A stretch of 64,000 nucleotides of DNA, taken from assembly GCF_030128875.1 (NCBI RefSeq), contig NZ_CP124620.1, positions 3,793,001-3,857,000 on the forward strand, written 5' to 3'. The notes beneath the pieces are model-generated. The model saw only the letters and a program-made list of their open reading frames with translations, was not told the origin of the DNA and searched no databases. Shown here piece by piece: positions 1 through 64,000 of this stretch; the stretch's first letter is position 1, and every line of letters begins with the position of its first letter. This DNA is from Stenotrophomonas sp. BIO128-Bstrain (GTDB lineage: Bacteria; Pseudomonadota; Gammaproteobacteria; Xanthomonadales; Xanthomonadaceae). The translations under genes and the position numbers were made by a program.

Positions 1-1
1 T

Positions 2-2638
<2,637 letters not shown>

Positions 2639-2686
2639 CCGGGGTCAAGGCGCCGGCCCCGCGCCGGCGCCGCACATCCCACCGCT

Positions 2687-4211
<1,525 letters not shown>

Positions 4212-4294
4212 CGGCGCCGTTGCGGTGCCGGGGTGAGGCGATGCCGGGCGCGTCGCCTCGCGCCCGGGCCCTCACGTACTGCGCGTGCGGCCGC

Positions 4295-4591
4295 TCAGGC
4301 GGCGCGCGATACCGCCGGTACCGGCGTCTGACGCACGCCGGCGCGCTCGATCTCCAGTGCCATCAGCAGCTCGATGTTGTCCAGCTGGTCGCGGATGCGG
4401 CGGTTGCTGACCACATCATCGTGGCCGCGGCCCATGTGTGCATCGAGCATGCGCGCCAGCCCGGCCAGCAGCACCTCGGCATCGGCCTGGGGCGCCTCGC
4501 GCAGCACCGTGGCCAGCGCGCGGATGCGGCGGCCCGTCTCCGAGGCGGCTGGCGAAGATGAGGAGACGGCGGGGGAAGGGGGGAGGGTCAT
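4295..4591 (-). CDS. Small hypothetical protein, 98 residues
   Basis: I do not recognise this protein. It has a Ser/Pro-rich N-terminus (MTLPPSPAVSSSSPAAS) and then an acidic and hydrophobic helical stretch with the phrases LLAGLARMLDAHMGRGHDD and RDQLDNIELLMALEIERAG. There is no signal peptide or membrane segment. The ATG at 4591 is preferred over an upstream in-frame codon at 4654 because an AGGAAA stretch lies about ten bases before it and the upstream residues look like untranslated leader. It converges with gltD and is transcribed away from the methylglyoxal-synthase-like gene. Codon use matches its surroundings, so it is probably a real short gene restricted to this bacterial group. Confidence 0.6.
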   Translation of the reverse strand: MTLPPSPAVSSSSPAASETGRRIRALATVLREAPQADAEVLLAGLARMLDAHMGRGHDDVVSNRRIRDQLDNIELLMALEIERAGVRQTPVPAVSRAA

Positions 4592-4765
4592 GGCAGGGGG
4601 TTTCCTGATTGACGGACGACCACCACTGTCGGATACGGCCCCTCCCGAGACCATGCAACAACTACGAAACTGCGTGAAGACGCGTGATCTCCATCACTGT
4701 TCGACGCTTGCTTCCCCGCAACCTGGGCGGATTACACTGGCGCGGCCTTTCTCTGGACTGCCCTC

Positions 4766-5638
4766 ATGCGCATCGGCCTGGCCGCGAACCGCCTGCACCA
4801 CCACGACAAGCACGCCGCGTTGTTCCGCTGGCTGCGCGCCAGCGATACCGGCCTGCGCGAACTGGGTGTCGAGCTGCATGCGGTCGGGCGCACCTTCGAT
4901 GCGATCCAGCGGCTGGGCTTCCTGCAGGACTTCGCGCCGCTGCGCCGCTACCCGAATGGGCGCGAGGGCGGCCTGATGAAGCTGGTCGCCGAGGTGGTGG
5001 GCATGGGCACGCCGGAGCGCACCCTGGACGGTGCCATCTATCTGATGGACCCGGTCGACCCGTCCTCGGTCTTTCCCGAAGCGACCGCGCTCAAGCGCCA
5101 GTGCGTGATCCACGGCAAACCCTTCATCTCCACCGTCGCCACCGCGCGCGACTGGGTGGAAGTCGAGCGCCTGCACGCTGGCCTCGCGCCGGACCCGGGC
5201 GCCGATGATCTGCACGCTTTCGAGCAGCACACGCTGGCCTTGATCGCGCACGACGCGATGAAGCCGGCGATGCTGGCCTTCGCCGACGAGCATTTCCAGG
5301 TGCTGTCACGCTTCCGCAACCGGGTCGGCACCGGCACTACCGGCCAGCGCCTCAATGAACTGGCGTGGAGCCGCGGCTGGCCACAGGGCGAGGAATGGGT
5401 GACGCGCTACCAGAGCGGCCCGATGGGCGGTGATGCGCAGATCGCCGACCGCGTGCTGGAAGGCCATTGCCAGCGCGCGATCTTCTTCGAGGACCCGCAC
5501 GTGGCTCGCCAGCACGAAGCTGACATCCAGCTGCTGGAGCGTGCCGTCACCACCGTGACCGATCAGGCCGTGTGCATCACCGCGCCGCGCGTGGCGGCGC
5601 GCTGGGCGCAGGCGGCCGCGTTGCGGATGGGGAACTGA
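4766..5638 (+). CDS. Methylglyoxal-synthase-like protein with a duplicated MGS fold
   Basis: Methylglyoxal synthase turns dihydroxyacetone phosphate into methylglyoxal and phosphate, a bypass of lower glycolysis. The C-terminal half (about residues 150-280) matches the family: LALIAHDAMKPAML (His-Asp pair), GTGTTGQ (phosphate binding), SGPMGGDAQIAD (the motif with the catalytic Asp), and IFFEDP. The family norm is about 150 residues; this protein has 290. The N-terminal half aligns by eye to the same fold (IGLAANRLHHHDKH at the start, GRTFDAI where GTTG should be, PNGREGG where SGPMGGD should be, LDGAIYLMDPVDPSS, then FISTVATARDWV). So it appears to be an internal duplication with a degenerate first copy. 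Whether it is an active synthase or a regulated variant cannot be told from sequence. Confidence 0.85.
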   Translation: MRIGLAANRLHHHDKHAALFRWLRASDTGLRELGVELHAVGRTFDAIQRLGFLQDFAPLRRYPNGREGGLMKLVAEVVGMGTPERTLDGAIYLMDPVDPSSVFPEATALKRQCVIHGKPFISTVATARDWVEVERLHAGLAPDPGADDLHAFEQHTLALIAHDAMKPAMLAFADEHFQVLSRFRNRVGTGTTGQRLNELAWSRGWPQGEEWVTRYQSGPMGGDAQIADRVLEGHCQRAIFFEDPHVARQHEADIQLLERAVTTVTDQAVCITAPRVAARWAQAAALRMGN

Positions 5639-5654
5639 CGGAACCGTCGCACCG

Positions 5655-5672
5655 GTAGTGCCGGCCGCTGGG
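5655..5672 (+). repeat. Partial SMAG-like element
   Basis: GTAGTGCCGGCCGCTGGG repeats the first half of the elements at 2687-2744, but the second half of the palindrome is missing. It sits between two convergent genes and looks like a decayed copy. Confidence 0.55.
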
Positions 5673-5692
5673 AGCACGCGTTGCCGCCGCCG

Positions 5693-6481
5693 TTACGGTG
5701 TCGGGGTCAGCAGCTGCCGCAGCGTGGCCTTGAGGCGCCGCCCTTCGAGCTGGAAGTAATCCCGCTCGGCGTGCCACGCCGGGAAGCGCTTCTCCACTTC
5801 GGCCCAGAATGCCGGGGAGTGATTGGCCTGGATCAGGTGGCAGAGCTCGTGCACCAGCACGTACTCAAAGGCCGAGGGCCGCCCCAGCACCAGGGCCAGA
5901 TCCAGCGCCATGCTGCCGTCCGGCGCCAGCGAACCCCATTGCGAGGACATCACCTTCAGCCGCAGCCGCGCCGGTGCACGTGGCAGGCCGGGCAGGTAGC
6001 GCGGCAGCCACTGGCCGACGTCGGCACGCGTCTGTGCTTCATAGAACTCGCGCAGGGTGCGGCGCAGGGTGGCGTCGGTCCCGCGCGCGGGCCAGTGCAG
6101 GCAGGCACCGCGCTCGTCCACCCGCAGCGTGGCGTAGCGGCCGGCTTCCCAGCGCAGCGGCAGCAGTTCGCCGCGCAACGGCAGCACACCCGGCTCGCCG
6201 ATCACCAGCGGTGGCGGGAGGTTGGTGGCTTGGTAGCCGCGCAGCTGTTCGGACAACCAGCCGCGATGCTGCTCGAGGAAACGCTCGCCCATCACCAGGC
6301 TGGCGCGCGGCGGCAGGGTCAGCCGGACACCGCGCTCATCGACACTCAGCTTGATCCGGCGCGCCCGCGGATCGCGCACCCGCAGCACGTCGATCTCGGC
6401 ATCCTCCAGGCGCAGCCGTACCGTATCGCGCTGCAGCGTGCTGACAGCCGGCGAAATCAGGCGGCGGAGGAATCCGGACAT
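5693..6481 (-). CDS. YgjP-like (DUF45) M48-type metallopeptidase
   Basis: This 262-residue protein belongs to the YgjP/DUF45 family of predicted zinc peptidases. The zinc site is visible as HELCH (about residue 212) inside YVLVHELCHLIQANHS, with the downstream EVEKRFPAW typical of the family. The N-terminal part carries the RRIKLSVDERGVRLTLPP beta-rich segment usual in these proteins. No signal peptide is seen, so it should be cytoplasmic. The substrate is not known for the family in general. It is convergent with the methylglyoxal-synthase-like gene and lies 57 bases downstream of rdgC, on the same strand. The ATG at 6481 is the first start in frame. Confidence 0.88.
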   Translation of the reverse strand: MSGFLRRLISPAVSTLQRDTVRLRLEDAEIDVLRVRDPRARRIKLSVDERGVRLTLPPRASLVMGERFLEQHRGWLSEQLRGYQATNLPPPLVIGEPGVLPLRGELLPLRWEAGRYATLRVDERGACLHWPARGTDATLRRTLREFYEAQTRADVGQWLPRYLPGLPRAPARLRLKVMSSQWGSLAPDGSMALDLALVLGRPSAFEYVLVHELCHLIQANHSPAFWAEVEKRFPAWHAERDYFQLEGRRLKATLRQLLTPTP

Positions 6482-6538
6482 GGGTACAGCATAGCGCCGG
6501 CCGTGACCGGCGCATGACTGGGGACTGATCGGTACCGG

Positions 6539-7444
6539 TCAGTCCGCCTTGCTCAGCTTGAAGGCCTCTTCCAGCAGCAGGAACAGGCGGCGCACTTCAC
6601 CGCTCTGCAGGGCGAAACGGGCGTCCAGTTCGGCGCGGCGGCCGTCATCGTCGGCATGCTCGAGCTGGTCCAGCGCACCATCCAGGAATTTCAGCTTGCG
6701 CACGATCAGGTCGTCGCCCAGCACGAAGGACAGGTTGTCCTCGAACACCAGGGCCAGCTTGGTCACCTGCTTGCCGGCGTCCAGGTGCTTGTCGATCTCG
6801 TCGCAGCGCAGTTCCTGGTGCTGGCACTTGACCACCGCACCGCCCTCGGCCGGGTCCTTCATCTCGCACTCTTCGCCCAGGCTCAGGCCGGTCGGCAGGG
6901 GTTCGCCGGCGATCCAGCCGGTGAGGATCGAGCGCGGCGCTACTTCGGCGTTCAACGGCATCGCCGGGAAGCTGCCGAGCAGGCCACGGATGTCGGACAT
7001 CATGTTCTCGCCCTTCTTGCTGCTCGAGCAGTCCACCGCCACGTAGCCGTGGGTCAGGTCGATCAGCGCATCGGTACGCGAGCTCTTCACGAAGGCGCGC
7101 GGCATCAGTTCGTGCAGCAGGTCGTCCTTCATGCGCTTGCGCTCGCGGCCGCCGGGCTTGCGGCCTTCCTTCTCTTCGATCTCCTCGAGCTTGCGGGCCA
7201 GCAGATCATTGACCACCGCGCCCGGCAGGATCTTGTCCTCACCGCCAACGGTCAGCCACAGCGCATCGCCGACGCGGTGCGAGAACACGGCTTTTTCTTC
7301 ACGGCCGAACGGCGAGATGAAGCCGCGCGAATTCATTTCAAGCGGACCGACCGGCTTGAGCAGCACCTGCGGCAGCAGGGTGTCCACTTCGGAAAAATCG
7401 GTGGCGGTCGGGAAGCGGAACAGCGTCAGGTTGCGAAAGAACAT
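6539..7444 (-). CDS. rdgC: Recombination-associated protein RdgC
   Basis: RdgC is a ring-forming, sequence-independent DNA-binding protein that modulates RecA-dependent recombination. The 301-residue length is typical. Recognisable phrases are MFFRNLTLFRF at the N-terminus, LLPQVLLKPVGPLEMNSRGF, and FVLGDDLIVRKLKFLD in the C-terminal half. No membrane segments are present, consistent with a cytoplasmic, nucleoid-associated role. The ATG at 7444 begins exactly at the family's conserved N-terminus. It follows ttcA on the same strand with a gap of 50 bases, so the two may be co-transcribed, although no functional link is known to me. Confidence 0.96.
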   Translation of the reverse strand: MFFRNLTLFRFPTATDFSEVDTLLPQVLLKPVGPLEMNSRGFISPFGREEKAVFSHRVGDALWLTVGGEDKILPGAVVNDLLARKLEEIEEKEGRKPGGRERKRMKDDLLHELMPRAFVKSSRTDALIDLTHGYVAVDCSSSKKGENMMSDIRGLLGSFPAMPLNAEVAPRSILTGWIAGEPLPTGLSLGEECEMKDPAEGGAVVKCQHQELRCDEIDKHLDAGKQVTKLALVFEDNLSFVLGDDLIVRKLKFLDGALDQLEHADDDGRRAELDARFALQSGEVRRLFLLLEEAFKLSKAD

Positions 7445-7494
7445 GGACGTCCAGGGTAAGAGCGTGAAAGGAAGGGCGGGCGCACCGGCGTGGC

Positions 7495-8406
7495 TCAGGC
7501 CGGGCCGGGGGCGTGCCCGGGGTCGTGGGCAGTGCCGGCCCAGGCCGGCGGGTCGGGCAACGACGCGGCCGCGGCGCGCCCCAATGCCATGAAATCAAAC
7601 AGCGCCGGATCGGCCAGCTGCGAAGGATGGATGTTGCCCAGCGCGCGTGCGATCTGGTCGATGCGGCCGGGCTGGTCGCGCTCCCACTGCTGCAGCATCT
7701 GCTCCACCTGGCGGCGCTGCAGGGTGTCCTGGCTGCCACACAGGGTGCACGGAATGATCGGGAACGCGCGCGCCTGCGCGTAGGCGCTGATATCCGCTTC
7801 GCTCACATAGGCGAGCGGGCGGATCACGATGTGCTGGCCGTCGTCGCTGCGCAGCTTGGGCGGCATCGCCGAGAGCTTGGCGTGGTGGAACAGGTTGAGG
7901 AAGAACGTGGCCACGCTGTCGTCGCGGTGGTGGCCCAGCGCGATCCTGGTGAAGCCGTGTTCGGCCGCGTGCCGGTACAGCGCGCCACGGCGCAGGCGCG
8001 AGCACAGCGAACACATCGTGCGGCCTTCCGGGATCACCCTGCTGACCACCGAATAGGTGTCCTGCTCGATGATCTGGAACGGCACGCCGATCGAGGCCAG
8101 GTAGGTGGGCAGCACCTGCTCGGGAAAGCCCGGCTGCTTCTGGTCCAGGTTCACCGCGACCAGTTCGAACGGCACCGGCGCTTTTTTCTGCAGCTGCAGC
8201 AGGATGTCGAGCAGGGTGTAACTGTCCTTGCCACCGGACAGGCACACCATCACCTTGTCGCCCGCCTCGATCATGCCGAAGTCGGCGATCGCCTGGCCCA
8301 CCTGGCGCCGCAGCTGCCGTGCCAGGCGGTCCTGCACGCCGCCGGGCGCGCGCGGATCGCGGGCGCGCGGAACGGGATCGGGCAGACGGATGACAGCAGC
8401 GCTCAT
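7495..8406 (-). CDS. ttcA: tRNA 2-thiocytidine(32) synthetase TtcA
   Basis: TtcA adds sulfur to cytidine 32 of certain tRNAs using ATP and an Fe-S cluster. The PP-loop ATPase motif [12 protein letters not shown] lies near residue 56. The cluster cysteines are visible as CSLC followed by SRLRRGALY, and the later IPCTLCGSQ. Length (303) is normal. The start at 8406 gives [14 protein letters not shown], an unremarkable N-terminal extension before the conserved core. It is divergent from ydcH; the 105-base space between them should hold both promoters. The final residues are Pro/Ala rich ([11 protein letters not shown]), which is not conserved in the family as far as I know. Confidence 0.96.
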
Positions 8407-8511
8407 CCCTTCATTCTACCGGCTGGGGCGCACCCTCACAGGGGCCGGGAAGTGACTGCGTTCACTCCCGGCGGTCACCGCAGATGTGTATGCTCGGCGC
8501 TTGTGGACACC

Positions 8512-8706
8512 ATGACACCCACCGATATCAGTGCCCGCCTTGCCGCGCTCCGGCAGGAGCACCGTGCGCTGGATGAGCAGATCCTGGGCATGGCCGCCAA
8601 CGGCGACGATGAGCTGGAGGCCAAGCGCCTGAAGCGGCGCAAGCTGCAGCTGAAGGACTGCATCGCCAAGCTCGAAGACATGTTGATTCCAGACGAGCCG
8701 GCGTAG
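8512..8706 (+). CDS. ydcH: YdcH/DUF465 family small coiled-coil protein
   Basis: A 64-residue cytoplasmic protein of the DUF465 (YdcH) family, whose role is unknown. The sequence is almost all helix with a heptad-like pattern: ISARLAALRQEHRALDEQI, then the family signature of a basic KRLKRRKLQLKD block and a final AKLEDML. The ATG at 8512 is favoured because the family begins just before this helix; a GTG at 8503 would add three residues. Its TAG stop is part of the GTAG end of a SMAG repeat, so the repeat abuts or replaced the original gene end. Confidence 0.88.
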   Translation: MTPTDISARLAALRQEHRALDEQILGMAANGDDELEAKRLKRRKLQLKDCIAKLEDMLIPDEPA

Positions 8707-8726
8707 AGCCGACCGTTGGTCGGCTG
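8703..8726 (+). repeat. SMAG palindrome overlapping the ydcH stop codon
   Basis: The element starts GTAG and continues with a perfect inverted repeat AGCCGACC-GTT-GGTCGGCT. The TAG of ydcH is inside it. This core recurs, in either orientation, in several other spacers of this window. Confidence 0.9.
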
Positions 8727-8842
8727 CTGTTGCTCCCGGCGGCATGAACCCTTGGCGTGAGGCTTCGGACGGTGGTCAGCGTCGGTCAGCCGGGGCACGC
8801 CGTGTTGCCCGGTCTCCGGACGCTTGTGCCGCGCTTGCGCGC

Positions 8843-8868
8843 GGGTACCGACCAACGGTCGGTACCTA
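8843..8868 (-). repeat. SMAG-type palindrome, opposite orientation
   Basis: GGTACCGACC-AAC-GGTCGGTACC is a perfect inverted repeat ending in CTAC, the complement of GTAG. It faces the element at 8703-8726 across about 120 bases. Confidence 0.85.
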
Positions 8869-8892
8869 CGAATTGCTGGCGAACGCAACAAG

Positions 8893-8965
8893 ATCCGGAT
8901 ACGCCCGGATGCGCCCGGTGCGCCCGATGCGTCGGATACGGCCGGATACGTCGGATACGTCGGAT
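8893..8965. repeat. Degenerate 9-10 bp tandem repeat (minisatellite)
   Basis: About eight units of the form CGGATACGT, CGGATACGGC, CCGGATGCGC and CCGGTGCGC follow each other just beyond the plsB stop codon. The rightmost units are the most alike (CGGATACGT twice). It is outside any supported gene. Confidence 0.8.
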
Positions 8966-8981
8966 CGACGACGTGCCGTCG

Positions 8982-11696
8982 TCAATCCGTGCTGACCGGC
9001 TCTTCCGGCTTTGCTGCTTCCGGGCTGACACGCTCGATGGTGTGGCGCAGTTCGCGGCCGAGGATGAACTTCGCATCCTTGGCCCACGCATCCAGGCGCG
9101 CATCGAACAGCAGCTTGCTGTTTTCATCCGGCCACACCAGGCGCAGCTCGCGCAGCTTCTGGATGAAGCCGCGGAACAGGGTGCGGTCGAAGAATTCCGG
9201 CGCGGCCGGCGCATAGAGCAGGCTCAGGCGCTGCGCGGCCTGCTGGCAGAGGCTTTCCAGCTCGGCTGCGCCCAGCGTGCCGGGGCCGTTCTTCACCAGC
9301 ACCGAGATCGCGATGTAATAACGCTCGAACGCCTGCTGCAGCGAATGGCCGATCGCACGCAGGCGGAAGACTTCATCGGTCTGCCCGGTGTTGCGCGCCA
9401 GGATGCCGCCGTCGTCGTCGTTGATGTTCTGCAGCAGCCCTTCGCGCACGAACACGTTGATGGTCTGCTCGATGCGCTGGGCGAACTCGTCTTCGGTCCA
9501 CGGCAGGAACAGCTCGGCCTGCAGGAACGGGTACACCGTACGGCCCAGCTGGACCAGCCCGGTGCGGCTCATGCGGCGGTTGTTCTGGAAGCAGCAGGCC
9601 ACCCACGAGGAGGCGGTGAACAGATGGATGACGTTGTTGCGGAAGTAGCTCAGCAGCACCGCGGTATCGCCGCTCACACTGAGCACATCGCCGAGCGGAT
9701 GCTTGATGCGGGTGAGGACGTTGATCTCCTCGGCGTGGGCGATGATCCGCTCCGGCGAGTGCGGGGTCACCGTCACCCGGTCCGAGTACGGCATCTCCAC
9801 CAACAGGGTCTTGCACAGTTCGATCTGCGCGATCAGGTCCGCCTCGCCCATCGCATGCTTGGGCGTGGACAGCAGCGCCAGCGCGAGCAGGTTGATCGGA
9901 TTGACGTCGGCGGCGCCGTTGATATGCACCTGGATGCGTTCGGCCAGGTGATCCACCGTGCCGGACAGCCACGAGGGCTTCTCGTCTTCGCCGACCGGCT
10001 GGCCGTTCCACTCCGGCGCACGCTGGGCGAGCACGTCGTTGAGCGCGATCGGCTCGCCGAAGTTCACCACCACCTGGCCGTAGTTCTGCTTGAGCACCTT
10101 GGGGATCGACCACAGCAGGGACCAGATCGATTCCTTCTCCTTCGGCCGGCCGGACAGTTCGTCCAGGTAGCTGCCGCCTTCCATCAGCTTTTCATAGCCG
10201 ATGTAGACCGGCTGGAACAGCACCGGCTTGCGCGGCTGGCGCAGGAACGCGCGCAGCGTCATCGAGATCATGCCGCCCTTGGGCTGCAGCAGGCGCCCGG
10301 TGCGCGAGCGGCCGCCTTCGACGAAGTACTCGATCGAGTAACCGCCGGCGACCAGCTGCGCCACGTATTCGCTGAGCACCGCCGAGTACAGCGCGTTGCC
10401 GCGGATCGAACGGCGGATGAAGAACGCACCGCCCTTGCGCAGCAGCGTGCCGACCACCGGCAGGTTCAGGTTGATGCCGGCGACGATGTGCGGCGGCACG
10501 ATGCCGCGGTCGTACAGCAGGTAGGACAGCAGCAGGTAGTCCATGTGGCTGCGGTGGCTGGGCACGTAGACCACTTCGTGCCCGGGCGCGGCGGCCTTGA
10601 ACTTGTCCAGGTGGTGGACCAGCACGCCGGCGTAGATGCGGTTCCAGACATGGCTGAGCATGAAGCTGGCCGAACGCACCACGGGACTGGAGTAGTCCGC
10701 CGCGATTTCCCACGCGTAGGCGTGGGCTTTCTTCCAGGCATCGGCCGGCTTGGAGTTGTCGCGCTTGGCCTGCGAGGCGATCGCTTCGCGCACGGTGTCC
10801 GCGTCGAGCACCTTGTCCACCAGCAGGCGGCGGGTCGACAGGTCCGGCCCGATCACCGATTCGCGGATGCGGCGGAAATGGGTGCGCAGCACGCGCTGCA
10901 GCTTGCGCACGGTGCGCTCGGGGTCCAGCCCCTCATCGACCGTGGTGCGCAGCGAGATCGGCGGGGCGAAGCGCACGATCGTGCTGCGGCCGTTGAGCAG
11001 CACCGCCAACAGGCGACGGAAGCGACCCACCAGGGCCCAGTTTTCGGAGAAGAGCACCGCGAACCAGCCGCTCTGCTTGTCCGGCGCGCGGCCGACGAAG
11101 ATCGAGACCGGCACCAGGTGTACGTCCAGCTCGCCGCGGGCGCGGTGCGCCTGCAGGACCTTGGCCAGCGAGTCGGAGTGGGTCTTGGCGCCACGCTGCT
11201 CGGGGATCAGCGAGTTGCTGCTGCTCCGGCGCGACAGGGCCAGGTAGGCGCGCTTGCGCCCGGTCGGGTCACCGGCGATGGGCACCAGCGGCGATGGCAG
11301 GCCGGCCTCGCGGCAGGCCTTGTCCAGGATCAGCGCGTTGGACAGGCCGTAGTCCTCCAGCACGTAGACCACCGGCCGGCCATCGTTGTACTGGCCGGGA
11401 TGTTCGGGTTCGATCTTCAGCGACAGCCACGGCTCGACCAGGCGGCCGAGCAGGCGCGACCACCACGGCGGGCGGCCGCTGGGCGCGCGGGTGCCGGGCA
11501 CGATCGCCGACGGCACGATGGCCGCCGGCTCCGCATCGACGGCAACGGCCTCCGCGGGCGCGCCAGCGGCCGGCGGGACCGGGGCGGCAGCACCGTCGGA
11601 CGGCACGGTAGCGGGCGACGAGGACGTGGCGTCCGGCGTCTTGGGCGGCTCTTCGCCGGGGAAAGGCAGGGGATTCTGGTTCGGCATCGGCTTCAT
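8982..11696 (-). CDS. plsB: Glycerol-3-phosphate 1-O-acyltransferase PlsB
   Basis: PlsB makes lysophosphatidic acid, the first step of phospholipid synthesis, at the inner membrane. The acyltransferase blocks are in order: HRSHMDYLLLSYLLYDRG (HX4D catalytic motif), GAFFIRRS, FVEGGRSRTGR (G3P binding) and PVYIGYEKLMEG. The protein is 904 residues, longer than the roughly 807 of the E. coli enzyme, because of a Pro/Ala-rich N-terminal extension (residues 1 to about 70) that looks disordered. The start ATG at 11696 overlaps the stop of the upstream lipoprotein gene as TAATG, which suggests translational coupling. It converges on ydcH across a repeat-filled spacer. Confidence 0.97.
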   Translation of the reverse strand: MKPMPNQNPLPFPGEEPPKTPDATSSSPATVPSDGAAAPVPPAAGAPAEAVAVDAEPAAIVPSAIVPGTRAPSGRPPWWSRLLGRLVEPWLSLKIEPEHPGQYNDGRPVVYVLEDYGLSNALILDKACREAGLPSPLVPIAGDPTGRKRAYLALSRRSSSNSLIPEQRGAKTHSDSLAKVLQAHRARGELDVHLVPVSIFVGRAPDKQSGWFAVLFSENWALVGRFRRLLAVLLNGRSTIVRFAPPISLRTTVDEGLDPERTVRKLQRVLRTHFRRIRESVIGPDLSTRRLLVDKVLDADTVREAIASQAKRDNSKPADAWKKAHAYAWEIAADYSSPVVRSASFMLSHVWNRIYAGVLVHHLDKFKAAAPGHEVVYVPSHRSHMDYLLLSYLLYDRGIVPPHIVAGINLNLPVVGTLLRKGGAFFIRRSIRGNALYSAVLSEYVAQLVAGGYSIEYFVEGGRSRTGRLLQPKGGMISMTLRAFLRQPRKPVLFQPVYIGYEKLMEGGSYLDELSGRPKEKESIWSLLWSIPKVLKQNYGQVVVNFGEPIALNDVLAQRAPEWNGQPVGEDEKPSWLSGTVDHLAERIQVHINGAADVNPINLLALALLSTPKHAMGEADLIAQIELCKTLLVEMPYSDRVTVTPHSPERIIAHAEEINVLTRIKHPLGDVLSVSGDTAVLLSYFRNNVIHLFTASSWVACCFQNNRRMSRTGLVQLGRTVYPFLQAELFLPWTEDEFAQRIEQTINVFVREGLLQNINDDDGGILARNTGQTDEVFRLRAIGHSLQQAFERYYIAISVLVKNGPGTLGAAELESLCQQAAQRLSLLYAPAAPEFFDRTLFRGFIQKLRELRLVWPDENSKLLFDARLDAWAKDAKFILGRELRHTIERVSPEAAKPEEPVSTD

Positions 11697-12664
11697 TATG
11701 GCTTAGCCGATGCGGAAGCATCGTCCTTGACCGCTGCAGCGGCTTCTGCCTCGGCCGCCTGGCGGGCGTCATGTTCAGCTTGTGCGGCGTCGGCGGCCTG
11801 CAGCAGCGCGTCGGTGTCTTCCAGCGTGCGGGTCACATACCAGTGGCCTTCGCGCCGGGTCATCCGCACCTGCGCTTCGATCTGCTCGCCGGCCAACGTG
11901 TACTGGATGCGCACCACGGCGTCGTCGCCGAGCTCGGAGGTCAGCTCGCCGCGCAGCCCGGTCAGCGCCTCATCCAGGGACAGCCCGTAGCTGGCCAGGG
12001 CCGTCTTGAAGGCTTTGATGAAGGGACTCAGCCGGCGCAGGCTCTCTTCCATGCCGGCCGCCTGCAGCTCCGCATCGGTGGACAGCCCGGCGGTGCGCGC
12101 GGTGGCCGTCAGCAGGGTGATGGTGGTCCTGGCCCGCTGCTTGTCCGTCAGTGGCGCGGCGGCAGCCCAGCGGCTCAGCGCGTTCACCACCTGGGTGTAA
12201 TGGGCGCGCTCGCTGTCGCTGTACTCGCTCTGGTTGCGCAGGTACTGCTCGCCGAACAGTCCCATCGAGTGGGCGGCTTGGCGGACCTGGGTCGCCTGGC
12301 CGGCGATCTGGGTATCGAACGAGCGCTGCAGCCGCTGCGGCGCATCCGGCCGCGACAGCGCGGCCAGCATCGGCAGCAACTGCCCATCCAGCGGCAGCTC
12401 GGTCAGCGGCCAGCGGCTGTGGCCCTGCCTCCACGCGCCCTGCAGGCGTGCGTACTGGCTCGGCGGCACCGCTGCCTTGGCATACCCGACCAGATCGTTG
12501 TCGGCGACCCGCTGGGCCAGCTGTTGCAGGGCCGCGACCGGCTCGGACGCCGGCGCGTCCGGATCGATCTGCTTGTCCTTGCAGGCACTGAGCAGCACCA
12601 ACCCGCACAGGGCCAGCGCCAACACCTGCCCTCGGTACTGCCACGGCTTCAACGACATGGACAT
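11696..12664 (-). CDS. Predicted lipoprotein of unknown function, coupled to plsB
   Basis: A protein of about 322 residues with a lipoprotein signal: hydrophobic VLALALCGLVLLSACKDK with lipobox LSAC. The mature part is mostly helical and Ala/Gln rich, and ends in a charged Ala-rich tail (AEAEAAAAVKDDASASAKP). I do not recognise a domain; the segment EQIEAQVRMTRREGHWYVTR resembles the DUF3828/NTF2-like style of small periplasmic folds, but that is only an impression. Starts at 12664 or 12658 are both possible; the frame open to 12757 would put a long basic leader before the signal and is unlikely. Its stop codon overlaps the plsB start. Confidence 0.78.
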   Translation of the reverse strand: MSMSLKPWQYRGQVLALALCGLVLLSACKDKQIDPDAPASEPVAALQQLAQRVADNDLVGYAKAAVPPSQYARLQGAWRQGHSRWPLTELPLDGQLLPMLAALSRPDAPQRLQRSFDTQIAGQATQVRQAAHSMGLFGEQYLRNQSEYSDSERAHYTQVVNALSRWAAAAPLTDKQRARTTITLLTATARTAGLSTDAELQAAGMEESLRRLSPFIKAFKTALASYGLSLDEALTGLRGELTSELGDDAVVRIQYTLAGEQIEAQVRMTRREGHWYVTRTLEDTDALLQAADAAQAEHDARQAAEAEAAAAVKDDASASAKP

Positions 12665-12770
12665 GAATTCGGACTCCCCGGACCGGTCCGCATCTTGCGG
12701 CCTGTTCGGTGACAGCGGCAAGCCGGCAGACCTGCCGACCCTGCGCTTTATGCGCAAGCCCTTGAATGTA

Positions 12771-12810
12771 CAGAAAAACCGGCGGTGACGGGGCAGCTCC
12801 GCCCCGTCAC
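12771..12810 (-). terminator. Rho-independent terminator after pyrF
   Basis: Read on the minus strand, GTGACGGGGC and GCCCCGTCAC form a perfect 10-bp stem with a six-base loop, followed after a few bases by TTTTTC. It lies just beyond the pyrF stop codon. Confidence 0.8.
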
Positions 12811-12814
12811 TGCC

Positions 12815-13540
12815 TCAGCGCGCGGCGAGCGCCTGGGCGATCTCGGCCTGGATCGCGCGGGCGGCGGCCTGCGGGTCGCTGGCGAGCCGGATCGGGCGAC
12901 CGACCACGATCGCGTCGGCGCCGTCGGCAAAGCCCTGGGCCACGCCCACGGTGCGCTTCTGGTCATCACCGACCGGGCCACCGGGGCGGATCCCGGGGCA
13001 CACGATCGAGAAGCCGGCGCCGGTGGCCGCGCGGATCGGGCCGGCCTCCTGGCCGGAGGCGATCACGCCATCGATGCCGGCGGCCTGGGCGGCCAGCGCG
13101 CGCTCGACCACCACCTCCACCGGCTCGCGGTCGATGCCCATGCCGGCCAGGTCGCTGCGGCCCATCGAGGTCAGCACGGTCACCGCCAGCAGGCGCATGT
13201 CGCTGCCGTTGGCGGCCGCGCAGGCTTCCATCATCGCCGGGTGCCAGCCATGGATGGTGGCGTAGCTCACCGGCCACTGCGACAGCCGCTTGATCACCGC
13301 AGCGGCAGTGGCGGGGATGTCGAAGAACTTCAGGTCGACGAACACGCGCTTGTCGCGCGCGGCCAGCGCATCGAGCACCTCGAAGTACTCGCCGGAGGCC
13401 AGCAGTTCCATGCCGATCTTGTAGAACGACACCGCATCGCCCAGGCGATCGACCCAGGCCAGCGCGTCATCGCGGCCGGGCACGTCGAGCGCGAAGATCA
13501 GGCGCTCGTCGTCCCGCAGCGGCAGCGGCGCGCGGCTCAC
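12815..13540 (-). CDS. pyrF: Orotidine 5'-phosphate decarboxylase
   Basis: PyrF decarboxylates OMP to UMP, the last step of de novo pyrimidine synthesis. The active-site motif is [16 protein letters not shown], where the lysine/aspartate network is conserved; [11 protein letters not shown] at the N-terminus and [10 protein letters not shown] plus DAIVVGRPI near the C-terminus complete the TIM barrel signature. Length (241) fits the family. I chose a GTG start at 13540 giving [15 protein letters not shown]: the frame stays open far upstream, but that extension lies inside the phosphatase gene in another frame. The GTG overlaps the TGA of the upstream acid phosphatase gene as GTGA, so the two are probably translated together. 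Confidence 0.95.
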
Positions 13541-14460
13541 GGTGCGTAATCCAGCGCGGCGCGCTTGGCGTCGTGGCGGGCCTGGCGCGACTGGCTGTAA
13601 TCGTTGTTGAACTGGGCCGGCTCGAAGCCGCCGTAGGTCGGGTTGGGCAGCATCCACCAGCGCTCGCCGAACCAGTCGTGGTACTGCTGCAGCAGCGCGT
13701 CGCGGCCGTCGTTGGTGTTGGCGGTGACTTCCACGAAGTCGCCCAGCTGGTCGCCGAACTGCATCAGCACGCGGTACTTCTGGCCCGCCAGGCGGCGGCG
13801 GCAGTTCTTCTCGCTGCCGGCCTGCTCGCAGCCGTCCACCACGGTGCCCAGGCCGAGGAATACGCTGTCGTCGGCCACCGGCAGGCCCTGCTCGCGCAGG
13901 TTGGCCAGGGTGGCCTCCTTGAGATGCACGGCGCGGTTGGAGATGTACAGCAGGGTCACGCCCTTGGCGTTGGCCGCCTTGGCGAAATCGACCACACCCG
14001 GAATCGCCTTGGCCTTCTTTTCGGCCACCCACTGGTCCCAGCTCAGCTCGTCGTACTCCTTGCCATCGCGCACCAGGCGCGCCTGGTAGGGCGAGTTGTC
14101 CAGCACGGTTTCATCCACGTCCAGCACCACGGCCGGCTTCAGGCCCTTGGCGGCGTTGCCGCGTTCTTCCGGCACCAGCGCGTCCCAGTTGGGTTCCTTC
14201 AGCGCCTTGTCCAGGTGATCGGCGGCGGCGCGGTAAGTCTGCTCGGTGATCGCGCGGTATTCCTGCGCGCGCTGCATCCACAGCACGGCATTGAGGTTGT
14301 CATTGGCGGCCACGGCGGCATCGCCGGTGGCGGCCGGGGCGCTCGCGGCAGCCGCAACGGCCGGCGGGGCGGCATCGGCCGGGGTTTCGGTGCGCTTGCA
14401 GGCACTCAGTGCCAGCACGGCACAGGCAAGCACGGACAGGGAAACAGCACTACGACGCAT
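13537..14460 (-). CDS. HAD-superfamily acid phosphatase, lipoprotein e(P4) family (class C)
   Basis: A 307-residue lipoprotein phosphatase of the class C/e(P4) 5'-nucleotidase family, expected on the periplasmic face of a membrane. The lipobox is LALSAC at residues 15-20. The HAD nucleophile motif is [16 protein letters not shown], where the first Asp is the nucleophile. The family-typical [19 protein letters not shown] (motif II region) and the C-terminal QFGDQLGDF (motif III/IV aspartates) are present. It may salvage nucleotides or NAD-derived phosphate; overlap with pyrF hints at nucleotide metabolism but proves nothing. The start ATG at 14460 is best, because five codons upstream add nothing to the signal peptide. 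Confidence 0.92.
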
Positions 14461-14571
14461 GGCATTCACCGGCAACAGATTCGCGCCAGTTTACCGGCTT
14501 GTCCGGCGGCATTCATGCGCAAGGCGGGGCTCGGCTATGCTGCACGCCCCTGAAACACCCCGGAGCGCCCC

Positions 14572-15240
14572 ATGACCGACGACACCCAGACCCCTGCCCT
14601 GCCCGTGCTCAGCGCGGCCCAGGCCCGCGCGTTGGGCTGCCTGATCGAGAAGGAGGCGACCACCCCGGACGCCTACCCGCTCACGGTCAACGCCGCGCAG
14701 GTGGCGGCCAACCAGAAGACCGCGCGCGAGCCGGTGATGGCCCTGTCCGCCGGTGATGTGCACCATGCGCTGCGCCAGCTGGAAAGCATGGGCCTGGCCC
14801 GCCAGCAGTTTTCCTCGCGCGCCGAGCGCTACGAGCATCGCGCCGGCAGTGCGCTGGACCTGACCCGGCAACAGCTGGCCATCGCGGGCCTGTTGCTGCT
14901 GCGCGGCCCGCAGACGGTGAACGAGCTGCTGACCCGCAGCGAGCGGCTGTTCCAGTTCCAGGACGCGGAGGAACTGCGCCACCACATCGAGCGCATGATC
15001 CAGCGCGGTCTGGCGGTGCAGCTGCCGCGCGCCAGCGGCCAGCGCGAAGACCGCTACATGCACCTGCTGGGTGGCCCGGTGGATGTGCAGGCGTTGGCCG
15101 AGAGCTACAAGGGGTCTTCGTCGGGCGGTGGTGGTGGCGGTGGCAGCCCGGCGCTGGAAGCGCGCGTGCAGCAGCTGGAGGCCACGGTGGCCGAGCTGCA
15201 GGAGCAGCTGGCGGAATTGCGCGCGCAATTGGGCGGGTGA
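14572..15240 (+). CDS. yceH: YceH/DUF480 family protein
   Basis: This 222-residue protein matches the DUF480 (YceH) family, which has two winged-helix domains and no settled function. Typical phrases are [20 protein letters not shown] at the start and [19 protein letters not shown] in the middle. After a Gly/Ser linker (about residues 183-191) the last 30 residues form a Leu/Gln/Glu-rich coiled coil ([19 protein letters not shown]). That tail is common in this family. It is divergent from the phosphatase-pyrF unit. The start ATG at 14572 fits the family N-terminus. Confidence 0.9.
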
Positions 15241-15243
15241 GGC

Positions 15244-15323
15244 GCAGCCGACCAACGGTCGGCTCTACGCGTGTCGCTGATTGATTCGCTGGTGACGGGC
15301 AGCCGTCCAACGGTCGGCTCTAC
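15244..15323 (-). repeat. Two SMAG elements in direct orientation
   Basis: Elements at 15244-15268 and 15299-15323 each read GCAGCCG(A/T)CCAACGGTCGGCTCTAC. The second has one mismatch in the stem. They fill most of the spacer between the convergent yceH and acetyltransferase genes. Confidence 0.9.
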
Positions 15324-15358
15324 CGGTGGGTGGGTGTGGCGCGTGCACGTCGCCGGTG

Positions 15359-15889
15359 TCAGGGCGCCGGCGCGCCCGGGGTGGCGAACAGCAGCACCAC
15401 CTCCTCGTGTGGCGGCGGCAGCAGCAGGTCGCCACGATCCTCCATGCCCAGCTTGCGCAGCAGCGCGGCCGAGCGCACGTTGTCCGGGGACACGATGCCG
15501 TACAGGTCGGTGTGACCGAGCACATCGCGCGCGTAATGCATCACCCCGCGCGCGGCCTCGAACGCGTACCCGTTGCCCTCGTACTGGGCCAGCAACGCGT
15601 AGCCGATGTCCGGCGCCGGCAATCCATCGCGGCGCACCAGCCCGGCGTTGCCCAGCCACGCCCCGTCGCTGCGGCGGATGATCGCGTACATGCCGAAGCC
15701 ATTGAGGGTGTAGCTGCCCAGCACGCGCTCGGCGGTGTAGTCGCGCGCCTGCGCCAGGGTGCGTACGCCGCGGTCGGCGATGTTGCGGATGAAGCCCGGC
15801 TCGTTGAGCAGGGCCAGCATGTCGGCGGCATCATGGTCAGGGTCGATCAGGCGCAGGTGCAGGCGGTCGGTCTGGATCACGGCGGACAT
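15359..15889 (-). CDS. GNAT family N-acetyltransferase (RimJ/RimL type)
   Basis: A 176-residue GNAT acetyltransferase of the ribosomal-protein-Ala-acetyltransferase type (Acetyltransf_3). The N-terminal strand IQTDRLHLRLIDPDH is typical, as are GNAGLVRRDGLPAPDIGYALL (beta4) and the acetyl-CoA loop region QYEGNGYAFEAARGVMHYA, followed by SPDNVRSAALLRKLGMED (beta6/alpha4). The acceptor cannot be predicted. The ATG at 15889 is chosen because it starts immediately before the conserved first strand; the frame is open far upstream but that stretch lies over SMAG repeats and the rep gene. Confidence 0.9.
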   Translation of the reverse strand: MSAVIQTDRLHLRLIDPDHDAADMLALLNEPGFIRNIADRGVRTLAQARDYTAERVLGSYTLNGFGMYAIIRRSDGAWLGNAGLVRRDGLPAPDIGYALLAQYEGNGYAFEAARGVMHYARDVLGHTDLYGIVSPDNVRSAALLRKLGMEDRGDLLLPPPHEEVVLLFATPGAPAP

Positions 15890-15943
15890 GCGGGTTCCGG
15901 TGGAAGGCGATACGCCGATTGTGCAATGCGCGCCGCAAACCCG

Positions 15944-16029
15944 GTAGAGCCGACCGTTGGTCGGCTGCGCTTCGAGCCGGGATACGGCAACCGGCGCGCT
16001 TTGGGCAGCCGACCAACGGTCGGCTCTAC
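15944..16029. repeat. Inverted pair of SMAG elements
   Basis: A GTAG-first copy (15944-15968) faces a CTAC-last copy (16005-16029), separated by 36 bases. Besides their own hairpins the two copies can pair with each other into one long stem, the dimer arrangement common for this repeat family. Confidence 0.9.
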
Positions 16030-16041
16030 CCCGGCGGTGGG

Positions 16042-18018
16042 TCAGTCGAAGAGGGCCTGGATCGCGGCCAGGCCTGCGTTGGCGCGCTCTTTCTTGCGCG
16101 CGGCGTCGGCGACGGGATCGGCGCCGTCGCGCTGCATTTCCTCGGCCGGTATCTCTTCGAAGAAGCGGCTGGGCTTGAGCCGCACGTGCTCGCCGAATTT
16201 GCGGGTGAGCTTGCTGTAGCTCATCCACAGCTGCACCTTGGCGCGGGTGATGCCCACGTACAGCAGGCGTCGCTCTTCCTGCAGGTTGCCTTCGTCCAGG
16301 CTGACCTGGTGCGGCAGCACGCCGTCCTCGCAGCCGATGATGAACACGTACGGGAATTCCAGGCCCTTGGAGGCGTGCAGGGTCATCATCCGCACCTGGT
16401 TGCCACCGTCGTCCTTGTCGTTGCGCGAGAGCAGTGCCAGCTGCGCGGCCAGATCGGCGGTGGAGGCTCCGCGCGGACCGCCCTCGAACCACTGCGCCAG
16501 TTCTTCCAGGTTGCCGAGGCGACGCTGGTACACCGATTCTTCTTTGCACGAACTACGCAGATCCGAGACCAGCCCGGATTCCTTCACCAGCTTGCGCACC
16601 AGGTCGCCGGAGCTGAGCTTGGGCATCTCCGCACGCAGGTCGCGCAGGATGTCGGTGAAGCGGCTCAGGCCATTGGCCGCGCGCGGCGGCAACTGCGAGA
16701 GCGCACCGATCGCTTCGGCGGCATGCGCCATCGGCAAATCCTTTTCCGAGGCCAGCTCGGCCAGCTTGGCCAGGGTGCCGGCACCCACTTCGCGCTTGGG
16801 CGACTGCACCGCACGCATGAACGCCGTATCGTCGTCCGGGTTCACCAGCAGGCGCAGCCAGGACAGCGTGTCCTTGACCTCCTGCCGTTCCAGAAACGCG
16901 GTGCCGCCGGTGATGTGGTACGGCGCGCGCACCAGCTGCAGCGCTTTTTCCAGCGGCCGCGACTGGAAGTTGCCGCGGAACAGGATGCAGAAATCGCTCC
17001 ACGGAATCTTCCTGGACGTCGCCAGGAACGAAATCTCCGCGGCCACTTTTTCCGCTTCATGCTCGCTGTTGCGGCACTCCCACACGCGGATGCGCTCGCC
17101 GTCGGCCTGGTCGCTCCACAGCTTCTTCAGGTGTTCGTGCGGGTTGTTGGCGATCAGTGCGTTGGCCGCGCGCAGCACGCGGTTGGAGCAGCGGTAGTTC
17201 TGCTCCAGCTTGATGATTTCCAGCGCCGGGTAGTCGCGCGCCATCTGCTGCAGGTTTTCCGGGTTCGCACCGCGCCAGGCGTAGATCGACTGATCGTCAT
17301 CGCCCACGCAGGTGAAGTTGCCCTTGCTGCCGGCCAGCTGCTTGAGCAGTCGGTACTGGGCATCGTTGGTGTCCTGGCATTCGTCCACCAGCAGGTAGCC
17401 GATGCGCTCGCGCCAGGCCAGTGCGATCTCCGGGTTTTCTTCCAGCACCTGCACCGGCAGGCGGATCAGATCATCGAAATCGACCGCGTTGAACGCGGTC
17501 AGCCGCAGCTGGTAGCGCTCGTAGACGCTGGCCGCTTCCTTCTCGCGCGTGCTGCGTGCCGCGGCCATCGCCTGCTCGGGCGAGAGACCGGCATTCTTGG
17601 CGCGCGAGATCAGGTTCTTCACGTCCTCGATGTCGTCCGGCTTGGCCCCGTACATCAGGTCCTTGACCTGTGCGGTCGAATCGTCGGCATCGAAGATGGA
17701 GAACCCGCGCTTGAGCCCCACCGCAGCGTGTTCGATCTGCAGGAACTTCAGCCCCAGCGCGTGGAAGGTACAGATCGTCACTTCATCGGCATCGTCACCG
17801 CGCAGGCGCTTGGCCACGCGCTCGCGCATTTCCTTGGCCGATTTGTTGGTGAAGGTGATCGCCGCGATCCGCCGCGCCGGGTAGCGCTTGCTGGCGATCA
17901 GCTGGCCGATCTTCTCCACGATCACGCGCGTCTTGCCGCTGCCCGCGCCGGCGAGCACCAGCAGAGGACCTTCGCAGTGCATCACTGCCGCGTGTTGGGG
18001 AGGATTGAGACCGTGCAT
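16042..18018 (-). CDS. rep: ATP-dependent DNA helicase Rep
   Basis: A superfamily 1A 3'-5' DNA helicase of the Rep type, 658 residues, which clears obstacles ahead of the replication fork. Motifs in order: Q-motif NPPQHAAV, Walker A AGAGSGKTR (about residue 24), motif Ia ITFTNKSAKEM, Walker B LLVDECQDTN, motif III GDDDQSIYAWRGA, motif IV LEQNYRCS, motif V MTLHASKGLEFPYVF and motif VI LLYVGITRAK. This order and MHGLNPPQ at the start suit Rep better than UvrD. The ATG at 18018 gives the conserved N-terminus. It is divergent from the tetratricopeptide-like protein gene at 18144. Confidence 0.95.
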   Translation of the reverse strand: MHGLNPPQHAAVMHCEGPLLVLAGAGSGKTRVIVEKIGQLIASKRYPARRIAAITFTNKSAKEMRERVAKRLRGDDADEVTICTFHALGLKFLQIEHAAVGLKRGFSIFDADDSTAQVKDLMYGAKPDDIEDVKNLISRAKNAGLSPEQAMAAARSTREKEAASVYERYQLRLTAFNAVDFDDLIRLPVQVLEENPEIALAWRERIGYLLVDECQDTNDAQYRLLKQLAGSKGNFTCVGDDDQSIYAWRGANPENLQQMARDYPALEIIKLEQNYRCSNRVLRAANALIANNPHEHLKKLWSDQADGERIRVWECRNSEHEAEKVAAEISFLATSRKIPWSDFCILFRGNFQSRPLEKALQLVRAPYHITGGTAFLERQEVKDTLSWLRLLVNPDDDTAFMRAVQSPKREVGAGTLAKLAELASEKDLPMAHAAEAIGALSQLPPRAANGLSRFTDILRDLRAEMPKLSSGDLVRKLVKESGLVSDLRSSCKEESVYQRRLGNLEELAQWFEGGPRGASTADLAAQLALLSRNDKDDGGNQVRMMTLHASKGLEFPYVFIIGCEDGVLPHQVSLDEGNLQEERRLLYVGITRAKVQLWMSYSKLTRKFGEHVRLKPSRFFEEIPAEEMQRDGADPVADAARKKERANAGLAAIQALFD

Positions 18019-18143
18019 GCCATCTCCAGGGGAGGGGCATTGTACCGGCCTTGGTCGGCCCGCATCGACGCGCCACCGCCCGGATTGACGCCTTCACGGG
18101 GGTGGGGTATCCATTGTCCTGATCGACGCAGAGGACGCGACGC

Positions 18144-18869
18144 ATGGCAATGAGCAGGAAAGGACGCGGGGTGTGGATGTTGGTCGCGGCCCTCGCGGCC
18201 TTGCCCGCCTGGGGGCAGTCGAGCCAGCCGGACCTGCGTGCCCAGGATGCACAGGACACCGACGCCTTCCTGAACCGGCACCCCGACCTGCGTTACCGCA
18301 AGCTCGGCAAGGAGGCCCAGGCGCGCGGCCGCCTCGAGGAAGCGCGGCGTTTCTACCGCCTCGGCGCCCGCCATGCCGACAAACTGTCCCAGGCCGCGCT
18401 GGCCGAGATGTGGTGGAACGGCCAGGGCGGCGGGCAGGACCGGGCGCTGGCCTATGCCTGGATGGACCTGGCCGCCGAGCGCGGGACCGAGTTCCTGCTG
18501 GTGCTGCGTGAGCGCTACTGGGCTGCGCTGACCCCGGACGAGCAGACCCGTGCGGTGCAGGAAGGCCAGGCCCTGTACGCCGAGTTTGGCGACACGGTGG
18601 CCCAGCCCCGGTTGGAGCGTGAGCTCCGCCGCGGGCTGAGTGAGGTCACCGGCAGCCGAACCGGCTCGGTCGGCGGCATGCGCATGCTGGTCCGCGATGA
18701 TCGCGGCCAGCGCTACGTGGAGCCGGACGTGTTCTATCGGGACGAATACTGGCAGCCGGCCCAGTACTGGCAATGGCAGGCGCGGCAGCTGGAGGCGGCC
18801 GGGCGTGCCATCGGCACCGGGAGCGTGGAGGTCGGCATGCCGACCACGGTACCGGGCTTGTGGGACTGA
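18144..18869 (+). CDS. Secreted protein with Sel1/TPR-like helical repeats, unknown role
   Basis: This 241-residue protein has a cleavable signal peptide (GVWMLVAALAALPAWGQS). After it comes a short helical repeat region resembling Sel1-type repeats: GRLEEARRFYRLGARHADKLSQAALAEM, then QDRALAYAWMDLAAERG. The C-terminal part (VGGMRMLVRDDRGQRYVEPD, then DEYWQPAQYWQWQARQLE) is rich in Tyr and Trp and not recognised. An AGAGGA ribosome site precedes the ATG at 18144. It is divergent from rep and followed by tdk after 47 bases. A periplasmic location is likely; function unknown. Confidence 0.75.
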   Translation: MAMSRKGRGVWMLVAALAALPAWGQSSQPDLRAQDAQDTDAFLNRHPDLRYRKLGKEAQARGRLEEARRFYRLGARHADKLSQAALAEMWWNGQGGGQDRALAYAWMDLAAERGTEFLLVLRERYWAALTPDEQTRAVQEGQALYAEFGDTVAQPRLERELRRGLSEVTGSRTGSVGGMRMLVRDDRGQRYVEPDVFYRDEYWQPAQYWQWQARQLEAAGRAIGTGSVEVGMPTTVPGLWD

Positions 18870-18916
18870 ACCGATCCGGCGCCATGCCGGGGCCGCCGAA
18901 CGGATAAAATCCCGGC

Positions 18917-19528
18917 ATGGCCAAGCTCTATTTCTATTATTCGGCGATGAACGCCGGCAAGACCACGACCCTGCTGCAGTCGGCGCACAACTACCGCGAG
19001 CGGGGCATGCGCGTGGCCATCCTGACCCCGCGGCTGGATGATCGCGCCGGGCACGGCGTGGTCGCCTCGCGGATCGGCCTGAAGGCGGACGGGATCGCGT
19101 TCCACCCCGACACCGACCTGCAGCAGCTGATCGCCGAGGACATCGGCACGCACGGCCCGCTGGGCTGCGTCCTGGTGGATGAGGCGCAGTTCCTGAGCCG
19201 CAGCCAGGTGTGGCAGCTCAGCGAGGTGGTCGACCAGATGCGCATCCCGGTGCTCTGCTACGGCCTGCGCACCGATTTCCGCGGTGAGCTGTTCGAAGGC
19301 AGCCAGTACCTGCTGGCCTGGGCCGATGAGATGCAGGAGATCAAGACGATCTGCCACAGCGGCAAGAAAGCCACGATGACCGTGCGCGTGGACGAGCACG
19401 GCCACGCGGTGCAGGACGGGCCGCAGGTGGAGATCGGCGGCAACGAGCGCTATGTGTCGGTAAGCCGCGCAGAGTTCAAAAAGATCATGCGCGGTGAAGG
19501 CCGTATCGACCCGTTGCAGGCCGGTTGA
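18917..19528 (+). CDS. tdk: Thymidine kinase (type II)
   Basis: Tdk phosphorylates thymidine or deoxyuridine for nucleotide salvage in the cytoplasm. The Walker A is [13 protein letters not shown] (about residue 9), Walker B is [10 protein letters not shown], and the substrate lasso region ends with [12 protein letters not shown]. Length (203) is normal. The structural zinc site of type II kinases normally uses four cysteines or Cys/His; here the usual C-x-C pair reads [10 protein letters not shown] and the usual VCR reads VSR, so two expected cysteines are Ser. Enzyme function is still likely because the nucleotide sites are intact. The ATG at 18917 starts the conserved [15 protein letters not shown]. 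Confidence 0.95.
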
Positions 19529-19601
19529 CCCGCCTCCCCGTCAGCTTCACCCGGGCGCCTGTCCGCGCGCCGGGTGAGGTGGGTCGGCGGTTGCCGGCGC
19601 C

Positions 19602-21203
19602 TCAGTACAACGTGCGCTCCGCCGCGCCCTTCGGCGGCGGGCTGTACTGATAGAGCCAGGTTTCGGTCAGCGTTTTCCCGCCACTGCGCAGGTACAGGCG
19701 GATGTCGATCTGCTCGGTCGAGTCATCCGGCGGCACCACGTCGAACATCGCACGGTAGCCCCTGATCTCGCGCAGCGGGCGCGCCGAAACGATCTCGGTG
19801 CGGCCACGGCTGACCTGCACGACGGCCTCGACTTCGCCCTTGTCGATCATCGCGGCCAGTTCGCCCCCTTCGAAATCGACCGCGAAGCGCCACGAGAAGT
19901 ACTCGCGCTTCTTGCCGATCACCCCGCCCAGGCCGGTACGGGTGGCCACGCAGTGCGCCAGCGGCGGGCGCGCCGGCGGCTCCGCGCCCCAGAACAGGCG
20001 GTAGCCGAGCAGCAGCTCCTGGCCCGGCTGCGGCTTGGCCTCGGGATTCCAGAACGCCACGATGTTGTCGAAGGTCTCATCCACGGTCGGGATTTCAACC
20101 AACTGCACCGAGCCCTTGCCCCATTGCCCCTTCGGTTCGACCCACAGGCACGGACGCTTCTCGTAGAAGACGCCGTCGTCCTGGTAATGGTCGAAGTTGC
20201 GGTCGCGCTGGAGCAGGCCGAAGCCGCGCGGGTTGTTGTCCACGAACATGTTGAAGCGCAGGTTGTACGGGTTGCACAGCGGGCGCCAGATCCATTCGCC
20301 GGCGCCGGTCCACATCGACAGGCCATCGGTATCGTGGATTTCCGGGCGCCAGTCCCAGGCCATGCGGCGGTCGTTCTCGCCGACCTGGTACATGCTGGTG
20401 CACGGGGCGATGCCCAGGCGCTCGATCGCCTTGCGGGGGTAAAGCGCGCAGTCGATGTCCATCAACAGCACATCGCCGTTGGTGATCGCAAAGCGGTAGG
20501 CGCCGGTGGTGCTGGGTGAATCCAGCAGGGCGTAGACCACCAGCGTGTTCGAGTCCGCTGCCGGCTGCTCCAGGTAGTAGGCGATGAAATCCGGGAATTC
20601 CTCGGGCTTGCCCATGCCGGTGTCGATCGCCAGGCCGCGCGCGGATTGGCCGTACTGGCCCTCCTTGCCGACCGCGCGGAAATAGCTGGCACCGAGGAAC
20701 GCGGCGAAGTCGCGGTCGGTGTCCTTGCGGGTATTGAGGCGGAAGCCGGCAAAGCCCAGGTCGGCCGGCAGGTGGCTGCCCTTCAGGCCGCTCTTGCCGT
20801 AATCGAAGGCGGCGCCGTCATAGGCCAGTTCCTGCGCCTTGCCGTCGGTCACGTCGAACATCCGCACCGGGGAATGGAAGTACAGCCCCAGGTGGAAGAA
20901 CTTGGCTTGGTAACGCCCGGGCTGGTCGGCCCACAGGGCGTGGTCCTGACGGTACTGGATGGACTGGTACTGGTCCCAGTCCAGCCCTTCCACCGGGCCC
21001 GGCAACGTGCGCTTGTGGCTCTGGTAGGCGGCCTGGGACAGCGCGCGGGCCTGCCCTTTGAGCGAGGCGAAATCGAACGGCTGCGGCTGGCCCAGCCGGC
21101 GCAGGCCGACCTGGTTGCCCTGCGCGGCGCAGGCCGGCAGTGCGGGCAGGCCGAAAGCGGCCAGGGCCACGGAGGCATTGCGGAGGAAGTCGCGTCGTTG
21201 CAT
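19602..21203 (-). CDS. opgD: Glucans biosynthesis protein D (OpgD/MdoD)
   Basis: OpgD acts in the periplasm on osmoregulated periplasmic glucans, controlling their backbone structure. The 533-residue protein has a twin-arginine export signal (MQRRDFLRNASVALAAFG). The mature part shows MdoG/OpgD family phrases such as FHLGLYFHSPVRMFDV, YGQSARGLAIDTGM, WIWRPLCNPYNLRF and GFGLLQRDRNFDHYQDD. No partner opgG or opgH is present in the window, so it stands alone. It is convergent with tdk; the 73-base spacer contains an imperfect GC hairpin but no clear T-run. The ATG at 21203 is the start of the Tat signal. Confidence 0.95.
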   Translation of the reverse strand: MQRRDFLRNASVALAAFGLPALPACAAQGNQVGLRRLGQPQPFDFASLKGQARALSQAAYQSHKRTLPGPVEGLDWDQYQSIQYRQDHALWADQPGRYQAKFFHLGLYFHSPVRMFDVTDGKAQELAYDGAAFDYGKSGLKGSHLPADLGFAGFRLNTRKDTDRDFAAFLGASYFRAVGKEGQYGQSARGLAIDTGMGKPEEFPDFIAYYLEQPAADSNTLVVYALLDSPSTTGAYRFAITNGDVLLMDIDCALYPRKAIERLGIAPCTSMYQVGENDRRMAWDWRPEIHDTDGLSMWTGAGEWIWRPLCNPYNLRFNMFVDNNPRGFGLLQRDRNFDHYQDDGVFYEKRPCLWVEPKGQWGKGSVQLVEIPTVDETFDNIVAFWNPEAKPQPGQELLLGYRLFWGAEPPARPPLAHCVATRTGLGGVIGKKREYFSWRFAVDFEGGELAAMIDKGEVEAVVQVSRGRTEIVSARPLREIRGYRAMFDVVPPDDSTEQIDIRLYLRSGGKTLTETWLYQYSPPPKGAAERTLY

Positions 21204-21295
21204 GCAGGCAGCGATGGCAGGGAAGGGCCGGCCATCATAGGCACGCAGACGTTAATTCGCCGAGGTGAATGCGCGGCGGCGTTCAGCCAGCACGG

Positions 21296-24127
21296 TCAGG
21301 GCCCGGCGGCGACCTGCGCCGGCACGCAGTCCTGGCGCAGCCGGTTCACCTCCTGCAGCAACTGCCCGCCCTGCGGCCACTGTGCCTGCAGCTCCTGCCG
21401 AAGCTGGCCCAGTGCTTCGCGCGCACGCGCCGGGGAGGTGCCGCAGTCCAGCTGCGCCATCGCCGCGCGCGCGCGCCAGCGCAGGGCACGGCTGTCCAGG
21501 TCGGCGGCGTCGCCCACCAGCAAGGGCGCCAGCGCGCGGCGCGCTTCCACGGTCTGGCCCATCCGGCCCAGGTTGCGGCCCCAGGCCAGCTGCAACGCGC
21601 GCTGCAGCGCCGGGCTGGAGGGCCCGGCACGGTCCACCCGACGCATCAGCGCCGCCAACTGCTCGCCGGCCTGGCGTGGATCACCCTGCGCACTGACGAT
21701 CTCTGCCATCTGCCGATCGGCCTGCTGCACGGACGCATCGTCGTCGCCGCGTTGCGCGGCCTGCCATTGGCGTCCCTCATGCAGGGCGGCCAGGGCGGCC
21801 TGCCAACGCCCGCCCTGGGCCAGGGCAGCGGCATAGTCGTACAGGCCCTGCGGCAGCAGGCCGACGCAATCGGGTTGGCGCCAGATCGCCACGGCGCGGC
21901 CCAGATCATCGATCGCGGTGGCACTGTCACCGCGCTCCAGCGCCAGCCGCCCCAGCGCATGCCAGGTCAGGCCGGTATCGCGATGCTGTTCACCCAGCGC
22001 CTGACGGGTCAGGCGATGCACCTGCTGCAACTGGGCCTGCGCCTGCTGCAGGTCACCGCGCTGCAGCGCCAGCAGCGCGCGCAGGCGACGGATCGACAGG
22101 GTTTCCGGGTGATCCGGCCCGTACAGCGCCACCGCATCGGCGCCGGCCCATTGCAGCGCCTGCCCGGCAGCGTCGAGGTCGCCCTGTGCGGCCAGCGTCT
22201 CGCCCATGTGCCGCCGCAGCGCGATCAACTGCGGGTTGCGCGCGCTGGCCTTGGCCTGCAGCAGTTGCAGCGCCTGCCGGTAGCCGGCCAATGCGGCCGC
22301 CGCACGGCCATCGTCGCTGTCCAGCGCGGCCAGATCGGCCAGGCTCTCCGCAGTGCCCTGCGTATCACGCAGCACATCACGGCGCAGCACCCGCGCCTGC
22401 TCGAAGGAGGCGCGGGCGTTGTCGCGGTAGCCCAGCAGCTGTTGGCAGCGCCCCAACTGGGTGTGGTACTCGGCCACGACCGTCGGCAGCCGCAGACGCT
22501 GCTGCGTGGCCAATGCCTGCATCGGCGTGAGGTGGGTCACGCACTCGCGCGAGCGCCCCAGCATGCGCAGGGCCCGCCCACGCTGGGTCACCGCTTCCAG
22601 CTGCAGCGCCGGTGGCACCTCGCCGGCCTGCTCGAGCAGCGCGCGCTGGTGATCGAGCGTCTGCAGCGCCAGCTGGTAGTCGCCCATACCGATCCGCAGG
22701 CGGCCGATCACGCCTTCCAGCTCGGCCAGCGACAGTGGCTGATCACGCAGTTCCGCCTCGCCCCGCTGCTGTCCGGTGGCCAGCAGCTGGCGCAGATCGA
22801 AACTGCCGTGGCGCACGCCGGCGGCCCGGTCGAACAAGCCCACGGTGAAATCCTCCATCGCCTGGGCGCGCGCCACTTCACGGCGGGCCTGCTGCATCTG
22901 CCACAGCGCGGTGAGCGCCAGTGCGAGCAGGGCCAGCACCGCCATGCTGCCCAGCGCCACGCCCCAGCGGTGGCGGCCCAGGTATTTGCGCAGCCGGTAA
23001 CCCACGTGCTGCGGCCGGGCATGGATCGGGCGGCCTTCGAGGAAGCGGCGCAGGTCCTGGGCCAGCGCTTCCACCGAGGCGTAGCGCTGCCCGGGTTCCT
23101 TCTGCAGGGCCTTGAGCAGGATGGTATCCAGGTCGCCGCGCAGCCGCCGCGACAGGCGCCTGGCCGCCACCGCCTGCTCACCCCCGGCGGCCGCCACGCG
23201 CGCCACCACCGCCGAGGCGCGCGGGGCCTGCACCTCCAGGATCGAGCGCTCCCATTCCGCATCGCTGTGCCGGCGCAGGCGATAGGGCTTCTGCCCGGTG
23301 ATCACCTCGAACAACACCACGCCCAGGGAATAGACATCGGTCAGCGTGGAGACCGGCTCGCCGCGGACCTGTTCCGGCGCGGCGTAGTGCAGGGTGAACG
23401 CCCGCGCTTCGGTGGGAGGATGCACGGGCGGTTTGCCCTCGTCATCGTCAAGCAGCTTGGCGATGCCGAAGTCCAGCAGTTTCACCTCGCCCTCGGCGGT
23501 GACCAGGATGTTGGAGGGCTTGAGGTCGCGATGCACGATCAGATTCGCATGCGCATGGCTGACCACCGCGCAGACCTGCAGCATCAGCTGCAGGCGCCGC
23601 TCCAGCGGCAGCGCCAGGCGCTGGCAGTGCTCGGTGATCGGCTCGCCTTCCACGTAGGCCAGCGCAAGGTACGGCTGCCCCTGCAGATCCACGCCGGCAT
23701 CCAGCAGATGGGCCAGGTTCGGGTGCTGCAGCCGCGCCAGAATCTCGCGTTCGCGGCTGAAGCGCTGGCGCAGGCCGGGATCGGCATAGCCGCTGCGCAG
23801 CAGCTTCAGGGCGACCTGGCGCTCGTACAGGCCATCGGCACGCTCGGCCAGCCAGACCTCGCCCATGCCGCCCTCGCCGAGCGGGCGCAGCAGCCGGTAC
23901 GGCCCGACCCGCGTGCCTACCCGGCTGTCCTCCGGCGCGGCGGTCCACAACGGCTGGGCCAGGAACTCGTGGCTGTCGCGCTCGTGGGCGAGCAGGCGCT
24001 CCACATCCTCGGCCAGGCCCGGATCCTCCACACGCAGGCGCGACAGCCGCTGCTCACGCGCCGGTTCGGGCAGTTCCAGCAATTGATCCAGCAGGCAGGA
24101 CAGCTGCCGCCAGCGTGACGCCTCCAT
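21296..24127 (-). CDS. Membrane Hanks-type Ser/Thr protein kinase with C-terminal TPR-like sensor
   Basis: A 943-residue protein. Residues 70-340 form a Hanks-type kinase: GEGGMGEVWLA (glycine loop), QVALKLL (Lys), IVHRDLKPSNILV (catalytic loop), LLDFGIAKLL (DFG), YAAPEQV and TDVYSLGVVLFEVITG, all key residues present. One membrane segment follows near residues 385-405 (LGSMAVLALLALALTALW). The remaining 530 residues are Leu/Ala/Gln-rich helical repeats resembling tetratricopeptides, predicted to be periplasmic. The gene follows an ECF sigma factor gene with a gap of 30 bases, the arrangement seen for sigma factors activated by phosphorylation. The N-terminal 60 residues carry the DLLELPEPAREQRL-like helix common in such kinases. 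Confidence 0.93.
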   Translation of the reverse strand: MEASRWRQLSCLLDQLLELPEPAREQRLSRLRVEDPGLAEDVERLLAHERDSHEFLAQPLWTAAPEDSRVGTRVGPYRLLRPLGEGGMGEVWLAERADGLYERQVALKLLRSGYADPGLRQRFSREREILARLQHPNLAHLLDAGVDLQGQPYLALAYVEGEPITEHCQRLALPLERRLQLMLQVCAVVSHAHANLIVHRDLKPSNILVTAEGEVKLLDFGIAKLLDDDEGKPPVHPPTEARAFTLHYAAPEQVRGEPVSTLTDVYSLGVVLFEVITGQKPYRLRRHSDAEWERSILEVQAPRASAVVARVAAAGGEQAVAARRLSRRLRGDLDTILLKALQKEPGQRYASVEALAQDLRRFLEGRPIHARPQHVGYRLRKYLGRHRWGVALGSMAVLALLALALTALWQMQQARREVARAQAMEDFTVGLFDRAAGVRHGSFDLRQLLATGQQRGEAELRDQPLSLAELEGVIGRLRIGMGDYQLALQTLDHQRALLEQAGEVPPALQLEAVTQRGRALRMLGRSRECVTHLTPMQALATQQRLRLPTVVAEYHTQLGRCQQLLGYRDNARASFEQARVLRRDVLRDTQGTAESLADLAALDSDDGRAAAALAGYRQALQLLQAKASARNPQLIALRRHMGETLAAQGDLDAAGQALQWAGADAVALYGPDHPETLSIRRLRALLALQRGDLQQAQAQLQQVHRLTRQALGEQHRDTGLTWHALGRLALERGDSATAIDDLGRAVAIWRQPDCVGLLPQGLYDYAAALAQGGRWQAALAALHEGRQWQAAQRGDDDASVQQADRQMAEIVSAQGDPRQAGEQLAALMRRVDRAGPSSPALQRALQLAWGRNLGRMGQTVEARRALAPLLVGDAADLDSRALRWRARAAMAQLDCGTSPARAREALGQLRQELQAQWPQGGQLLQEVNRLRQDCVPAQVAAGP

Positions 24128-24157
24128 CGGTCCTCTCCCCGGACGATGCGTGGGCTT

Positions 24158-24721
24158 TCAGGGCTCCCCGACCGACGCCAGCAGGAACATGCGCGCCTTC
24201 TGCCAGTCGCGGCGGATGCTGCGCTCCGAGCGTTGGCACAGGTCGGCGATTTCCTGCTCGGACAGGCCGGCGAAGTACCGCAGTTCCACCACCTTGGCCA
24301 GGTGTGCATCCACCGCGTGCAGCTGCGCCAGCGCGACATCCAGCGCCAGCAGATCTTCATCCAGGCGCACGCCGCTGCTGCTGTTCTCGGGCAGCTCCAC
24401 CCGCTTGAGGTCACCGCCGCGTTTGCGCGCCAGCCGGTTGCGCGCGTAATCGACCACCACGCTGCGCATTGCCGAGGCGGCGTAGGCGAAGAAATGCGCG
24501 CGGTCCTCGAAGCGCGCGGCGCCCCGCGAGCCGAGCAGCTTCAGGTACGACTCGTGCACCAGCGAGGTGGCATCCAGGGTGCGGCCCTGCTGACCGGCCA
24601 GCTGCCGGCGGGCCATGCTGTGCAGCTCCTGGTAGAGCAGGGTCAGGACCCGGTCGAGCGCGGCGCGGTCGCCCGCCCGGGCCGAATCCAGCCACACGGT
24701 GATATCCGGTCCTTCGTCCAT
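24158..24721 (-). CDS. ECF sigma factor of the kinase-linked (TIGR02999-like) type
   Basis: A 187-residue extracytoplasmic-function sigma-70 factor. Region 2 is seen as LDATSLVHESYLKLLGS and FFAYAASAMRSVVVDYARNR; region 4 is VVELRYFAGLSEQEIADL followed by a recognition helix SERSIRRDWQKAR. No anti-sigma factor gene is adjacent; a Hanks-type kinase gene follows instead. That matches the ECF groups (EcfP of Vibrio, EcfK of Xanthomonas) in which a Ser/Thr kinase activates the sigma factor by phosphorylating region 2; the Thr/Ser in DATS and neighbouring positions would be candidates here. The ATG at 24721 gives MDEGPDITVWLDSARAGD, typical of the group. Target genes are not known. Confidence 0.9.
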   Translation of the reverse strand: MDEGPDITVWLDSARAGDRAALDRVLTLLYQELHSMARRQLAGQQGRTLDATSLVHESYLKLLGSRGAARFEDRAHFFAYAASAMRSVVVDYARNRLARKRGGDLKRVELPENSSSGVRLDEDLLALDVALAQLHAVDAHLAKVVELRYFAGLSEQEIADLCQRSERSIRRDWQKARMFLLASVGEP

Positions 24722-24786
24722 CGCACACCCCCGCCGGTGACGTTGGCCGGACTATACCGCCCGATGGGCGACAGGCGCGCGACGAT

Positions 24787-25599
24787 TCAGCGCTGGCAGT
24801 GCCCGCACCAGACGCTGGCGCGCTGGCCGATGGTGGCGTGGCGGAGCAGGCGGCCACACTGCCGGCAGGGCTCGCCTTCACGCCCGTAGACCAGCAGCTC
24901 CTGCTCGAAGTACCCCGGCGCCCCGTCCGGATTGATGAAATCGCGCAGGGTGGTGCCGCCCCGGGTGATGGCATAGGCCAGGATCCGTTTCACCGCATCG
25001 GCCAGGCGCTGGTAGCGCGCGCGGGAGATCTTGCCGGCCTCGCGCAGCGGATTGATCCCGGCCATGAACAGGCTTTCGGCAGCGTAGATGTTGCCGACGC
25101 CGACCACGATGCCCTGGTCCATCAGGAACGTCTTCACCGACGCGCTGCGGCCGCGGCTGCGGGCGAACAGGTAGTCGCCATCGAAGGCGTCGTCGAGCGG
25201 CTCCGGACCCAGCCCGGCCAGCAGGGCATGGGTTTCCCCGGCCGGTTGCCACAGCAGGCTGCCGAAGCGGCGCGGGTCGTTGAAGCGCAGCAGCCGGCCG
25301 TTGTCCAGGCTGATGTCCACGTGGTCGTGCGCGCGCACCGGCGTATCGCCGGGCAGCACGCGCAGGCTGCCGGACATGCCCAGGTGGAGCACCGCGCTGC
25401 CGATGGCGGTATCCAGCAGCAGGTACTTGGCGCGACGGCGGACCGCTTCAATTGCCTGGCCGGGCAGCTGCTCGCTGACCTCCGGCGGAATCGGCCAGCG
25501 CAGGTCGGGCCGGCGCAGGATCACGCCGTGCACACTGCGGCCTTCCAGATGCGGGGCCAGGCCGCGGCGGGTGGTTTCTACTTCGGGCAGTTCAGGCAT
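24787..25599 (-). CDS. mutM: Formamidopyrimidine-DNA glycosylase
   Basis: MutM (Fpg) removes oxidised purines such as 8-oxoguanine and cuts the abasic site. The catalytic N-terminus [14 protein letters not shown] is intact (Pro2 nucleophile, Glu3). Helix-two-turn-helix residues appear in [19 protein letters not shown], and the C-terminal zinc finger has its four cysteines as CRQCGRLL and CGHCQR. Length (270) is normal. Because Pro2 must be the second residue, the ATG at 25599 is fixed. It lies upstream of the ECF sigma gene on the same strand with 65 bases between, but there is no known functional link. Confidence 0.97.
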
Positions 25600-25635
25600 G
25601 GGGCAATTCTACTCAACGCGTCGCGCGCGCTCCGT

Positions 25636-26265
25636 TCACTCCTGGACCAAGAACGCATCCTGGACCAGCGCGCTGCCTCCCCCTAAACGCCAGAGCGCCA
25701 GATAGGGCGCGAAATCGATGGCGTCAGGTGCCAACGGCTGGGAGATGTACCAGCCCAAATACAGATCCGAAGCGACGTGGTACAGCGCCTCGTCCAGTGC
25801 GGCCACCTGCGCGGTGTCCAGCGTGCGCGCATCCCTCACCACCTCGCAGATCACATCGTGCAGGTAGCCCGACGGTTCGGACGTGGACCGAGCCGCTTCC
25901 AGTCGATCAGACGATGTACTGACAACCGGGACGCTGAGCAGCGTTGCCTGCAACGCCGGTTCGCCATTCGCGCCGGCAACGCGCGCCAGTTCGTCCAGCC
26001 ACGCACGCGCGGCGGCGGCTCGGGCCTGTGCATTCCCTTCGTGGGCGGGCTGGAGGTAGAGATGATTGCCCCAGCGACCGGCCTGGAGCACGTCCAAGGC
26101 GCGCGCCTCCAGCGCATCGGCGTGAGGAAAGGCTGCGAACACCTGCGTCAGGACCTCCGCCTCGGTAACGCCCTGCAGCAGCCCGGAGAAGTACCACGTT
26201 TCCTGTTCGCTGCGTCCCGCGCAGAATTCACACCATTCGTCGATCAGATCGTCCATGCGGAGCAT
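25636..26265 (-). CDS. Hypothetical protein, about 209 residues
   Basis: I do not recognise this protein. It is acidic, cytoplasmic by appearance, and largely helical, with phrases DDLIDEWCEFCAGRSEQET, VFAAFPHADALEARALDVL and VAALDEALYHVASDLYLGWY. The sense of the gene is supported by normal codon use and by its tight position between mutM and the EF-hand gene. Starts at 26265 and 26256 (MDDLIDEW) are both plausible ATGs; a GTG at 26283 is less likely. No ribosome site clearly decides. It might be an immunity-like or SMI1/KNR4-neighbour type protein by its composition, but I have no motif to support that. Confidence 0.65.
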   Translation of the reverse strand: MLRMDDLIDEWCEFCAGRSEQETWYFSGLLQGVTEAEVLTQVFAAFPHADALEARALDVLQAGRWGNHLYLQPAHEGNAQARAAAARAWLDELARVAGANGEPALQATLLSVPVVSTSSDRLEAARSTSEPSGYLHDVICEVVRDARTLDTAQVAALDEALYHVASDLYLGWYISQPLAPDAIDFAPYLALWRLGGGSALVQDAFLVQE

Positions 26266-26301
26266 GATCGCCCAACGCTCCACCTGGCGGCCAGACCAGA
26301 C

Positions 26302-26679
26302 TCACCGCGGCGGCGCGGCCAGTTCCTTCGCGCTCAGGTAGCCATCGCCGTTGGCGTCCTGCTTGTGGAAGCGCTGGATCAGGGTCTGCCGCTGCTGTTC
26401 GCGGGTGATCGGGGCGCCCTTGCCGCCGGGCAGTTCATCGGCACGGAGCACGCCATCGCCGTTGCGGTCCATGTGATCGAAGGCGTACAGCAGCCACTGC
26501 ACGTATTCCTCCACGCTGACCCGTCCGTCGCCGTCGGTGTCCATGCGCTGCAGGTAGCTGCCGGTATCGGTGACCTGCGCCTGTGCCGTCGCGCCCAGCA
26601 CGCCAACGGCCAGGCCCAGACACGCAAAACGCCGCACAAGGCGGCGTTTCGCGGAGACGTTCCCGGTCGGGAGGCGCAT
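26302..26679 (-). CDS. Small secreted EF-hand (calcium-binding) protein
   Basis: A 125-residue protein with an N-terminal signal-like segment (FACLGLAVGVLGATAQAQ) after a basic stretch. Three EF-hand loops follow: DTDGDGRVSVEE, DRNGDGVLRADE and DANGDGYLSAKE. Each has Asp at positions 1, 3 and 5 (or Asn) and Glu at 12, so all should bind calcium. This layout is typical of small periplasmic EF-hand proteins in Xanthomonadaceae. It lies immediately downstream of the desaturase gene on the same strand, with a very short gap, and may be read from the same transcript. Its partner is unknown. Confidence 0.85.
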   Translation of the reverse strand: MRLPTGNVSAKRRLVRRFACLGLAVGVLGATAQAQVTDTGSYLQRMDTDGDGRVSVEEYVQWLLYAFDHMDRNGDGVLRADELPGGKGAPITREQQRQTLIQRFHKQDANGDGYLSAKELAAPPR

Positions 26680-26682
26680 CGA

Positions 26683-27885
26683 TCAGTGCGCCGTCAGTGC
26701 GTAGCCCTTCAGGCGCGCGGCGTAGTTCTGCAGCGCGGCGATGCCGCTGGCTTCGGCCTCGTGGCACCACGCCTGCAGCAGCTTCAGGCGCTCGGCGGCG
26801 TCGTTGCCACGCGCTTCCAGCAGGGCCGCCAGGCGGGCACGGTGTTCCACCAGCACGCGGATGCGCGGTCGCTGTTCGACCCACGTGCTGAGCTGGGCGC
26901 GGCAATCCGGCTTGAGCCAGCGGCCGTCGTTGACCAGGCCACGGCGCATGCGGCGCGGCAGCAGCTTGCGCAGCTTGGCGCCAGCCATCGCGGCCTCTTC
27001 GCGCAGGGCCGGCACGAACACGTTGCGCTGGTAATCGGTCATCGCCTGGAAGCGGTGCGACAGCAGGGCCTTGAGGGTTTCCGCATCCGGCACGGCGATG
27101 TTCGGGCGCACGTCCATGCTCGGTGCTACGCGCAGCACCTTGGCCAGGCGCAGGGCCTGCAGGCCGCGGATCACCGCCCAGCCGATGTCGAACTCCCAGC
27201 GGCGCATGGAGAAGCGCGCCGAACTGGGGAAGGCGTGATGGTTGTTGTGCAGCTCTTCGCCACCCACCCAGAACGCCCACGGGGTCAGGTTGGTGGAAGT
27301 ATCGGCCGATTCGAAGTTGCGGTAGCCCCACCAGTGGCCCAGGCCGTTGATGACGCCGGCGGCCCAGAACGGGATCCAGGCCATCTGGATCGCCCACAGG
27401 GCCACGCCGGGCAGGCCGAACAGCACGCTGTTGATGACCAGCAGCGCGACCGGGCCGAGATTGGCGTGCGGGGTGTACAGGTGGCGCTCGATCCAGTCAT
27501 CCGGGGCGCCGCGGCCGTACTGCTCGATGTCCGCACGCATCGCGCGGGCCTCGCGGTACAGCTCCACGCCGCGCCAGAACACCATGCCGATGCCCTTGGT
27601 CACCGGGCTGTGTGGGTCTTCATCGGTTTCCACCTTGGCGTGGTGCTTGCGATGGATCGCCACCCACTCCTTGGTGATCATGGAGGTGGTCAGCCAGGTC
27701 CAGAACCGGAAGAAGTGCGCGATGACCGGATGGAAATCCACCCCCCGGTGCGCCTGGCTGCGATGCAGATACAGGGTCACGGCGAAGATGGTGAGCTGCG
27801 TGAACACCAGCAGCACCAGCGCCATGCCCCACCAGCCAAGGCCGACGACACCGCCGGTCAGGAAGTTGAGGAGCGTATCGAGCAT
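26683..27885 (-). CDS. Acyl-CoA/acyl-lipid delta-9-type fatty acid desaturase
   Basis: A 400-residue integral-membrane fatty acid desaturase that introduces a double bond, probably to adjust membrane fluidity. The three histidine boxes are HRSQAHR, HRKHH and HNNHH, all complete for the di-iron site, with hydrophobic spans around them (GWWGMALVLLVFTQLTIFAV and PVALLVINSVLFGLPGVAL). The C-terminal 120 residues are basic and helical, longer than in many delta-9 desaturases. I chose the ATG at 27885 (MLDTLLNFLTGG); an upstream start at 27960 would add 25 residues without character. It is divergent from an ABC ATPase gene across about 150 bases. Confidence 0.93.
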   Translation of the reverse strand: MLDTLLNFLTGGVVGLGWWGMALVLLVFTQLTIFAVTLYLHRSQAHRGVDFHPVIAHFFRFWTWLTTSMITKEWVAIHRKHHAKVETDEDPHSPVTKGIGMVFWRGVELYREARAMRADIEQYGRGAPDDWIERHLYTPHANLGPVALLVINSVLFGLPGVALWAIQMAWIPFWAAGVINGLGHWWGYRNFESADTSTNLTPWAFWVGGEELHNNHHAFPSSARFSMRRWEFDIGWAVIRGLQALRLAKVLRVAPSMDVRPNIAVPDAETLKALLSHRFQAMTDYQRNVFVPALREEAAMAGAKLRKLLPRRMRRGLVNDGRWLKPDCRAQLSTWVEQRPRIRVLVEHRARLAALLEARGNDAAERLKLLQAWCHEAEASGIAALQNYAARLKGYALTAH

Positions 27886-28035
27886 CGCAGAACTCCGGGC
27901 CGCAGTCGGCCAGCAAGGAAACGGGTACACCTTCGGACATGATGGGGCCTGACGTTGCAAACTTCATCCCTTCGATGCCATTTTTGCGCAGTCATTCAGT
28001 TCCTCCCTTACCTTCGTGAGCATGCCCCCGCATTC

Positions 28036-28866
28036 ATGACAGTCGCAGCCTCGCCGGTGGTGCCGGCCTCCTCCGTCCCCCTGATCGAGCTCGACCGCGC
28101 CTGTGTCATCCGCGGCCAGGTCCGGGTCCTGCACGATCTCAGCCTTCGCATCGAACAGGGCCAGCACACCGCCCTGCTGGGCCCCAATGGCTGCGGCAAG
28201 TCGTCCTTCATCAAGCTCATCACCCGCGAGCTGTACCCGCTGGCGCATGGCGATGGCACGGTGGCGGTGCGCGTGCTCGGCCAGAACCGCTGGCAGGTGG
28301 ACCGGCTGCGCTCGCAGCTGGGCATCGTCACCGGCGACCTGAGCAGCAATCTCTCGGACATGCCCGGGCTGACCGTGGAAGAGGCGGTGCTGACCGGCTT
28401 CTTCGCCAGCTTCGTGGTGCCGGCCTTCCGTGAAGTGACCCCGGAGATGCGCGAACGCGCGCGTGAAACCCTGGCCATGACCGGCGCCCTGCCCCTGCTG
28501 CAGCGTGGCTACGCCGAACTCTCGGCCGGCGAGACCCGGCGCGTGCTGATCGCCCGGGCGCTGGTGAACCGGCCGCAGGCCCTGCTGCTGGATGAGCCCT
28601 CGACCGGGCTGGACCTGATCGCCCGCGAGCAGTTGATCGCCACCATGCGCGATCTCGCCCGCCAGGGCATCACGCTGGTGCTGGTGACCCACCACATCGA
28701 GGAGATCATTCCCGAGATCGAGCGGGTGGTGATGCTGCGCGGTGGCAAGATCCTCGCCGATGGCTCACGCGCGGAACTGCTGCGCGATGGACCGTTGTCC
28801 GAGCTGTTCGGCGGACCGATCCGGGTGGTGGATCAGGCCGGCCGGTTGAGCGCGTTCGCGGGGTGA
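28036..28866 (+). CDS. ABC transporter ATP-binding protein, stand-alone
   Basis: A 276-residue ABC ATPase. Walker A is GPNGCGKSSF (about residue 55), the signature is LSAGETRR, Walker B is ALLLDEPSTGLD, and the H-loop is LVTHHIEEI. The sequence VRVLGQNRWQVDRLRSQLGIV and the single-domain form resemble the YlmA/ModF-like ATPases found without a membrane partner. No permease or binding protein gene is adjacent, so the transported substrate, if any, cannot be named. The ATG at 28036 is preferred to one at 27955 because the extra 27 residues would cover the promoter spacer. A GGGGGCC-CCGC-GGCCCCC hairpin lies eight bases past the stop. Confidence 0.88.
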   Translation: MTVAASPVVPASSVPLIELDRACVIRGQVRVLHDLSLRIEQGQHTALLGPNGCGKSSFIKLITRELYPLAHGDGTVAVRVLGQNRWQVDRLRSQLGIVTGDLSSNLSDMPGLTVEEAVLTGFFASFVVPAFREVTPEMRERARETLAMTGALPLLQRGYAELSAGETRRVLIARALVNRPQALLLDEPSTGLDLIAREQLIATMRDLARQGITLVLVTHHIEEIIPEIERVVMLRGGKILADGSRAELLRDGPLSELFGGPIRVVDQAGRLSAFAG

Positions 28867-28873
28867 ACGCGAA

Positions 28874-28891
28874 AGGGGGCCCCGCGGCCCC
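28874..28891 (+). terminator. GC-rich hairpin after the ABC ATPase gene
   Basis: GGGGGCC and GGCCCCC pair around a CCGC loop right after the stop codon. There is no run of T after it, so termination by this hairpin alone is uncertain. Confidence 0.4.
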
Positions 28892-28994
28892 CTACTGCGG
28901 CACGGCCATGCCGGATCTGGCCGGATGCCGCCCGGCCGCTCCCGTGGCTGGATGAAGCTGCGATCATGCGGCTCCCCCTCTTCGAGACCTGTCG

Positions 28995-29843
28995 ATGTCG
29001 TCGTTCCCGCGCTCTGCTGCCGTTCGCCCGATGCTGGTGACCGCCCTGCTCGCCGCCCTTGCCGGCTGTTCGTCAACGGCGGCACCGCACACCACGGCGG
29101 TGGAAGCGTCGGTCACCACCAAGGCGGTCGGCTACCTGCAGGGCAGCGCCGTGCCGGACAGCCTGGCACTGGTACCGGCACCGCCGGCGGCCGGCTCGGC
29201 CGGCTTCGCGCTGGATGAGCAGGTCAGCCGTGAAGCCCGTGCCCTGCGCGGCAGCCCACGCTTCGAGCAGGCCCACCGTGACGCCGAGCTCGCCTTCCCG
29301 GCCGGTGCCAACCAGTTCTCCTGCGCGATCGATGTCGACGTGGATGCGGTCAAGACGCCCGCCCTGTACCGTCTGTTGGAACGCAGCCGGATCGATGCCA
29401 GCGCGGCCACCCGCACGGCGAAGAAGCACTACCAGCGCGCACGGCCGTTCATGGTCAACAAAGAGCCGACCTGCTCGCCGGAAGACGAGAAGGACCTGCG
29501 CGGCAATGGTTCTTATCCGTCCGGCCATACCTCGATCGGTTGGGCCTGGGCCCTGATCCTCTCGGAGATCGCCCCGGACCGCGCCGACGCGATCCAGGCA
29601 CGCGGCCGCAACTATGGCGAGAGCCGCCTGGTCTGCAACGTGCATTGGCAGAGCGACATCCTGGAAGGCCGCTTCATGGGCGCTGCCGCCGTGGCACGCC
29701 TGCATGACAACGCTGCGTTCAACAGTGACCTGCTGGCGGCACGCAAGGAGATCGCTGCGGCACGCAAGGCAGGGCTGCATTCGGCGCGGGATTGCGCGGC
29801 CGAAGAAGCGGTGTTGAAGGTGCGGCCGGCGAGCGCGTTGTAA
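28995..29843 (+). CDS. Class A acid phosphatase (PAP2, PhoN-like), lipoprotein
   Basis: A 282-residue secreted phosphatase of the PAP2/class A non-specific acid phosphatase family. The three phosphatase motifs are present: KKHYQRARPF (KX6RP), GSYPSGHTS (PSGH) and SRLVCNVHWQSD (SRX5HX3D), so the His/Arg/Lys set is complete. The N-terminus is a lipoprotein signal with lipobox LAGC (LLAALAGCSST), so the enzyme is probably anchored to a membrane and acts in the periplasm on phosphomonoesters. The ATG at 28995 is used; one at 29031 would also leave a signal peptide. It is followed by a SMAG element and a strong terminator. Confidence 0.92.
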   Translation: MSSFPRSAAVRPMLVTALLAALAGCSSTAAPHTTAVEASVTTKAVGYLQGSAVPDSLALVPAPPAAGSAGFALDEQVSREARALRGSPRFEQAHRDAELAFPAGANQFSCAIDVDVDAVKTPALYRLLERSRIDASAATRTAKKHYQRARPFMVNKEPTCSPEDEKDLRGNGSYPSGHTSIGWAWALILSEIAPDRADAIQARGRNYGESRLVCNVHWQSDILEGRFMGAAAVARLHDNAAFNSDLLAARKEIAAARKAGLHSARDCAAEEAVLKVRPASAL

Positions 29844-29848
29844 GCAGG

Positions 29849-29873
29849 CCAGCCGACCAACGGTCGGCTCTAC
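29849..29873 (-). repeat. SMAG element
   Basis: AGCCGACC-AAC-GGTCGGCT followed by CTAC, directly after the acid phosphatase gene. The stem is perfect. Confidence 0.9.
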
Positions 29874-29883
29874 CGCGCATGAC

Positions 29884-29923
29884 AAAAAAAACGGCGCGGA
29901 TTTCTCCGCGCCGTTTTCGTTTT
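29884..29923. terminator. Bidirectional rho-independent terminator
   Basis: ACGGCGCGGA and TCCGCGCCGT form a perfect 10-bp stem around TTTC, with an A-run on the left and TTTTCGTTTT on the right. It can stop transcription from both the acid phosphatase gene (plus) and the TonB-dependent receptor gene (minus), which converge here. Confidence 0.92.
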
Positions 29924-29930
29924 CACGGGC

Positions 29931-29954
29931 GTGCCCACCCACGGTGGGCACCTA
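29931..29954 (-). repeat. SMAG-variant palindrome
   Basis: GTGCCCACC-CAC-GGTGGGCAC followed by CTAC. The stem sequence differs from the common GCCGACC form but keeps the terminal CTAC (GTAG on the other strand). Confidence 0.75.
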
Positions 29955-29968
29955 CCGCAAGTCGTGCA

Positions 29969-32236
29969 TCAGAACTTCGCGGTGAACTCCACGCCGAACG
30001 TGCGCGGTTCGTTGAGGAAGCCGGTCAGGTTGTTGAAGTCGATCGCACCGACCACGCGGACCTGGTCGGTCAGGTTGCGGCCGTACACGGCCACGTCGTA
30101 CTGGCCGTAATCCCAGTTGTAGCCCAGGCGCAGGCCACCTTCCAGCGAGGAGCGGCTGCGGAACTCCGGGGACTCGTACAGGAAGAAGTTCACTTCGCTG
30201 CGGTAAGCCCAGTCGGTGTAGACATAGAACTCGCTGGCATCGTTGACCGGGAAGCCGGCGCGCAGGGTCAGGTTGTGGATCCACTTCGGCGCCTGCGGCA
30301 GCGGGTTGCCGTTGACCAGTGCGTAGGTGCCGCCATCGATGACCGTGGTCGGGTCGGTGATGGTGCAGCCGCCGCCACAGATCGCCACCGCCAGATCCTT
30401 GTCCTTGATCTCGGTGTCGTTGTAGCTGCTGCCCACGGTCAGCAGGACGTGGTCGGTCAGGTAGGCCTCGAAGTCGAGCTCGGCGCCCTGGCCGATGGTC
30501 TTGTCCGCGTTGAGCAGGGTCGCGGTGTTGTTGCTGCCACCCACGGCGATCAGCTGCTGGCCATCGACGTTGTAGCGGAACACGTTGAAGCCCAGGCGTG
30601 CGCGGCGGTCGAACAGGTCGGCCTTGATGCCGGCTTCATACGAGATCACCTTCTCCGAATCCGCCTGCGAGACGCCACCAAAGGCCAGGCGACCCTGGAT
30701 CGACGGCGCGCGGAAGCCCTTCGCCACGCGGGCATAGGCGTTGAGGTTGTCGGTGATCTGGTAGACGCCGCTCAGGTCCCAGCTGACGTCGTTGACGTCG
30801 GTCTTGGCGATGTAGGGGCCGCTGACCGGCGTACCGAACGGCACGGCCTGCAGCACGCTGGCGCTGAAGTCCTTCCTGTCCTGCGTGTAGCGCACGCCAC
30901 CGCGCAGCTTGAAGCGCTCGGTCACGTCGAAATCGCCGGAGGCGAAGGCCGCCCACGCCTTGTTGCGCTGCTGCTGCACGGCGTGGCCGGTCTGCGGATT
31001 GCCCGGGGTCAGCGAGTCGTAGTTGAAGCTGTCGATGGTGACGTCTTCATCGAAGTAGAACACGCCGGCCTGCCAGTCGAAGCGGCCCCACTCATTGGAT
31101 TCCACGCGGAATTCCTGGGTCCACTGGCGGTGGTGCGGCAGGCCATCGGCCGATTCGGAGGCGAACGGGATGTTGCCCGGACCGTAGTTGCCGGCGCCCA
31201 GGAAGCTGGCACCGTAACCGCCGTCGATGTCGCCGTGGTTCAGCGATTCGGCGGTCTCGTAACCGGTGATCGAGTGCAGGGTCACGCGGCCCAGGTCCCA
31301 CTTCAGGCGCGCGCTGCCGCCCCAGGTTTCCAGGTCGGAGAAGTTCTGGCCATCGGTGGAGACTTCATCGCGGTCGAAGTTCTCGACCAGCTGGTTGGTG
31401 CCCGGCTTGATGATGTTGGCGCGGAACAGGCGCGCGGTGCCGTTGAGCTTGCGCTTGTGCAGGTTGAACAGCGCTTCGACATCATCGCCTTCGTACAGGA
31501 ACTGCACGCGGGCAGCGGCTTCGTCATACCCCTCGAAGCCCTGCGCCGGGGCGCCCTGGCGGGTGTTGGTGACCCAGTCGTCGCGGCGCTGGTACAGCGC
31601 GGACACGCGTGCCGACCAGCGGTCGGTCAGCGGGCCGCCGTAAGCACCCTGCGTGTTCCAGGTGTTGTAGCTGCCGTAGGCGACTTTGATGTAGCCGTCG
31701 GCATCCTGCGAGGGACGCGCCGAATCGAACTTGACCACGCCGGCCGGCGTGTTGCGGCCGAACAGCGTGCCCTGCGGGCCGCGCAGCACTTCAACACCGG
31801 CCAGGTCGAACAGCGGGAAGCCCTTCAGCAGCGGGCTTTCCTGCACCACATCGTCATACACCAGCGAGACCGGCTGCGAGGCATTGAGGTCGAAATCGGT
31901 GTTGCCCAGGCCGCGGATGTAGAAACGCGGGAAGGCACGGCCGTAGGACGATTCGATGTTCAGGCTGGGCACACGCGCCGACAGGAAGCGGATGTCATCG
32001 CCGGCCGAACCGAGCACGTCGAGCTTTTCACCCTGGATGGCCGAGATCGAGACCGGCACGTCCTTGGCGTTTTCGACGCGGCGTTGCGCCGTGACCTGCA
32101 GCGTATCGAGGGCAACCGGATCCTTGGTGGCGGGGGCGTCCTGGGCTGCGGCCGTCAATGGCAGCAGGGCGGCAAGCGCGACAGCGAGCGGGTGCACGGA
32201 CGGGAAACGGCCGTGGGCAGTGCGGTTCGGGAACAT
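29969..32236 (-). CDS. TonB-dependent outer-membrane receptor, siderophore/CirA-like
   Basis: A 755-residue TonB-dependent receptor. Signal peptide at residues 1-35 (LAVALAALLPLTAAAQ), TonB box region DTLQVTAQRR, and plug domain with VSISAIQGEKLDVLG, IRGLGNTDFDLNASQPVSL and VEVLRGPQGTLFGRNTPAG. Beta-barrel strands follow, ending in the terminal GVEFTAKF (aromatic last residue). The ligand is not evident; the plug wording is that of the broad TBDR group used for siderophores, carbohydrates or phenolics. No dedicated regulator or transporter gene is next to it. The ATG at 32236 is chosen because a start at 32317 would precede the signal peptide by 27 odd residues. Confidence 0.9.
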   Translation of the reverse strand: MFPNRTAHGRFPSVHPLAVALAALLPLTAAAQDAPATKDPVALDTLQVTAQRRVENAKDVPVSISAIQGEKLDVLGSAGDDIRFLSARVPSLNIESSYGRAFPRFYIRGLGNTDFDLNASQPVSLVYDDVVQESPLLKGFPLFDLAGVEVLRGPQGTLFGRNTPAGVVKFDSARPSQDADGYIKVAYGSYNTWNTQGAYGGPLTDRWSARVSALYQRRDDWVTNTRQGAPAQGFEGYDEAAARVQFLYEGDDVEALFNLHKRKLNGTARLFRANIIKPGTNQLVENFDRDEVSTDGQNFSDLETWGGSARLKWDLGRVTLHSITGYETAESLNHGDIDGGYGASFLGAGNYGPGNIPFASESADGLPHHRQWTQEFRVESNEWGRFDWQAGVFYFDEDVTIDSFNYDSLTPGNPQTGHAVQQQRNKAWAAFASGDFDVTERFKLRGGVRYTQDRKDFSASVLQAVPFGTPVSGPYIAKTDVNDVSWDLSGVYQITDNLNAYARVAKGFRAPSIQGRLAFGGVSQADSEKVISYEAGIKADLFDRRARLGFNVFRYNVDGQQLIAVGGSNNTATLLNADKTIGQGAELDFEAYLTDHVLLTVGSSYNDTEIKDKDLAVAICGGGCTITDPTTVIDGGTYALVNGNPLPQAPKWIHNLTLRAGFPVNDASEFYVYTDWAYRSEVNFFLYESPEFRSRSSLEGGLRLGYNWDYGQYDVAVYGRNLTDQVRVVGAIDFNNLTGFLNEPRTFGVEFTAKF

Positions 32237-32476
32237 GGCGTTTAGGCTGTGTTGGGAGGGGTGGTGGACCGGCGCTACCAGACAATTGTTGCAGTACAGC
32301 AACAGAGCCGCAAACAACGGCTATTCATTACCTGCTCCCGAGCCTGCGCGTTGTGACGGCGATCGCGTCCCGACATCCCCGGTCATCGCCTGAATGCCCT
32401 GCCCTGCCGCCCTGCCGGGTCCGCCAGCGCTTCGGTATGCTGGCGGCCCTCGATGCCCATTCACGTTGCCACGCCG

Positions 32477-33475
32477 ATGACCTCACTGCGCCGTACCCGC
32501 CTGACGCTGTCCGTTGCCCTGCTCGGCCTGCTGGCCGGTTGCGGCGGTGATCCCGTGCGCCCCACCCCGCCGCCGGCGGCCGTGCCGGTGACCCCGGCCA
32601 AGCCGGTCAAGATCGGCATCGCGCTCGGCGGCGGCGCGGCCAAGGGCTTCGCCCATATCGGGGTGATCAAGATGCTGGAGGCCAACGGCTTCGAACCGGT
32701 GGTGGTATCCGGCACCAGCGCCGGCAGCGTGGTCGGCGCGCTGTATGCCAGCGGCATGGACGCGTTCCAGATGCAGTCCAAGGCGGTGGCCCTGGATGAA
32801 GCCAGCATCCGCGACGTGCGCCTGTTCTCCGGTGGCCTGGTCCAGGGCCAGAAGCTGCAGGACTACGTCAACGCCCAGGTCGACAACCGCCCCGCCGAGA
32901 AGCTGAGCAAGCCGTTCGCCGCGGTCGCCACCCAGTTGGAAACCGGCGAGCGCACCGTGTTCGTGCGTGGCAATGTCGGCCAGGCCGTGCGCGCCTCCAG
33001 CAGCATCCCCGGCGTGTTCGAGCCGGTGAAGATCGGCAAGTACAACTACATCGACGGCGGCGTGGTCAGCCCGGTGCCGGTCGATGCGGCGCGCCAGCTC
33101 GGCGCGGACATCGTGATCGCCGTGGACATCTCCAGCAAGGCCAGCGGCAAGGCGCCGACCGGCATGCTCGGCATCGTCAACCAGTCGATCTCGATCATGG
33201 GCCAGCGCCTGGGCGAGCAGGAACTGGCACGCGCGGACGTGATCATCCGGCCCAAGGTGCTGGACATCGGCGCGGCCGATTTCGGCCAGCGCAACAACGC
33301 GATCCTGGAAGGCGAGAAGGCCGCGATGGCGGCGATGCCGCAGATCCGCGCCAAGGTCCAGCAGCTGCAGAAGGCGCGTGCCGCCGCGCTCGCCCCGCCG
33401 CCGCCCAAGCCCAAGTGCGATGCGCCTTCGCGCGTGGGCCGGCTGATGGGGCGCAAGGAAAAGTGCGAGGGCTGA
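32477..33475 (+). CDS. Patatin-like phospholipase lipoprotein (RssA type)
   Basis: A 332-residue patatin-family lipoprotein. The lipobox is LLAGCGG after a short hydrophobic segment. The patatin oxyanion loop is GGGAAKGFAHIG, the Ser nucleophile is in SGTSAGS (GXSXG), and the catalytic Asp is in YIDGGVVSP. These are the residues of a Ser-Asp dyad lipid acyl hydrolase. A lipoprotein of this kind is common in Xanthomonadaceae and is expected in the outer envelope; its substrate is unknown. The start at 32477 (MTSLRRTR) gives the best signal peptide; one at 32453 adds eight residues. The last 40 residues are Pro/Lys rich with one more Cys pair. Confidence 0.92.
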   Translation: MTSLRRTRLTLSVALLGLLAGCGGDPVRPTPPPAAVPVTPAKPVKIGIALGGGAAKGFAHIGVIKMLEANGFEPVVVSGTSAGSVVGALYASGMDAFQMQSKAVALDEASIRDVRLFSGGLVQGQKLQDYVNAQVDNRPAEKLSKPFAAVATQLETGERTVFVRGNVGQAVRASSSIPGVFEPVKIGKYNYIDGGVVSPVPVDAARQLGADIVIAVDISSKASGKAPTGMLGIVNQSISIMGQRLGEQELARADVIIRPKVLDIGAADFGQRNNAILEGEKAAMAAMPQIRAKVQQLQKARAAALAPPPPKPKCDAPSRVGRLMGRKEKCEG

Positions 33476-33488
33476 AACCCCGCCACCG

Positions 33489-33575
33489 GTAGAGCCGACC
33501 GTTGGTCGGCTGCCGTTCGAGCGACGTTGCCGCGGGGCCATGGGGTTGGAGCAGCCGACCAACGGTCGGCTCTAC
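33489..33575. repeat. Inverted pair of SMAG elements
   Basis: A GTAG-first copy (33489-33513) and a CTAC-last copy (33551-33575) with the same GCCGACC-GTT-GGTCGGC stem, 37 bases apart, fill the spacer between the convergent patatin and Lrp-type genes. They can pair as a dimer. Confidence 0.9.
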
Positions 33576-33600
33576 CGTGCGATCGCGAGGGCGATCGGCG

Positions 33601-34083
33601 TCATTCCAGCTGCGACAACGGCAGCGCGCGGAATTCCTTGACCGTGCGCAGCACGAAGCTGGAATTGACGTCGGCCACGCCGGCGGCATTGAGCAGTTTG
33701 TCGAGCAGGAAGCTGGAGAAGTGCTCCAGGTCGCGCACATAGATGTGCAGCAGGTAGTCCATGTCGCCGGTGAGCGCGTGGCAGGCCACCACCTCATCCC
33801 ATTCCACGACGCTGTCGGCGAACACGCCGATGGCGTGCTGGTCGTGTTTCTCCAGCTGCACGCGGACGAAGGCCTGCAGGCCCAGGCCGATCTGACGCGG
33901 CTCAAGGCGGGCGCCATACCCGGCAATCACGCCCTCGCTTTCCAGCCGCTGGACCCGCCGCAGGCAGGCCGACGGAGACAGGTTGACCCGGGCGGCGAGC
34001 TCGGCGTTGGTGGCACGCCCGTGTTGCTGGATTTCCGCCAGCAAGCGCAGATCCGTGCGGTCGAACTGGGCATCTCCGGTCAT
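33601..34083 (-). CDS. Lrp/AsnC family regulator, divergent from phhA
   Basis: A 160-residue Lrp/AsnC transcription factor. The N-terminal helix-turn-helix is DLRLLAEIQQHGRATNAELA then VNLSPSACLRRVQRL; the C-terminal RAM (ligand) domain runs from GYGARLEPRQIGLGLQAFV to the end. The ATG at 34083 fits the family; a longer frame to 34152 overlaps the operator region. The gene faces phhA from 127 bases, which suggests that it senses an aromatic amino acid and controls phhA (PhhR/HpdA-like roles are known for Lrp family members), but that is inference from position. Confidence 0.93.
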   Translation of the reverse strand: MTGDAQFDRTDLRLLAEIQQHGRATNAELAARVNLSPSACLRRVQRLESEGVIAGYGARLEPRQIGLGLQAFVRVQLEKHDQHAIGVFADSVVEWDEVVACHALTGDMDYLLHIYVRDLEHFSSFLLDKLLNAAGVADVNSSFVLRTVKEFRALPLSQLE

Positions 34084-34107
34084 TGCTGCCCCGCAACATG
34101 ATGTGGA

Positions 34108-34122
34108 CGCAATGATATTGCG
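34108..34122. promoter_or_regulatory. Inverted repeat between the Lrp-type gene and phhA
   Basis: CGCAAT-GAT-ATTGCG is a perfect 6+3+6 palindrome, AT-rich in the centre, near the middle of the 127-base divergent spacer. Its length and symmetry suit an Lrp/AsnC binding site. It would be the natural target of the neighbouring regulator. Confidence 0.6.
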
Positions 34123-34210
34123 CCAACAGGCCATATCCGCGCAACTTTGCAAACCTCTTGCGCGCGCCCTGCCCTAGCATCGACAGATGACTTCCCAGGA
34201 GACCACCACG

Positions 34211-35107
34211 ATGGAAACCGCCACCGCCCCCCGCCGCGTCGAACACCAGCAGACCGACAAGGGATACGTGCCGGTCTATACCACTGCTATCGTGGAACAG
34301 CCCTGGGACAGCTACACCGCCGACGACCACGCGACCTGGAGCACCCTGTTCCAGCGCCAGCGCGAATTGCTGGTCGGCCGCGCCAGCAAGGAGTTCCTGC
34401 ATGCGCAGGACGAGATGGGCATGAGCGCGCACATGATCCCGCGCTTCGACCAGCTCAATGAGGTGCTCGGCGCCGCCACCGGCTGGACCCTGGTGGGTGT
34501 GGAGGGGCTGCTGCCGGAACTGGATTTCTTCGACCACCTGGCCAACCGCCGTTTCCCGGTCACCTGGTGGATCCGCCGCCCGGACCAGATCGACTACATC
34601 GCCGAGCCGGACATGTTCCATGACCTGTTCGGGCACGTGCCCCTGCTGATGAACCCGGTGTTCGCCGATTACATGGCCGAGTACGGCCGTGGTGGCGTCA
34701 AGGCACATGCCATCGGCCCGGAGGCGCTGCAGCACCTCACCCGCCTGTACTGGTACACGGTGGAATTCGGGCTGATCAACACCGATGAGGGCCTGCGCAT
34801 CTACGGCGCCGGCATCGTGTCGTCCAAGGGCGAATCGCTGTACTCGCTGGAGTCGGCCGCACCGAACCGGATCGGTTTCGATCTGGAGCGGATCATGCGC
34901 ACCCGCTACCGGATCGACACCTTCCAGAAGACCTACTTCGTCATCGACAGCTTCGAGCAGTTGATGCAGGCCACCGCGCCGGACTTCACCCCGATCTATG
35001 CCGGGCTGGAGGCGAAGGACCATCTGCCGGCCGGTGAGGTGCAGGACGGTGACCGCGTATTCCAGAAGGGCACGGGCGAAGGCTGGGAAGACGGCGGCGA
35101 CGTGTGA
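34211..35107 (+). CDS. phhA: Phenylalanine 4-monooxygenase
   Basis: PhhA hydroxylates phenylalanine to tyrosine with tetrahydropterin and iron. The iron ligands are visible: the two histidines of MFHDLFGHVPLLMNP and the glutamate of YWYTVEFGLI. Length (298) matches bacterial monomeric enzymes. I chose the ATG at 34211 because an AGGAG lies 9 bases before it; an ATG at 34187 is possible but lacks this site. It is divergent from an Lrp-type regulator gene. The C-terminal tail GEVQDGDRVFQKGTGEGWED is typical of Xanthomonadaceae PhhA. The enzyme works in the cytoplasm and feeds the homogentisate pathway or simply tyrosine supply. Confidence 0.97.
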   Translation: METATAPRRVEHQQTDKGYVPVYTTAIVEQPWDSYTADDHATWSTLFQRQRELLVGRASKEFLHAQDEMGMSAHMIPRFDQLNEVLGAATGWTLVGVEGLLPELDFFDHLANRRFPVTWWIRRPDQIDYIAEPDMFHDLFGHVPLLMNPVFADYMAEYGRGGVKAHAIGPEALQHLTRLYWYTVEFGLINTDEGLRIYGAGIVSSKGESLYSLESAAPNRIGFDLERIMRTRYRIDTFQKTYFVIDSFEQLMQATAPDFTPIYAGLEAKDHLPAGEVQDGDRVFQKGTGEGWEDGGDV

Positions 35108-35138
35108 GCGCGCTGGCCGGTCCGGTATCCTGACCCGC

Positions 35139-35789
35139 ATGACCGATGTTTTCGCTTCCCTGCGCGTGGCCACCGTCGATTTCGACGACGACTTCGTCCT
35201 GCTGGCCCTCGCCGATGGCCGGCGCACCCGGCAACCCTTACGTTGGGCACCTGCGCTGCACGAGGCCGATGCCCTGCAGCGCGCGCAGTGGGTGCTCACG
35301 CCCGATGGGCTGGGCGTGAACTGGCCGGCACTGCTTCCCGCGCGCAAGGAGGGCGTGGTCGATGTGCCGAACCAGGTGTGGGACGACCGCTACGAGGCGG
35401 CCCTGGCGCGGCTGAAATCGGCCGGATGGGCGCTGGATGCGCTGTCCGATGTAGACCAGCACCTGGTCGCGCTGTGGCGCATGGAGGCGGACATCAACAA
35501 CGGGGGCTTCATGCAGTTCCTGTGCAACTGGGGCGACCCGACCTGCCAGCTGGCGCTGCGCGCGCTGCAGGCAATGGGTGCGGTGCAGACCCACGCGATC
35601 CTGGCAGGGATGCGTGGCTTGCTGGACCGGCTGGAGGACGACCCGGAAATCAAGGAACTGACCGACCTGTACGGCGCGATGACCGATGAGGAGCAGGCCG
35701 CCCTGCACGCCTTCGACGAAGCCTATTTCGAGCGCCCGGAAGACCTGGCGCGGCTGGGGCTGCAGCACTTCGGCCCGGAGCCCTTGTAG
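35139..35789 (+). CDS. DUF2442-DUF4375 fusion protein
   Basis: A 216-residue cytoplasmic protein with two recognisable small domains. Residues 1 to about 70 resemble DUF2442 (VATVDFDDDFVLLALADGRR, with the LTPDGLGVNWP ending). From about residue 95 it resembles DUF4375 (the DMP19-like fold): HLVALWRMEADINNGGFMQF then LCNWGDP. DUF2442 proteins often accompany toxin-antitoxin-like or stress genes, but here it is fused in one chain and no partner is near. The ATG at 35139 begins MTDVFASLRV. It follows phhA by 31 bases and could share its transcript. Confidence 0.8.
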   Translation: MTDVFASLRVATVDFDDDFVLLALADGRRTRQPLRWAPALHEADALQRAQWVLTPDGLGVNWPALLPARKEGVVDVPNQVWDDRYEAALARLKSAGWALDALSDVDQHLVALWRMEADINNGGFMQFLCNWGDPTCQLALRALQAMGAVQTHAILAGMRGLLDRLEDDPEIKELTDLYGAMTDEEQAALHAFDEAYFERPEDLARLGLQHFGPEPL

Positions 35790-35860
35790 GGCCAGGCCGA
35801 GCGTAGGCCCGGCGCTACAGCGCAACGCAGCCCGTGTAGCGCCGAGCCCGTGCTCGGCTG
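35790..35860. repeat. SMAG-like palindrome group
   Basis: A GTAGCGCCGAGCCCGTGCTCGGCTG element lies at 35836-35860, preceded at 35790-35818 by a related, less regular GGCCGAGC-GTA-GGCCCGGCGCTAC stretch. They fill the spacer between two convergent genes. The main element is a clear GTAG-first hairpin. Confidence 0.7.
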
Positions 35861-35868
35861 GGTTTCGA

Positions 35869-36972
35869 TCACCGCGGGTACGCCAGCAGCACCACCAGAT
35901 CCTCCTCGCCCACCTGCTGCAGCGCATGCGAACTGCCCGTTTTCGTCAGCAGCGCATCCCCCGCCGCCACGTCGTACTGCTTCCCATCCAGTACGTAGCT
36001 GCCCTGCCCGCTGACGATGTAGTAGATCTCGTCCTTGTGCTGGGGATGCAGGCCGATCCCCGCGCCTTTGTGCAGCACGCGCTTGCGCAGCACGAACGGG
36101 AGGTCCGTGTCCTCGGCGAAAAACGGGTACGCCGTGGTCGGCCCCGCTCCACCATGCGGGCCGGGCTGGGTTACCGCGATGTCACGCTCGTGGACCACGC
36201 GCGAGGGTTTGGTGGCCTCACCACCCCGCCCTGCACTGCGCACCTCGCAGTCGATATCGCGCTTCAGCGCCGAGGCGAGTTCCGGCTGCAACGCCACCCA
36301 GTCACGCATCACCAGGCACGCCACCGCCGTCGCACCGGCCACGCTGAAGTGCGTGCCGTCGGCCTTGTTCTGCTCGGGTACGAACATGAAATATGGCCTG
36401 GCACCCTGCTCGCCCAGCCCGCGGATCCAGCGCGTGGAGCTGTCATTGAGGTCGATCAGCGCGACCTGCTCACGGCTGGCCAGCGCTTTCACGGCCTGGG
36501 TGTACACGCCATGCGTATCCAGCAGCGAGCCGAAGTCGTACAGCAGCCGCGCCACCGGGGTGATCAGCACCGGCGTGGCGCCCTTGTCGCGGGCCAGCTG
36601 CACGTAGCGCTTCAGGAACTGCGGGTAGGCAACGGCAGGATCAGCGTAGCGGGTGGGATCTTCAAACTTGGCGTCGTTGTGGCCGAACTGGATCAGCAGC
36701 ACGTCGCCACGTTGGAGTTCGGCGGCGATCGCATCCAGGCGCTTCTCATCGATGAAGCTGCGCGTGCTGCGGCCGCCCTTGGCATGGTTGCGGACCTCCC
36801 ACACGGCGGGATCGAGATAGCTCTGCAAGGCCTGGCCCCAGCCGGCCTGTGGCGCGCGCTCCGGGCCGTACTCGGCGGCGGTGGAATCCCCGGCAATGAA
36901 GATACGGTGCGGGGCGCACAGCGCGCTGGGGGCCGCGAGCAGGAACGACAGGGACAACAGCAAACGCAACAT
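35869..36972 (-). CDS. SGNH rhamnogalacturonan acetylesterase-like domain fused to a cupin
   Basis: A 367-residue secreted protein. After a signal peptide (LLLSLSFLLAAPSALC) comes an SGNH hydrolase of the rhamnogalacturonan acetylesterase type: FIAGDSTAA (Ser nucleophile block I), KGGRSTRSFI (block II), QFGHNDAKF (block III) and DGTHFS (Asp-His block V). From about residue 255 a cupin follows: LHKGAGIGLHPQHKDEIYYI and SGQGSYVLDGKQYDVAAGD. The esterase would remove acetyl groups from pectin; the cupin may bind sugar or act as isomerase/epimerase-like domain. I chose the ATG at 36972 because AGGAG lies 7 bases before it; the ATG at 36978 is too close to that site. It follows kduD on the same strand, so it is the last gene of the kdu operon. 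Confidence 0.88.
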   Translation of the reverse strand: MLRLLLSLSFLLAAPSALCAPHRIFIAGDSTAAEYGPERAPQAGWGQALQSYLDPAVWEVRNHAKGGRSTRSFIDEKRLDAIAAELQRGDVLLIQFGHNDAKFEDPTRYADPAVAYPQFLKRYVQLARDKGATPVLITPVARLLYDFGSLLDTHGVYTQAVKALASREQVALIDLNDSSTRWIRGLGEQGARPYFMFVPEQNKADGTHFSVAGATAVACLVMRDWVALQPELASALKRDIDCEVRSAGRGGEATKPSRVVHERDIAVTQPGPHGGAGPTTAYPFFAEDTDLPFVLRKRVLHKGAGIGLHPQHKDEIYYIVSGQGSYVLDGKQYDVAAGDALLTKTGSSHALQQVGEEDLVVLLAYPR

Positions 36973-36990
36973 GGTCATGCTCCTGGGTGG

Positions 36991-37050
36991 AGAGCTGCCG
37001 GCCAGCGGCCGGCACGACCGGAGCCCACGATCCGCAGCGCAGATCGTGGG
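36991..37050. repeat. Two palindromes between kduD and the SGNH-cupin gene
   Basis: CTGCCGGCC-AGC-GGCCGGCAC (36991-37012) resembles the gltB-gltD elements. A second hairpin, CCCACGATC and GATCGTGGG (about 37022-37050), follows. Both would be in the kdu operon transcript. Confidence 0.7.
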
Positions 37051-37073
37051 CGCGCCAGCGCGTAGCGAGGGTG

Positions 37074-37829
37074 TTACCGGGCGAGCCAACCACCGTCGAC
37101 CGGCAGGACCGCGCCGTTGACGTAGTCCGAGGCGCTGGAGGCCAGGAACACGGCGGTGCCGCCGAGGTCTTCCGGGGTGCCCCAGCGTGCGGCCGGGATG
37201 CGATCGAGGATGGACTTGTTGCGGTCCTCATCGGCGCGCAGTGCGGCGGTGTTGTCGGTCGCCATGTAGCCCGGGGCGATCGCGTTGACGTTGATGCCCT
37301 TGCTGGCCCATTCGTTGGCGAGCAGGCGGGTGATGCCGGCGATGCCGCTCTTGCTCGCGGTGTACGACGGCACGCGGATACCGCCCTGGAAGGACAGCAT
37401 CGAGGCGATGTTGATGATCTTGCCGCGGCCCTGGGCGATGAAATGCTTGCCGGCGGCCTGCGAGATGAAGAACGCGGACTTGATGTTGACGCTCATCACG
37501 TCGTCCCAGTCCTGCTCGCTGAACTCCACCGCGTCGGCGCGGCGGATCAGGCCGGCGTTGTTGACCAGGATGTCCAGGCCGCCCAGGCCTTCGATGGTTT
37601 CGCGGATGACGCGCTCGACCGGCTCGATGCTGATCAGGTTCGCTTCGATCGCCAGGCAGCGGCGACCCAGGGCGGTGATCTTGGCGATGGTTTCGGTGGG
37701 CGGCGCGATGCCGGCCACGGCGACGTCGGCACCGGCCTGCGCCAATGCGACCGCGATGCCCTGGCCCAGGCCGGTGTTGCCACCGGTGACGAGGGCGACC
37801 TTGCCTTCCAGACTGAACGGATTAGCCAT
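37074..37829 (-). CDS. kduD: 2-dehydro-3-deoxy-D-gluconate 5-dehydrogenase
   Basis: KduD reduces 2,5-diketo-3-deoxygluconate to 2-keto-3-deoxygluconate (KDG) with NADH in pectin or alginate breakdown. It is a short-chain dehydrogenase: TGGNTGLGQGIA (cofactor loop), NNAG, the Ser in NIASMLSFQGG and the YTASKSG catalytic Tyr/Lys. Length (251) is right. The ATG at 37829 starts MANPFSLEGKVALVTGG, as in the family. kduI lies 66 bases upstream with a hairpin between; the SGNH-cupin gene follows. The order kduI, kduD, esterase shows one pathway. It is inside the LacI-type operator unit described below. Confidence 0.95.
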   Translation of the reverse strand: MANPFSLEGKVALVTGGNTGLGQGIAVALAQAGADVAVAGIAPPTETIAKITALGRRCLAIEANLISIEPVERVIRETIEGLGGLDILVNNAGLIRRADAVEFSEQDWDDVMSVNIKSAFFISQAAGKHFIAQGRGKIINIASMLSFQGGIRVPSYTASKSGIAGITRLLANEWASKGINVNAIAPGYMATDNTAALRADEDRNKSILDRIPAARWGTPEDLGGTAVFLASSASDYVNGAVLPVDGGWLAR

Positions 37830-37861
37830 TGCGTATGTGGTCCTTGTCCAATGCATAACAG

Positions 37862-37888
37862 ACGCCGCCAGCGCGATGCCGGCGGCGT
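37862..37888 (-). promoter_or_regulatory. Hairpin between kduI and kduD
   Basis: ACGCCGCC and GGCGGCGT form an 8-bp stem around an 11-base loop (itself partly self-complementary) just downstream of kduI. There is no T-run, so it is more likely an mRNA processing or stability hairpin than a terminator. Confidence 0.45.
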
Positions 37889-37895
37889 GTCGGGG

Positions 37896-38792
<897 letters not shown>

Positions 38793-38799
38793 TCAAGTG

Positions 38800-38828
38800 A
38801 TTGTAGCGATTTGGTAAACCGGTGTCAT
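38800..38828 (-). promoter_or_regulatory. Predicted sigma-70 promoter of the kduI operon
   Basis: On the minus strand ATGACA (38828-38823) and TACAAT (38805-38800) are separated by 17 bases; each matches the consensus in five of six positions. The operator 38812-38829 overlaps the -35 and most of the spacer, so a bound repressor should block RNA polymerase. Confidence 0.65.
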
Positions 38829-38829
38829 T
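38812..38829 (-). promoter_or_regulatory. Operator AATGACACCGGTTTACCA upstream of kduI
   Basis: This 18-base imperfect palindrome has a central CG (ACACC-GGTTT), the hallmark of LacI-family operators. An identical 18-mer occurs once more, at 46568-46585. The LacI-type gene that ends at 38964 is the obvious candidate regulator. Confidence 0.8.
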
Positions 38830-38963
38830 TTGCAGCGCACGATAGACCGGGGCGGGCCCGGCGTGGTGTCCATGTCAGAAAAGCCGTGCGATCGGCAACG
38901 GATGGCACGGGTGCGTGGCGACGCGTTCATCATGAACGCACGTCGTTGCCATCGCGGCACGCG

Positions 38964-40022
38964 TCAATCCTCGGGGGGCTGGCAGGAGTCGCGCACGATC
39001 AGGTGCGGGCGCACGCTGGCGTGCTGCATCACCGCCTGGCCATCGGGCTGGATCAGCATGGCCGCGGCGGTGCGGCCGGTGTCGCGCGTGTGGCGGCGCA
39101 CCGAGGTCAGCGACGGCCACAGGCGCGACGCCAGCGGGCTGTCGTCGTAGCCGATGATCGACAGCTGGCGCGGAATGTTGATGCCCGCCCGCAGGGCGAC
39201 CTTGTAGATACCGGCGGCCATTTCATCGTTGCCGGTGAAGATGGCGGTCGGGCGCTGCTTGCCCAGCAGCAGCTTTTCGGCCGCGGCCACGCCGGATTCG
39301 AAGGTGTAGCCGGCCTCGACGATGCGAGCGGGGGGCAGCTCGATGCCGCGCTTGGCCAGCGCATCGATGAAGCCGGCGGTGCGTTCGTGCGCCGAGCGGT
39401 ACGCGCTCGGGCCGGTCACCAGGGCGATGTCGCGGTGGCCCAGGGAAAGCAGGTAATCGGCAGCTTCGGCCGCGCCGTCGCGATCGTGGGTGACCACCAT
39501 CTGCGAGGTGTCATCCAGCGGCAGCGAGGCGATCCGGGTGAAGCGGCAGCCGATCTCATCGAGCATGTCCACCAGCGCCTGGTCTTCGGAGGCACGCGGC
39601 ACCAGGATCACGCCGTGCAGCTTCTGCTGCTGCACGAAGCGGCGCACCCCCTCGATGTAGCCGGGGCTGCGGGAATCGCAGGGGTGCACGACCAGTTCGA
39701 AACTGGAGCCGCGCAGCGCGTCCAGCGCGCCGTACTGCATGTCCACGATGTATTGCGCGGTCGGGTTGTCGTACACCATGCCGATCAGGAACGAGCGCCG
39801 GAACGCCAGCCCCCGGGCCAGCGGGTCCGGCGTGTAACCGACCTCGCGCATCAGCGCCTCGACCTTCTCGCGCGTGTCCTTGCGCACCAGCGGCGAGTTG
39901 TTGATGATCCGCGAAACGGTCTTCTTCGATACCCCGGACAGACGCGCGATGTCGTTGATCGTGGCGGCCTTGCCTTTGGTCAATCCGTGCGGCGACGGAT
40001 CGGTTTTGCTGCGCAATGACAT
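38964..40022 (-). CDS. LacI-family transcriptional regulator, likely of the pectin locus
   Basis: A 352-residue LacI/GalR-type regulator. The helix-turn-helix is TINDIARLSGVSKKTVSRI (about residues 22-40) with the hinge helix DPLARGLAFRRS (minor groove), then a periplasmic-binding-protein-like sensor domain ending in RPHLIVRDSCQPPE. The frame opens at a TTG at 40031, but the ATG at 40022 is more likely the start. It follows the GH43 gene by 43 bases on the same strand and ends before the kduI promoter region. By position it is the regulator of the locus (a functional analogue of KdgR), with KDG or DKI as probable effector; the effector is inferred. Confidence 0.92.
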   Translation of the reverse strand: MSLRSKTDPSPHGLTKGKAATINDIARLSGVSKKTVSRIINNSPLVRKDTREKVEALMREVGYTPDPLARGLAFRRSFLIGMVYDNPTAQYIVDMQYGALDALRGSSFELVVHPCDSRSPGYIEGVRRFVQQQKLHGVILVPRASEDQALVDMLDEIGCRFTRIASLPLDDTSQMVVTHDRDGAAEAADYLLSLGHRDIALVTGPSAYRSAHERTAGFIDALAKRGIELPPARIVEAGYTFESGVAAAEKLLLGKQRPTAIFTGNDEMAAGIYKVALRAGINIPRQLSIIGYDDSPLASRLWPSLTSVRRHTRDTGRTAAAMLIQPDGQAVMQHASVRPHLIVRDSCQPPED

Positions 40023-40065
40023 GTCGTTCAAACCGGGGATGAGTCAGGGGATTCTAGCGGGGAGC

Positions 40066-41646
40066 TCAATCAAGGGCGCGGTAGCGGAAGTTCCGGAACT
40101 GGACCTTGCCGTCACCGGCAGCATAGATCGCCGGCTTCAGGGCCAGGAACTTGCCCGCCACATTGTGATGGTAGCCGGAGACTTCCATCTGAACCGGGTA
40201 CTTCTGCCAGGTTTTGCCATCGGTGCTGGAGTGGATGGTCACGATGTGGCGGTTGTTGGTCACCCGCAGCCACAGCGTGCCACCGGTGGCGCTGGGGGCC
40301 AGCCGGGTGGGGCGCTCCTCGCCGTAGCGGTGCATGATGAACTTCTCGCCGTTGCTGCCCACGCCCACGTACAGGCGGTCGCTGTAGAAGAGCAGGGCGC
40401 CGCCCACCGCGCCCGGGGCAATCTCCATCTCCACCTCGAACTGGTAGGCCTTGTCGCCGGCGATGGCGGTCAGCGGCGAGCTGTCGCGCGGGGTGCTGCC
40501 CTTGCCCTGCAGCACCATGCCCTTGCCGGTGAAGCCCAGGCGCTTGTACTCGTCCTGGGCCGGGTTGAAGAACGACCACTGTGCGCCGAGGGTCTTGCCG
40601 CGGAAGTCATCGGACAACGCCATGCCGTGCTGGCCGACCGATGTGCCCGAAGGCATGGCCAGCGGCTGGCCGAGGTCGCCGCCCTTGGCCACGAACCAGC
40701 CATCGGCGGTCCATTCGATCGGCTCCAACAGGGCCTGGCGCCCCAGCGTCCAGTACCCGTTTTCGTAGCCGTGATACATCATCCACCAGCGCCCGTCGGT
40801 ACCTTCGATCACCGTGGCGTGGCCGCGCGACCACCACGGCTCGGCGGCCGACTGGGTGCGCATGATCGGGTTGTTCGGCGCGTTCACCCACGGGCCGTGG
40901 ATCGAGCGCGAGCGCGCGGTGATCACCATGTGGCCGGTGGGCGGGCCGGCGGTGCCGCCCACGGCGGTGGTCATGTAGTACCAGCCATCGCGGAAATTGA
41001 TCTTCGGGCCTTCCTGCGCATAGGCCTCCACGTCCCAGCTTTCCGGGTACTTCCAGCCGTCGTAGACGTGCTTGGGCGTGCCGACCACGCTCAGACCGTC
41101 GTCGGCCAGCTGCACATAGTCGCCGCCGCTGAGGAACAGGTAGCGCTTGCCGTCTTCGCCCACCGCATGGCCGGGATCGATGTAGCTGCCCAGGCCGATG
41201 TCGATCGGCTCGCTCCACGGGCCCTTGATGTTGTCGGCCCAGACCACGAAGTTGCTGCGGGTCTCGCCGGTGCGGGCGGGGAAGTAGATGTAGTAGCGGC
41301 TGCCGTGCTTGACGATATCCGGGGCCCAGATCGCCCCCACGTTCTTGGTGATCGCATGGCCCAGCGGCTGCCAGTTGACCAGGTCGCGCGAGTGCCAGAT
41401 CGGCAGGCCGGGGTATGCATCGAACGAGGACAGGGTGAGGTAATAGTCGTCGCCATCCTTGAGCACGGACGGGTCCGGACGGTCGCCGGCGAACACCGGG
41501 TTGAGGAAGGTACCGTTGCCCAGGTCGGCCTGGCGCTGGTTCTCGATCCCGCGCTTCCAGGCGGTGGCCGGCTCGGCGGCGTGTCCGGCGCCGGCCAGCA
41601 GCAGGCAGGCGGTGGCGAAGCTCGCCAGGGTCTTCCTCAAGTGCAT
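40066..41646 (-). CDS. Secreted GH43 family glycoside hydrolase
   Basis: A 526-residue secreted enzyme with signal peptide (ASFATACLLLAGAGHA). The five-bladed GH43 propeller shows the catalytic base in RPDPSVLKDGDDYYL (Asp), IWAPDIVKHGSRYYIYF (Asp pKa modulator), and the general acid region around EGPKINFRDGWYYM (Glu). A C-terminal beta-sandwich (about residues 340-526: DDFRGKTLGAQWSFFNPAQD and the following strands) is the GH43_C2 type. Family members are beta-xylosidases or alpha-L-arabinofuranosidases; in this pectin setting side-chain arabinan or galactan removal is likely, but the exact substrate is not shown. It lies between the pectate lyase and regulator genes on the same strand. Confidence 0.9.
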   Translation of the reverse strand: MHLRKTLASFATACLLLAGAGHAAEPATAWKRGIENQRQADLGNGTFLNPVFAGDRPDPSVLKDGDDYYLTLSSFDAYPGLPIWHSRDLVNWQPLGHAITKNVGAIWAPDIVKHGSRYYIYFPARTGETRSNFVVWADNIKGPWSEPIDIGLGSYIDPGHAVGEDGKRYLFLSGGDYVQLADDGLSVVGTPKHVYDGWKYPESWDVEAYAQEGPKINFRDGWYYMTTAVGGTAGPPTGHMVITARSRSIHGPWVNAPNNPIMRTQSAAEPWWSRGHATVIEGTDGRWWMMYHGYENGYWTLGRQALLEPIEWTADGWFVAKGGDLGQPLAMPSGTSVGQHGMALSDDFRGKTLGAQWSFFNPAQDEYKRLGFTGKGMVLQGKGSTPRDSSPLTAIAGDKAYQFEVEMEIAPGAVGGALLFYSDRLYVGVGSNGEKFIMHRYGEERPTRLAPSATGGTLWLRVTNNRHIVTIHSSTDGKTWQKYPVQMEVSGYHHNVAGKFLALKPAIYAAGDGKVQFRNFRYRALD

Positions 41647-41684
41647 CGTCTCTCTCCCTTGAACGTATCGTGGGCCGGCCGCGC

Positions 41685-42842
41685 TCAGCGCGCCCCGGGC
41701 CCGGCAAGACGCTGTTGCCAGCGTGGGTACTCGGTGGTGATCAGGGCCTGCGGCCAGGTGCCGTACCAGTGGTAGCCGGTGCGGCGCTCGCGCGGAATCT
41801 GATCGAAGGTGGCCACGCGTTCGCCCTCCCGGTTGGCCAGCACCACCGAACTGTCGCGCAGGTCATGGAAGCGCCCCCACAGCAGTGGGGCATCCGTATC
41901 GGCGACCAGGCGGCGATCCACCGTGGTGCGATGGAACTGGAACTGTTCCGGCGTGGTCTGGAAGGTCTCCAGCCGCCAGCCGGTCAGCGCGTGCGCCTGG
42001 AACCACGCCATGGCGGCGTTGACCGAGGCGACCACCTCCGGCGATGGATCCGGGATCGACATCAGGTAGCGGACCACGCCGACACTCTCGTCGGTGACCA
42101 GCGCCGGCAGTTCGAACTTCCGGCCCTGCGCGGGCTGCAGGGTGGTGCGGTCGTACTGGCCGGCCCAGATCGTCGGCACACCGTCCTGGCGCACCTGCAG
42201 GCGCAGCAGGCAGGCATCGCCGGCGGTCACGGCCGCGTCCACGCGGGCACGCTGATCGGCCGTGATGAAGCCGAACACCGGCTCGCGCTGCACCCGCCGC
42301 AGCGTGGTCAGCACACCGCTGGTGACGTCGTCAGCGAAGGTGATATGGCCATGGTAGGAGGTGCGCGACGGCACCGAGTGCGGCCAGCCGCCACACGTTG
42401 GAATCTGCTCGGCGAGGATGAAGTCCAGGCCGCGCACGGCCGCATCGCGATAGCGGGCCTCCCCGCTGCGCGCGAAGGCCTCGGCCAGGTAGCTGACCTG
42501 GGTGTAGATGTTGCGGTTGTCGAAGCTGCCGCCGGGCGTGGCCTGGTCGGCCGATACCTGGGCCCTGGCGGCCTCGTCGAGGATCCGCTGGGGATCCTGG
42601 TTGACCGCCCAGCCACCACCGTGCCGCTGCAGCGCGACCAGGTTGTCGGCGATCTGCCGGTACTGATCGGGCCGATAGCGCGGGTAGTCCGTGCCGTGGC
42701 CGCTCTGCCAATGGTTGATGCCGTCCTGGAAGCCTCGCAGCGCGATGTCCTGGCCCTGCGCCATGGCGGCGCAGGGCAGGGCGACCCACAGCAGGGCAGC
42801 CAGCCGCCGCACGCTTACGCGCGCAGCAGGGCGGGCAGCCAC
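41685..42842 (-). CDS. Pectate lyase, PL10 family
   Basis: A PL10-type pectate lyase of about 385 residues that cleaves polygalacturonate by beta-elimination, giving unsaturated oligogalacturonates. A signal peptide (RRLAALLWVALPCAAMAQ) marks export. The (alpha/alpha) toroid of the Pel-15E/PelA group appears as YRQIADNLVALQRHGGGW, FDNRNIYTQVSYLAEAFA, and ADDVTSGVLTTLRRV; the conserved catalytic Arg/Asp region is in AGQYDRTTLQPAQGRKFELP. Starts are GTG either at 42842, which overlaps dctM by 28 bases and has a weak GGA, or at 42812, which gives MRRLAALL right after the dctM stop. I list the longer one with doubt. It is followed by the GH43 gene. Confidence 0.9.
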   Translation of the reverse strand: MAARPAARVSVRRLAALLWVALPCAAMAQGQDIALRGFQDGINHWQSGHGTDYPRYRPDQYRQIADNLVALQRHGGGWAVNQDPQRILDEAARAQVSADQATPGGSFDNRNIYTQVSYLAEAFARSGEARYRDAAVRGLDFILAEQIPTCGGWPHSVPSRTSYHGHITFADDVTSGVLTTLRRVQREPVFGFITADQRARVDAAVTAGDACLLRLQVRQDGVPTIWAGQYDRTTLQPAQGRKFELPALVTDESVGVVRYLMSIPDPSPEVVASVNAAMAWFQAHALTGWRLETFQTTPEQFQFHRTTVDRRLVADTDAPLLWGRFHDLRDSSVVLANREGERVATFDQIPRERRTGYHWYGTWPQALITTEYPRWQQRLAGPGAR

Positions 42843-44098
42843 AGCGACATTTCCGGGAAGAAGGTGACGATCAGCAGCACGCCGAGGGCAGCGAACCAGA
42901 ACGGCCAGATCGAGCGCATGCTCTCACCCACGCTGATCTTGCCGATCGCGGTACCGATGAACAGCACCGAGCCCACCGGCGGCGTCACCAGGCCCAGGCC
43001 ACCGGTCAGCACCAGCACCAGGCCGAAGTGGATCGGATCGATGCCGTAGGCCTTGGCCACCGGCAGGAAGATCGGCGTGCAGATCAGGATCATCGGCGCC
43101 AGGTCCATGAAGGTGCCCAGCAGCAACAGCATGATCACGATCATCAACAGCACCATGAACTGGCTGTGCGCGAACGACTGCAGGAAATTGACCGCCGCCG
43201 ACGGCACTTCCAGATAGGCCAGCAGCCAGCCGAACACCGCCGCGGTCGCGATCACGAACAGGATCACGCCGGTACTGCGCGCGGCATGGGTGACCGTGCC
43301 GAGGAACTCGCGCCAGTCCAGCTGGCGATACAGCACCGTGGTCACCAGCAGCGCGTAGACCACGGCGATCGCCGCGCTTTCCACCGCGGTGAAGATGCCG
43401 GCGCGGATACCGATGAAGATCAGCGCGACCAGGCCCAGGCCGGGCAGGGCCGAGACCAGCCGCAGCAGCACCGCGCGCCAGCCCGGGAAGATCTCCACGC
43501 CATAGCCGCGACGGCGCGCGACCACGTAGCCGGTGATCATCAGGGCGACGGTCATCAGCAGCGCCGGCACGATGCCGGCCGCGAACAGATCGGCGATCGA
43601 CAGGCCACCCCCGGCCGCGGCCGAGAACAGGATCAGGTTGTGCGAGGGCGGCACCAGCAGCGCGACCAGCGCGGCGGTGATGCTGACGTTGACCGCGAAG
43701 TCACGGTCATAGCCGCGCTTGACCATCTGCGGAATCATCGTGCCGCCGACCGCCGAGACATCGGCGATGGCCGAACCGGATACACCGCCGAAGAACAGCG
43801 AGGACAGGATCGACACCTGGCCCAGGCCGCCGCGCATGCGCCCGACCAGCGAAGACGCCAGCGAGATCAGGCGCTCGGAGATGCCGCCGCGCATCATGAT
43901 TTCGCCGGCGAAGATGAACAATGGAATGGCGATCAGCGAGGCCGAGCCGGTACCGGCCGAGATCTGCTGGACCAGCACCAGCGTCGGCAGATCCAGGTAC
44001 CACAAGGTAGCCAGGGCGGCGGCGGCGAGCGCGAACGCGACCGGCACACCGAGCAGCAACAGCACCGCGAACACGGTGAAAAGAATGGTGATACCCAT
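42815..44098 (-). CDS. dctM: TRAP transporter large permease
   Basis: The 427-residue DctM-type membrane subunit of a tripartite ATP-independent periplasmic transporter. It consists almost wholly of hydrophobic spans (about 12), starting with MGITILFTVFAVLLLLGVPV and including LLVPPSHNLILFSAAAGGGL and GLGLVTPPVGSVLFIGTA, the two conserved reentrant/Pro motifs of the family. It works with DctQ and DctP, driven by a sodium or proton gradient. In this locus the likely cargo is an unsaturated or keto-deoxy uronate, or galacturonate. The start ATG at 44098 lies just after the dctQ stop, so translation is probably coupled. Confidence 0.94.
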   Translation of the reverse strand: MGITILFTVFAVLLLLGVPVAFALAAAALATLWYLDLPTLVLVQQISAGTGSASLIAIPLFIFAGEIMMRGGISERLISLASSLVGRMRGGLGQVSILSSLFFGGVSGSAIADVSAVGGTMIPQMVKRGYDRDFAVNVSITAALVALLVPPSHNLILFSAAAGGGLSIADLFAAGIVPALLMTVALMITGYVVARRRGYGVEIFPGWRAVLLRLVSALPGLGLVALIFIGIRAGIFTAVESAAIAVVYALLVTTVLYRQLDWREFLGTVTHAARSTGVILFVIATAAVFGWLLAYLEVPSAAVNFLQSFAHSQFMVLLMIVIMLLLLGTFMDLAPMILICTPIFLPVAKAYGIDPIHFGLVLVLTGGLGLVTPPVGSVLFIGTAIGKISVGESMRSIWPFWFAALGVLLIVTFFPEMSLWLPALLRA

Positions 44099-44101
44099 GA
44101 C

Positions 44102-44632
44102 TCAGCGATCTCCCTCGGCAACGGCATCGGCCGGCCGTACAGCCAGCGCCATCTGGTTCACGGCGAAGATCGCCATCAAGGCGCCACCGATCGACAGGGG
44201 CAGGTAGTTGATGCTCTGCGGCAGGTTGGCGCCGGCGGCCTTGATGTCCAGGCCGTCCATCAGCAGCACGGCCGCCCACCAGGCGATGACCACGCCCAGC
44301 ACGGCCACCACCAGCGCGGCGAACACATCGACCGCGCGGCGCAGGCCCGGGCCCATGTGCGCGGCGAGCAGGAAGAAGCCGAAATGGCGGCGGGTATGCA
44401 CGCCGGTGGCCGCGCCCAGGCTCATCGCGGTGGCGAGCAGCAGCAGCGTGACCGGCTCGGTCCAGCTGGGCGAATCATTGATCACATAGCGGGCGAACAC
44501 CTGCCAGCCCTGCACCACCACCAGGCCCAGCAGGGCGATGACGGCAATGTAGATCGCCACATCGGCGATGACGTTGAGCAGGCGCTGCGGCGCGGTCGGG
44601 GTGATGACGGTTTCGGAAGTCGAGTCGGACAT
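44102..44632 (-). CDS. dctQ: TRAP transporter small permease
   Basis: The 176-residue DctQ-type subunit with four membrane spans, including VIADVAIYIAVIALLGLVVV and VDVFAALVVAVLGVVIAWWA. The family signature is the WQVFARYVINDSPSWTEPV segment between the first two spans. It bridges the large permease DctM and the binding protein DctP in the inner membrane. It sits between dctP and dctM with only a few bases on each side. The C-terminus (DAVAEGDR) is charged and cytoplasmic. The ATG at 44632 gives a short soluble N-terminus before the first span, as is usual. Confidence 0.93.
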   Translation of the reverse strand: MSDSTSETVITPTAPQRLLNVIADVAIYIAVIALLGLVVVQGWQVFARYVINDSPSWTEPVTLLLLATAMSLGAATGVHTRRHFGFFLLAAHMGPGLRRAVDVFAALVVAVLGVVIAWWAAVLLMDGLDIKAAGANLPQSINYLPLSIGGALMAIFAVNQMALAVRPADAVAEGDR

Positions 44633-44644
44633 CGCGTCGGGGCC

Positions 44645-45649
44645 TCAGGCGAAGTCGCGGATGCGACGGGTGAGGGCGGCCAGCTCCGGCTGCTGCAGGT
44701 AACGCTGCAGCAGCGGGTCGGCGGCCTTGCGGAAGGCCGGCATGTCGACCTCGTTGAACTTGATGCCGAAGTCGGCCACGGCCTGGCGGGCGGTGTTTTC
44801 CGAGGCATCCCACTGCTCGCGCATCACCTGCACCGACTCGCGTGCGGTCTCGATCACCAGGGTGCGGTCGGCCGGGCTCAGCGCATCGAAGCTCTGGCGC
44901 GACATCAGCAGCACGTCCGGCGCGTAGGAATGATCGCTCTGCGACCAGTAGTGCGCGGCCTCGAAGTGGCGGCTGGAGTGGAAGCTGCGCATGTTGTTTT
45001 CCGCACCGTCGATCATGTGCGTTTCCATGCCCGAGAACGTATCGCCCAGCGACATCGGGGTGGGGTTGGCACCGAGCAGGCGCATCAACTGGATGAAGAT
45101 GTCCGAAGACGCCACGCGCAGCTTCAGGCCATGCAGGTCCTTGGGTTCCACGATCGGATGCTTGGTGTTGTAGAAGCAGCGCGCGCCGGAGTCGTAGATG
45201 GCCAGGCCGACCAGATCGCGGGTTTCAAAGCCCTGCAGGACCGTATCGGCAACGCCACCATCGAGGGCGCGGCGCATGTGCGCCACCGACTCGAACACGT
45301 ACGGCAGGCACAGGCCCTGGGTCAGCGGAAATGCGTTGTTGAGCGCGCCGGAGTAGACGCGGGTGATGTCGATGGCGCCGAAGCGGGCCATGTCGATCGC
45401 CTCGGACTCGCGGCCGAGCTGGCCGGAGTGGTACTGGCGCAGGCGCAGCCGGCCGCCGGTTTTTTCTTCCAGCGTCTTCCCGATCCATTTCACCGCCGTG
45501 ACGGTGGGGTAGTCGGCGACGTGGACGTCGGTGGCGGTCAGCAACTGCGCACCAGCCGGTGCGGCGTTGGACGACCGCGAACAAGCCGTCAGCGCGGGCG
45601 CGGCGAGCGCGCCCAGACTGGTGGCCAGGAAACTTCTGCGAGTGAACAT
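44645..45649 (-). CDS. dctP: TRAP transporter substrate-binding protein
   Basis: A 334-residue DctP-type periplasmic solute-binding protein. The N-terminus carries a twin-arginine-like signal with a lipobox-like Cys (MFTRRSFLATSLGALAAPALTACS), so it may be exported by Tat or as a lipoprotein. DctP family phrases are YHSGQLGRESEAIDMARFGA, LKLRVASSDIFIQLMRLLGA and DGAENNMRSFHSSRHFEAAHYW; the Arg in LKLRV is the conserved carboxylate-binding residue, so the ligand is an acid such as a uronate. The ATG at 45649 is preferred because GGGAGGG lies about 6 bases before it; one at 45676 adds nine residues. Confidence 0.93.
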   Translation of the reverse strand: MFTRRSFLATSLGALAAPALTACSRSSNAAPAGAQLLTATDVHVADYPTVTAVKWIGKTLEEKTGGRLRLRQYHSGQLGRESEAIDMARFGAIDITRVYSGALNNAFPLTQGLCLPYVFESVAHMRRALDGGVADTVLQGFETRDLVGLAIYDSGARCFYNTKHPIVEPKDLHGLKLRVASSDIFIQLMRLLGANPTPMSLGDTFSGMETHMIDGAENNMRSFHSSRHFEAAHYWSQSDHSYAPDVLLMSRQSFDALSPADRTLVIETARESVQVMREQWDASENTARQAVADFGIKFNEVDMPAFRKAADPLLQRYLQQPELAALTRRIRDFA

Positions 45650-45686
45650 CTGCGCCCTCCCAAGCGTGCTCGCCATGTCCGCGCGG

Positions 45687-46508
45687 TTACCCGGCGGCGA
45701 TGGCCTTGCAGGTAATGTCGCCGTAGCCGACGAAACGGATCAATGCTTGCTGGCCCACGGCGATGTCGTGGATGCCGGTAGCGTTGCCACTGGCGATCAG
45801 GTCGCCGGCCTTCAACGGCCGCCCACGCTGCGCCGAGCGGCCCAGGGCGAAGGCATAGGCGGTACGCAGGCCACCGGGCAGCAGGGTCGCGCCACCGGTG
45901 CCGACCACCTCGCCCTCGATGCGGGTTTCCGCACGCAGGTCGGCATCGTCCAGGCGGGTCCAGTCCGGGATTTCCGGGCCCAGCACCAGGCCATTGTTGT
46001 TGCCGAAGTCCGACACCACCACGCGCGGACCGAGCTTGTTGATGGTCGCCAGCGGGCTGCTGGCCACTTCAACGCCGATGAAGAGCTTGGCGGCCAGGGC
46101 CTCGGCTTCTTCCGGAGTCCACTGCAGCTTGTCCGCCGGGGCGTCTTCCTGCAGCTGGATCACGTACTCGGCCTCGACCGCGCCGAAGCCCCCGACGAAC
46201 ACCGGAATCTCTACTGTTCCACCGGTAGCATTCCAGAGCTGACGCGAGAAGATCGGGCCCAGCAGCCGGTCGTCGCCGGAGACATCGCGGCGCTCGGCGG
46301 CGATGTAGCCCACCTTCCAGCCGACCACCTGGTCGTCCCACAGCGCGATGGCCTGGTCCTGTACCTGGTAGGCGGTGACGAGGTCTTCCGGGATGGTGCC
46401 CGGGAAATCCGGCAGGGATTGGCCGTGTTGGCGGGCGTTGACGAAGTGCCGGGCGATCTCGCCCAACCCTTGGTCGGGCAGGTCCTGTTTGCCGTGGTCG
46501 TTGCTCAA
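45687..46508 (-). CDS. 2-keto-4-pentenoate hydratase-like protein (FAH family)
   Basis: A protein of about 273 residues of the fumarylacetoacetase-like/2-keto-4-pentenoate hydratase family (MhpD type). Recognisable parts are VTAYQVQDQAIALW, GWKVGYIA, GPIFSRQLW, EAEYVIQL (metal-binding Glu region), and the C-terminal SGNATGIHDIAVGQQALIRF. Such enzymes hydrate or isomerise unsaturated 2-keto acids. The start is unclear: TTG at 46508 with GGGAG 7 bases ahead is my choice, and GTG at 46535 or TTG at 46541 are possible. It is the first gene of the operon with dctPQM, so it may act on a product of unsaturated uronates, an assignment I infer only from position. Confidence 0.85.
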   Translation of the reverse strand: MSNDHGKQDLPDQGLGEIARHFVNARQHGQSLPDFPGTIPEDLVTAYQVQDQAIALWDDQVVGWKVGYIAAERRDVSGDDRLLGPIFSRQLWNATGGTVEIPVFVGGFGAVEAEYVIQLQEDAPADKLQWTPEEAEALAAKLFIGVEVASSPLATINKLGPRVVVSDFGNNNGLVLGPEIPDWTRLDDADLRAETRIEGEVVGTGGATLLPGGLRTAYAFALGRSAQRGRPLKAGDLIASGNATGIHDIAVGQQALIRFVGYGDITCKAIAAG

Positions 46509-46561
46509 GCGGGTCTCCCGGAAAAATTGTTGCACTGCCAATCGACAGCGGTTGGATGTGC

Positions 46562-46590
46562 TGTATATGGTAAACCGGTGTCATTGGCAA
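46562..46590 (-). promoter_or_regulatory. Predicted promoter with the operator in its spacer, for the hydratase-TRAP operon
   Basis: On the minus strand TTGCCA (46590-46585) and TATACA (46567-46562) are 17 bases apart. The operator fills exactly the spacer. This should give tight repression by a LacI-type protein. Confidence 0.7.
46568..46585 (-). promoter_or_regulatory. Operator AATGACACCGGTTTACCA in the divergent esterase/hydratase spacer
   Basis: It is identical in all 18 bases to the kduI operator at 38812-38829. It can serve the minus-strand hydratase-TRAP operon and possibly the plus-strand esterase pair, whose start is at 46660. Confidence 0.8.
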
Positions 46591-46659
46591 TGTGCAGCGC
46601 ATCAGAACGGCTGCCGGTCAGGCACGATGCCTGTTCCCCTGCCGGAAGGACGTCCGCCG

Positions 46660-47652
46660 ATGCGCCGCCCCCTAGTGTTGTCATTGTTCCCTTTCTTGCT
46701 GCTGGCCTGCGGCCTCGCGCGCGCAGCCGAGCATGCCGTGCCGGACACCGAGCCGGCCGCTGGCGCGGCGGACCGGATCGCGTTGTGGCCGGCGGGCGAG
46801 GTGCCGGGCGAAGCCGGCCCGGCCAGCGTGCCCAACGTGGTGGAGCGCAGCCATGATCCCGCCCTGCCGGATCGCTACATCGACAACGTCAGTGCGCCCT
46901 ACCTGGTGGTGTACCGGCCACCGCGCCCGAACGGCAGCGCGTTGCTGGTGGTGCCTGGCGGCGGCTACCAGCGCATCGTGCTCGACAAGGAAGGCACTGC
47001 CCTGGTGCCGGCGTTCGTCGAGCAGGGCGGGGTGACCCTGTTCGTGCTGCGCTACCGGCTGCCCGCCGGCCGCAGTGATCGCCAGGCCGCCCTGGCCGAT
47101 GCGCAGCGCGCGATGCGGGTGATCCGCGCGGATGCTTCGCGCTGGCAGATCGATCCGCAGCGCGTCGGGGTAATGGGGTTTTCGGCCGGCGGCCACGTCG
47201 CGGCACGGCTGAGCAATGGCTTCGATGCACCGGTCTATCCCCATCGCGATGCCATCGATGCGCTCAGCGCACGCCCGGATGTCGCTTTGCTGATCTACCC
47301 GGTGATCGACATGGGCGCGCACGCGCATACCGGCTCGCGTGCGCGCCTGCTTGGCCCGCACCCCGATGCCGCGCTGCAGGCACGGTTCTCGATGCAGGAG
47401 CAGGTCCGCACCGATACGCCGCCGACCTTCCTGGTGCATGCGCAGGACGACACCGTGGTCTCGGTCGACAACAGCCTGGTGTATTACCAGGCGCTGCGGC
47501 GCGCCGGCGTCGCCACCGAAATGCATCTGTTCCCGTTCGGCGGCCACGGCTTCGGCGTGCGCATCCCGGCCGGTTTGACCGCCGCGCAGTGGCCCGAGCT
47601 GGCCCTGCGCTGGATCCCCTCGCGCCACACGGAGCCCGCGCGCCATGACTGA
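46660..47652 (+). CDS. Secreted alpha/beta-hydrolase esterase (acetylxylan-esterase-like)
   Basis: A 330-residue secreted esterase of the alpha/beta-hydrolase (BD-FAE-like) type. Signal peptide LVLSLFPFLLLACGLARA; then VVPGGGYQRI (oxyanion HGGG-like), the nucleophile elbow GFSAGGHVAARL, the Asp in VHAQDDTVV and the His in FGGHGFG. The Asp-His-Ser triad is complete. In this setting it probably removes acetyl groups from pectin or hemicellulose fragments. The ATG at 46660 is preceded by GGAAGGA at good spacing. It overlaps the next gene by 8 bases, so both are made together. Confidence 0.88.
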   Translation: MRRPLVLSLFPFLLLACGLARAAEHAVPDTEPAAGAADRIALWPAGEVPGEAGPASVPNVVERSHDPALPDRYIDNVSAPYLVVYRPPRPNGSALLVVPGGGYQRIVLDKEGTALVPAFVEQGGVTLFVLRYRLPAGRSDRQAALADAQRAMRVIRADASRWQIDPQRVGVMGFSAGGHVAARLSNGFDAPVYPHRDAIDALSARPDVALLIYPVIDMGAHAHTGSRARLLGPHPDAALQARFSMQEQVRTDTPPTFLVHAQDDTVVSVDNSLVYYQALRRAGVATEMHLFPFGGHGFGVRIPAGLTAAQWPELALRWIPSRHTEPARHD

Positions 47653-49267
47653 TACCCCCGCCGATCTTCAACGGCGTCGTTTCCTGCGCGACAGTGCGCG
47701 CTACGCACTCATGCTCGGTGCTACCAGCCTGCCGCTGTTGCCGGCCTTTGCCGGGGTGCCCGGCCCGCGCCACGATGCCGCGCCGCTGGCGCGTGTACGC
47801 AGCGGGCGCCTGCGCGGGCAGCTCGAGCAGGGCGTGAATGTGTTCCGCGGCATTCCCTACGGCGCCGATACCGCGCCACGACGCTTCCAGCCGGCCGTGC
47901 AGGAATCGGCCTGGCGTGGCGTGCGTGATGCACTGGCGTACGGCAATGCCGCGCCGCAGGGCGGTAACGAAGGGCCGGGCAGCGAGGACTGCCTCTACCT
48001 CAACGTGTGGACCCCGGCGCTGCGCGACGGCGGCAAGCGGCCGATCGTGTTCTATATCCATGGCGGTGCCTACAACAACGGCTCGGGCAGCGACCCGCTG
48101 TATGACGGCAGCGCGTTGTGCCGGCGTGGCGACGTGGTCGTGGTCACGGTCAACCATCGGCTCAACGTGTTCGGTTACCTGTACCTGGCGCAGCTGGGCG
48201 ATGCGCGCTTCGCCGATTCGGGCAATGTCGGCCAGCTCGATCTGGTCCAGGCGCTGCAGTGGGTACGCCAGCACGCGCCGGAGTTCGGTGGCGATGCGGG
48301 CAACATCACCGTGGTCGGCCAATCCGGTGGCGGGGCGAAGATCGCCACGCTGATGGCGATGCCGGCCGCACGCGGCCTGTTCCAGCGCGCGTGGACGATG
48401 AGCGGGCAGCAGGTCACCGCTGCCGGCCCGCGTGCGGCCACCCAGCGCGCGCAGATCGCGATGCAGGCCGTGGGGGCGGCCGATGCCGAGGCGCTGCGCA
48501 CGATGCCGATGGAAGCGCTGCTGGCCGCCACCCGTGCACGCGATCCCTCGCGCGTGGAGAACAGCAGCCTGTACGTGGGCCCCGTGCTGGACGGTCGCTC
48601 GCTGCCGGTGCATCCGTTCTGGCCGGAGGCGCCGGCACAGTCCGCCGGAATCCCGATGGTGATCGGCAACACCCACGATGAAACCCGCGCCTTCCTCGGC
48701 AACGACCCGGCCAACTTCGCCCTGACCTGGGAGACGCTGCCGGCCAAGCTGGAAAAAGAGCAGTACGTGGACCTGCTGCCCTCGGTGGTGATCGCCGAGT
48801 ACCGCCGCCTGTATCCGCACTACACGCCTTCGGAGGTGTTCTTCGCCGCCACCACCGCCGGTCGTTCATGGCGCGGTGCGGTGGAGGAACTGGAAGCGCG
48901 TGCACGCCAGGGCGCACCCACCTGGGCTTATCAACTCGATTGGAGCTCGCCGCTGGACGGCGGCAGGTTCGGTGCGTTCCACACCCTGGATATCCCGCTG
49001 GTGTTCGACAACATCGACCGCCCCGGTTCGCGCACCGGCAACGGCGAGGAAGCCAGCCGCGTGGCGGCCACGATGAGCGAGGCCCTGATCGCCTTCGCCC
49101 GCCATGGCGATCCGAATCATGGCGGACTGCCACGCTGGCAGACCTATTCGATCAACCGCCGCGAAACGATGCTGTTCGATGCCACCTCACAGCAGGCCGA
49201 CGACCCGCGCGGTGGCGAGCGTCGTCTCTATCAGCAGGCCCCCTTCATCCAACGAGGCACATTCTGA
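47645..49267 (+). CDS. Secreted type B carboxylesterase
   Basis: A 540-residue carboxylesterase/type B lipase. It has a twin-arginine signal (RRRFLRDSARYALMLGA). Type B landmarks are GIPYG, EDCLYLNVW, the oxyanion hole IHGGAYNNGSG, and the nucleophile GQSGGGAKIATLMA; the C-terminal FHTLDIPLVFDN holds the catalytic His. It would hydrolyse ester side groups, such as acetyl, methyl or feruloyl groups on plant polymers. It overlaps the previous esterase gene by 8 bases. After its TGA a TGATG offers a start for a 21-codon frame that stops at 49332; I do not call it a gene. Confidence 0.88.
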   Translation: MTDTPADLQRRRFLRDSARYALMLGATSLPLLPAFAGVPGPRHDAAPLARVRSGRLRGQLEQGVNVFRGIPYGADTAPRRFQPAVQESAWRGVRDALAYGNAAPQGGNEGPGSEDCLYLNVWTPALRDGGKRPIVFYIHGGAYNNGSGSDPLYDGSALCRRGDVVVVTVNHRLNVFGYLYLAQLGDARFADSGNVGQLDLVQALQWVRQHAPEFGGDAGNITVVGQSGGGAKIATLMAMPAARGLFQRAWTMSGQQVTAAGPRAATQRAQIAMQAVGAADAEALRTMPMEALLAATRARDPSRVENSSLYVGPVLDGRSLPVHPFWPEAPAQSAGIPMVIGNTHDETRAFLGNDPANFALTWETLPAKLEKEQYVDLLPSVVIAEYRRLYPHYTPSEVFFAATTAGRSWRGAVEELEARARQGAPTWAYQLDWSSPLDGGRFGAFHTLDIPLVFDNIDRPGSRTGNGEEASRVAATMSEALIAFARHGDPNHGGLPRWQTYSINRRETMLFDATSQQADDPRGGERRLYQQAPFIQRGTF

Positions 49268-49300
49268 TGCGTATGCCACTCGACAGCGTCTTCCAACGGC

Positions 49301-49627
49301 CTACGGCCAGCCGGGGCGAAGGTCATAGGTGACTTTGCGCGCTCGAAGGAGGTCGCTCTTTTGGATACCGAGGTGTTGGACAGCGTAGTCGACGGCCGCG
49401 GTGAGTTCGTCAAAGCTCATTCGCAGATGAAGTGAGTATAGATCGACGGCGTCCTCGTACTTTTCCAAGTAGCGGTCCAAGCCCAGATTGTACCGGTCGC
49501 CACTCAGCATGAGAAAGAACTCCTGATGCGCCGGTTCACCTGATTCTAGGTAGTCGACGTTGATCCAGATACGCGTCCTGCTATGAAGCATCGCCTTGAT
49601 CGTTGCAATGTCGCTATTTTTCATCAC
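49301..49627 (-). CDS. Small low-GC hypothetical protein
   Basis: A 108-residue protein I do not recognise. The reading frame has much lower GC and more A/T-ending codons than the neighbours, about one half G+C by eye. It has an acidic, helical character (RYNLGLDRYLEKYEDAVDLY, then LRMSFDELTAAVDYAVQHLG) with no signal or membrane segment. It is read against the esterase and SGNH genes and looks like an insertion between them. Starts at 49627 and 49624 are adjacent ATGs. It could be an immunity or orphan defence gene, since such genes often have this size and composition, but that is a guess. Confidence 0.65.
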   Translation of the reverse strand: MMKNSDIATIKAMLHSRTRIWINVDYLESGEPAHQEFFLMLSGDRYNLGLDRYLEKYEDAVDLYSLHLRMSFDELTAAVDYAVQHLGIQKSDLLRARKVTYDLRPGWP

Positions 49628-49829
49628 TGAGAAGTGGCAGCGTCAGCTGACGGGGGAGGACCGTTTCAGTGGCGATACTAGCGCGTTGCGGCCGTGCGAC
49701 TGCCGCGACCACTGGCGTTGCTCGCTGGGACGTGCCCACGAGGTGACGCTTTAGACGACAAATACCGGCAGGTCGCCGACGTGTTGCATTCCACGATCAG
49801 TATCCATTTCATTGAACGGAGAAAGACCA

Positions 49830-50693
49830 ATGCGGTGTACGTCCTGGCTGCTCGGCAGCGCACTGTTCGCCCTGATGAGCGCGGCGCAGGCCGCCGTGGA
49901 TCCGGCGGTGATGGACCGCCCGGCACCGACCCCGATCCGCGCCAGCAAGATCGTGCTGGTCGGCGATTCCACCACGGCCGTGCAGGGCGGCTGGGGGCCG
50001 GCGTTCTGCGCACGGCACGTGACCTCGTTCCTGACCTGCACCAACCTCGCCCGCGGCGGCCGCAGCACCTACAACTACCGTGCCGAAGGCTCGTGGGCGC
50101 TGGCCGAGGCGGAGATGCGCATGCCGGGCTATGCGCAGACCTGGGTACTGATCCAGTTCGGCCACAACGACCAGCCAGGCAAGCCGGGCCGCTCCACCGA
50201 TCTGCAGCGCGAGTTCCCGGACAATCTGCGCCGCTACGTGCGCGAGGTCCGCGCCGCCGGTGCACAGCCGGTGCTGCTGACCCCGTTGACCCGCCGCCAG
50301 TTCGCCGACGGCGTGCTGATCGATGATCTGGCCCCGTGGGCCGAGGCCGTGCGCACTGTTGCGCGGGAACTGGAGGTGCCGCTGGTCGACCTCCACGCAC
50401 GCAGCCGCGCGGTGGTGCAGGCACTTGGGCCGGTAGCCTCGATGCCGCTGGCACAGGCGGCCGCCACGCCTGCGCAGGTGAGTGCGGCGCTGGGCGGTAC
50501 GACCGTGGGCGCAGCGCCCGTCGCTGGCGCACCCGTCGCGCAGAACAACGCCGCCACCGAGCCCATGGGGCAGGCCAAGGTCGCCTTTGATTACACCCAT
50601 CTGGGCCCGGACGGCGCGGCGCTGTTCGCCACGCTGGTCACCGAGGAACTCGCCCGTCAGGTTCCCTCGTTGCGGCCGCTGCTGATTCCCTGA
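49830..50693 (+). CDS. SGNH rhamnogalacturonan acetylesterase-like protein
   Basis: A 287-residue secreted SGNH hydrolase. Signal peptide WLLGSALFALMSAAQAA; block I LVGDSTTAVQGGWG (Ser), block II RGGRSTYNY, block III QFGHNDQPG, and block V DYTHLG (Asp-His). It has the rhamnogalacturonan-acetylesterase layout of the SGNH-cupin protein but no cupin. A low-complexity Ala/Pro/Val stretch of about 45 residues (around residues 200-245, with AAPVAGAPVAQ) is inserted before the catalytic Asp-His block. GGAG stands 8 bases before the ATG at 49830. The gene probably belonged to the esterase unit before the low-GC insert. Confidence 0.88.
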   Translation: MRCTSWLLGSALFALMSAAQAAVDPAVMDRPAPTPIRASKIVLVGDSTTAVQGGWGPAFCARHVTSFLTCTNLARGGRSTYNYRAEGSWALAEAEMRMPGYAQTWVLIQFGHNDQPGKPGRSTDLQREFPDNLRRYVREVRAAGAQPVLLTPLTRRQFADGVLIDDLAPWAEAVRTVARELEVPLVDLHARSRAVVQALGPVASMPLAQAAATPAQVSAALGGTTVGAAPVAGAPVAQNNAATEPMGQAKVAFDYTHLGPDGAALFATLVTEELARQVPSLRPLLIP

Positions 50694-50809
50694 TCGATAG
50701 GCAAGCCCGACGATTTCTTTCGAATGGCGGGGTATGTCGGAGATGGTGGGGCAAACGGATGTGATCCAGGTCAAACACGTTGTTCACCGGGATCGCCTAG
50801 ACTCGGGGC

Positions 50810-51400
50810 ATGCAAGACCAATGCAACCCGTTTCCGCCGTTCCATGGCCGCGATCGATTGATCGCCGCGGTCGACCATGCGGTGCAGCACGAGCACGCGC
50901 ACCAGATCGCCACCACGCTGCGCTCGGCGTTGCGTGAGGCGATCGCCGACAGCCGGATCCAGCTGCCGGCCTGCGTGCATCGCCCCATCCAGGACCACTA
51001 CGCGCGCCGAGAGCTGTACCGCAGCCCCGTGCACGGCTACAGCATCGTGGCGATGAGCTGGGGGCCGGGGCAGGGCACGCCGCTGCATGACCACAGCGGG
51101 CTGTGGTGCGTGGAGGGCGTGTGGATGGGCCAGCTGGAAATCACCCAGTACCAGCTGCTGGAGCGTGACGGCGAGCGGTTTCGCTTCCGCCCCGAAGCAG
51201 CCGTGGTGGGCGATTGTGGCAGCGCCGGCAGCCTGATCCCGCCGCACGAGTACCACACCATCCGCAATACCAGCGATGCGGAGCTGGCGATCTCGGTGCA
51301 CGTCTATCAGGGCGAGATGACCCGTAGTGCCATCTTCGAACCCGAGGCCGATGGCTGGTACCAGCGCCGCGTGCAGGTGATGGAAACCGACGCGGCCTAG
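50810..51400 (+). CDS. Cysteine dioxygenase family cupin
   Basis: A 196-residue cupin of the cysteine dioxygenase (CDO) family, which oxidises cysteine (or 3-mercaptopropionate) to the sulfinate. Iron ligands HDH are in PLHDHSGLWCVEGVW and the third His in PHEYHTIRN or SVHVY. The residues of the Cys-Tyr crosslink appear at the family positions: Cys four residues after the second His of HDH (HSGLWC), and Tyr in SVHVY. The Arg in YARREL corresponds to the carboxylate-binding Arg of true CDO. The ATG at 50810 is the only good start. It is followed by the PhzF-like gene and seems unrelated to pectin use. Confidence 0.85.
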   Translation: MQDQCNPFPPFHGRDRLIAAVDHAVQHEHAHQIATTLRSALREAIADSRIQLPACVHRPIQDHYARRELYRSPVHGYSIVAMSWGPGQGTPLHDHSGLWCVEGVWMGQLEITQYQLLERDGERFRFRPEAAVVGDCGSAGSLIPPHEYHTIRNTSDAELAISVHVYQGEMTRSAIFEPEADGWYQRRVQVMETDAA

Positions 51401-51480
51401 GGCGCGGCGGGCGCACCGCTCGACCCGACGCCGCGGTAGCGCGCATCATGCGCGTTCCACCCGGTTACCGACGTTCCGCC

Positions 51481-52320
51481 ATGCCTACGCTGCCGTTCCA
51501 ACAGGTCAATGTCTTCAGCCGGGATCCCCTGCGCGGCAATCCGCTGGCCGTGGTGCTTGATGCCGAGAGCATCGACGACACGCGCATGGCCGCGTTCGCG
51601 CACTGGACCAACCTGAGCGAGACCACCTTCCTGCTGCCGCCTACCGATCCGCAGGCGGACTATCGCGTGCGCATCTTCACCACGCTGGAAGAACTCCCGT
51701 TCGCCGGGCATCCCACGCTGGGCAGCTGTCATGCCTGGCTGGCCCATGGCGGCGTGCCCAAGGGCGAAGAGATCGTGCAGGAGTGCGGCATCGGCCTGGT
51801 GCGGATCCGCCGCAGCGCGGCGGGCCTGGCGTTCCTGGCGCCGCCGCTGCTGCGGGGCGACGCATTGGCGCCGGACCTGCGTGAACAGGTGCGACGCGGG
51901 CTCGGCGTGGCAACGCAGGACGTGGTGGACGCGCGCTGGGCGGACAACGGTACCGGCTGGCTGGCCCTGCGCCTGCGTGACCGCGCCGCGGTGCTGGCGA
52001 TCCAGCCGGATTACGCGCAGCTGCAGGGGCTGAAGGTCGGCGTGTTCGGGCCGTGGCAGGCCGACGATGGCGACGAGGCCCAGTACGAAAGCCGCGCCTT
52101 CATTGCCGGTGACGGCGCACCGGAGGACCCGGCCACCGGCAGCCTCAATGCCGGCATCGCGCGCTGGCTGCTGAGCACCGGCGAGGCGCCGGAGCGCTAT
52201 GTGATCAGCCAGGGCACCGCCATGGGCCGTGCTGGGCGGCTGCGGGTAGAGCGCGTGGGCGAAGCACTGTGGATCGGCGGGGACTGCGTGACCTGCATCG
52301 AGGGGCAGGTCACGCTGTGA
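51481..52320 (+). CDS. PhzF family isomerase-like protein
   Basis: A 279-residue PhzF/YddE-family protein. Members include the isomerase of phenazine synthesis, but most are of unknown function. Family marks are FQQVNVFSRDPLRGNPLAVVLD, the catalytic Glu in LSETTFLLPP, FAGHPTLGSCHAWL and the later GAPEDPATGSLNAGIARWL. No other phenazine genes are near, so it should not be named PhzF in the strict sense. The ATG at 51481 begins just before the conserved strand; an ATG at 51448 is less likely. It lies 80 bases downstream of the CDO-like gene and may share its transcript. Confidence 0.9.
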   Translation: MPTLPFQQVNVFSRDPLRGNPLAVVLDAESIDDTRMAAFAHWTNLSETTFLLPPTDPQADYRVRIFTTLEELPFAGHPTLGSCHAWLAHGGVPKGEEIVQECGIGLVRIRRSAAGLAFLAPPLLRGDALAPDLREQVRRGLGVATQDVVDARWADNGTGWLALRLRDRAAVLAIQPDYAQLQGLKVGVFGPWQADDGDEAQYESRAFIAGDGAPEDPATGSLNAGIARWLLSTGEAPERYVISQGTAMGRAGRLRVERVGEALWIGGDCVTCIEGQVTL

Positions 52321-52347
52321 TCCGTCGCTGCCATGCATGGCATGGCA

Positions 52348-55300
52348 CTACCGGTCCAGCACCACCAGGTTGTTGCGCTGGGTCACCTCGGCGGCGCCAT
52401 CGGCCTGCATGACACGCACGCGCAGCCCACGGTGATCCCCCGCCGGCAGCGGCAGGCTGATCGTGGTGGTTTTCGGCACCAGATCGCTCGGCGCAGGCAG
52501 GCTGGGTATCTCGACCCGGGCAAGCTCACGGCCCTTGGCATCTTCCAGCACCGCCACGCCCAGGCTGGTCGCGACGTGGCCCAGGCTGTGCACGGTCACC
52601 TGCACCTGGCCGTCCTCCACGCGCACATCGCCCCGCCCGATGCCGAGGTCGGCCCGCTGCTCGACCGGCGTGCCGGCCTGCACCAGCTCGAACTCGAACA
52701 CCTGGCTCTGCCCCGGCGCGAAGCGCAGCGTGGTCGAGGCGCTGCGTTCCAGCGCCAGATCGCGCGTGGTCGCCTTGCCGTCGATCCGGTCATCGCCGTC
52801 GCGGTCCACGCCGCTGGTCATCCGCCATTGCCCGGCGGTGACGTTCCAGGTGCTCATCTCCGCGTCCACCGCGCGCGTGCCCAGGTTGTAGGCGATCACC
52901 TTGAAGCGGTCCGGCGAAGGCGCGTGCACCAGCAGCGCCACCTGTTCGGCCGCGTCCGGCTGGGCGAAGCGCCAGCTCACGGTGTGGCCGGGCCAGCTCT
53001 GGTTGCGCTTGAGCGCGATACCGCCCAACCGCGCGCGCTGCAGGAATTCGCTCGGCGCTTCGACACGGTCAGACCACCAGTGCCCTTCGGTGTTCATGTA
53101 TTCGCGCTGCGCCTTGGCCTGGATGCCATCAGCGTGCAATGCCTCCAGGTACTTCTTGTCGCCGGTGGCCTGCCACGCCATCAGACTGGAGAAGCCGGTG
53201 TTGCCACCGTCGGCATCGCTGATGAAGCGCGGGTTCCACTCGGCACCGCGGCCCAGCGCCTCGACGTAGTTCTCGCCCAGGTTGGACAAGGCACCCGGGC
53301 CACCGCGCTCCACGCGGTAGTCCAGCGCCTTGAGGTACTTGTCATCGCCGGTCCAGCGCCATGCCGCCCAGAAGGTATGCATGATGTCGCCGCTGCCTGA
53401 GCCGTTGTTGAGCTCGCCGCCGCGGGTCTTGCCGGTCGCCCAGTGGATCTCGTTCGGCAGCGCCCAGCGCCCCTTGTCGTCGGTGTAGGCGTGGGCCAGG
53501 TAGCTGTCGGCCAGGCCGGTGACCAGCTTTCGGCCGGTCGGGTCGGCGTTGTACTGCCCGATCAGGAACGCCGGGTGCAGCACCGGGAAGGAGTACGGTT
53601 TCTGCCACTGCCAGTTCGGCTCGCGGTAGACCTTGTTGCCGCCGAACCAGTTGCTGGAGAACAGCAGATGCCCCTGCGGATTGGGCAGGATGATGCGTTC
53701 ATCGAAGGCCTTCACCGTTTCCATCAGGCGCTCGACGGTGAGCGGATCACCCCAGTTGAGGTAGAGCATCGCGCTGTTGGTGTTGATGCCTTCCTCGTAG
53801 GCATGCAGCTCGTCGGTCTCGATGGTGCTCAAGCCGTTGCTGAACATGCCATTGCGGTACACCGCGTCGGACAGTGCGGTCAGCGAGGCGTTGAGCTTGT
53901 CCGGCTGCACGCCCATCAGCGCCAGCCCAGGCCACTGCTGGGTCAGGTCGGAGTCGTCGGAGATGCCGCCGCCGAAGTCGCCATAGGCGATCTGGCGGTT
54001 GTCGATCCACCAGTCGATGAAGCGGCGTACGTACTTGAGGTCTTCGGTCTGGCGGAAGGCCCACAGCGGTACGCCCTTGGGCGCGTCGGGCTGGGTGAAC
54101 GGCGGTTTGCCCTGGCTGTTGTAGCTGATGTAGTTCCAGTACAGCCGGCCCAGTTCGTGGTCCGGATCGACGCGCAGCAGATCGCTGAGGTCGGCATAGA
54201 CGCGCGCATACAGGCGCTGGCGCTTGGAGGTGGTGTGCTCTTCGACCAGGAAGCCCCAGTTGTCGCGTACCTGATTGAAGCGGTCGGCGATGTGTTCCTT
54301 CTTCGCCTCCTCGCGGTCCTTGTAGACCATGCGGATTTCCGCCCCATCCAGCGAGGTCGCGTTGAAGCCGGGCGCCGCAGAGGCGATGGAGATCCACAGG
54401 CTGTCGGCGGTCAGGATGCGATCGCGCAGGTCCAGCCACAGGGTGCGCTTCTGGCCCGGCTTGACCGAGACCGACACGTCGATCATGTCGCGCGCCGGCC
54501 AGATCGGGTCCTTGATGCGGATGTTGAGCGGGATCAGGCCGTCCTGCGTGGCCGGCAGATCCAGCTTGGGCAGATCGATGGCGATGCCATCCAGGCCGTC
54601 ATGCATGTTCTCCCAGCTGTGTGCCCAGCTGCGGATCAGCGGCTGCGCGGCCGGCGCGTCGCTCACGCCGGAGGGAATCAGCACGTGCACGATCGGCAGC
54701 GGCTGCGCGGGCAGCGTGTCGGCCGTGCGCTTGCGCGAGCCGGCGCCCTTGGGCAGCGCCATCACCGTGCTGCGTTCGGCCGCCGGGTAGCGGCCGTCGA
54801 TGTACTCGCGCAGTGCGGCGATGTTGGTGTAATCCGGCAGCGCCTGGCTGTCGATCAGGTAGCGCTGCTTCACCGTGCCCTCCGGCTCGGCGGCGTCGCT
54901 GACCTGGTAGGCCCAGATTTCCTGGATCGGGGTTTCCTGCGCGGTATTGCGGAAGTGCAGCACGCCGCCGTCCTGGGCTGGAATGCTGTTGACGCTGCGG
55001 ACCACGCCCTGCGGGCGCTGGAACAGGGTCTGTGCCGGCTGGCCGTCCACGCTGTGGCTGAGCCCGCCAAACGCTGCACCGCGCACTTCGATGCGGTTGA
55101 CGGTTTCACCGGCCGGCAGGGTCAGGTCGAGCTGCTGGCCACCCTCGACATAGGTATTCCAGTCCGGCAGCTGGAAGTAATCATCCCGCCCGGCCAGCCG
55201 CGAGCGGTTGTAGACGCCCGGCCAGGTGGTCTCGGCGATGCCGTCGGTCGCCTTCCACATCCACTGCTTGTGGTCCTTGGTATCGGCGAATTCGATTTTG

Positions 55301-56166
55301 CGGATCGTGGTGGTCGGGGCACTCAGTGCCGGCGGCGGCGTGGCGTCCCACCCATGGCGATGGCGCCAGGCGCGCATCGGGTCAGGCGCGGCCACGGCCG
55401 TGGTCGGGGCAGCATTCCGGGCCAGTGCGGCCATGCCGGCCGGATCGAGCAGACGGTCGTAGACGCGGATCTCGTCGAAATCGCTGCCACGCAGGAAGTT
55501 GTAGCGGCTCTGCACCTGGTAGGGCGCCATCACGCGTCCGGCCAGGCCGAGCTGATCGAGTGCGGCGTCGTAGTCGGCGGTGGTCTCCTGGCGGGCAACC
55601 TCTTTGCCGTCCACGTACAGGCGCACGCCGTGGTTTTCGTCCCAGCCGAAGGCGATGTGCTGCCACTGCTGCGGCGAGGGGTTCTGGTCGAGCTTGAACG
55701 ACACGCGGGTGCGCGCCAGGTTGGCATCGGTGACGAAGGCATCGAAGCCGTGGCCGTTCCAGTCGATGCGCAGCCAGGCCATGTCCCAGCTGCTGTGGTC
55801 GGCATAACCAACCCGGAAGATCACGAACGGTGCTTCACCCACCGCGTAGCGCGAACGCCAGAAGAAGCCCAGCGTACCGCGTTGGGCCTGGATGTTGCCG
55901 GGGGCATTCCACGACAGCACGCCGTCATCGGCCCATTCGATCGCACTGCCATGCGCCCCGTCGGGCACCCGCTTCACCTTGTCCACGAAGTTGGGGACCG
56001 GGTCGCCTGCGGCGGTATCGGCCTGCAGGCCCTGGTCGGCCGACACGTGGAACAGCAGCTGGGGCGCGGTCTGCGCCCAGGCGGTGCCACTGCCCGCAAG
56101 CAGCAGCGCCAGCAGGCTGGCGGACAGGCGGGAGGGGCGGATCGAGGCGGCGACAACGCGATGCAT
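52348..56166 (-). CDS. Large secreted LamG-containing protein, candidate polysaccharide enzyme
   Basis: A 1272-residue protein with a signal peptide (LSASLLALLLAGSGTAWAQ). Residues 40-245 form a concanavalin/LamG-like domain (GTLGFFWRSRY, HIAFGWDENHGVRLYVDGKE). Residues 280-620 are beta-rich and not recognised. Residues about 640-1010 are helical with many aromatic residues (GRLYWNYISYNSQGKPP, QIAYGDFGGGISDDSDLTQQ, EGINTNSAMLYLNWGDP, GSGSGDIMHTFWAAWRW), in the style of an (alpha/alpha) toroid found in polysaccharide lyases and hydrolases. The last 180 residues look CARDB/Ig-like. No catalytic family could be named. It lies directly downstream of the TBDR gene at 56318 on the same strand, in the pectin locus, so it is probably a periplasmic or surface enzyme on a pectin component. 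Confidence 0.8.
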   Translation of the reverse strand: MHRVVAASIRPSRLSASLLALLLAGSGTAWAQTAPQLLFHVSADQGLQADTAAGDPVPNFVDKVKRVPDGAHGSAIEWADDGVLSWNAPGNIQAQRGTLGFFWRSRYAVGEAPFVIFRVGYADHSSWDMAWLRIDWNGHGFDAFVTDANLARTRVSFKLDQNPSPQQWQHIAFGWDENHGVRLYVDGKEVARQETTADYDAALDQLGLAGRVMAPYQVQSRYNFLRGSDFDEIRVYDRLLDPAGMAALARNAAPTTAVAAPDPMRAWRHRHGWDATPPPALSAPTTTIRKIEFADTKDHKQWMWKATDGIAETTWPGVYNRSRLAGRDDYFQLPDWNTYVEGGQQLDLTLPAGETVNRIEVRGAAFGGLSHSVDGQPAQTLFQRPQGVVRSVNSIPAQDGGVLHFRNTAQETPIQEIWAYQVSDAAEPEGTVKQRYLIDSQALPDYTNIAALREYIDGRYPAAERSTVMALPKGAGSRKRTADTLPAQPLPIVHVLIPSGVSDAPAAQPLIRSWAHSWENMHDGLDGIAIDLPKLDLPATQDGLIPLNIRIKDPIWPARDMIDVSVSVKPGQKRTLWLDLRDRILTADSLWISIASAAPGFNATSLDGAEIRMVYKDREEAKKEHIADRFNQVRDNWGFLVEEHTTSKRQRLYARVYADLSDLLRVDPDHELGRLYWNYISYNSQGKPPFTQPDAPKGVPLWAFRQTEDLKYVRRFIDWWIDNRQIAYGDFGGGISDDSDLTQQWPGLALMGVQPDKLNASLTALSDAVYRNGMFSNGLSTIETDELHAYEEGINTNSAMLYLNWGDPLTVERLMETVKAFDERIILPNPQGHLLFSSNWFGGNKVYREPNWQWQKPYSFPVLHPAFLIGQYNADPTGRKLVTGLADSYLAHAYTDDKGRWALPNEIHWATGKTRGGELNNGSGSGDIMHTFWAAWRWTGDDKYLKALDYRVERGGPGALSNLGENYVEALGRGAEWNPRFISDADGGNTGFSSLMAWQATGDKKYLEALHADGIQAKAQREYMNTEGHWWSDRVEAPSEFLQRARLGGIALKRNQSWPGHTVSWRFAQPDAAEQVALLVHAPSPDRFKVIAYNLGTRAVDAEMSTWNVTAGQWRMTSGVDRDGDDRIDGKATTRDLALERSASTTLRFAPGQSQVFEFELVQAGTPVEQRADLGIGRGDVRVEDGQVQVTVHSLGHVATSLGVAVLEDAKGRELARVEIPSLPAPSDLVPKTTTISLPLPAGDHRGLRVRVMQADGAAEVTQRNNLVVLDR

Positions 56167-56317
56167 GAGACCTTCCTTTCGACAGCAGAAACAGTACAGC
56201 GGAACCAGCAGCGGGGGTCAGCCGCTCACGGTGGCCTCCCGCCCCGGCACCGCGCCCGCCATCCCGGAGAGAAGGATGCAAGCGGACGCGATACCTGTGG
56301 CGGAAGACGCAGCACGG

Positions 56318-59300
56318 TCAGAACTTGTAACGCAGGCCGAGGTAGTACTGGCGGCCCGTATGGGTGTAGCGATCCGGCAGCGACAGCGCTGAATCGACAT
56401 AGCGCTCGTCGGCGGTGTCAAGCAGGTTGATCGCCTCGAAGGTCAGCGAGAGGTTCTTGTTGACCTTGTAGGACATGTTGAAGTCCACGTTCTCCACGCT
56501 GTACTTGCCCTGCACGTCGGCGGTGGCGAACTGGTTGCCGTCCAGGTCCCACACGTTCTCCTGCGAGAGGATCGTGCTGATGTACGCGTCGCGGTAGCTG
56601 GTGGAGACGCGGGCGCTGAAGCGGCCGTCGTCGTAGTACAGAGTGGCGTTGTACGAGTTCGGCGAGAGATTCAGCAGGTCGTTCTCGGTGTAGGTGGTGA
56701 CGATCGTGCTGCCGGTGCCCGAGCTGAACATGTATTTGATCTTGGATTCGACGTGCGTGTAGTTCAGCTGCACGCCGAAGTTCTTCCAGAAGCCGGGCAG
56801 GAAGCTGAAAGGCTGCTGGTAGGACACTTCATAGCCCTTGAGCGGGCCGCCCGGGGTGTTGAAGTAGCTCTGCACGTTGAACACGGTGTCCGGGCTGAAG
56901 CCGGTCGGCAGCAGGTCCAGCGAGTAGCCCATGTCCGCCCAGGTGGTGAGCAGGCGCGTGCGCTGCACGTAGCTGTCGATGTCCTTGTAGAACAGCGCCG
57001 CCGACAGCAGGGCCCCTTCCTCGAAGTACCACTCCGCGCTCAGGTCGTAGTTGGTCGAGCGGAACGGATCCAACTTGGGGTTGCCCAGGTTGATCGAGTA
57101 GCTGCGGTCGTCATCGAAGTACGCGGTGGGTCCCCCGCTGACGCTGGGCGACAGGTTGGACAGGGTCGGGCGGGCCATGGTCTTGGCCGCGCCGAAGCGC
57201 AGCACGAAGGTGTCGCTCAGGTCCCAGGCCAGGTTCAGCGAGGGCAGCCAGTCGTCGTACTTGTGGCCGACCCGGGTGGCGACCTGCAGGCGCTCGCCGG
57301 GATCGGCGGTGGCGCTGGCCACCCCGAAGAACGGCGCGCAGGCCGAAGACAGATCGGTCGCATTGGCCGCGGTGCACGGCGCATAGCCATCGGCGGTGAT
57401 CCGCGTCTGCACATAGCGCACGCCGAGGTTGCCACGGAACGCGCGGCCCAGCAGGTCGGTGTTGAAGTCGAGCTGCAGGTAGCTGCCGTAGCTCTTCTCG
57501 TTGACGTCGAAGTTGTTGTTGGACGCGCCGAAGTGGCCCACGCTGGCCAGGCGGTAGTCGCCGCCCAGGGTACCGGTGTCGCAGTTGCAGTAGATGTCCA
57601 GCAGCTTGGCGATCTGGTTGAAGTCCGGCACCAGCCAGCTGTTGGGCAGGTTGCCGTCCATGCCCTTGCCGAAGCCGCTCAGCGTATCGCTCAGGTCACC
57701 GACGGTGACGCCGGCCGGCAGTGCCTGCGACAGGCGCCCGTAACTGATGTTGCGGAACTCCTGCGTGCTCATGTCGTAGTCCTTGTAGGCCAGACCACCG
57801 CGCAGGGTGAAGGTGGGGCTGATATCGAAGGTCAGATCGACCTTGGCCGTGTCGAAGGCGTTGTCGACGTACTGCGGATTCAAGCGCACTTCACTGATGT
57901 TGCCGCCACGCGCGGTGCCGTTGGCGTTGACCGGCGTGCTGCCGTAGCCGAGCCACTTCCAGTTGTCCACGGCGTTGAGATCGAACGGGAAGGACATCGC
58001 CGGCACCTTGCCGTTGCGCATGTCCAGCACGAAGCCGTCCAGGTTGCTGTTGTCGAAGCTGACCATCGAGAAGACCGGCCGCTCATAGTTCGACTCGGAG
58101 TGGCCGACCACGGCATCCAGGCGCACCGCATCGTTGAAGCGATGCTCCAGGTTCAGGCTGAACTGCTTGAACTCGGTGCTTTCTTCGATGGCGGTGGATT
58201 CGGTGCGGAAGTCGACGTTGTCGAACACGCCGTAGGTCAGGCGGTTCTGCTCATCGGCCTGCGCCTCGCGGACCACGATCTGGGTCTTGCCGCCGTACTG
58301 CGCGGTGCGATGCAGGTTGGCGCCGATGGAGTCTTCGCGCACGTTCTTGTCGAGCTTGGAGTACAGCATGTCCAGGTTCAGCTGCGTGTCGTCGCTGACC
58401 TTGAACTGCAGCGCGCCGGTGACACCCAGGCGCTCGATCTCATGTTCGGTGCGGATATAACGCGGGTAGCGCGGGATCCAGGCGTTGGTCGCGGTCTCGT
58501 AGGCGGCGATGTTCTCCGCCGTCGCCGCAGGGCGATCCAGGCCGGGGCCGCAGTGGGTCGCATCGATGCCGTAGCTGCCCCAGCCGTTGCTGCGCGCCTG
58601 GTTGGCGGCGCTGCCGACACCGGCGGCGGTTTCATTGGCCAGCGGGTTGCGCGGGGTCTGCGGGTCGTAGCCGGCCGGGCTGCAGAAGCCGTAGGTGCCG
58701 TTGTTGGCCGCGGTGCTCTGGTTGGAGTTGCGGTAGTTGCCGTGCTCCCAGCGGACCGGGTTGTAGCCTTCTTCGAAGATGGTGCGCTTGCTGTAGGCCA
58801 CCGACATCAGCGCGCCGACCCGGCCGTCAGCCCAGGTGTTGCTGATCAGCCCGGAGATGCGCGGGTCCTTGTTCCTGGAGAGTTCGTTGAAGCCGTACTG
58901 GCCGCCGAGCGAGGCCTGGAAGCCCTCGAAATCGAACGGGCGCGAGCCGCGCAGGTCGACAGTGGCGCCGAGCGAGCCCTCATCGGTCTGCGCCGACTGG
59001 GTCTTGTTGATCTTGACCCGGCTGAACAGCTCCGAGGCGAAGGTATTGAAGTCGAAGCCGCGGCTTCGGTTGACGCCGGTGGTGCCGCTGCCTGCGGTGG
59101 ACAGCGCTTCCAGGCCGTTGATGCGCACGCGGGTGAAGTCCGAGCCCAGGCCGCGCACGGAGATCTGCTGGCCTTCGCCGCCTTCACGGTCGATCGAGAC
59201 GCCGGCGATGCGCTGCATCGACTCGGCCAGGTTCAGATCCGGGAACTTGCCGATGTCTTCAGCGTAGATCGCATCGACCTGCTCGACGCTGTAGCGCTTT

Positions 59301-59497
59301 TCATCCAGCGACTGCTGCAGGCTTTCGCGGTAGGTCGCCTTGACCTCCACCTTGTCCAGATCGACCGCGTTGAGTGATGCGGCCTGTTCCGGCGTCTGCT
59401 GTGCCGCGGCGATGCCAGCCACGCCCTGCAGCGCCAAGGCGATCGATACCGCGAGCAAGGTAACCGGTGTCTTTTTACGGGTGTCGAGTCGTTCCAT
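56318..59497 (-). CDS. TonB-dependent receptor, carbohydrate type
   Basis: A 1059-residue TBDR of the large class used by Xanthomonadaceae for plant carbohydrates. Signal peptide KKTPVTLLAVSIALALQGVA; TonB box region DKVEVKATYRESLQQSL; plug domain with IYAEDIGKFPDLNLAESMQR, SVRGLGSDFTRVRINGLEA and EGSLGATVDLRGSRPF; barrel to the last strand HTGRQYYLGLRYKF. The end with aromatic Phe is usual. The ATG at 59497 has GGGAGGGG some 12 bases before it; a frame to 59554 adds 19 residues. It lies upstream of the LamG protein gene and downstream of a paralogous TBDR. Confidence 0.93.
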   Translation of the reverse strand: MERLDTRKKTPVTLLAVSIALALQGVAGIAAAQQTPEQAASLNAVDLDKVEVKATYRESLQQSLDEKRYSVEQVDAIYAEDIGKFPDLNLAESMQRIAGVSIDREGGEGQQISVRGLGSDFTRVRINGLEALSTAGSGTTGVNRSRGFDFNTFASELFSRVKINKTQSAQTDEGSLGATVDLRGSRPFDFEGFQASLGGQYGFNELSRNKDPRISGLISNTWADGRVGALMSVAYSKRTIFEEGYNPVRWEHGNYRNSNQSTAANNGTYGFCSPAGYDPQTPRNPLANETAAGVGSAANQARSNGWGSYGIDATHCGPGLDRPAATAENIAAYETATNAWIPRYPRYIRTEHEIERLGVTGALQFKVSDDTQLNLDMLYSKLDKNVREDSIGANLHRTAQYGGKTQIVVREAQADEQNRLTYGVFDNVDFRTESTAIEESTEFKQFSLNLEHRFNDAVRLDAVVGHSESNYERPVFSMVSFDNSNLDGFVLDMRNGKVPAMSFPFDLNAVDNWKWLGYGSTPVNANGTARGGNISEVRLNPQYVDNAFDTAKVDLTFDISPTFTLRGGLAYKDYDMSTQEFRNISYGRLSQALPAGVTVGDLSDTLSGFGKGMDGNLPNSWLVPDFNQIAKLLDIYCNCDTGTLGGDYRLASVGHFGASNNNFDVNEKSYGSYLQLDFNTDLLGRAFRGNLGVRYVQTRITADGYAPCTAANATDLSSACAPFFGVASATADPGERLQVATRVGHKYDDWLPSLNLAWDLSDTFVLRFGAAKTMARPTLSNLSPSVSGGPTAYFDDDRSYSINLGNPKLDPFRSTNYDLSAEWYFEEGALLSAALFYKDIDSYVQRTRLLTTWADMGYSLDLLPTGFSPDTVFNVQSYFNTPGGPLKGYEVSYQQPFSFLPGFWKNFGVQLNYTHVESKIKYMFSSGTGSTIVTTYTENDLLNLSPNSYNATLYYDDGRFSARVSTSYRDAYISTILSQENVWDLDGNQFATADVQGKYSVENVDFNMSYKVNKNLSLTFEAINLLDTADERYVDSALSLPDRYTHTGRQYYLGLRYKF
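59459..59471. promoter_or_regulatory. Operator-like sequence inside the TBDR signal peptide
   Basis: GGTAACCGGTGTC resembles the operator GGTAAACCGGTGTC with one base missing. It lies within the codons for KKTPVT. An identical copy is at 62480-62492 in the paralogous receptor. It may be only coding conservation. Confidence 0.35.
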
Positions 59498-59597
59498 CGT
59501 GTGTAAGCCCCTCCCAGGGTTCGCCGCCATGCGACCGTGATGTTGATGAGTCATGACGTCCGGCCTCCCCCGGAGCGTCCAGCGCGCATTGCCGCGG

Positions 59598-59612
59598 TGA
59601 CACCGCTGGTCA
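59598..59612. promoter_or_regulatory. Operator TGACACCGCTGGTCA upstream of the first TBDR
   Basis: A 15-base inverted repeat (TGAC ends) that shares TGACACCG with the 18-mer operators. The identical 15-mer lies at 62576-62590. It stands about 100 bases upstream of the ATG at 59497. Confidence 0.7.
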
Positions 59613-59715
59613 TCCGAAACGTAACAAACCCTTCACGCGGCGGCATCTTGCGCCGCAGCAGCGTGCATTCGCTGGAGAGAGTCGTGGGATGGCAACGATG
59701 GCGGCGCGCGCGCAG

Positions 59716-59743
59716 CCGGCGGCGTGATCACTCACGCCGCCGG
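59716..59743 (-). terminator. Strong hairpin after the second TBDR
   Basis: CCGGCGGCGTGA and TCACGCCGCCGG form a perfect 12-bp stem around TCAC, 17 bases downstream of the receptor stop codon. It lacks a T-run, so it may act as a stabiliser or a weak terminator. Confidence 0.6.
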
Positions 59744-59760
59744 CGGGTACTGCCGTTGAA

Positions 59761-62518
59761 TCAGAACTTGTAGCGCACGCCGAGCAGGAACTGGCGGCCG
59801 GTTTCGGTGTACTGCAGCGGCAGGCGACCGGTGGCCGGCGAGTAGACCCACTCGTCGGAGGCTTCGTTGGTCAGGTTGATGCCTTCCAGGCTCAGTTCGA
59901 GCTGGTCGCTGATCGTGTAGCGGATCGAGGCATCGATGACGGTGGTGCCGGTCATGCCGTGGTAACCGTCGAGGTTGAAGCCGGCTTCCGTACCCGGCGC
60001 CTGGGTCAGGTAGTCATCGCGGTTGGTCGCCGAGACACGGCCGGAGAAGACCTTGCCTTCGTAGAACAGCGTGGCGTTCCAGGACGACTTGGACAGGCCG
60101 GTCAGGTCGGTCTTCATCACCGGCTGGCCGGCCGCGTTGAGGTACTGGATCTGCGATTCCACCCAGGTGTAGTTCAACTGCACGCCCAGGTTGGACCACT
60201 TGCCCGGCAGGAAGGTGAACGGCTGGGTGTAATTGGCTTCCACGCCGTGCAGTTCACCGCCCGGGGTGTTGACCGGGCGGCTGTAGGTGAAGTCGTCGGC
60301 GGGCGAGGCACCGGTGCCGATCAGCAGCGAGGCGGGCAGGCCGCTGTCGGAGTACGGACGCACTTCGCGGGTGGTCTGCACGAAGCTCTCGATGTCCTTG
60401 TAGAACAGCCCGATGCCGGCCATCGCGCCTTCGGCGAAGTACCACTCGAAGCCGAGGTCGACGTTGGTCGCGCGGATCGGCTCCAGGTCCGGGTTGCCGC
60501 TGGAGATGGTGCGCGCACCACCGGCCACGGCCACCGTTGCGCCCGGCGTCAGGCTGCCCAGGCCCGGGCGGCTCATCACCTTGGCCGCGCCGAGGCGGAT
60601 CAGGAAGTCCGGGGTGACTTCAGCCACCAGGTTGAACGAGGGCAGGGTGTCGTTGTAGGTGCGGTTCTCGGTGGTGGAGACCGTACCGGTGGCCAGCGTG
60701 GACAGGCCGGTGGAGCTCTGCTTGGTGCGCACGTAGCGTACACCCACGTTGCCCGACAGCGGCAGGCTGCCGAGTTCGGTGGAGAACTCGCCCATCAGGT
60801 AGGCACCACGGTCCTTCTCTTCGACGCTGCGCACGTTGTTGGCGCGCGGGGCGACGGCGAAGATGCCGCTGTTGCTGTAGATGTCGAACTGATCGGCAAT
60901 CGCGTTCAGGTCCGGCACCACCCAGTTGGACGGGCTGCCGTTGATGCCCTTCAGGCCGGCCTGCTCGGTCATGTCCACCGGCACGATCTTGGTGCCATCG
61001 GCGAAGTTGGGCACGGCCAGTTCGCTGGCACGGCGCAGCTCGGTGGTCTTGAAGGTGTAGTCCTTGGCCAGCACGCCGCCCTTCAGGCGGAAGCCCGGGC
61101 TGATGTTCCAGTTGAAGTCGAGCTGGCCGGTATCGAAGTCATTGTCCACGTACTGCGGGCGCAGGCGGATTTCCGCCAGTTCCCAGCCCGCCGGGTTGGT
61201 CGGGTCGATGCCGTAGTTCAGCGTCGGGAAGCGGCTGTTGCCCCGGTAGTCGTAGCTGTAATTGTCGACGTCGTACTTGTCCATGATGATCGTGGTCTGC
61301 ACCGGGTTCTCGTGCTTGGAGCGCGAGATGCCGACCTTGCCGGACACGGTGAAGTCATCGCCAAAGCGGTGCTGGCCATTGAGGCTGAGCTGCTTGAACT
61401 CGGTGCTCCACTCGTCATGGCGGTTTTCGGTGCGGATGTCGACGTTGTCGAACTCGCCGTAGACCAGCGCATTGTTCTCGATCACGCCGTTCTTGACGAT
61501 CATCGCCGGCTTGCCGACCAGGCGCGGCGTGGTGCTGGTGCCACGGCTGAAGGAGATCGCTTCGATGTAGTGCTCGTCGCGGGTCGCATCGATCTTGGGG
61601 GTACAGCGCATCCAGCGAGAATTCGGTGGCATCGCTCGGCTTCCACTGCAGGGTGCCGGTCACGCCCAGGCGCTTCTGCTCATGCTCCATCTGCACGTAG
61701 CGCGGGAAGCGCGGGTGGTAGACGTCGGCCGAACGGGCGGCGGCGAACGGCGAGGCCGCGTTGAAGTTGCCGTTGCTCGGGCCGTTGGCCCAGCGGCCGG
61801 TGTTGGAGCCTTCTTCCAGCGCCTGGCGCTCGGAGTAGGCCACCGACAGCAACGCACCGAAGGTGCCGTCGGCGAAGGTGTTGGAAATCAGTGCGGCCAT
61901 GCGCGGGTCGGCTTTTTCGGCCATCGCGTTGTAACCGGCCTGGCCGCTGGCGGCAAAGGTGAAGCCGTCATAGTCGAACGGGCGCGCGGTGCGCAGGTCG
62001 ACCGTGGCCCCCAGCGAGCCTTCCTCGACGTCGGCCGAGGCGGTCTTGCGCACCATCAGCTGCGAGAACAGGTCCGAGGCGAACACGTTGAAGTCGAAGC
62101 CGCGGCCGCGGTTGGTGCCGCCGCTCTGGTCACCGGCACCGACCGTGGTCAGCGCTTCCATGCCGTTGATGCGCACGCGGGTGAAATCCGGGCCCAGGCC
62201 ACGCACGGAGATGTTGCGGCCTTCGCCCGCTTCGCGGGTGATGACCACGCCGGGGATGCGCTGCAGCGACTCGGCCAGGTTCAGATCCGGGAACTTGCCG
62301 ATATCCTCGGCGACGATGGCGTCGACCACGCCGGCTTCGCCGCGCTTGATGTCCAGCGCCTTCTCGACACTGGCGCGGTAGCCGGTGACGACGACGGTAT
62401 CCAGATCGGTGGGGTTGGTCCCCGCATCCTGGGCCAGCGCGGTACCACTCAGCGCCAGGCCGATCGACAATGCGAGCAAGGTAACCGGTGTCTTTTTCTG
62501 CGTGTTCTGGACTTGCAT
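59761..62518 (-). pseudogene. TonB-dependent receptor, frameshifted (or sequencing error)
   Basis: A paralogue of the neighbouring TBDR. The start MQVQNTQKKTPVTLLALSIGLA is at 62518, and the plug domain is complete (AEDIGKFPDLNLAESLQRI, SVRGLGPDFTRVRINGMEA, EGSLGATVDLRTARPF). The frame goes wrong at SLDALY: on the minus strand the next bases are CCCC-AAGATCGATGCG, one C too many. The rest of the barrel continues in the next frame (KIDATRDEHYIEAISFS) to the stop at 59761, ending in TGRQFLLGVRYKF. Removing one base of the five-G run at 61597-61601 restores a 900-residue receptor. Either a real frameshift (possibly slippage-based) or an assembly error; I cannot tell. Confidence 0.8.
62480..62492. 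promoter_or_regulatory. Operator-like sequence inside the second TBDR signal peptide
   Basis: GGTAACCGGTGTC again, in the codons for KKTPVT, identical to 59459-59471. See that entry; functional status unknown. Confidence 0.35.
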
Positions 62519-62575
62519 GTTTTCCCTCTCCCAAGGTGCTACATGAAACAGCTATCCAACGACATGTCAGTGCAA

Positions 62576-62590
62576 TGACACCGCTGGTCA
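62576..62590. promoter_or_regulatory. Operator TGACACCGCTGGTCA upstream of the second TBDR
   Basis: Identical to the 15-mer at 59598-59612. It lies 58 bases upstream of the receptor start. The region further upstream (about 62590-62640) also resembles 59612-59670, as in a copied promoter, sharing GGCATCTTGC and CCGCAGCAG. Confidence 0.7.
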
Positions 62591-62695
62591 GGGCGGACGT
62601 TAACAGCCCGTTACTGATCCGGCATCTTGCACCGCAGCAGACTTTCAATGTCCCGCAGACGCTTGCAGGACAATGGTTCCGACATTCGGGACAGG

Positions 62696-62723
62696 TGGAC
62701 GGGGCGGCGTCCATCGCTAGAAT
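62696..62723 (+). promoter_or_regulatory. Predicted promoter of kdgK
   Basis: TGGACG (62696-62701) and TAGAAT (62718-62723) are 16 bases apart. The -10 matches consensus in five of six positions. The operator-like site that follows overlaps its end. Confidence 0.5.
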
Positions 62724-62738
62724 GACACCGCTAGCCAT
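62721..62738. promoter_or_regulatory. Operator-like site AATGACACCGCTAGCCAT upstream of kdgK
   Basis: Shares AATGACACCG with the kduI and hydratase operators, and GACACCGCT with the TBDR ones. It stands about 50 bases before the kdgK start and overlaps the predicted -10. Confidence 0.65.
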
Positions 62739-62789
62739 TGCTGTCGGGCGCCTTCGTGGCGGCCGCGGCCCTCACAAGGATCCAGGACC

Positions 62790-63806
62790 ATGAGTCGTGT
62801 TGTCTGTTTCGGAGAGTTGTTGCTGCGCATGAGCGCGCCCGGCCGGGAGCTGTTGCTGCAGAGCCCGCAGCTGGCCGTGCACGCCGGCGGTGCAGAGGCC
62901 AATGTCGGTGTCTCCCTGGCCCATCTGGGGCATGCGGTGGCCGCGGTCAGCACGGTGCCGGCCAACCCGCTGGGCGAGTACGCCCTGGGCGAACTGCGCC
63001 GGCACGGAGTGGACACCGCGGCGGTGCGCCGCACCGAGGGCCGCATGGGCCTGTACTTCCTGACCACCGGCGCCGTGCAGCGTGCCAGCGAAGTGGTCTA
63101 CGACCGCGCCGATTCGGCCTTCGCCAACAGCAGCGCCGCCGACTACGACTGGGACACGCTGTTGACCGGTGCCGACTGGCTGCACCTGTCCGGGGTGAGC
63201 CCGGCGCTCAACCCGGCCATGGCCCAGGCCACGCTGGCCGCCGCGCGTGCGGCGTGCGCGCGGGGCGTGAAGGTGTCCTTCGATGGCAACTTCCGCCCGT
63301 CGCTGTGGGCGCGCTGGCAGGGTGATGCACCCGGCATCCTGCGCGAGCTGTTCGCCTGCGCCGATCTGGTCTTCGCGGACTACCGCGATATCGGGGTGGT
63401 GCTCGGGGGTGAATTCGGGCAGGCCGATGTGCACGAGCGGGTCGATGCAGCCGCCGCGAAGGCCTTCGCGGCCTTCCCGCGGCTGCAGTGGATGGCCTGC
63501 ACCCAGCGCACCCCGCACAGTGTGGACACCCATTCGCTCGGGGCGATGCTGATCGGCCGCGATGGCACCCGCGCCGTGGCACCCACCCGCGAGATGATCG
63601 GCATCGTGGACCGCATCGGCGGTGGCGATGCCTTCGCCGCCGGCATCCTGCATGGCATGATGCGCGGCTTCGCGCCGGACATGATCGTGCGCTTCGGCCT
63701 GGCCGCAGGCTGCCTGAAGCATTCCATCCCCGGCGATTTCAACCCTGTCAGCGAGGCTGACATCATGGCCCTCACGGGCGAGGAGCGATTCGATGTCCGG
63801 CGCTGA
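62790..63806 (+). CDS. kdgK: 2-keto-3-deoxygluconate kinase
   Basis: KdgK phosphorylates KDG to 2-keto-3-deoxy-6-phosphogluconate, the step after KduD. It is a PfkB-family sugar kinase of 338 residues: VVCFGELLLRMS at the N-terminus, HAGGAEANVGVSLAHLG (substrate loop), VSFDGNFRPSLW (as in KDG kinases), and the catalytic signature DRIGGGDAFAAGILHGMM with the base Asp. The ATG at 62790 lies about 67 bases after the predicted promoter. The stop overlaps the next gene by 14 bases, so KdgK and the aldolase are made together. This order kdgK-eda closes the pectin pathway to pyruvate and glyceraldehyde 3-phosphate. Confidence 0.96.
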   Translation: MSRVVCFGELLLRMSAPGRELLLQSPQLAVHAGGAEANVGVSLAHLGHAVAAVSTVPANPLGEYALGELRRHGVDTAAVRRTEGRMGLYFLTTGAVQRASEVVYDRADSAFANSSAADYDWDTLLTGADWLHLSGVSPALNPAMAQATLAAARAACARGVKVSFDGNFRPSLWARWQGDAPGILRELFACADLVFADYRDIGVVLGGEFGQADVHERVDAAAAKAFAAFPRLQWMACTQRTPHSVDTHSLGAMLIGRDGTRAVAPTREMIGIVDRIGGGDAFAAGILHGMMRGFAPDMIVRFGLAAGCLKHSIPGDFNPVSEADIMALTGEERFDVRR

Positions 63807-64000
63807 TCCGCGCGTACGCGCAGTCCTGAAACTGGCCCCGGTGATTCCGGTGTTCACCCCGGAAAATGTCGAGGATGCGGTCGAGGTCGCGCGTGCCCTG
63901 TTCAACGGTGGCCTGCCGGTGATCGAAGTGACGCTGCGCACGCCGATGGCGATGGAGGCGATCCAGGCGATGGTCGAGGCCGTGCCCGATGCCGTGGTCG
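63793..64000 (+). CDS. eda: KDPG aldolase, N-terminal part (cut by window edge)
   Basis: Only 69 codons are in the window. They read MSGADPRVRAVLKLAPVIPV then FTPENVEDAVEVARALFNGG and LPVIEVTLRTPMAMEAIQAM, which is the usual N-terminus of the KDPG/KHG aldolase: the VIPV strand and the IEVTLRTP strand carrying the catalytic Glu. The enzyme splits KDPG into pyruvate and glyceraldehyde 3-phosphate. The ATG at 63793 overlaps the kdgK end by 14 bases. The catalytic lysine lies beyond the window, so the gene's completeness is unseen. Confidence 0.9.
   Translation, partial: MSGADPRVRAVLKLAPVIPVFTPENVEDAVEVARALFNGGLPVIEVTLRTPMAMEAIQAMVEAVPDAVV

Follow-up and report, generated by a model that had tools for sequence, protein, structure and literature searches.

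The closest described systems concern the response of xanthomonads to polygalacturonate and the enzymatic supply of DKI. According to the excerpt of PMC1790865, a locus of Xanthomonas campestris combines XCC0120, a TonB-dependent receptor (TBDR) induced by polygalacturonate, with XCC0121 (pectinesterase) and XCC0122 (pectate lyase), and the flanking genes are contiguous in two other Xanthomonas. The gene names also appear in the excerpts of PMC4686621 and PMC5132194. A TBDR pair, XCC1749/XCC1750-1751, one of them frameshifted, is described in PMC1790865 as being induced by polygalacturonate and arabinose. As source of DKI, the excerpt of PMC7953866 gives either PL22 together with KdgF, or GH105.

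Here, we analyzed a window (the whole stretch of DNA, 64,000 nucleotides in length) of a Stenotrophomonas genome consisting of one 4.49 Mb contig. On its minus strand, at 52348..56166, it carries a gene for a 1272-residue protein (the target), which is probably a pectin-active enzyme of an unclassified family. The coordinates agree exactly with those of a preceding sequence-only reading, and the start codon in the list of open reading frames (ORFs) is ATG. Its coding status is backed by relatives encoded in 109 public-genome stretches, the best 80 of which were kept and show 56–99% identity in their best segment, with Stenotrophomonas bentonitica VV6 as the closest named locus (99%). Judged by eye, residues 1–31 (56074..56166, minus strand; end AWA/Q) resemble a Sec signal peptide; the earlier reading had called the protein secreted, and it is likely exported. 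No title or abstract start among the top open-licence PubMed Central results dealt with this protein.

Conserved linkage of the target gene to pectin genes

The target gene directly follows a TBDR gene (TBDR 1, 56318..59554, minus strand; TIGR01782), as had been noticed from the sequence. Further upstream, TBDR 2 (59761..62518, minus strand) is split into two overlapping ORFs; since the two parts find a common counterpart at >60% identity in 74 ORFs of the retrieved loci, the receptor being a single ORF in relatives, we attribute the split to a frameshift or sequencing error. Both TBDR genes and the target point away from a divergent PfkB sugar kinase gene (62790..63806, plus strand), likely a KDG kinase, which missed the specific NCBIfam cut-offs and behind which a KDPG aldolase gene (PF01081) spans the end of the window. 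The other flank holds PhzF-type, cysteine-dioxygenase-type, GDSL esterase, and carboxylesterase genes as well as a PaeX-like acetylesterase gene (46375..47652, plus strand; 353 bits, under the equivalog cut-off of 550). Beyond the latter lie, all features with coordinates on the minus strand, TRAP transporter genes (42815..45676, with DctM at 42815-44098 and DctP at 44645-45676), a PL10 pectate lyase (41685..42842; PF09492, TIGR02474, and PDB pectate lyases), a GH43 glycosidase (40066..41646; PF04616), a LacI regulator, KduI (37896..38744; NF002091, 407 bits versus a cut-off of 250), and KduD (37074..37856; TIGR01832, 412 versus 339 bits). The designation of this region as a pectin locus is thereby confirmed. 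PADLOC returned nothing.

Two further genes of this flank deserve mention. A GDSL esterase that carries a cupin domain as a fusion (35869-37089, minus strand) adjoins KduD and KduI; its cupin was considered as KdgF and rejected, the KdgF structure 5fq0 matching only at E 0.037 and behind other cupins. A 284-aa protein (45687-46541, minus strand), with a homologue in 40 of the 80 loci, matched nothing in Pfam or NCBIfam; by eye, we take it to be like a fumarylacetoacetase-type hydratase.

Comparison of the best 80 of the 109 loci showed that the linkage of the target gene to pectin genes is conserved. Homologues of the kinase were found in 74 loci, of the PaeX-like esterase in 41, of the carboxylesterase in 40, of DctP in 38, and of GH43 in 23, these counts being lower bounds because many of the loci stop short of the more distant genes. 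A PL10 homologue is present in 32 of the 80 loci and lies just upstream of the target gene in 26; 24 of these 26 also contain a pectinesterase homologue, which occurs in none of the 54 others. Of 73 loci, 71 carry a co-oriented TBDR gene upstream of the target gene; separate counts for TBDR 1 and TBDR 2 were not used, as the two receptors match each other. Outside the class, KduI and KduD are found beside the target gene in a Sphingomonas locus (L087), a Phenylobacterium locus (L088), and one further locus (L101, genome G260). In a fourth such locus (G387), no pectin gene of the window recurs near the target gene, where five ORFs proved by Pfam to be unrelated or TBDR.

Gene order also connects the target with the Xanthomonas work. 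In X. euvesicatoria (L077), the ORF of TBDR 2 ends where the frame of the target gene begins. In X. hortorum (L062), genes for TBDR 1, pectinesterase, and pectate lyase stand between TBDR 2 and the target gene, and in L062 as in L042 the pectinesterase is followed by the PL10 homologue before the target gene is reached. This is the same TBDR/pectinesterase/pectate lyase row as XCC0120-XCC0122 in the excerpt of PMC1790865, which suggests that in X. campestris the target gene is a neighbor of this locus. The pair XCC1749/XCC1750-1751 was also considered as equivalent of the TBDR pair in the window. The X. citri genes XAC1768/1769 are presumably the counterparts of XCC1749/1750. Since XAC1768/1769 belong to a xyloglucan cluster according to the excerpt of PMC8245568, this equation was dropped as doubtful.

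Domain layout and predicted toroid

All domains described below are encoded on the minus strand. The only domain of the target over a Pfam cut-off is the LamG-like one that had already been recognized (PF13385 at residues 90–243, 38.6 bits versus a cut-off of 27.6), which qualifies the target as a LamG-containing protein; AlphaFold2 and fold comparison extend this LamG/jelly-roll domain to residues 36–253 (55408..56061). Searches against NCBIfam and PDB sequences gave no significant match. In the AlphaFold2 model, beta domain 1 (residues about 285–440; 54847..55314) and beta domain 2 (about 488–597; 54376..54705) follow, then linker helices (618–685; 54112..54315), an (alpha/alpha)6 toroid as candidate catalytic domain (about 701–1048; 53023..54066; also VIA-align), and beta domain 3 (1060–1165; 52672..52989). 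In beta domain 1, 50 of 161 positions (280–440) are invariant across 54 sequences. The LamG domain and beta domains 1 and 2 are as conserved as the toroid, so that the target probably acts as one unit.

The C-terminal tail (residues about 1170–1272; 52348..52659) had been described as CARDB-like. This stands in part: PF07705 appeared weakly in two of the 17 pieces that were scanned, which included 12 tails (best E 0.045), and is precomputed for one distant relative (P0192), whereas the target's own tail matches nothing in Pfam. A Baseplate_J match at residues 396–471 (Pfam, E 0.00023, just under the cut-off) recurred in one of the 17 pieces and was taken as chance. One database entry (P0007) bears the name 'baseplate J-like', which looks spurious and derived from a weak profile match.

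The helical toroid postulated from the sequence is also predicted by AlphaFold2 for residues 605–1172 (mean pLDDT 86.4, pTM 0.85). Upon re-comparison of Foldseek's list with VIA-align, to which this result is confined, the best toroid matches were glycosidases and epimerases, and none of the 50 listed rows was a toroid lyase of the PL8/12/15/17/21 kind, in which a large C-terminal antiparallel beta domain follows the toroid and His/Tyr serve catalysis. In the model, the target shares the (alpha/alpha)6 toroid with the unsaturated uronyl hydrolases of GH88/GH105, without sequence kinship (hhalign probability 2.5): PF07470 matched neither the target (up to E 1) nor 12 toroid pieces (up to E 10), and the target is about three times as long and carries LamG and other beta domains. 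There is likewise no kinship to the one GH76 alpha-1,6-mannanase member compared (hhalign probability 0.5), PF03663 (GH76) was without match in the target, the 12 toroid pieces, and the target genome, and the target differs in its neighborhood of pectin genes. PF14583 (PL22) did not match the target up to E 1 either; the PL22 fold is a beta-propeller. The previous statement that no known enzyme family fits is thus upheld for Pfam, NCBIfam, and PDB sequences, which gave no significant enzyme match; fold and role are of known kinds, and novelty would lie in the sequence family and in the domain architecture.

A wide toroid alignment comprised 46 sequences, 12 from a first alignment (target included) and 34 from the best 120 of 190 relatives; as some rows are partial, only positions with coverage in at least 90% of the rows were counted. 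Down to about 40% identity, with seven of the more distant rows at 39–47% identity to the target, 50 positions show no differing residue. These include the clusters G729..GGG..D737-D738-x-D740, D785..L787-H788-x-Y790-E791, W1031-x-D1033-R1034, and Q1043-R1044-x-R1046-L-G-G1049, as well as R724; E786 is absent from the strict list. The acidic motif D737-D738-x-D740 is encoded at 53947..53958, the motif D785-E-L-H788-x-Y790-E791, with which a toroid helix begins, at 53794..53814, and W1031-x-D1033-R1034, behind the toroid helices, at 53065..53076. Toroid glycosidases keep their active sites in loops before helices, and the G729-D740 and D785-E791 clusters precede or sit at the model helices 734–750 and 788–803, making these conserved loops a candidate active site. 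By position in the model, D737/D738/D740 and D785 might correspond to the pair of catalytic aspartates that GH88/GH105 enzymes carry in loops ahead of inner helices.

Pathway gap and candidate activities

With KduI and KduD over their equivalog cut-offs, the cell has the enzymes for DKI use. Although both are present, an enzyme converting unsaturated oligogalacturonides to monomers went undetected in the target genome by the four profiles for GH88/105, PL22, GH28, and PL2 (PF07470, PF14583, PF00295, and PF06917, the last searched without positive control). Among the 41 genomes searched, PF07470 matched six (four of the matches being fragments in the same genus), PF14583 three, none over the cut-off, PF00295 one, and PF06917 one, borderline. 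KduI occurs in 35 of 37 carriers of the target protein versus 40 of 161 others (198 family genomes). Since 36 genomes of this set have KduI and neither the target protein nor a GH88/105 match over the cut-off, the target is not the sole solution. The DctP of the window resembles TRAP binding proteins, the closest of which, 4n8y, we take to be a galacturonate complex. If DctP binds galacturonate, breakdown to monomers would have to take place ahead of the inner membrane, in keeping with an exported exo-enzyme.

The earlier proposal is supported in part: a toroid enzyme without recognized family that acts on pectin finds support in the predicted fold, the invariant positions, and the gene neighborhood, and it may found a new lyase or hydrolase family. 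As for its reaction, we tentatively put forward that the predicted (alpha/alpha)6-toroid enzyme hydrolyzes oligogalacturonides, releasing terminal unsaturated galacturonate. The LamG and beta domains would hold the enzyme on pectin or pectin fragments; D737/D738/D740, D785, H788, Y790, E791, and D1033/R1034 would surround the mouth of the toroid and carry out catalysis, and conserved arginines would bind carboxylates. The enzyme would remove the terminal unsaturated galacturonate from oligogalacturonides that pectate lyase leaves behind. This monomer, a 4,5-unsaturated galacturonate that opens to DKI, may pass the inner membrane via the TRAP transporter and then be processed by KduI, KduD, KDG kinase, and KDPG aldolase. 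The target would stand in for the GH105 or PL22 enzymes that catalyze this step elsewhere, the role of the PL22 oligogalacturonate lyase being that given in the excerpt of PMC7953866.

The same locus and pathway evidence would suit an exo-acting pectate or oligogalacturonate lyase, in which His788/Tyr790 and arginines carry out beta-elimination in the toroid and release the unsaturated monomer. Alpha/alpha toroids are common among polysaccharide lyases, and H788, Y790, R724, R1034, and R1044 all belong to the invariant set. Such a lyase seems rather unlikely to us in view of the glycosidases and epimerases leading the fold matches from Foldseek's list, and of the beta domain after the toroid, which spans only about 100 residues, whereas PL15/17-type lyases have a larger one; hydrolase chemistry is slightly preferred. 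The substrate might instead be the rhamnogalacturonan backbone or arabinan/galactan side chains: a GH43 accompanies the locus here and in the 23 loci counted above, and the many accessory beta domains are also a trait of rhamnosidases. PL10, pectinesterase, and KduI/KduD nearby make the homogalacturonan backbone the likelier substrate. With PL10 just upstream in 26 of 80 loci, mostly along with pectinesterase, and with the TBDR beside pectinesterase and pectate lyase in X. campestris being polygalacturonate-induced (excerpt of PMC1790865), we regard a rarer pectin component as unlikely.

A non-catalytic, secreted or surface-bound glycan-binding partner of the TBDR, its toroid serving as binding platform, could explain the LamG and further beta domains, the conservation of LamG and beta domains 1 and 2 on a par with the toroid, and the regular position behind a TBDR gene. 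The conserved acidic clusters in loops before toroid helices, where toroid glycosidases have their active sites, speak against this; moreover, we know of no such TBDR partner outside Bacteroidota, and consider this explanation quite improbable.

Distribution of the family and its possible meaning

The target had been called an orphan, which it is not: of 7992 candidates scored, 2009 proteins reach E ≤ 0.001; the listing comprises the best 120 of these, and some of the others may match LamG alone. The named relatives among the matches listed belong mostly to Stenotrophomonas, Xanthomonas, Pseudoxanthomonas, and Luteimonas; more distant ones come from Sphingomonas, Phenylobacterium, and acidobacteria. 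Matches to the target occur in 18 of the 41 genomes searched (in one genome in three pieces) and in 38 of 198 family genomes, 37 over the whole profile and one with LamG only. At phylum level, nine of 398 genomes match the full profile, three of them with LamG only, and the toroid profile, searched in 398 genomes of the phylum centred on G260, found five carriers and no distant relative; as only 2–4 candidates per genome were scored in both searches, weakly similar relatives may have escaped them. A query with the Phenylobacterium toroid retrieved 190 proteins, the best 120 of which include acidobacterial and other relatives at about 40–47% identity. The distant relatives examined start inside the target protein and may be partial genes.

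It is conceivable, if doubtful, that the target founds a new CAZy-type family, a secreted, self-contained multidomain exo-uronidase turning pectate-lyase products into monomers, replacing GH105/PL22, and completing polygalacturonate uptake via TBDR and TRAP transporter. If true, this replacement would extend across the Stenotrophomonas-Xanthomonas family and some other Proteobacteria and Acidobacteria. Should the target fill the step from unsaturated oligogalacturonide to monomer, a function could be assigned to many proteins named at best 'LamG domain-containing' or 'baseplate J-like', CAZy may receive a new family, and the way in which rhizosphere Stenotrophomonas and xanthomonads use pectin would become testable.

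Some of the sequences retrieved stand apart. A locus on a contig filed as Bacillus subtilis SK7B5 is Stenotrophomonas-like and likely a contamination, as are partial matches labeled as Mycobacterium tuberculosis (P0203) and as a fungus (P0223). Two genomes have, close to the complete gene, a second, partial copy of its C-terminal part (L053:15239-16264 and G613:C2:5955-6854).
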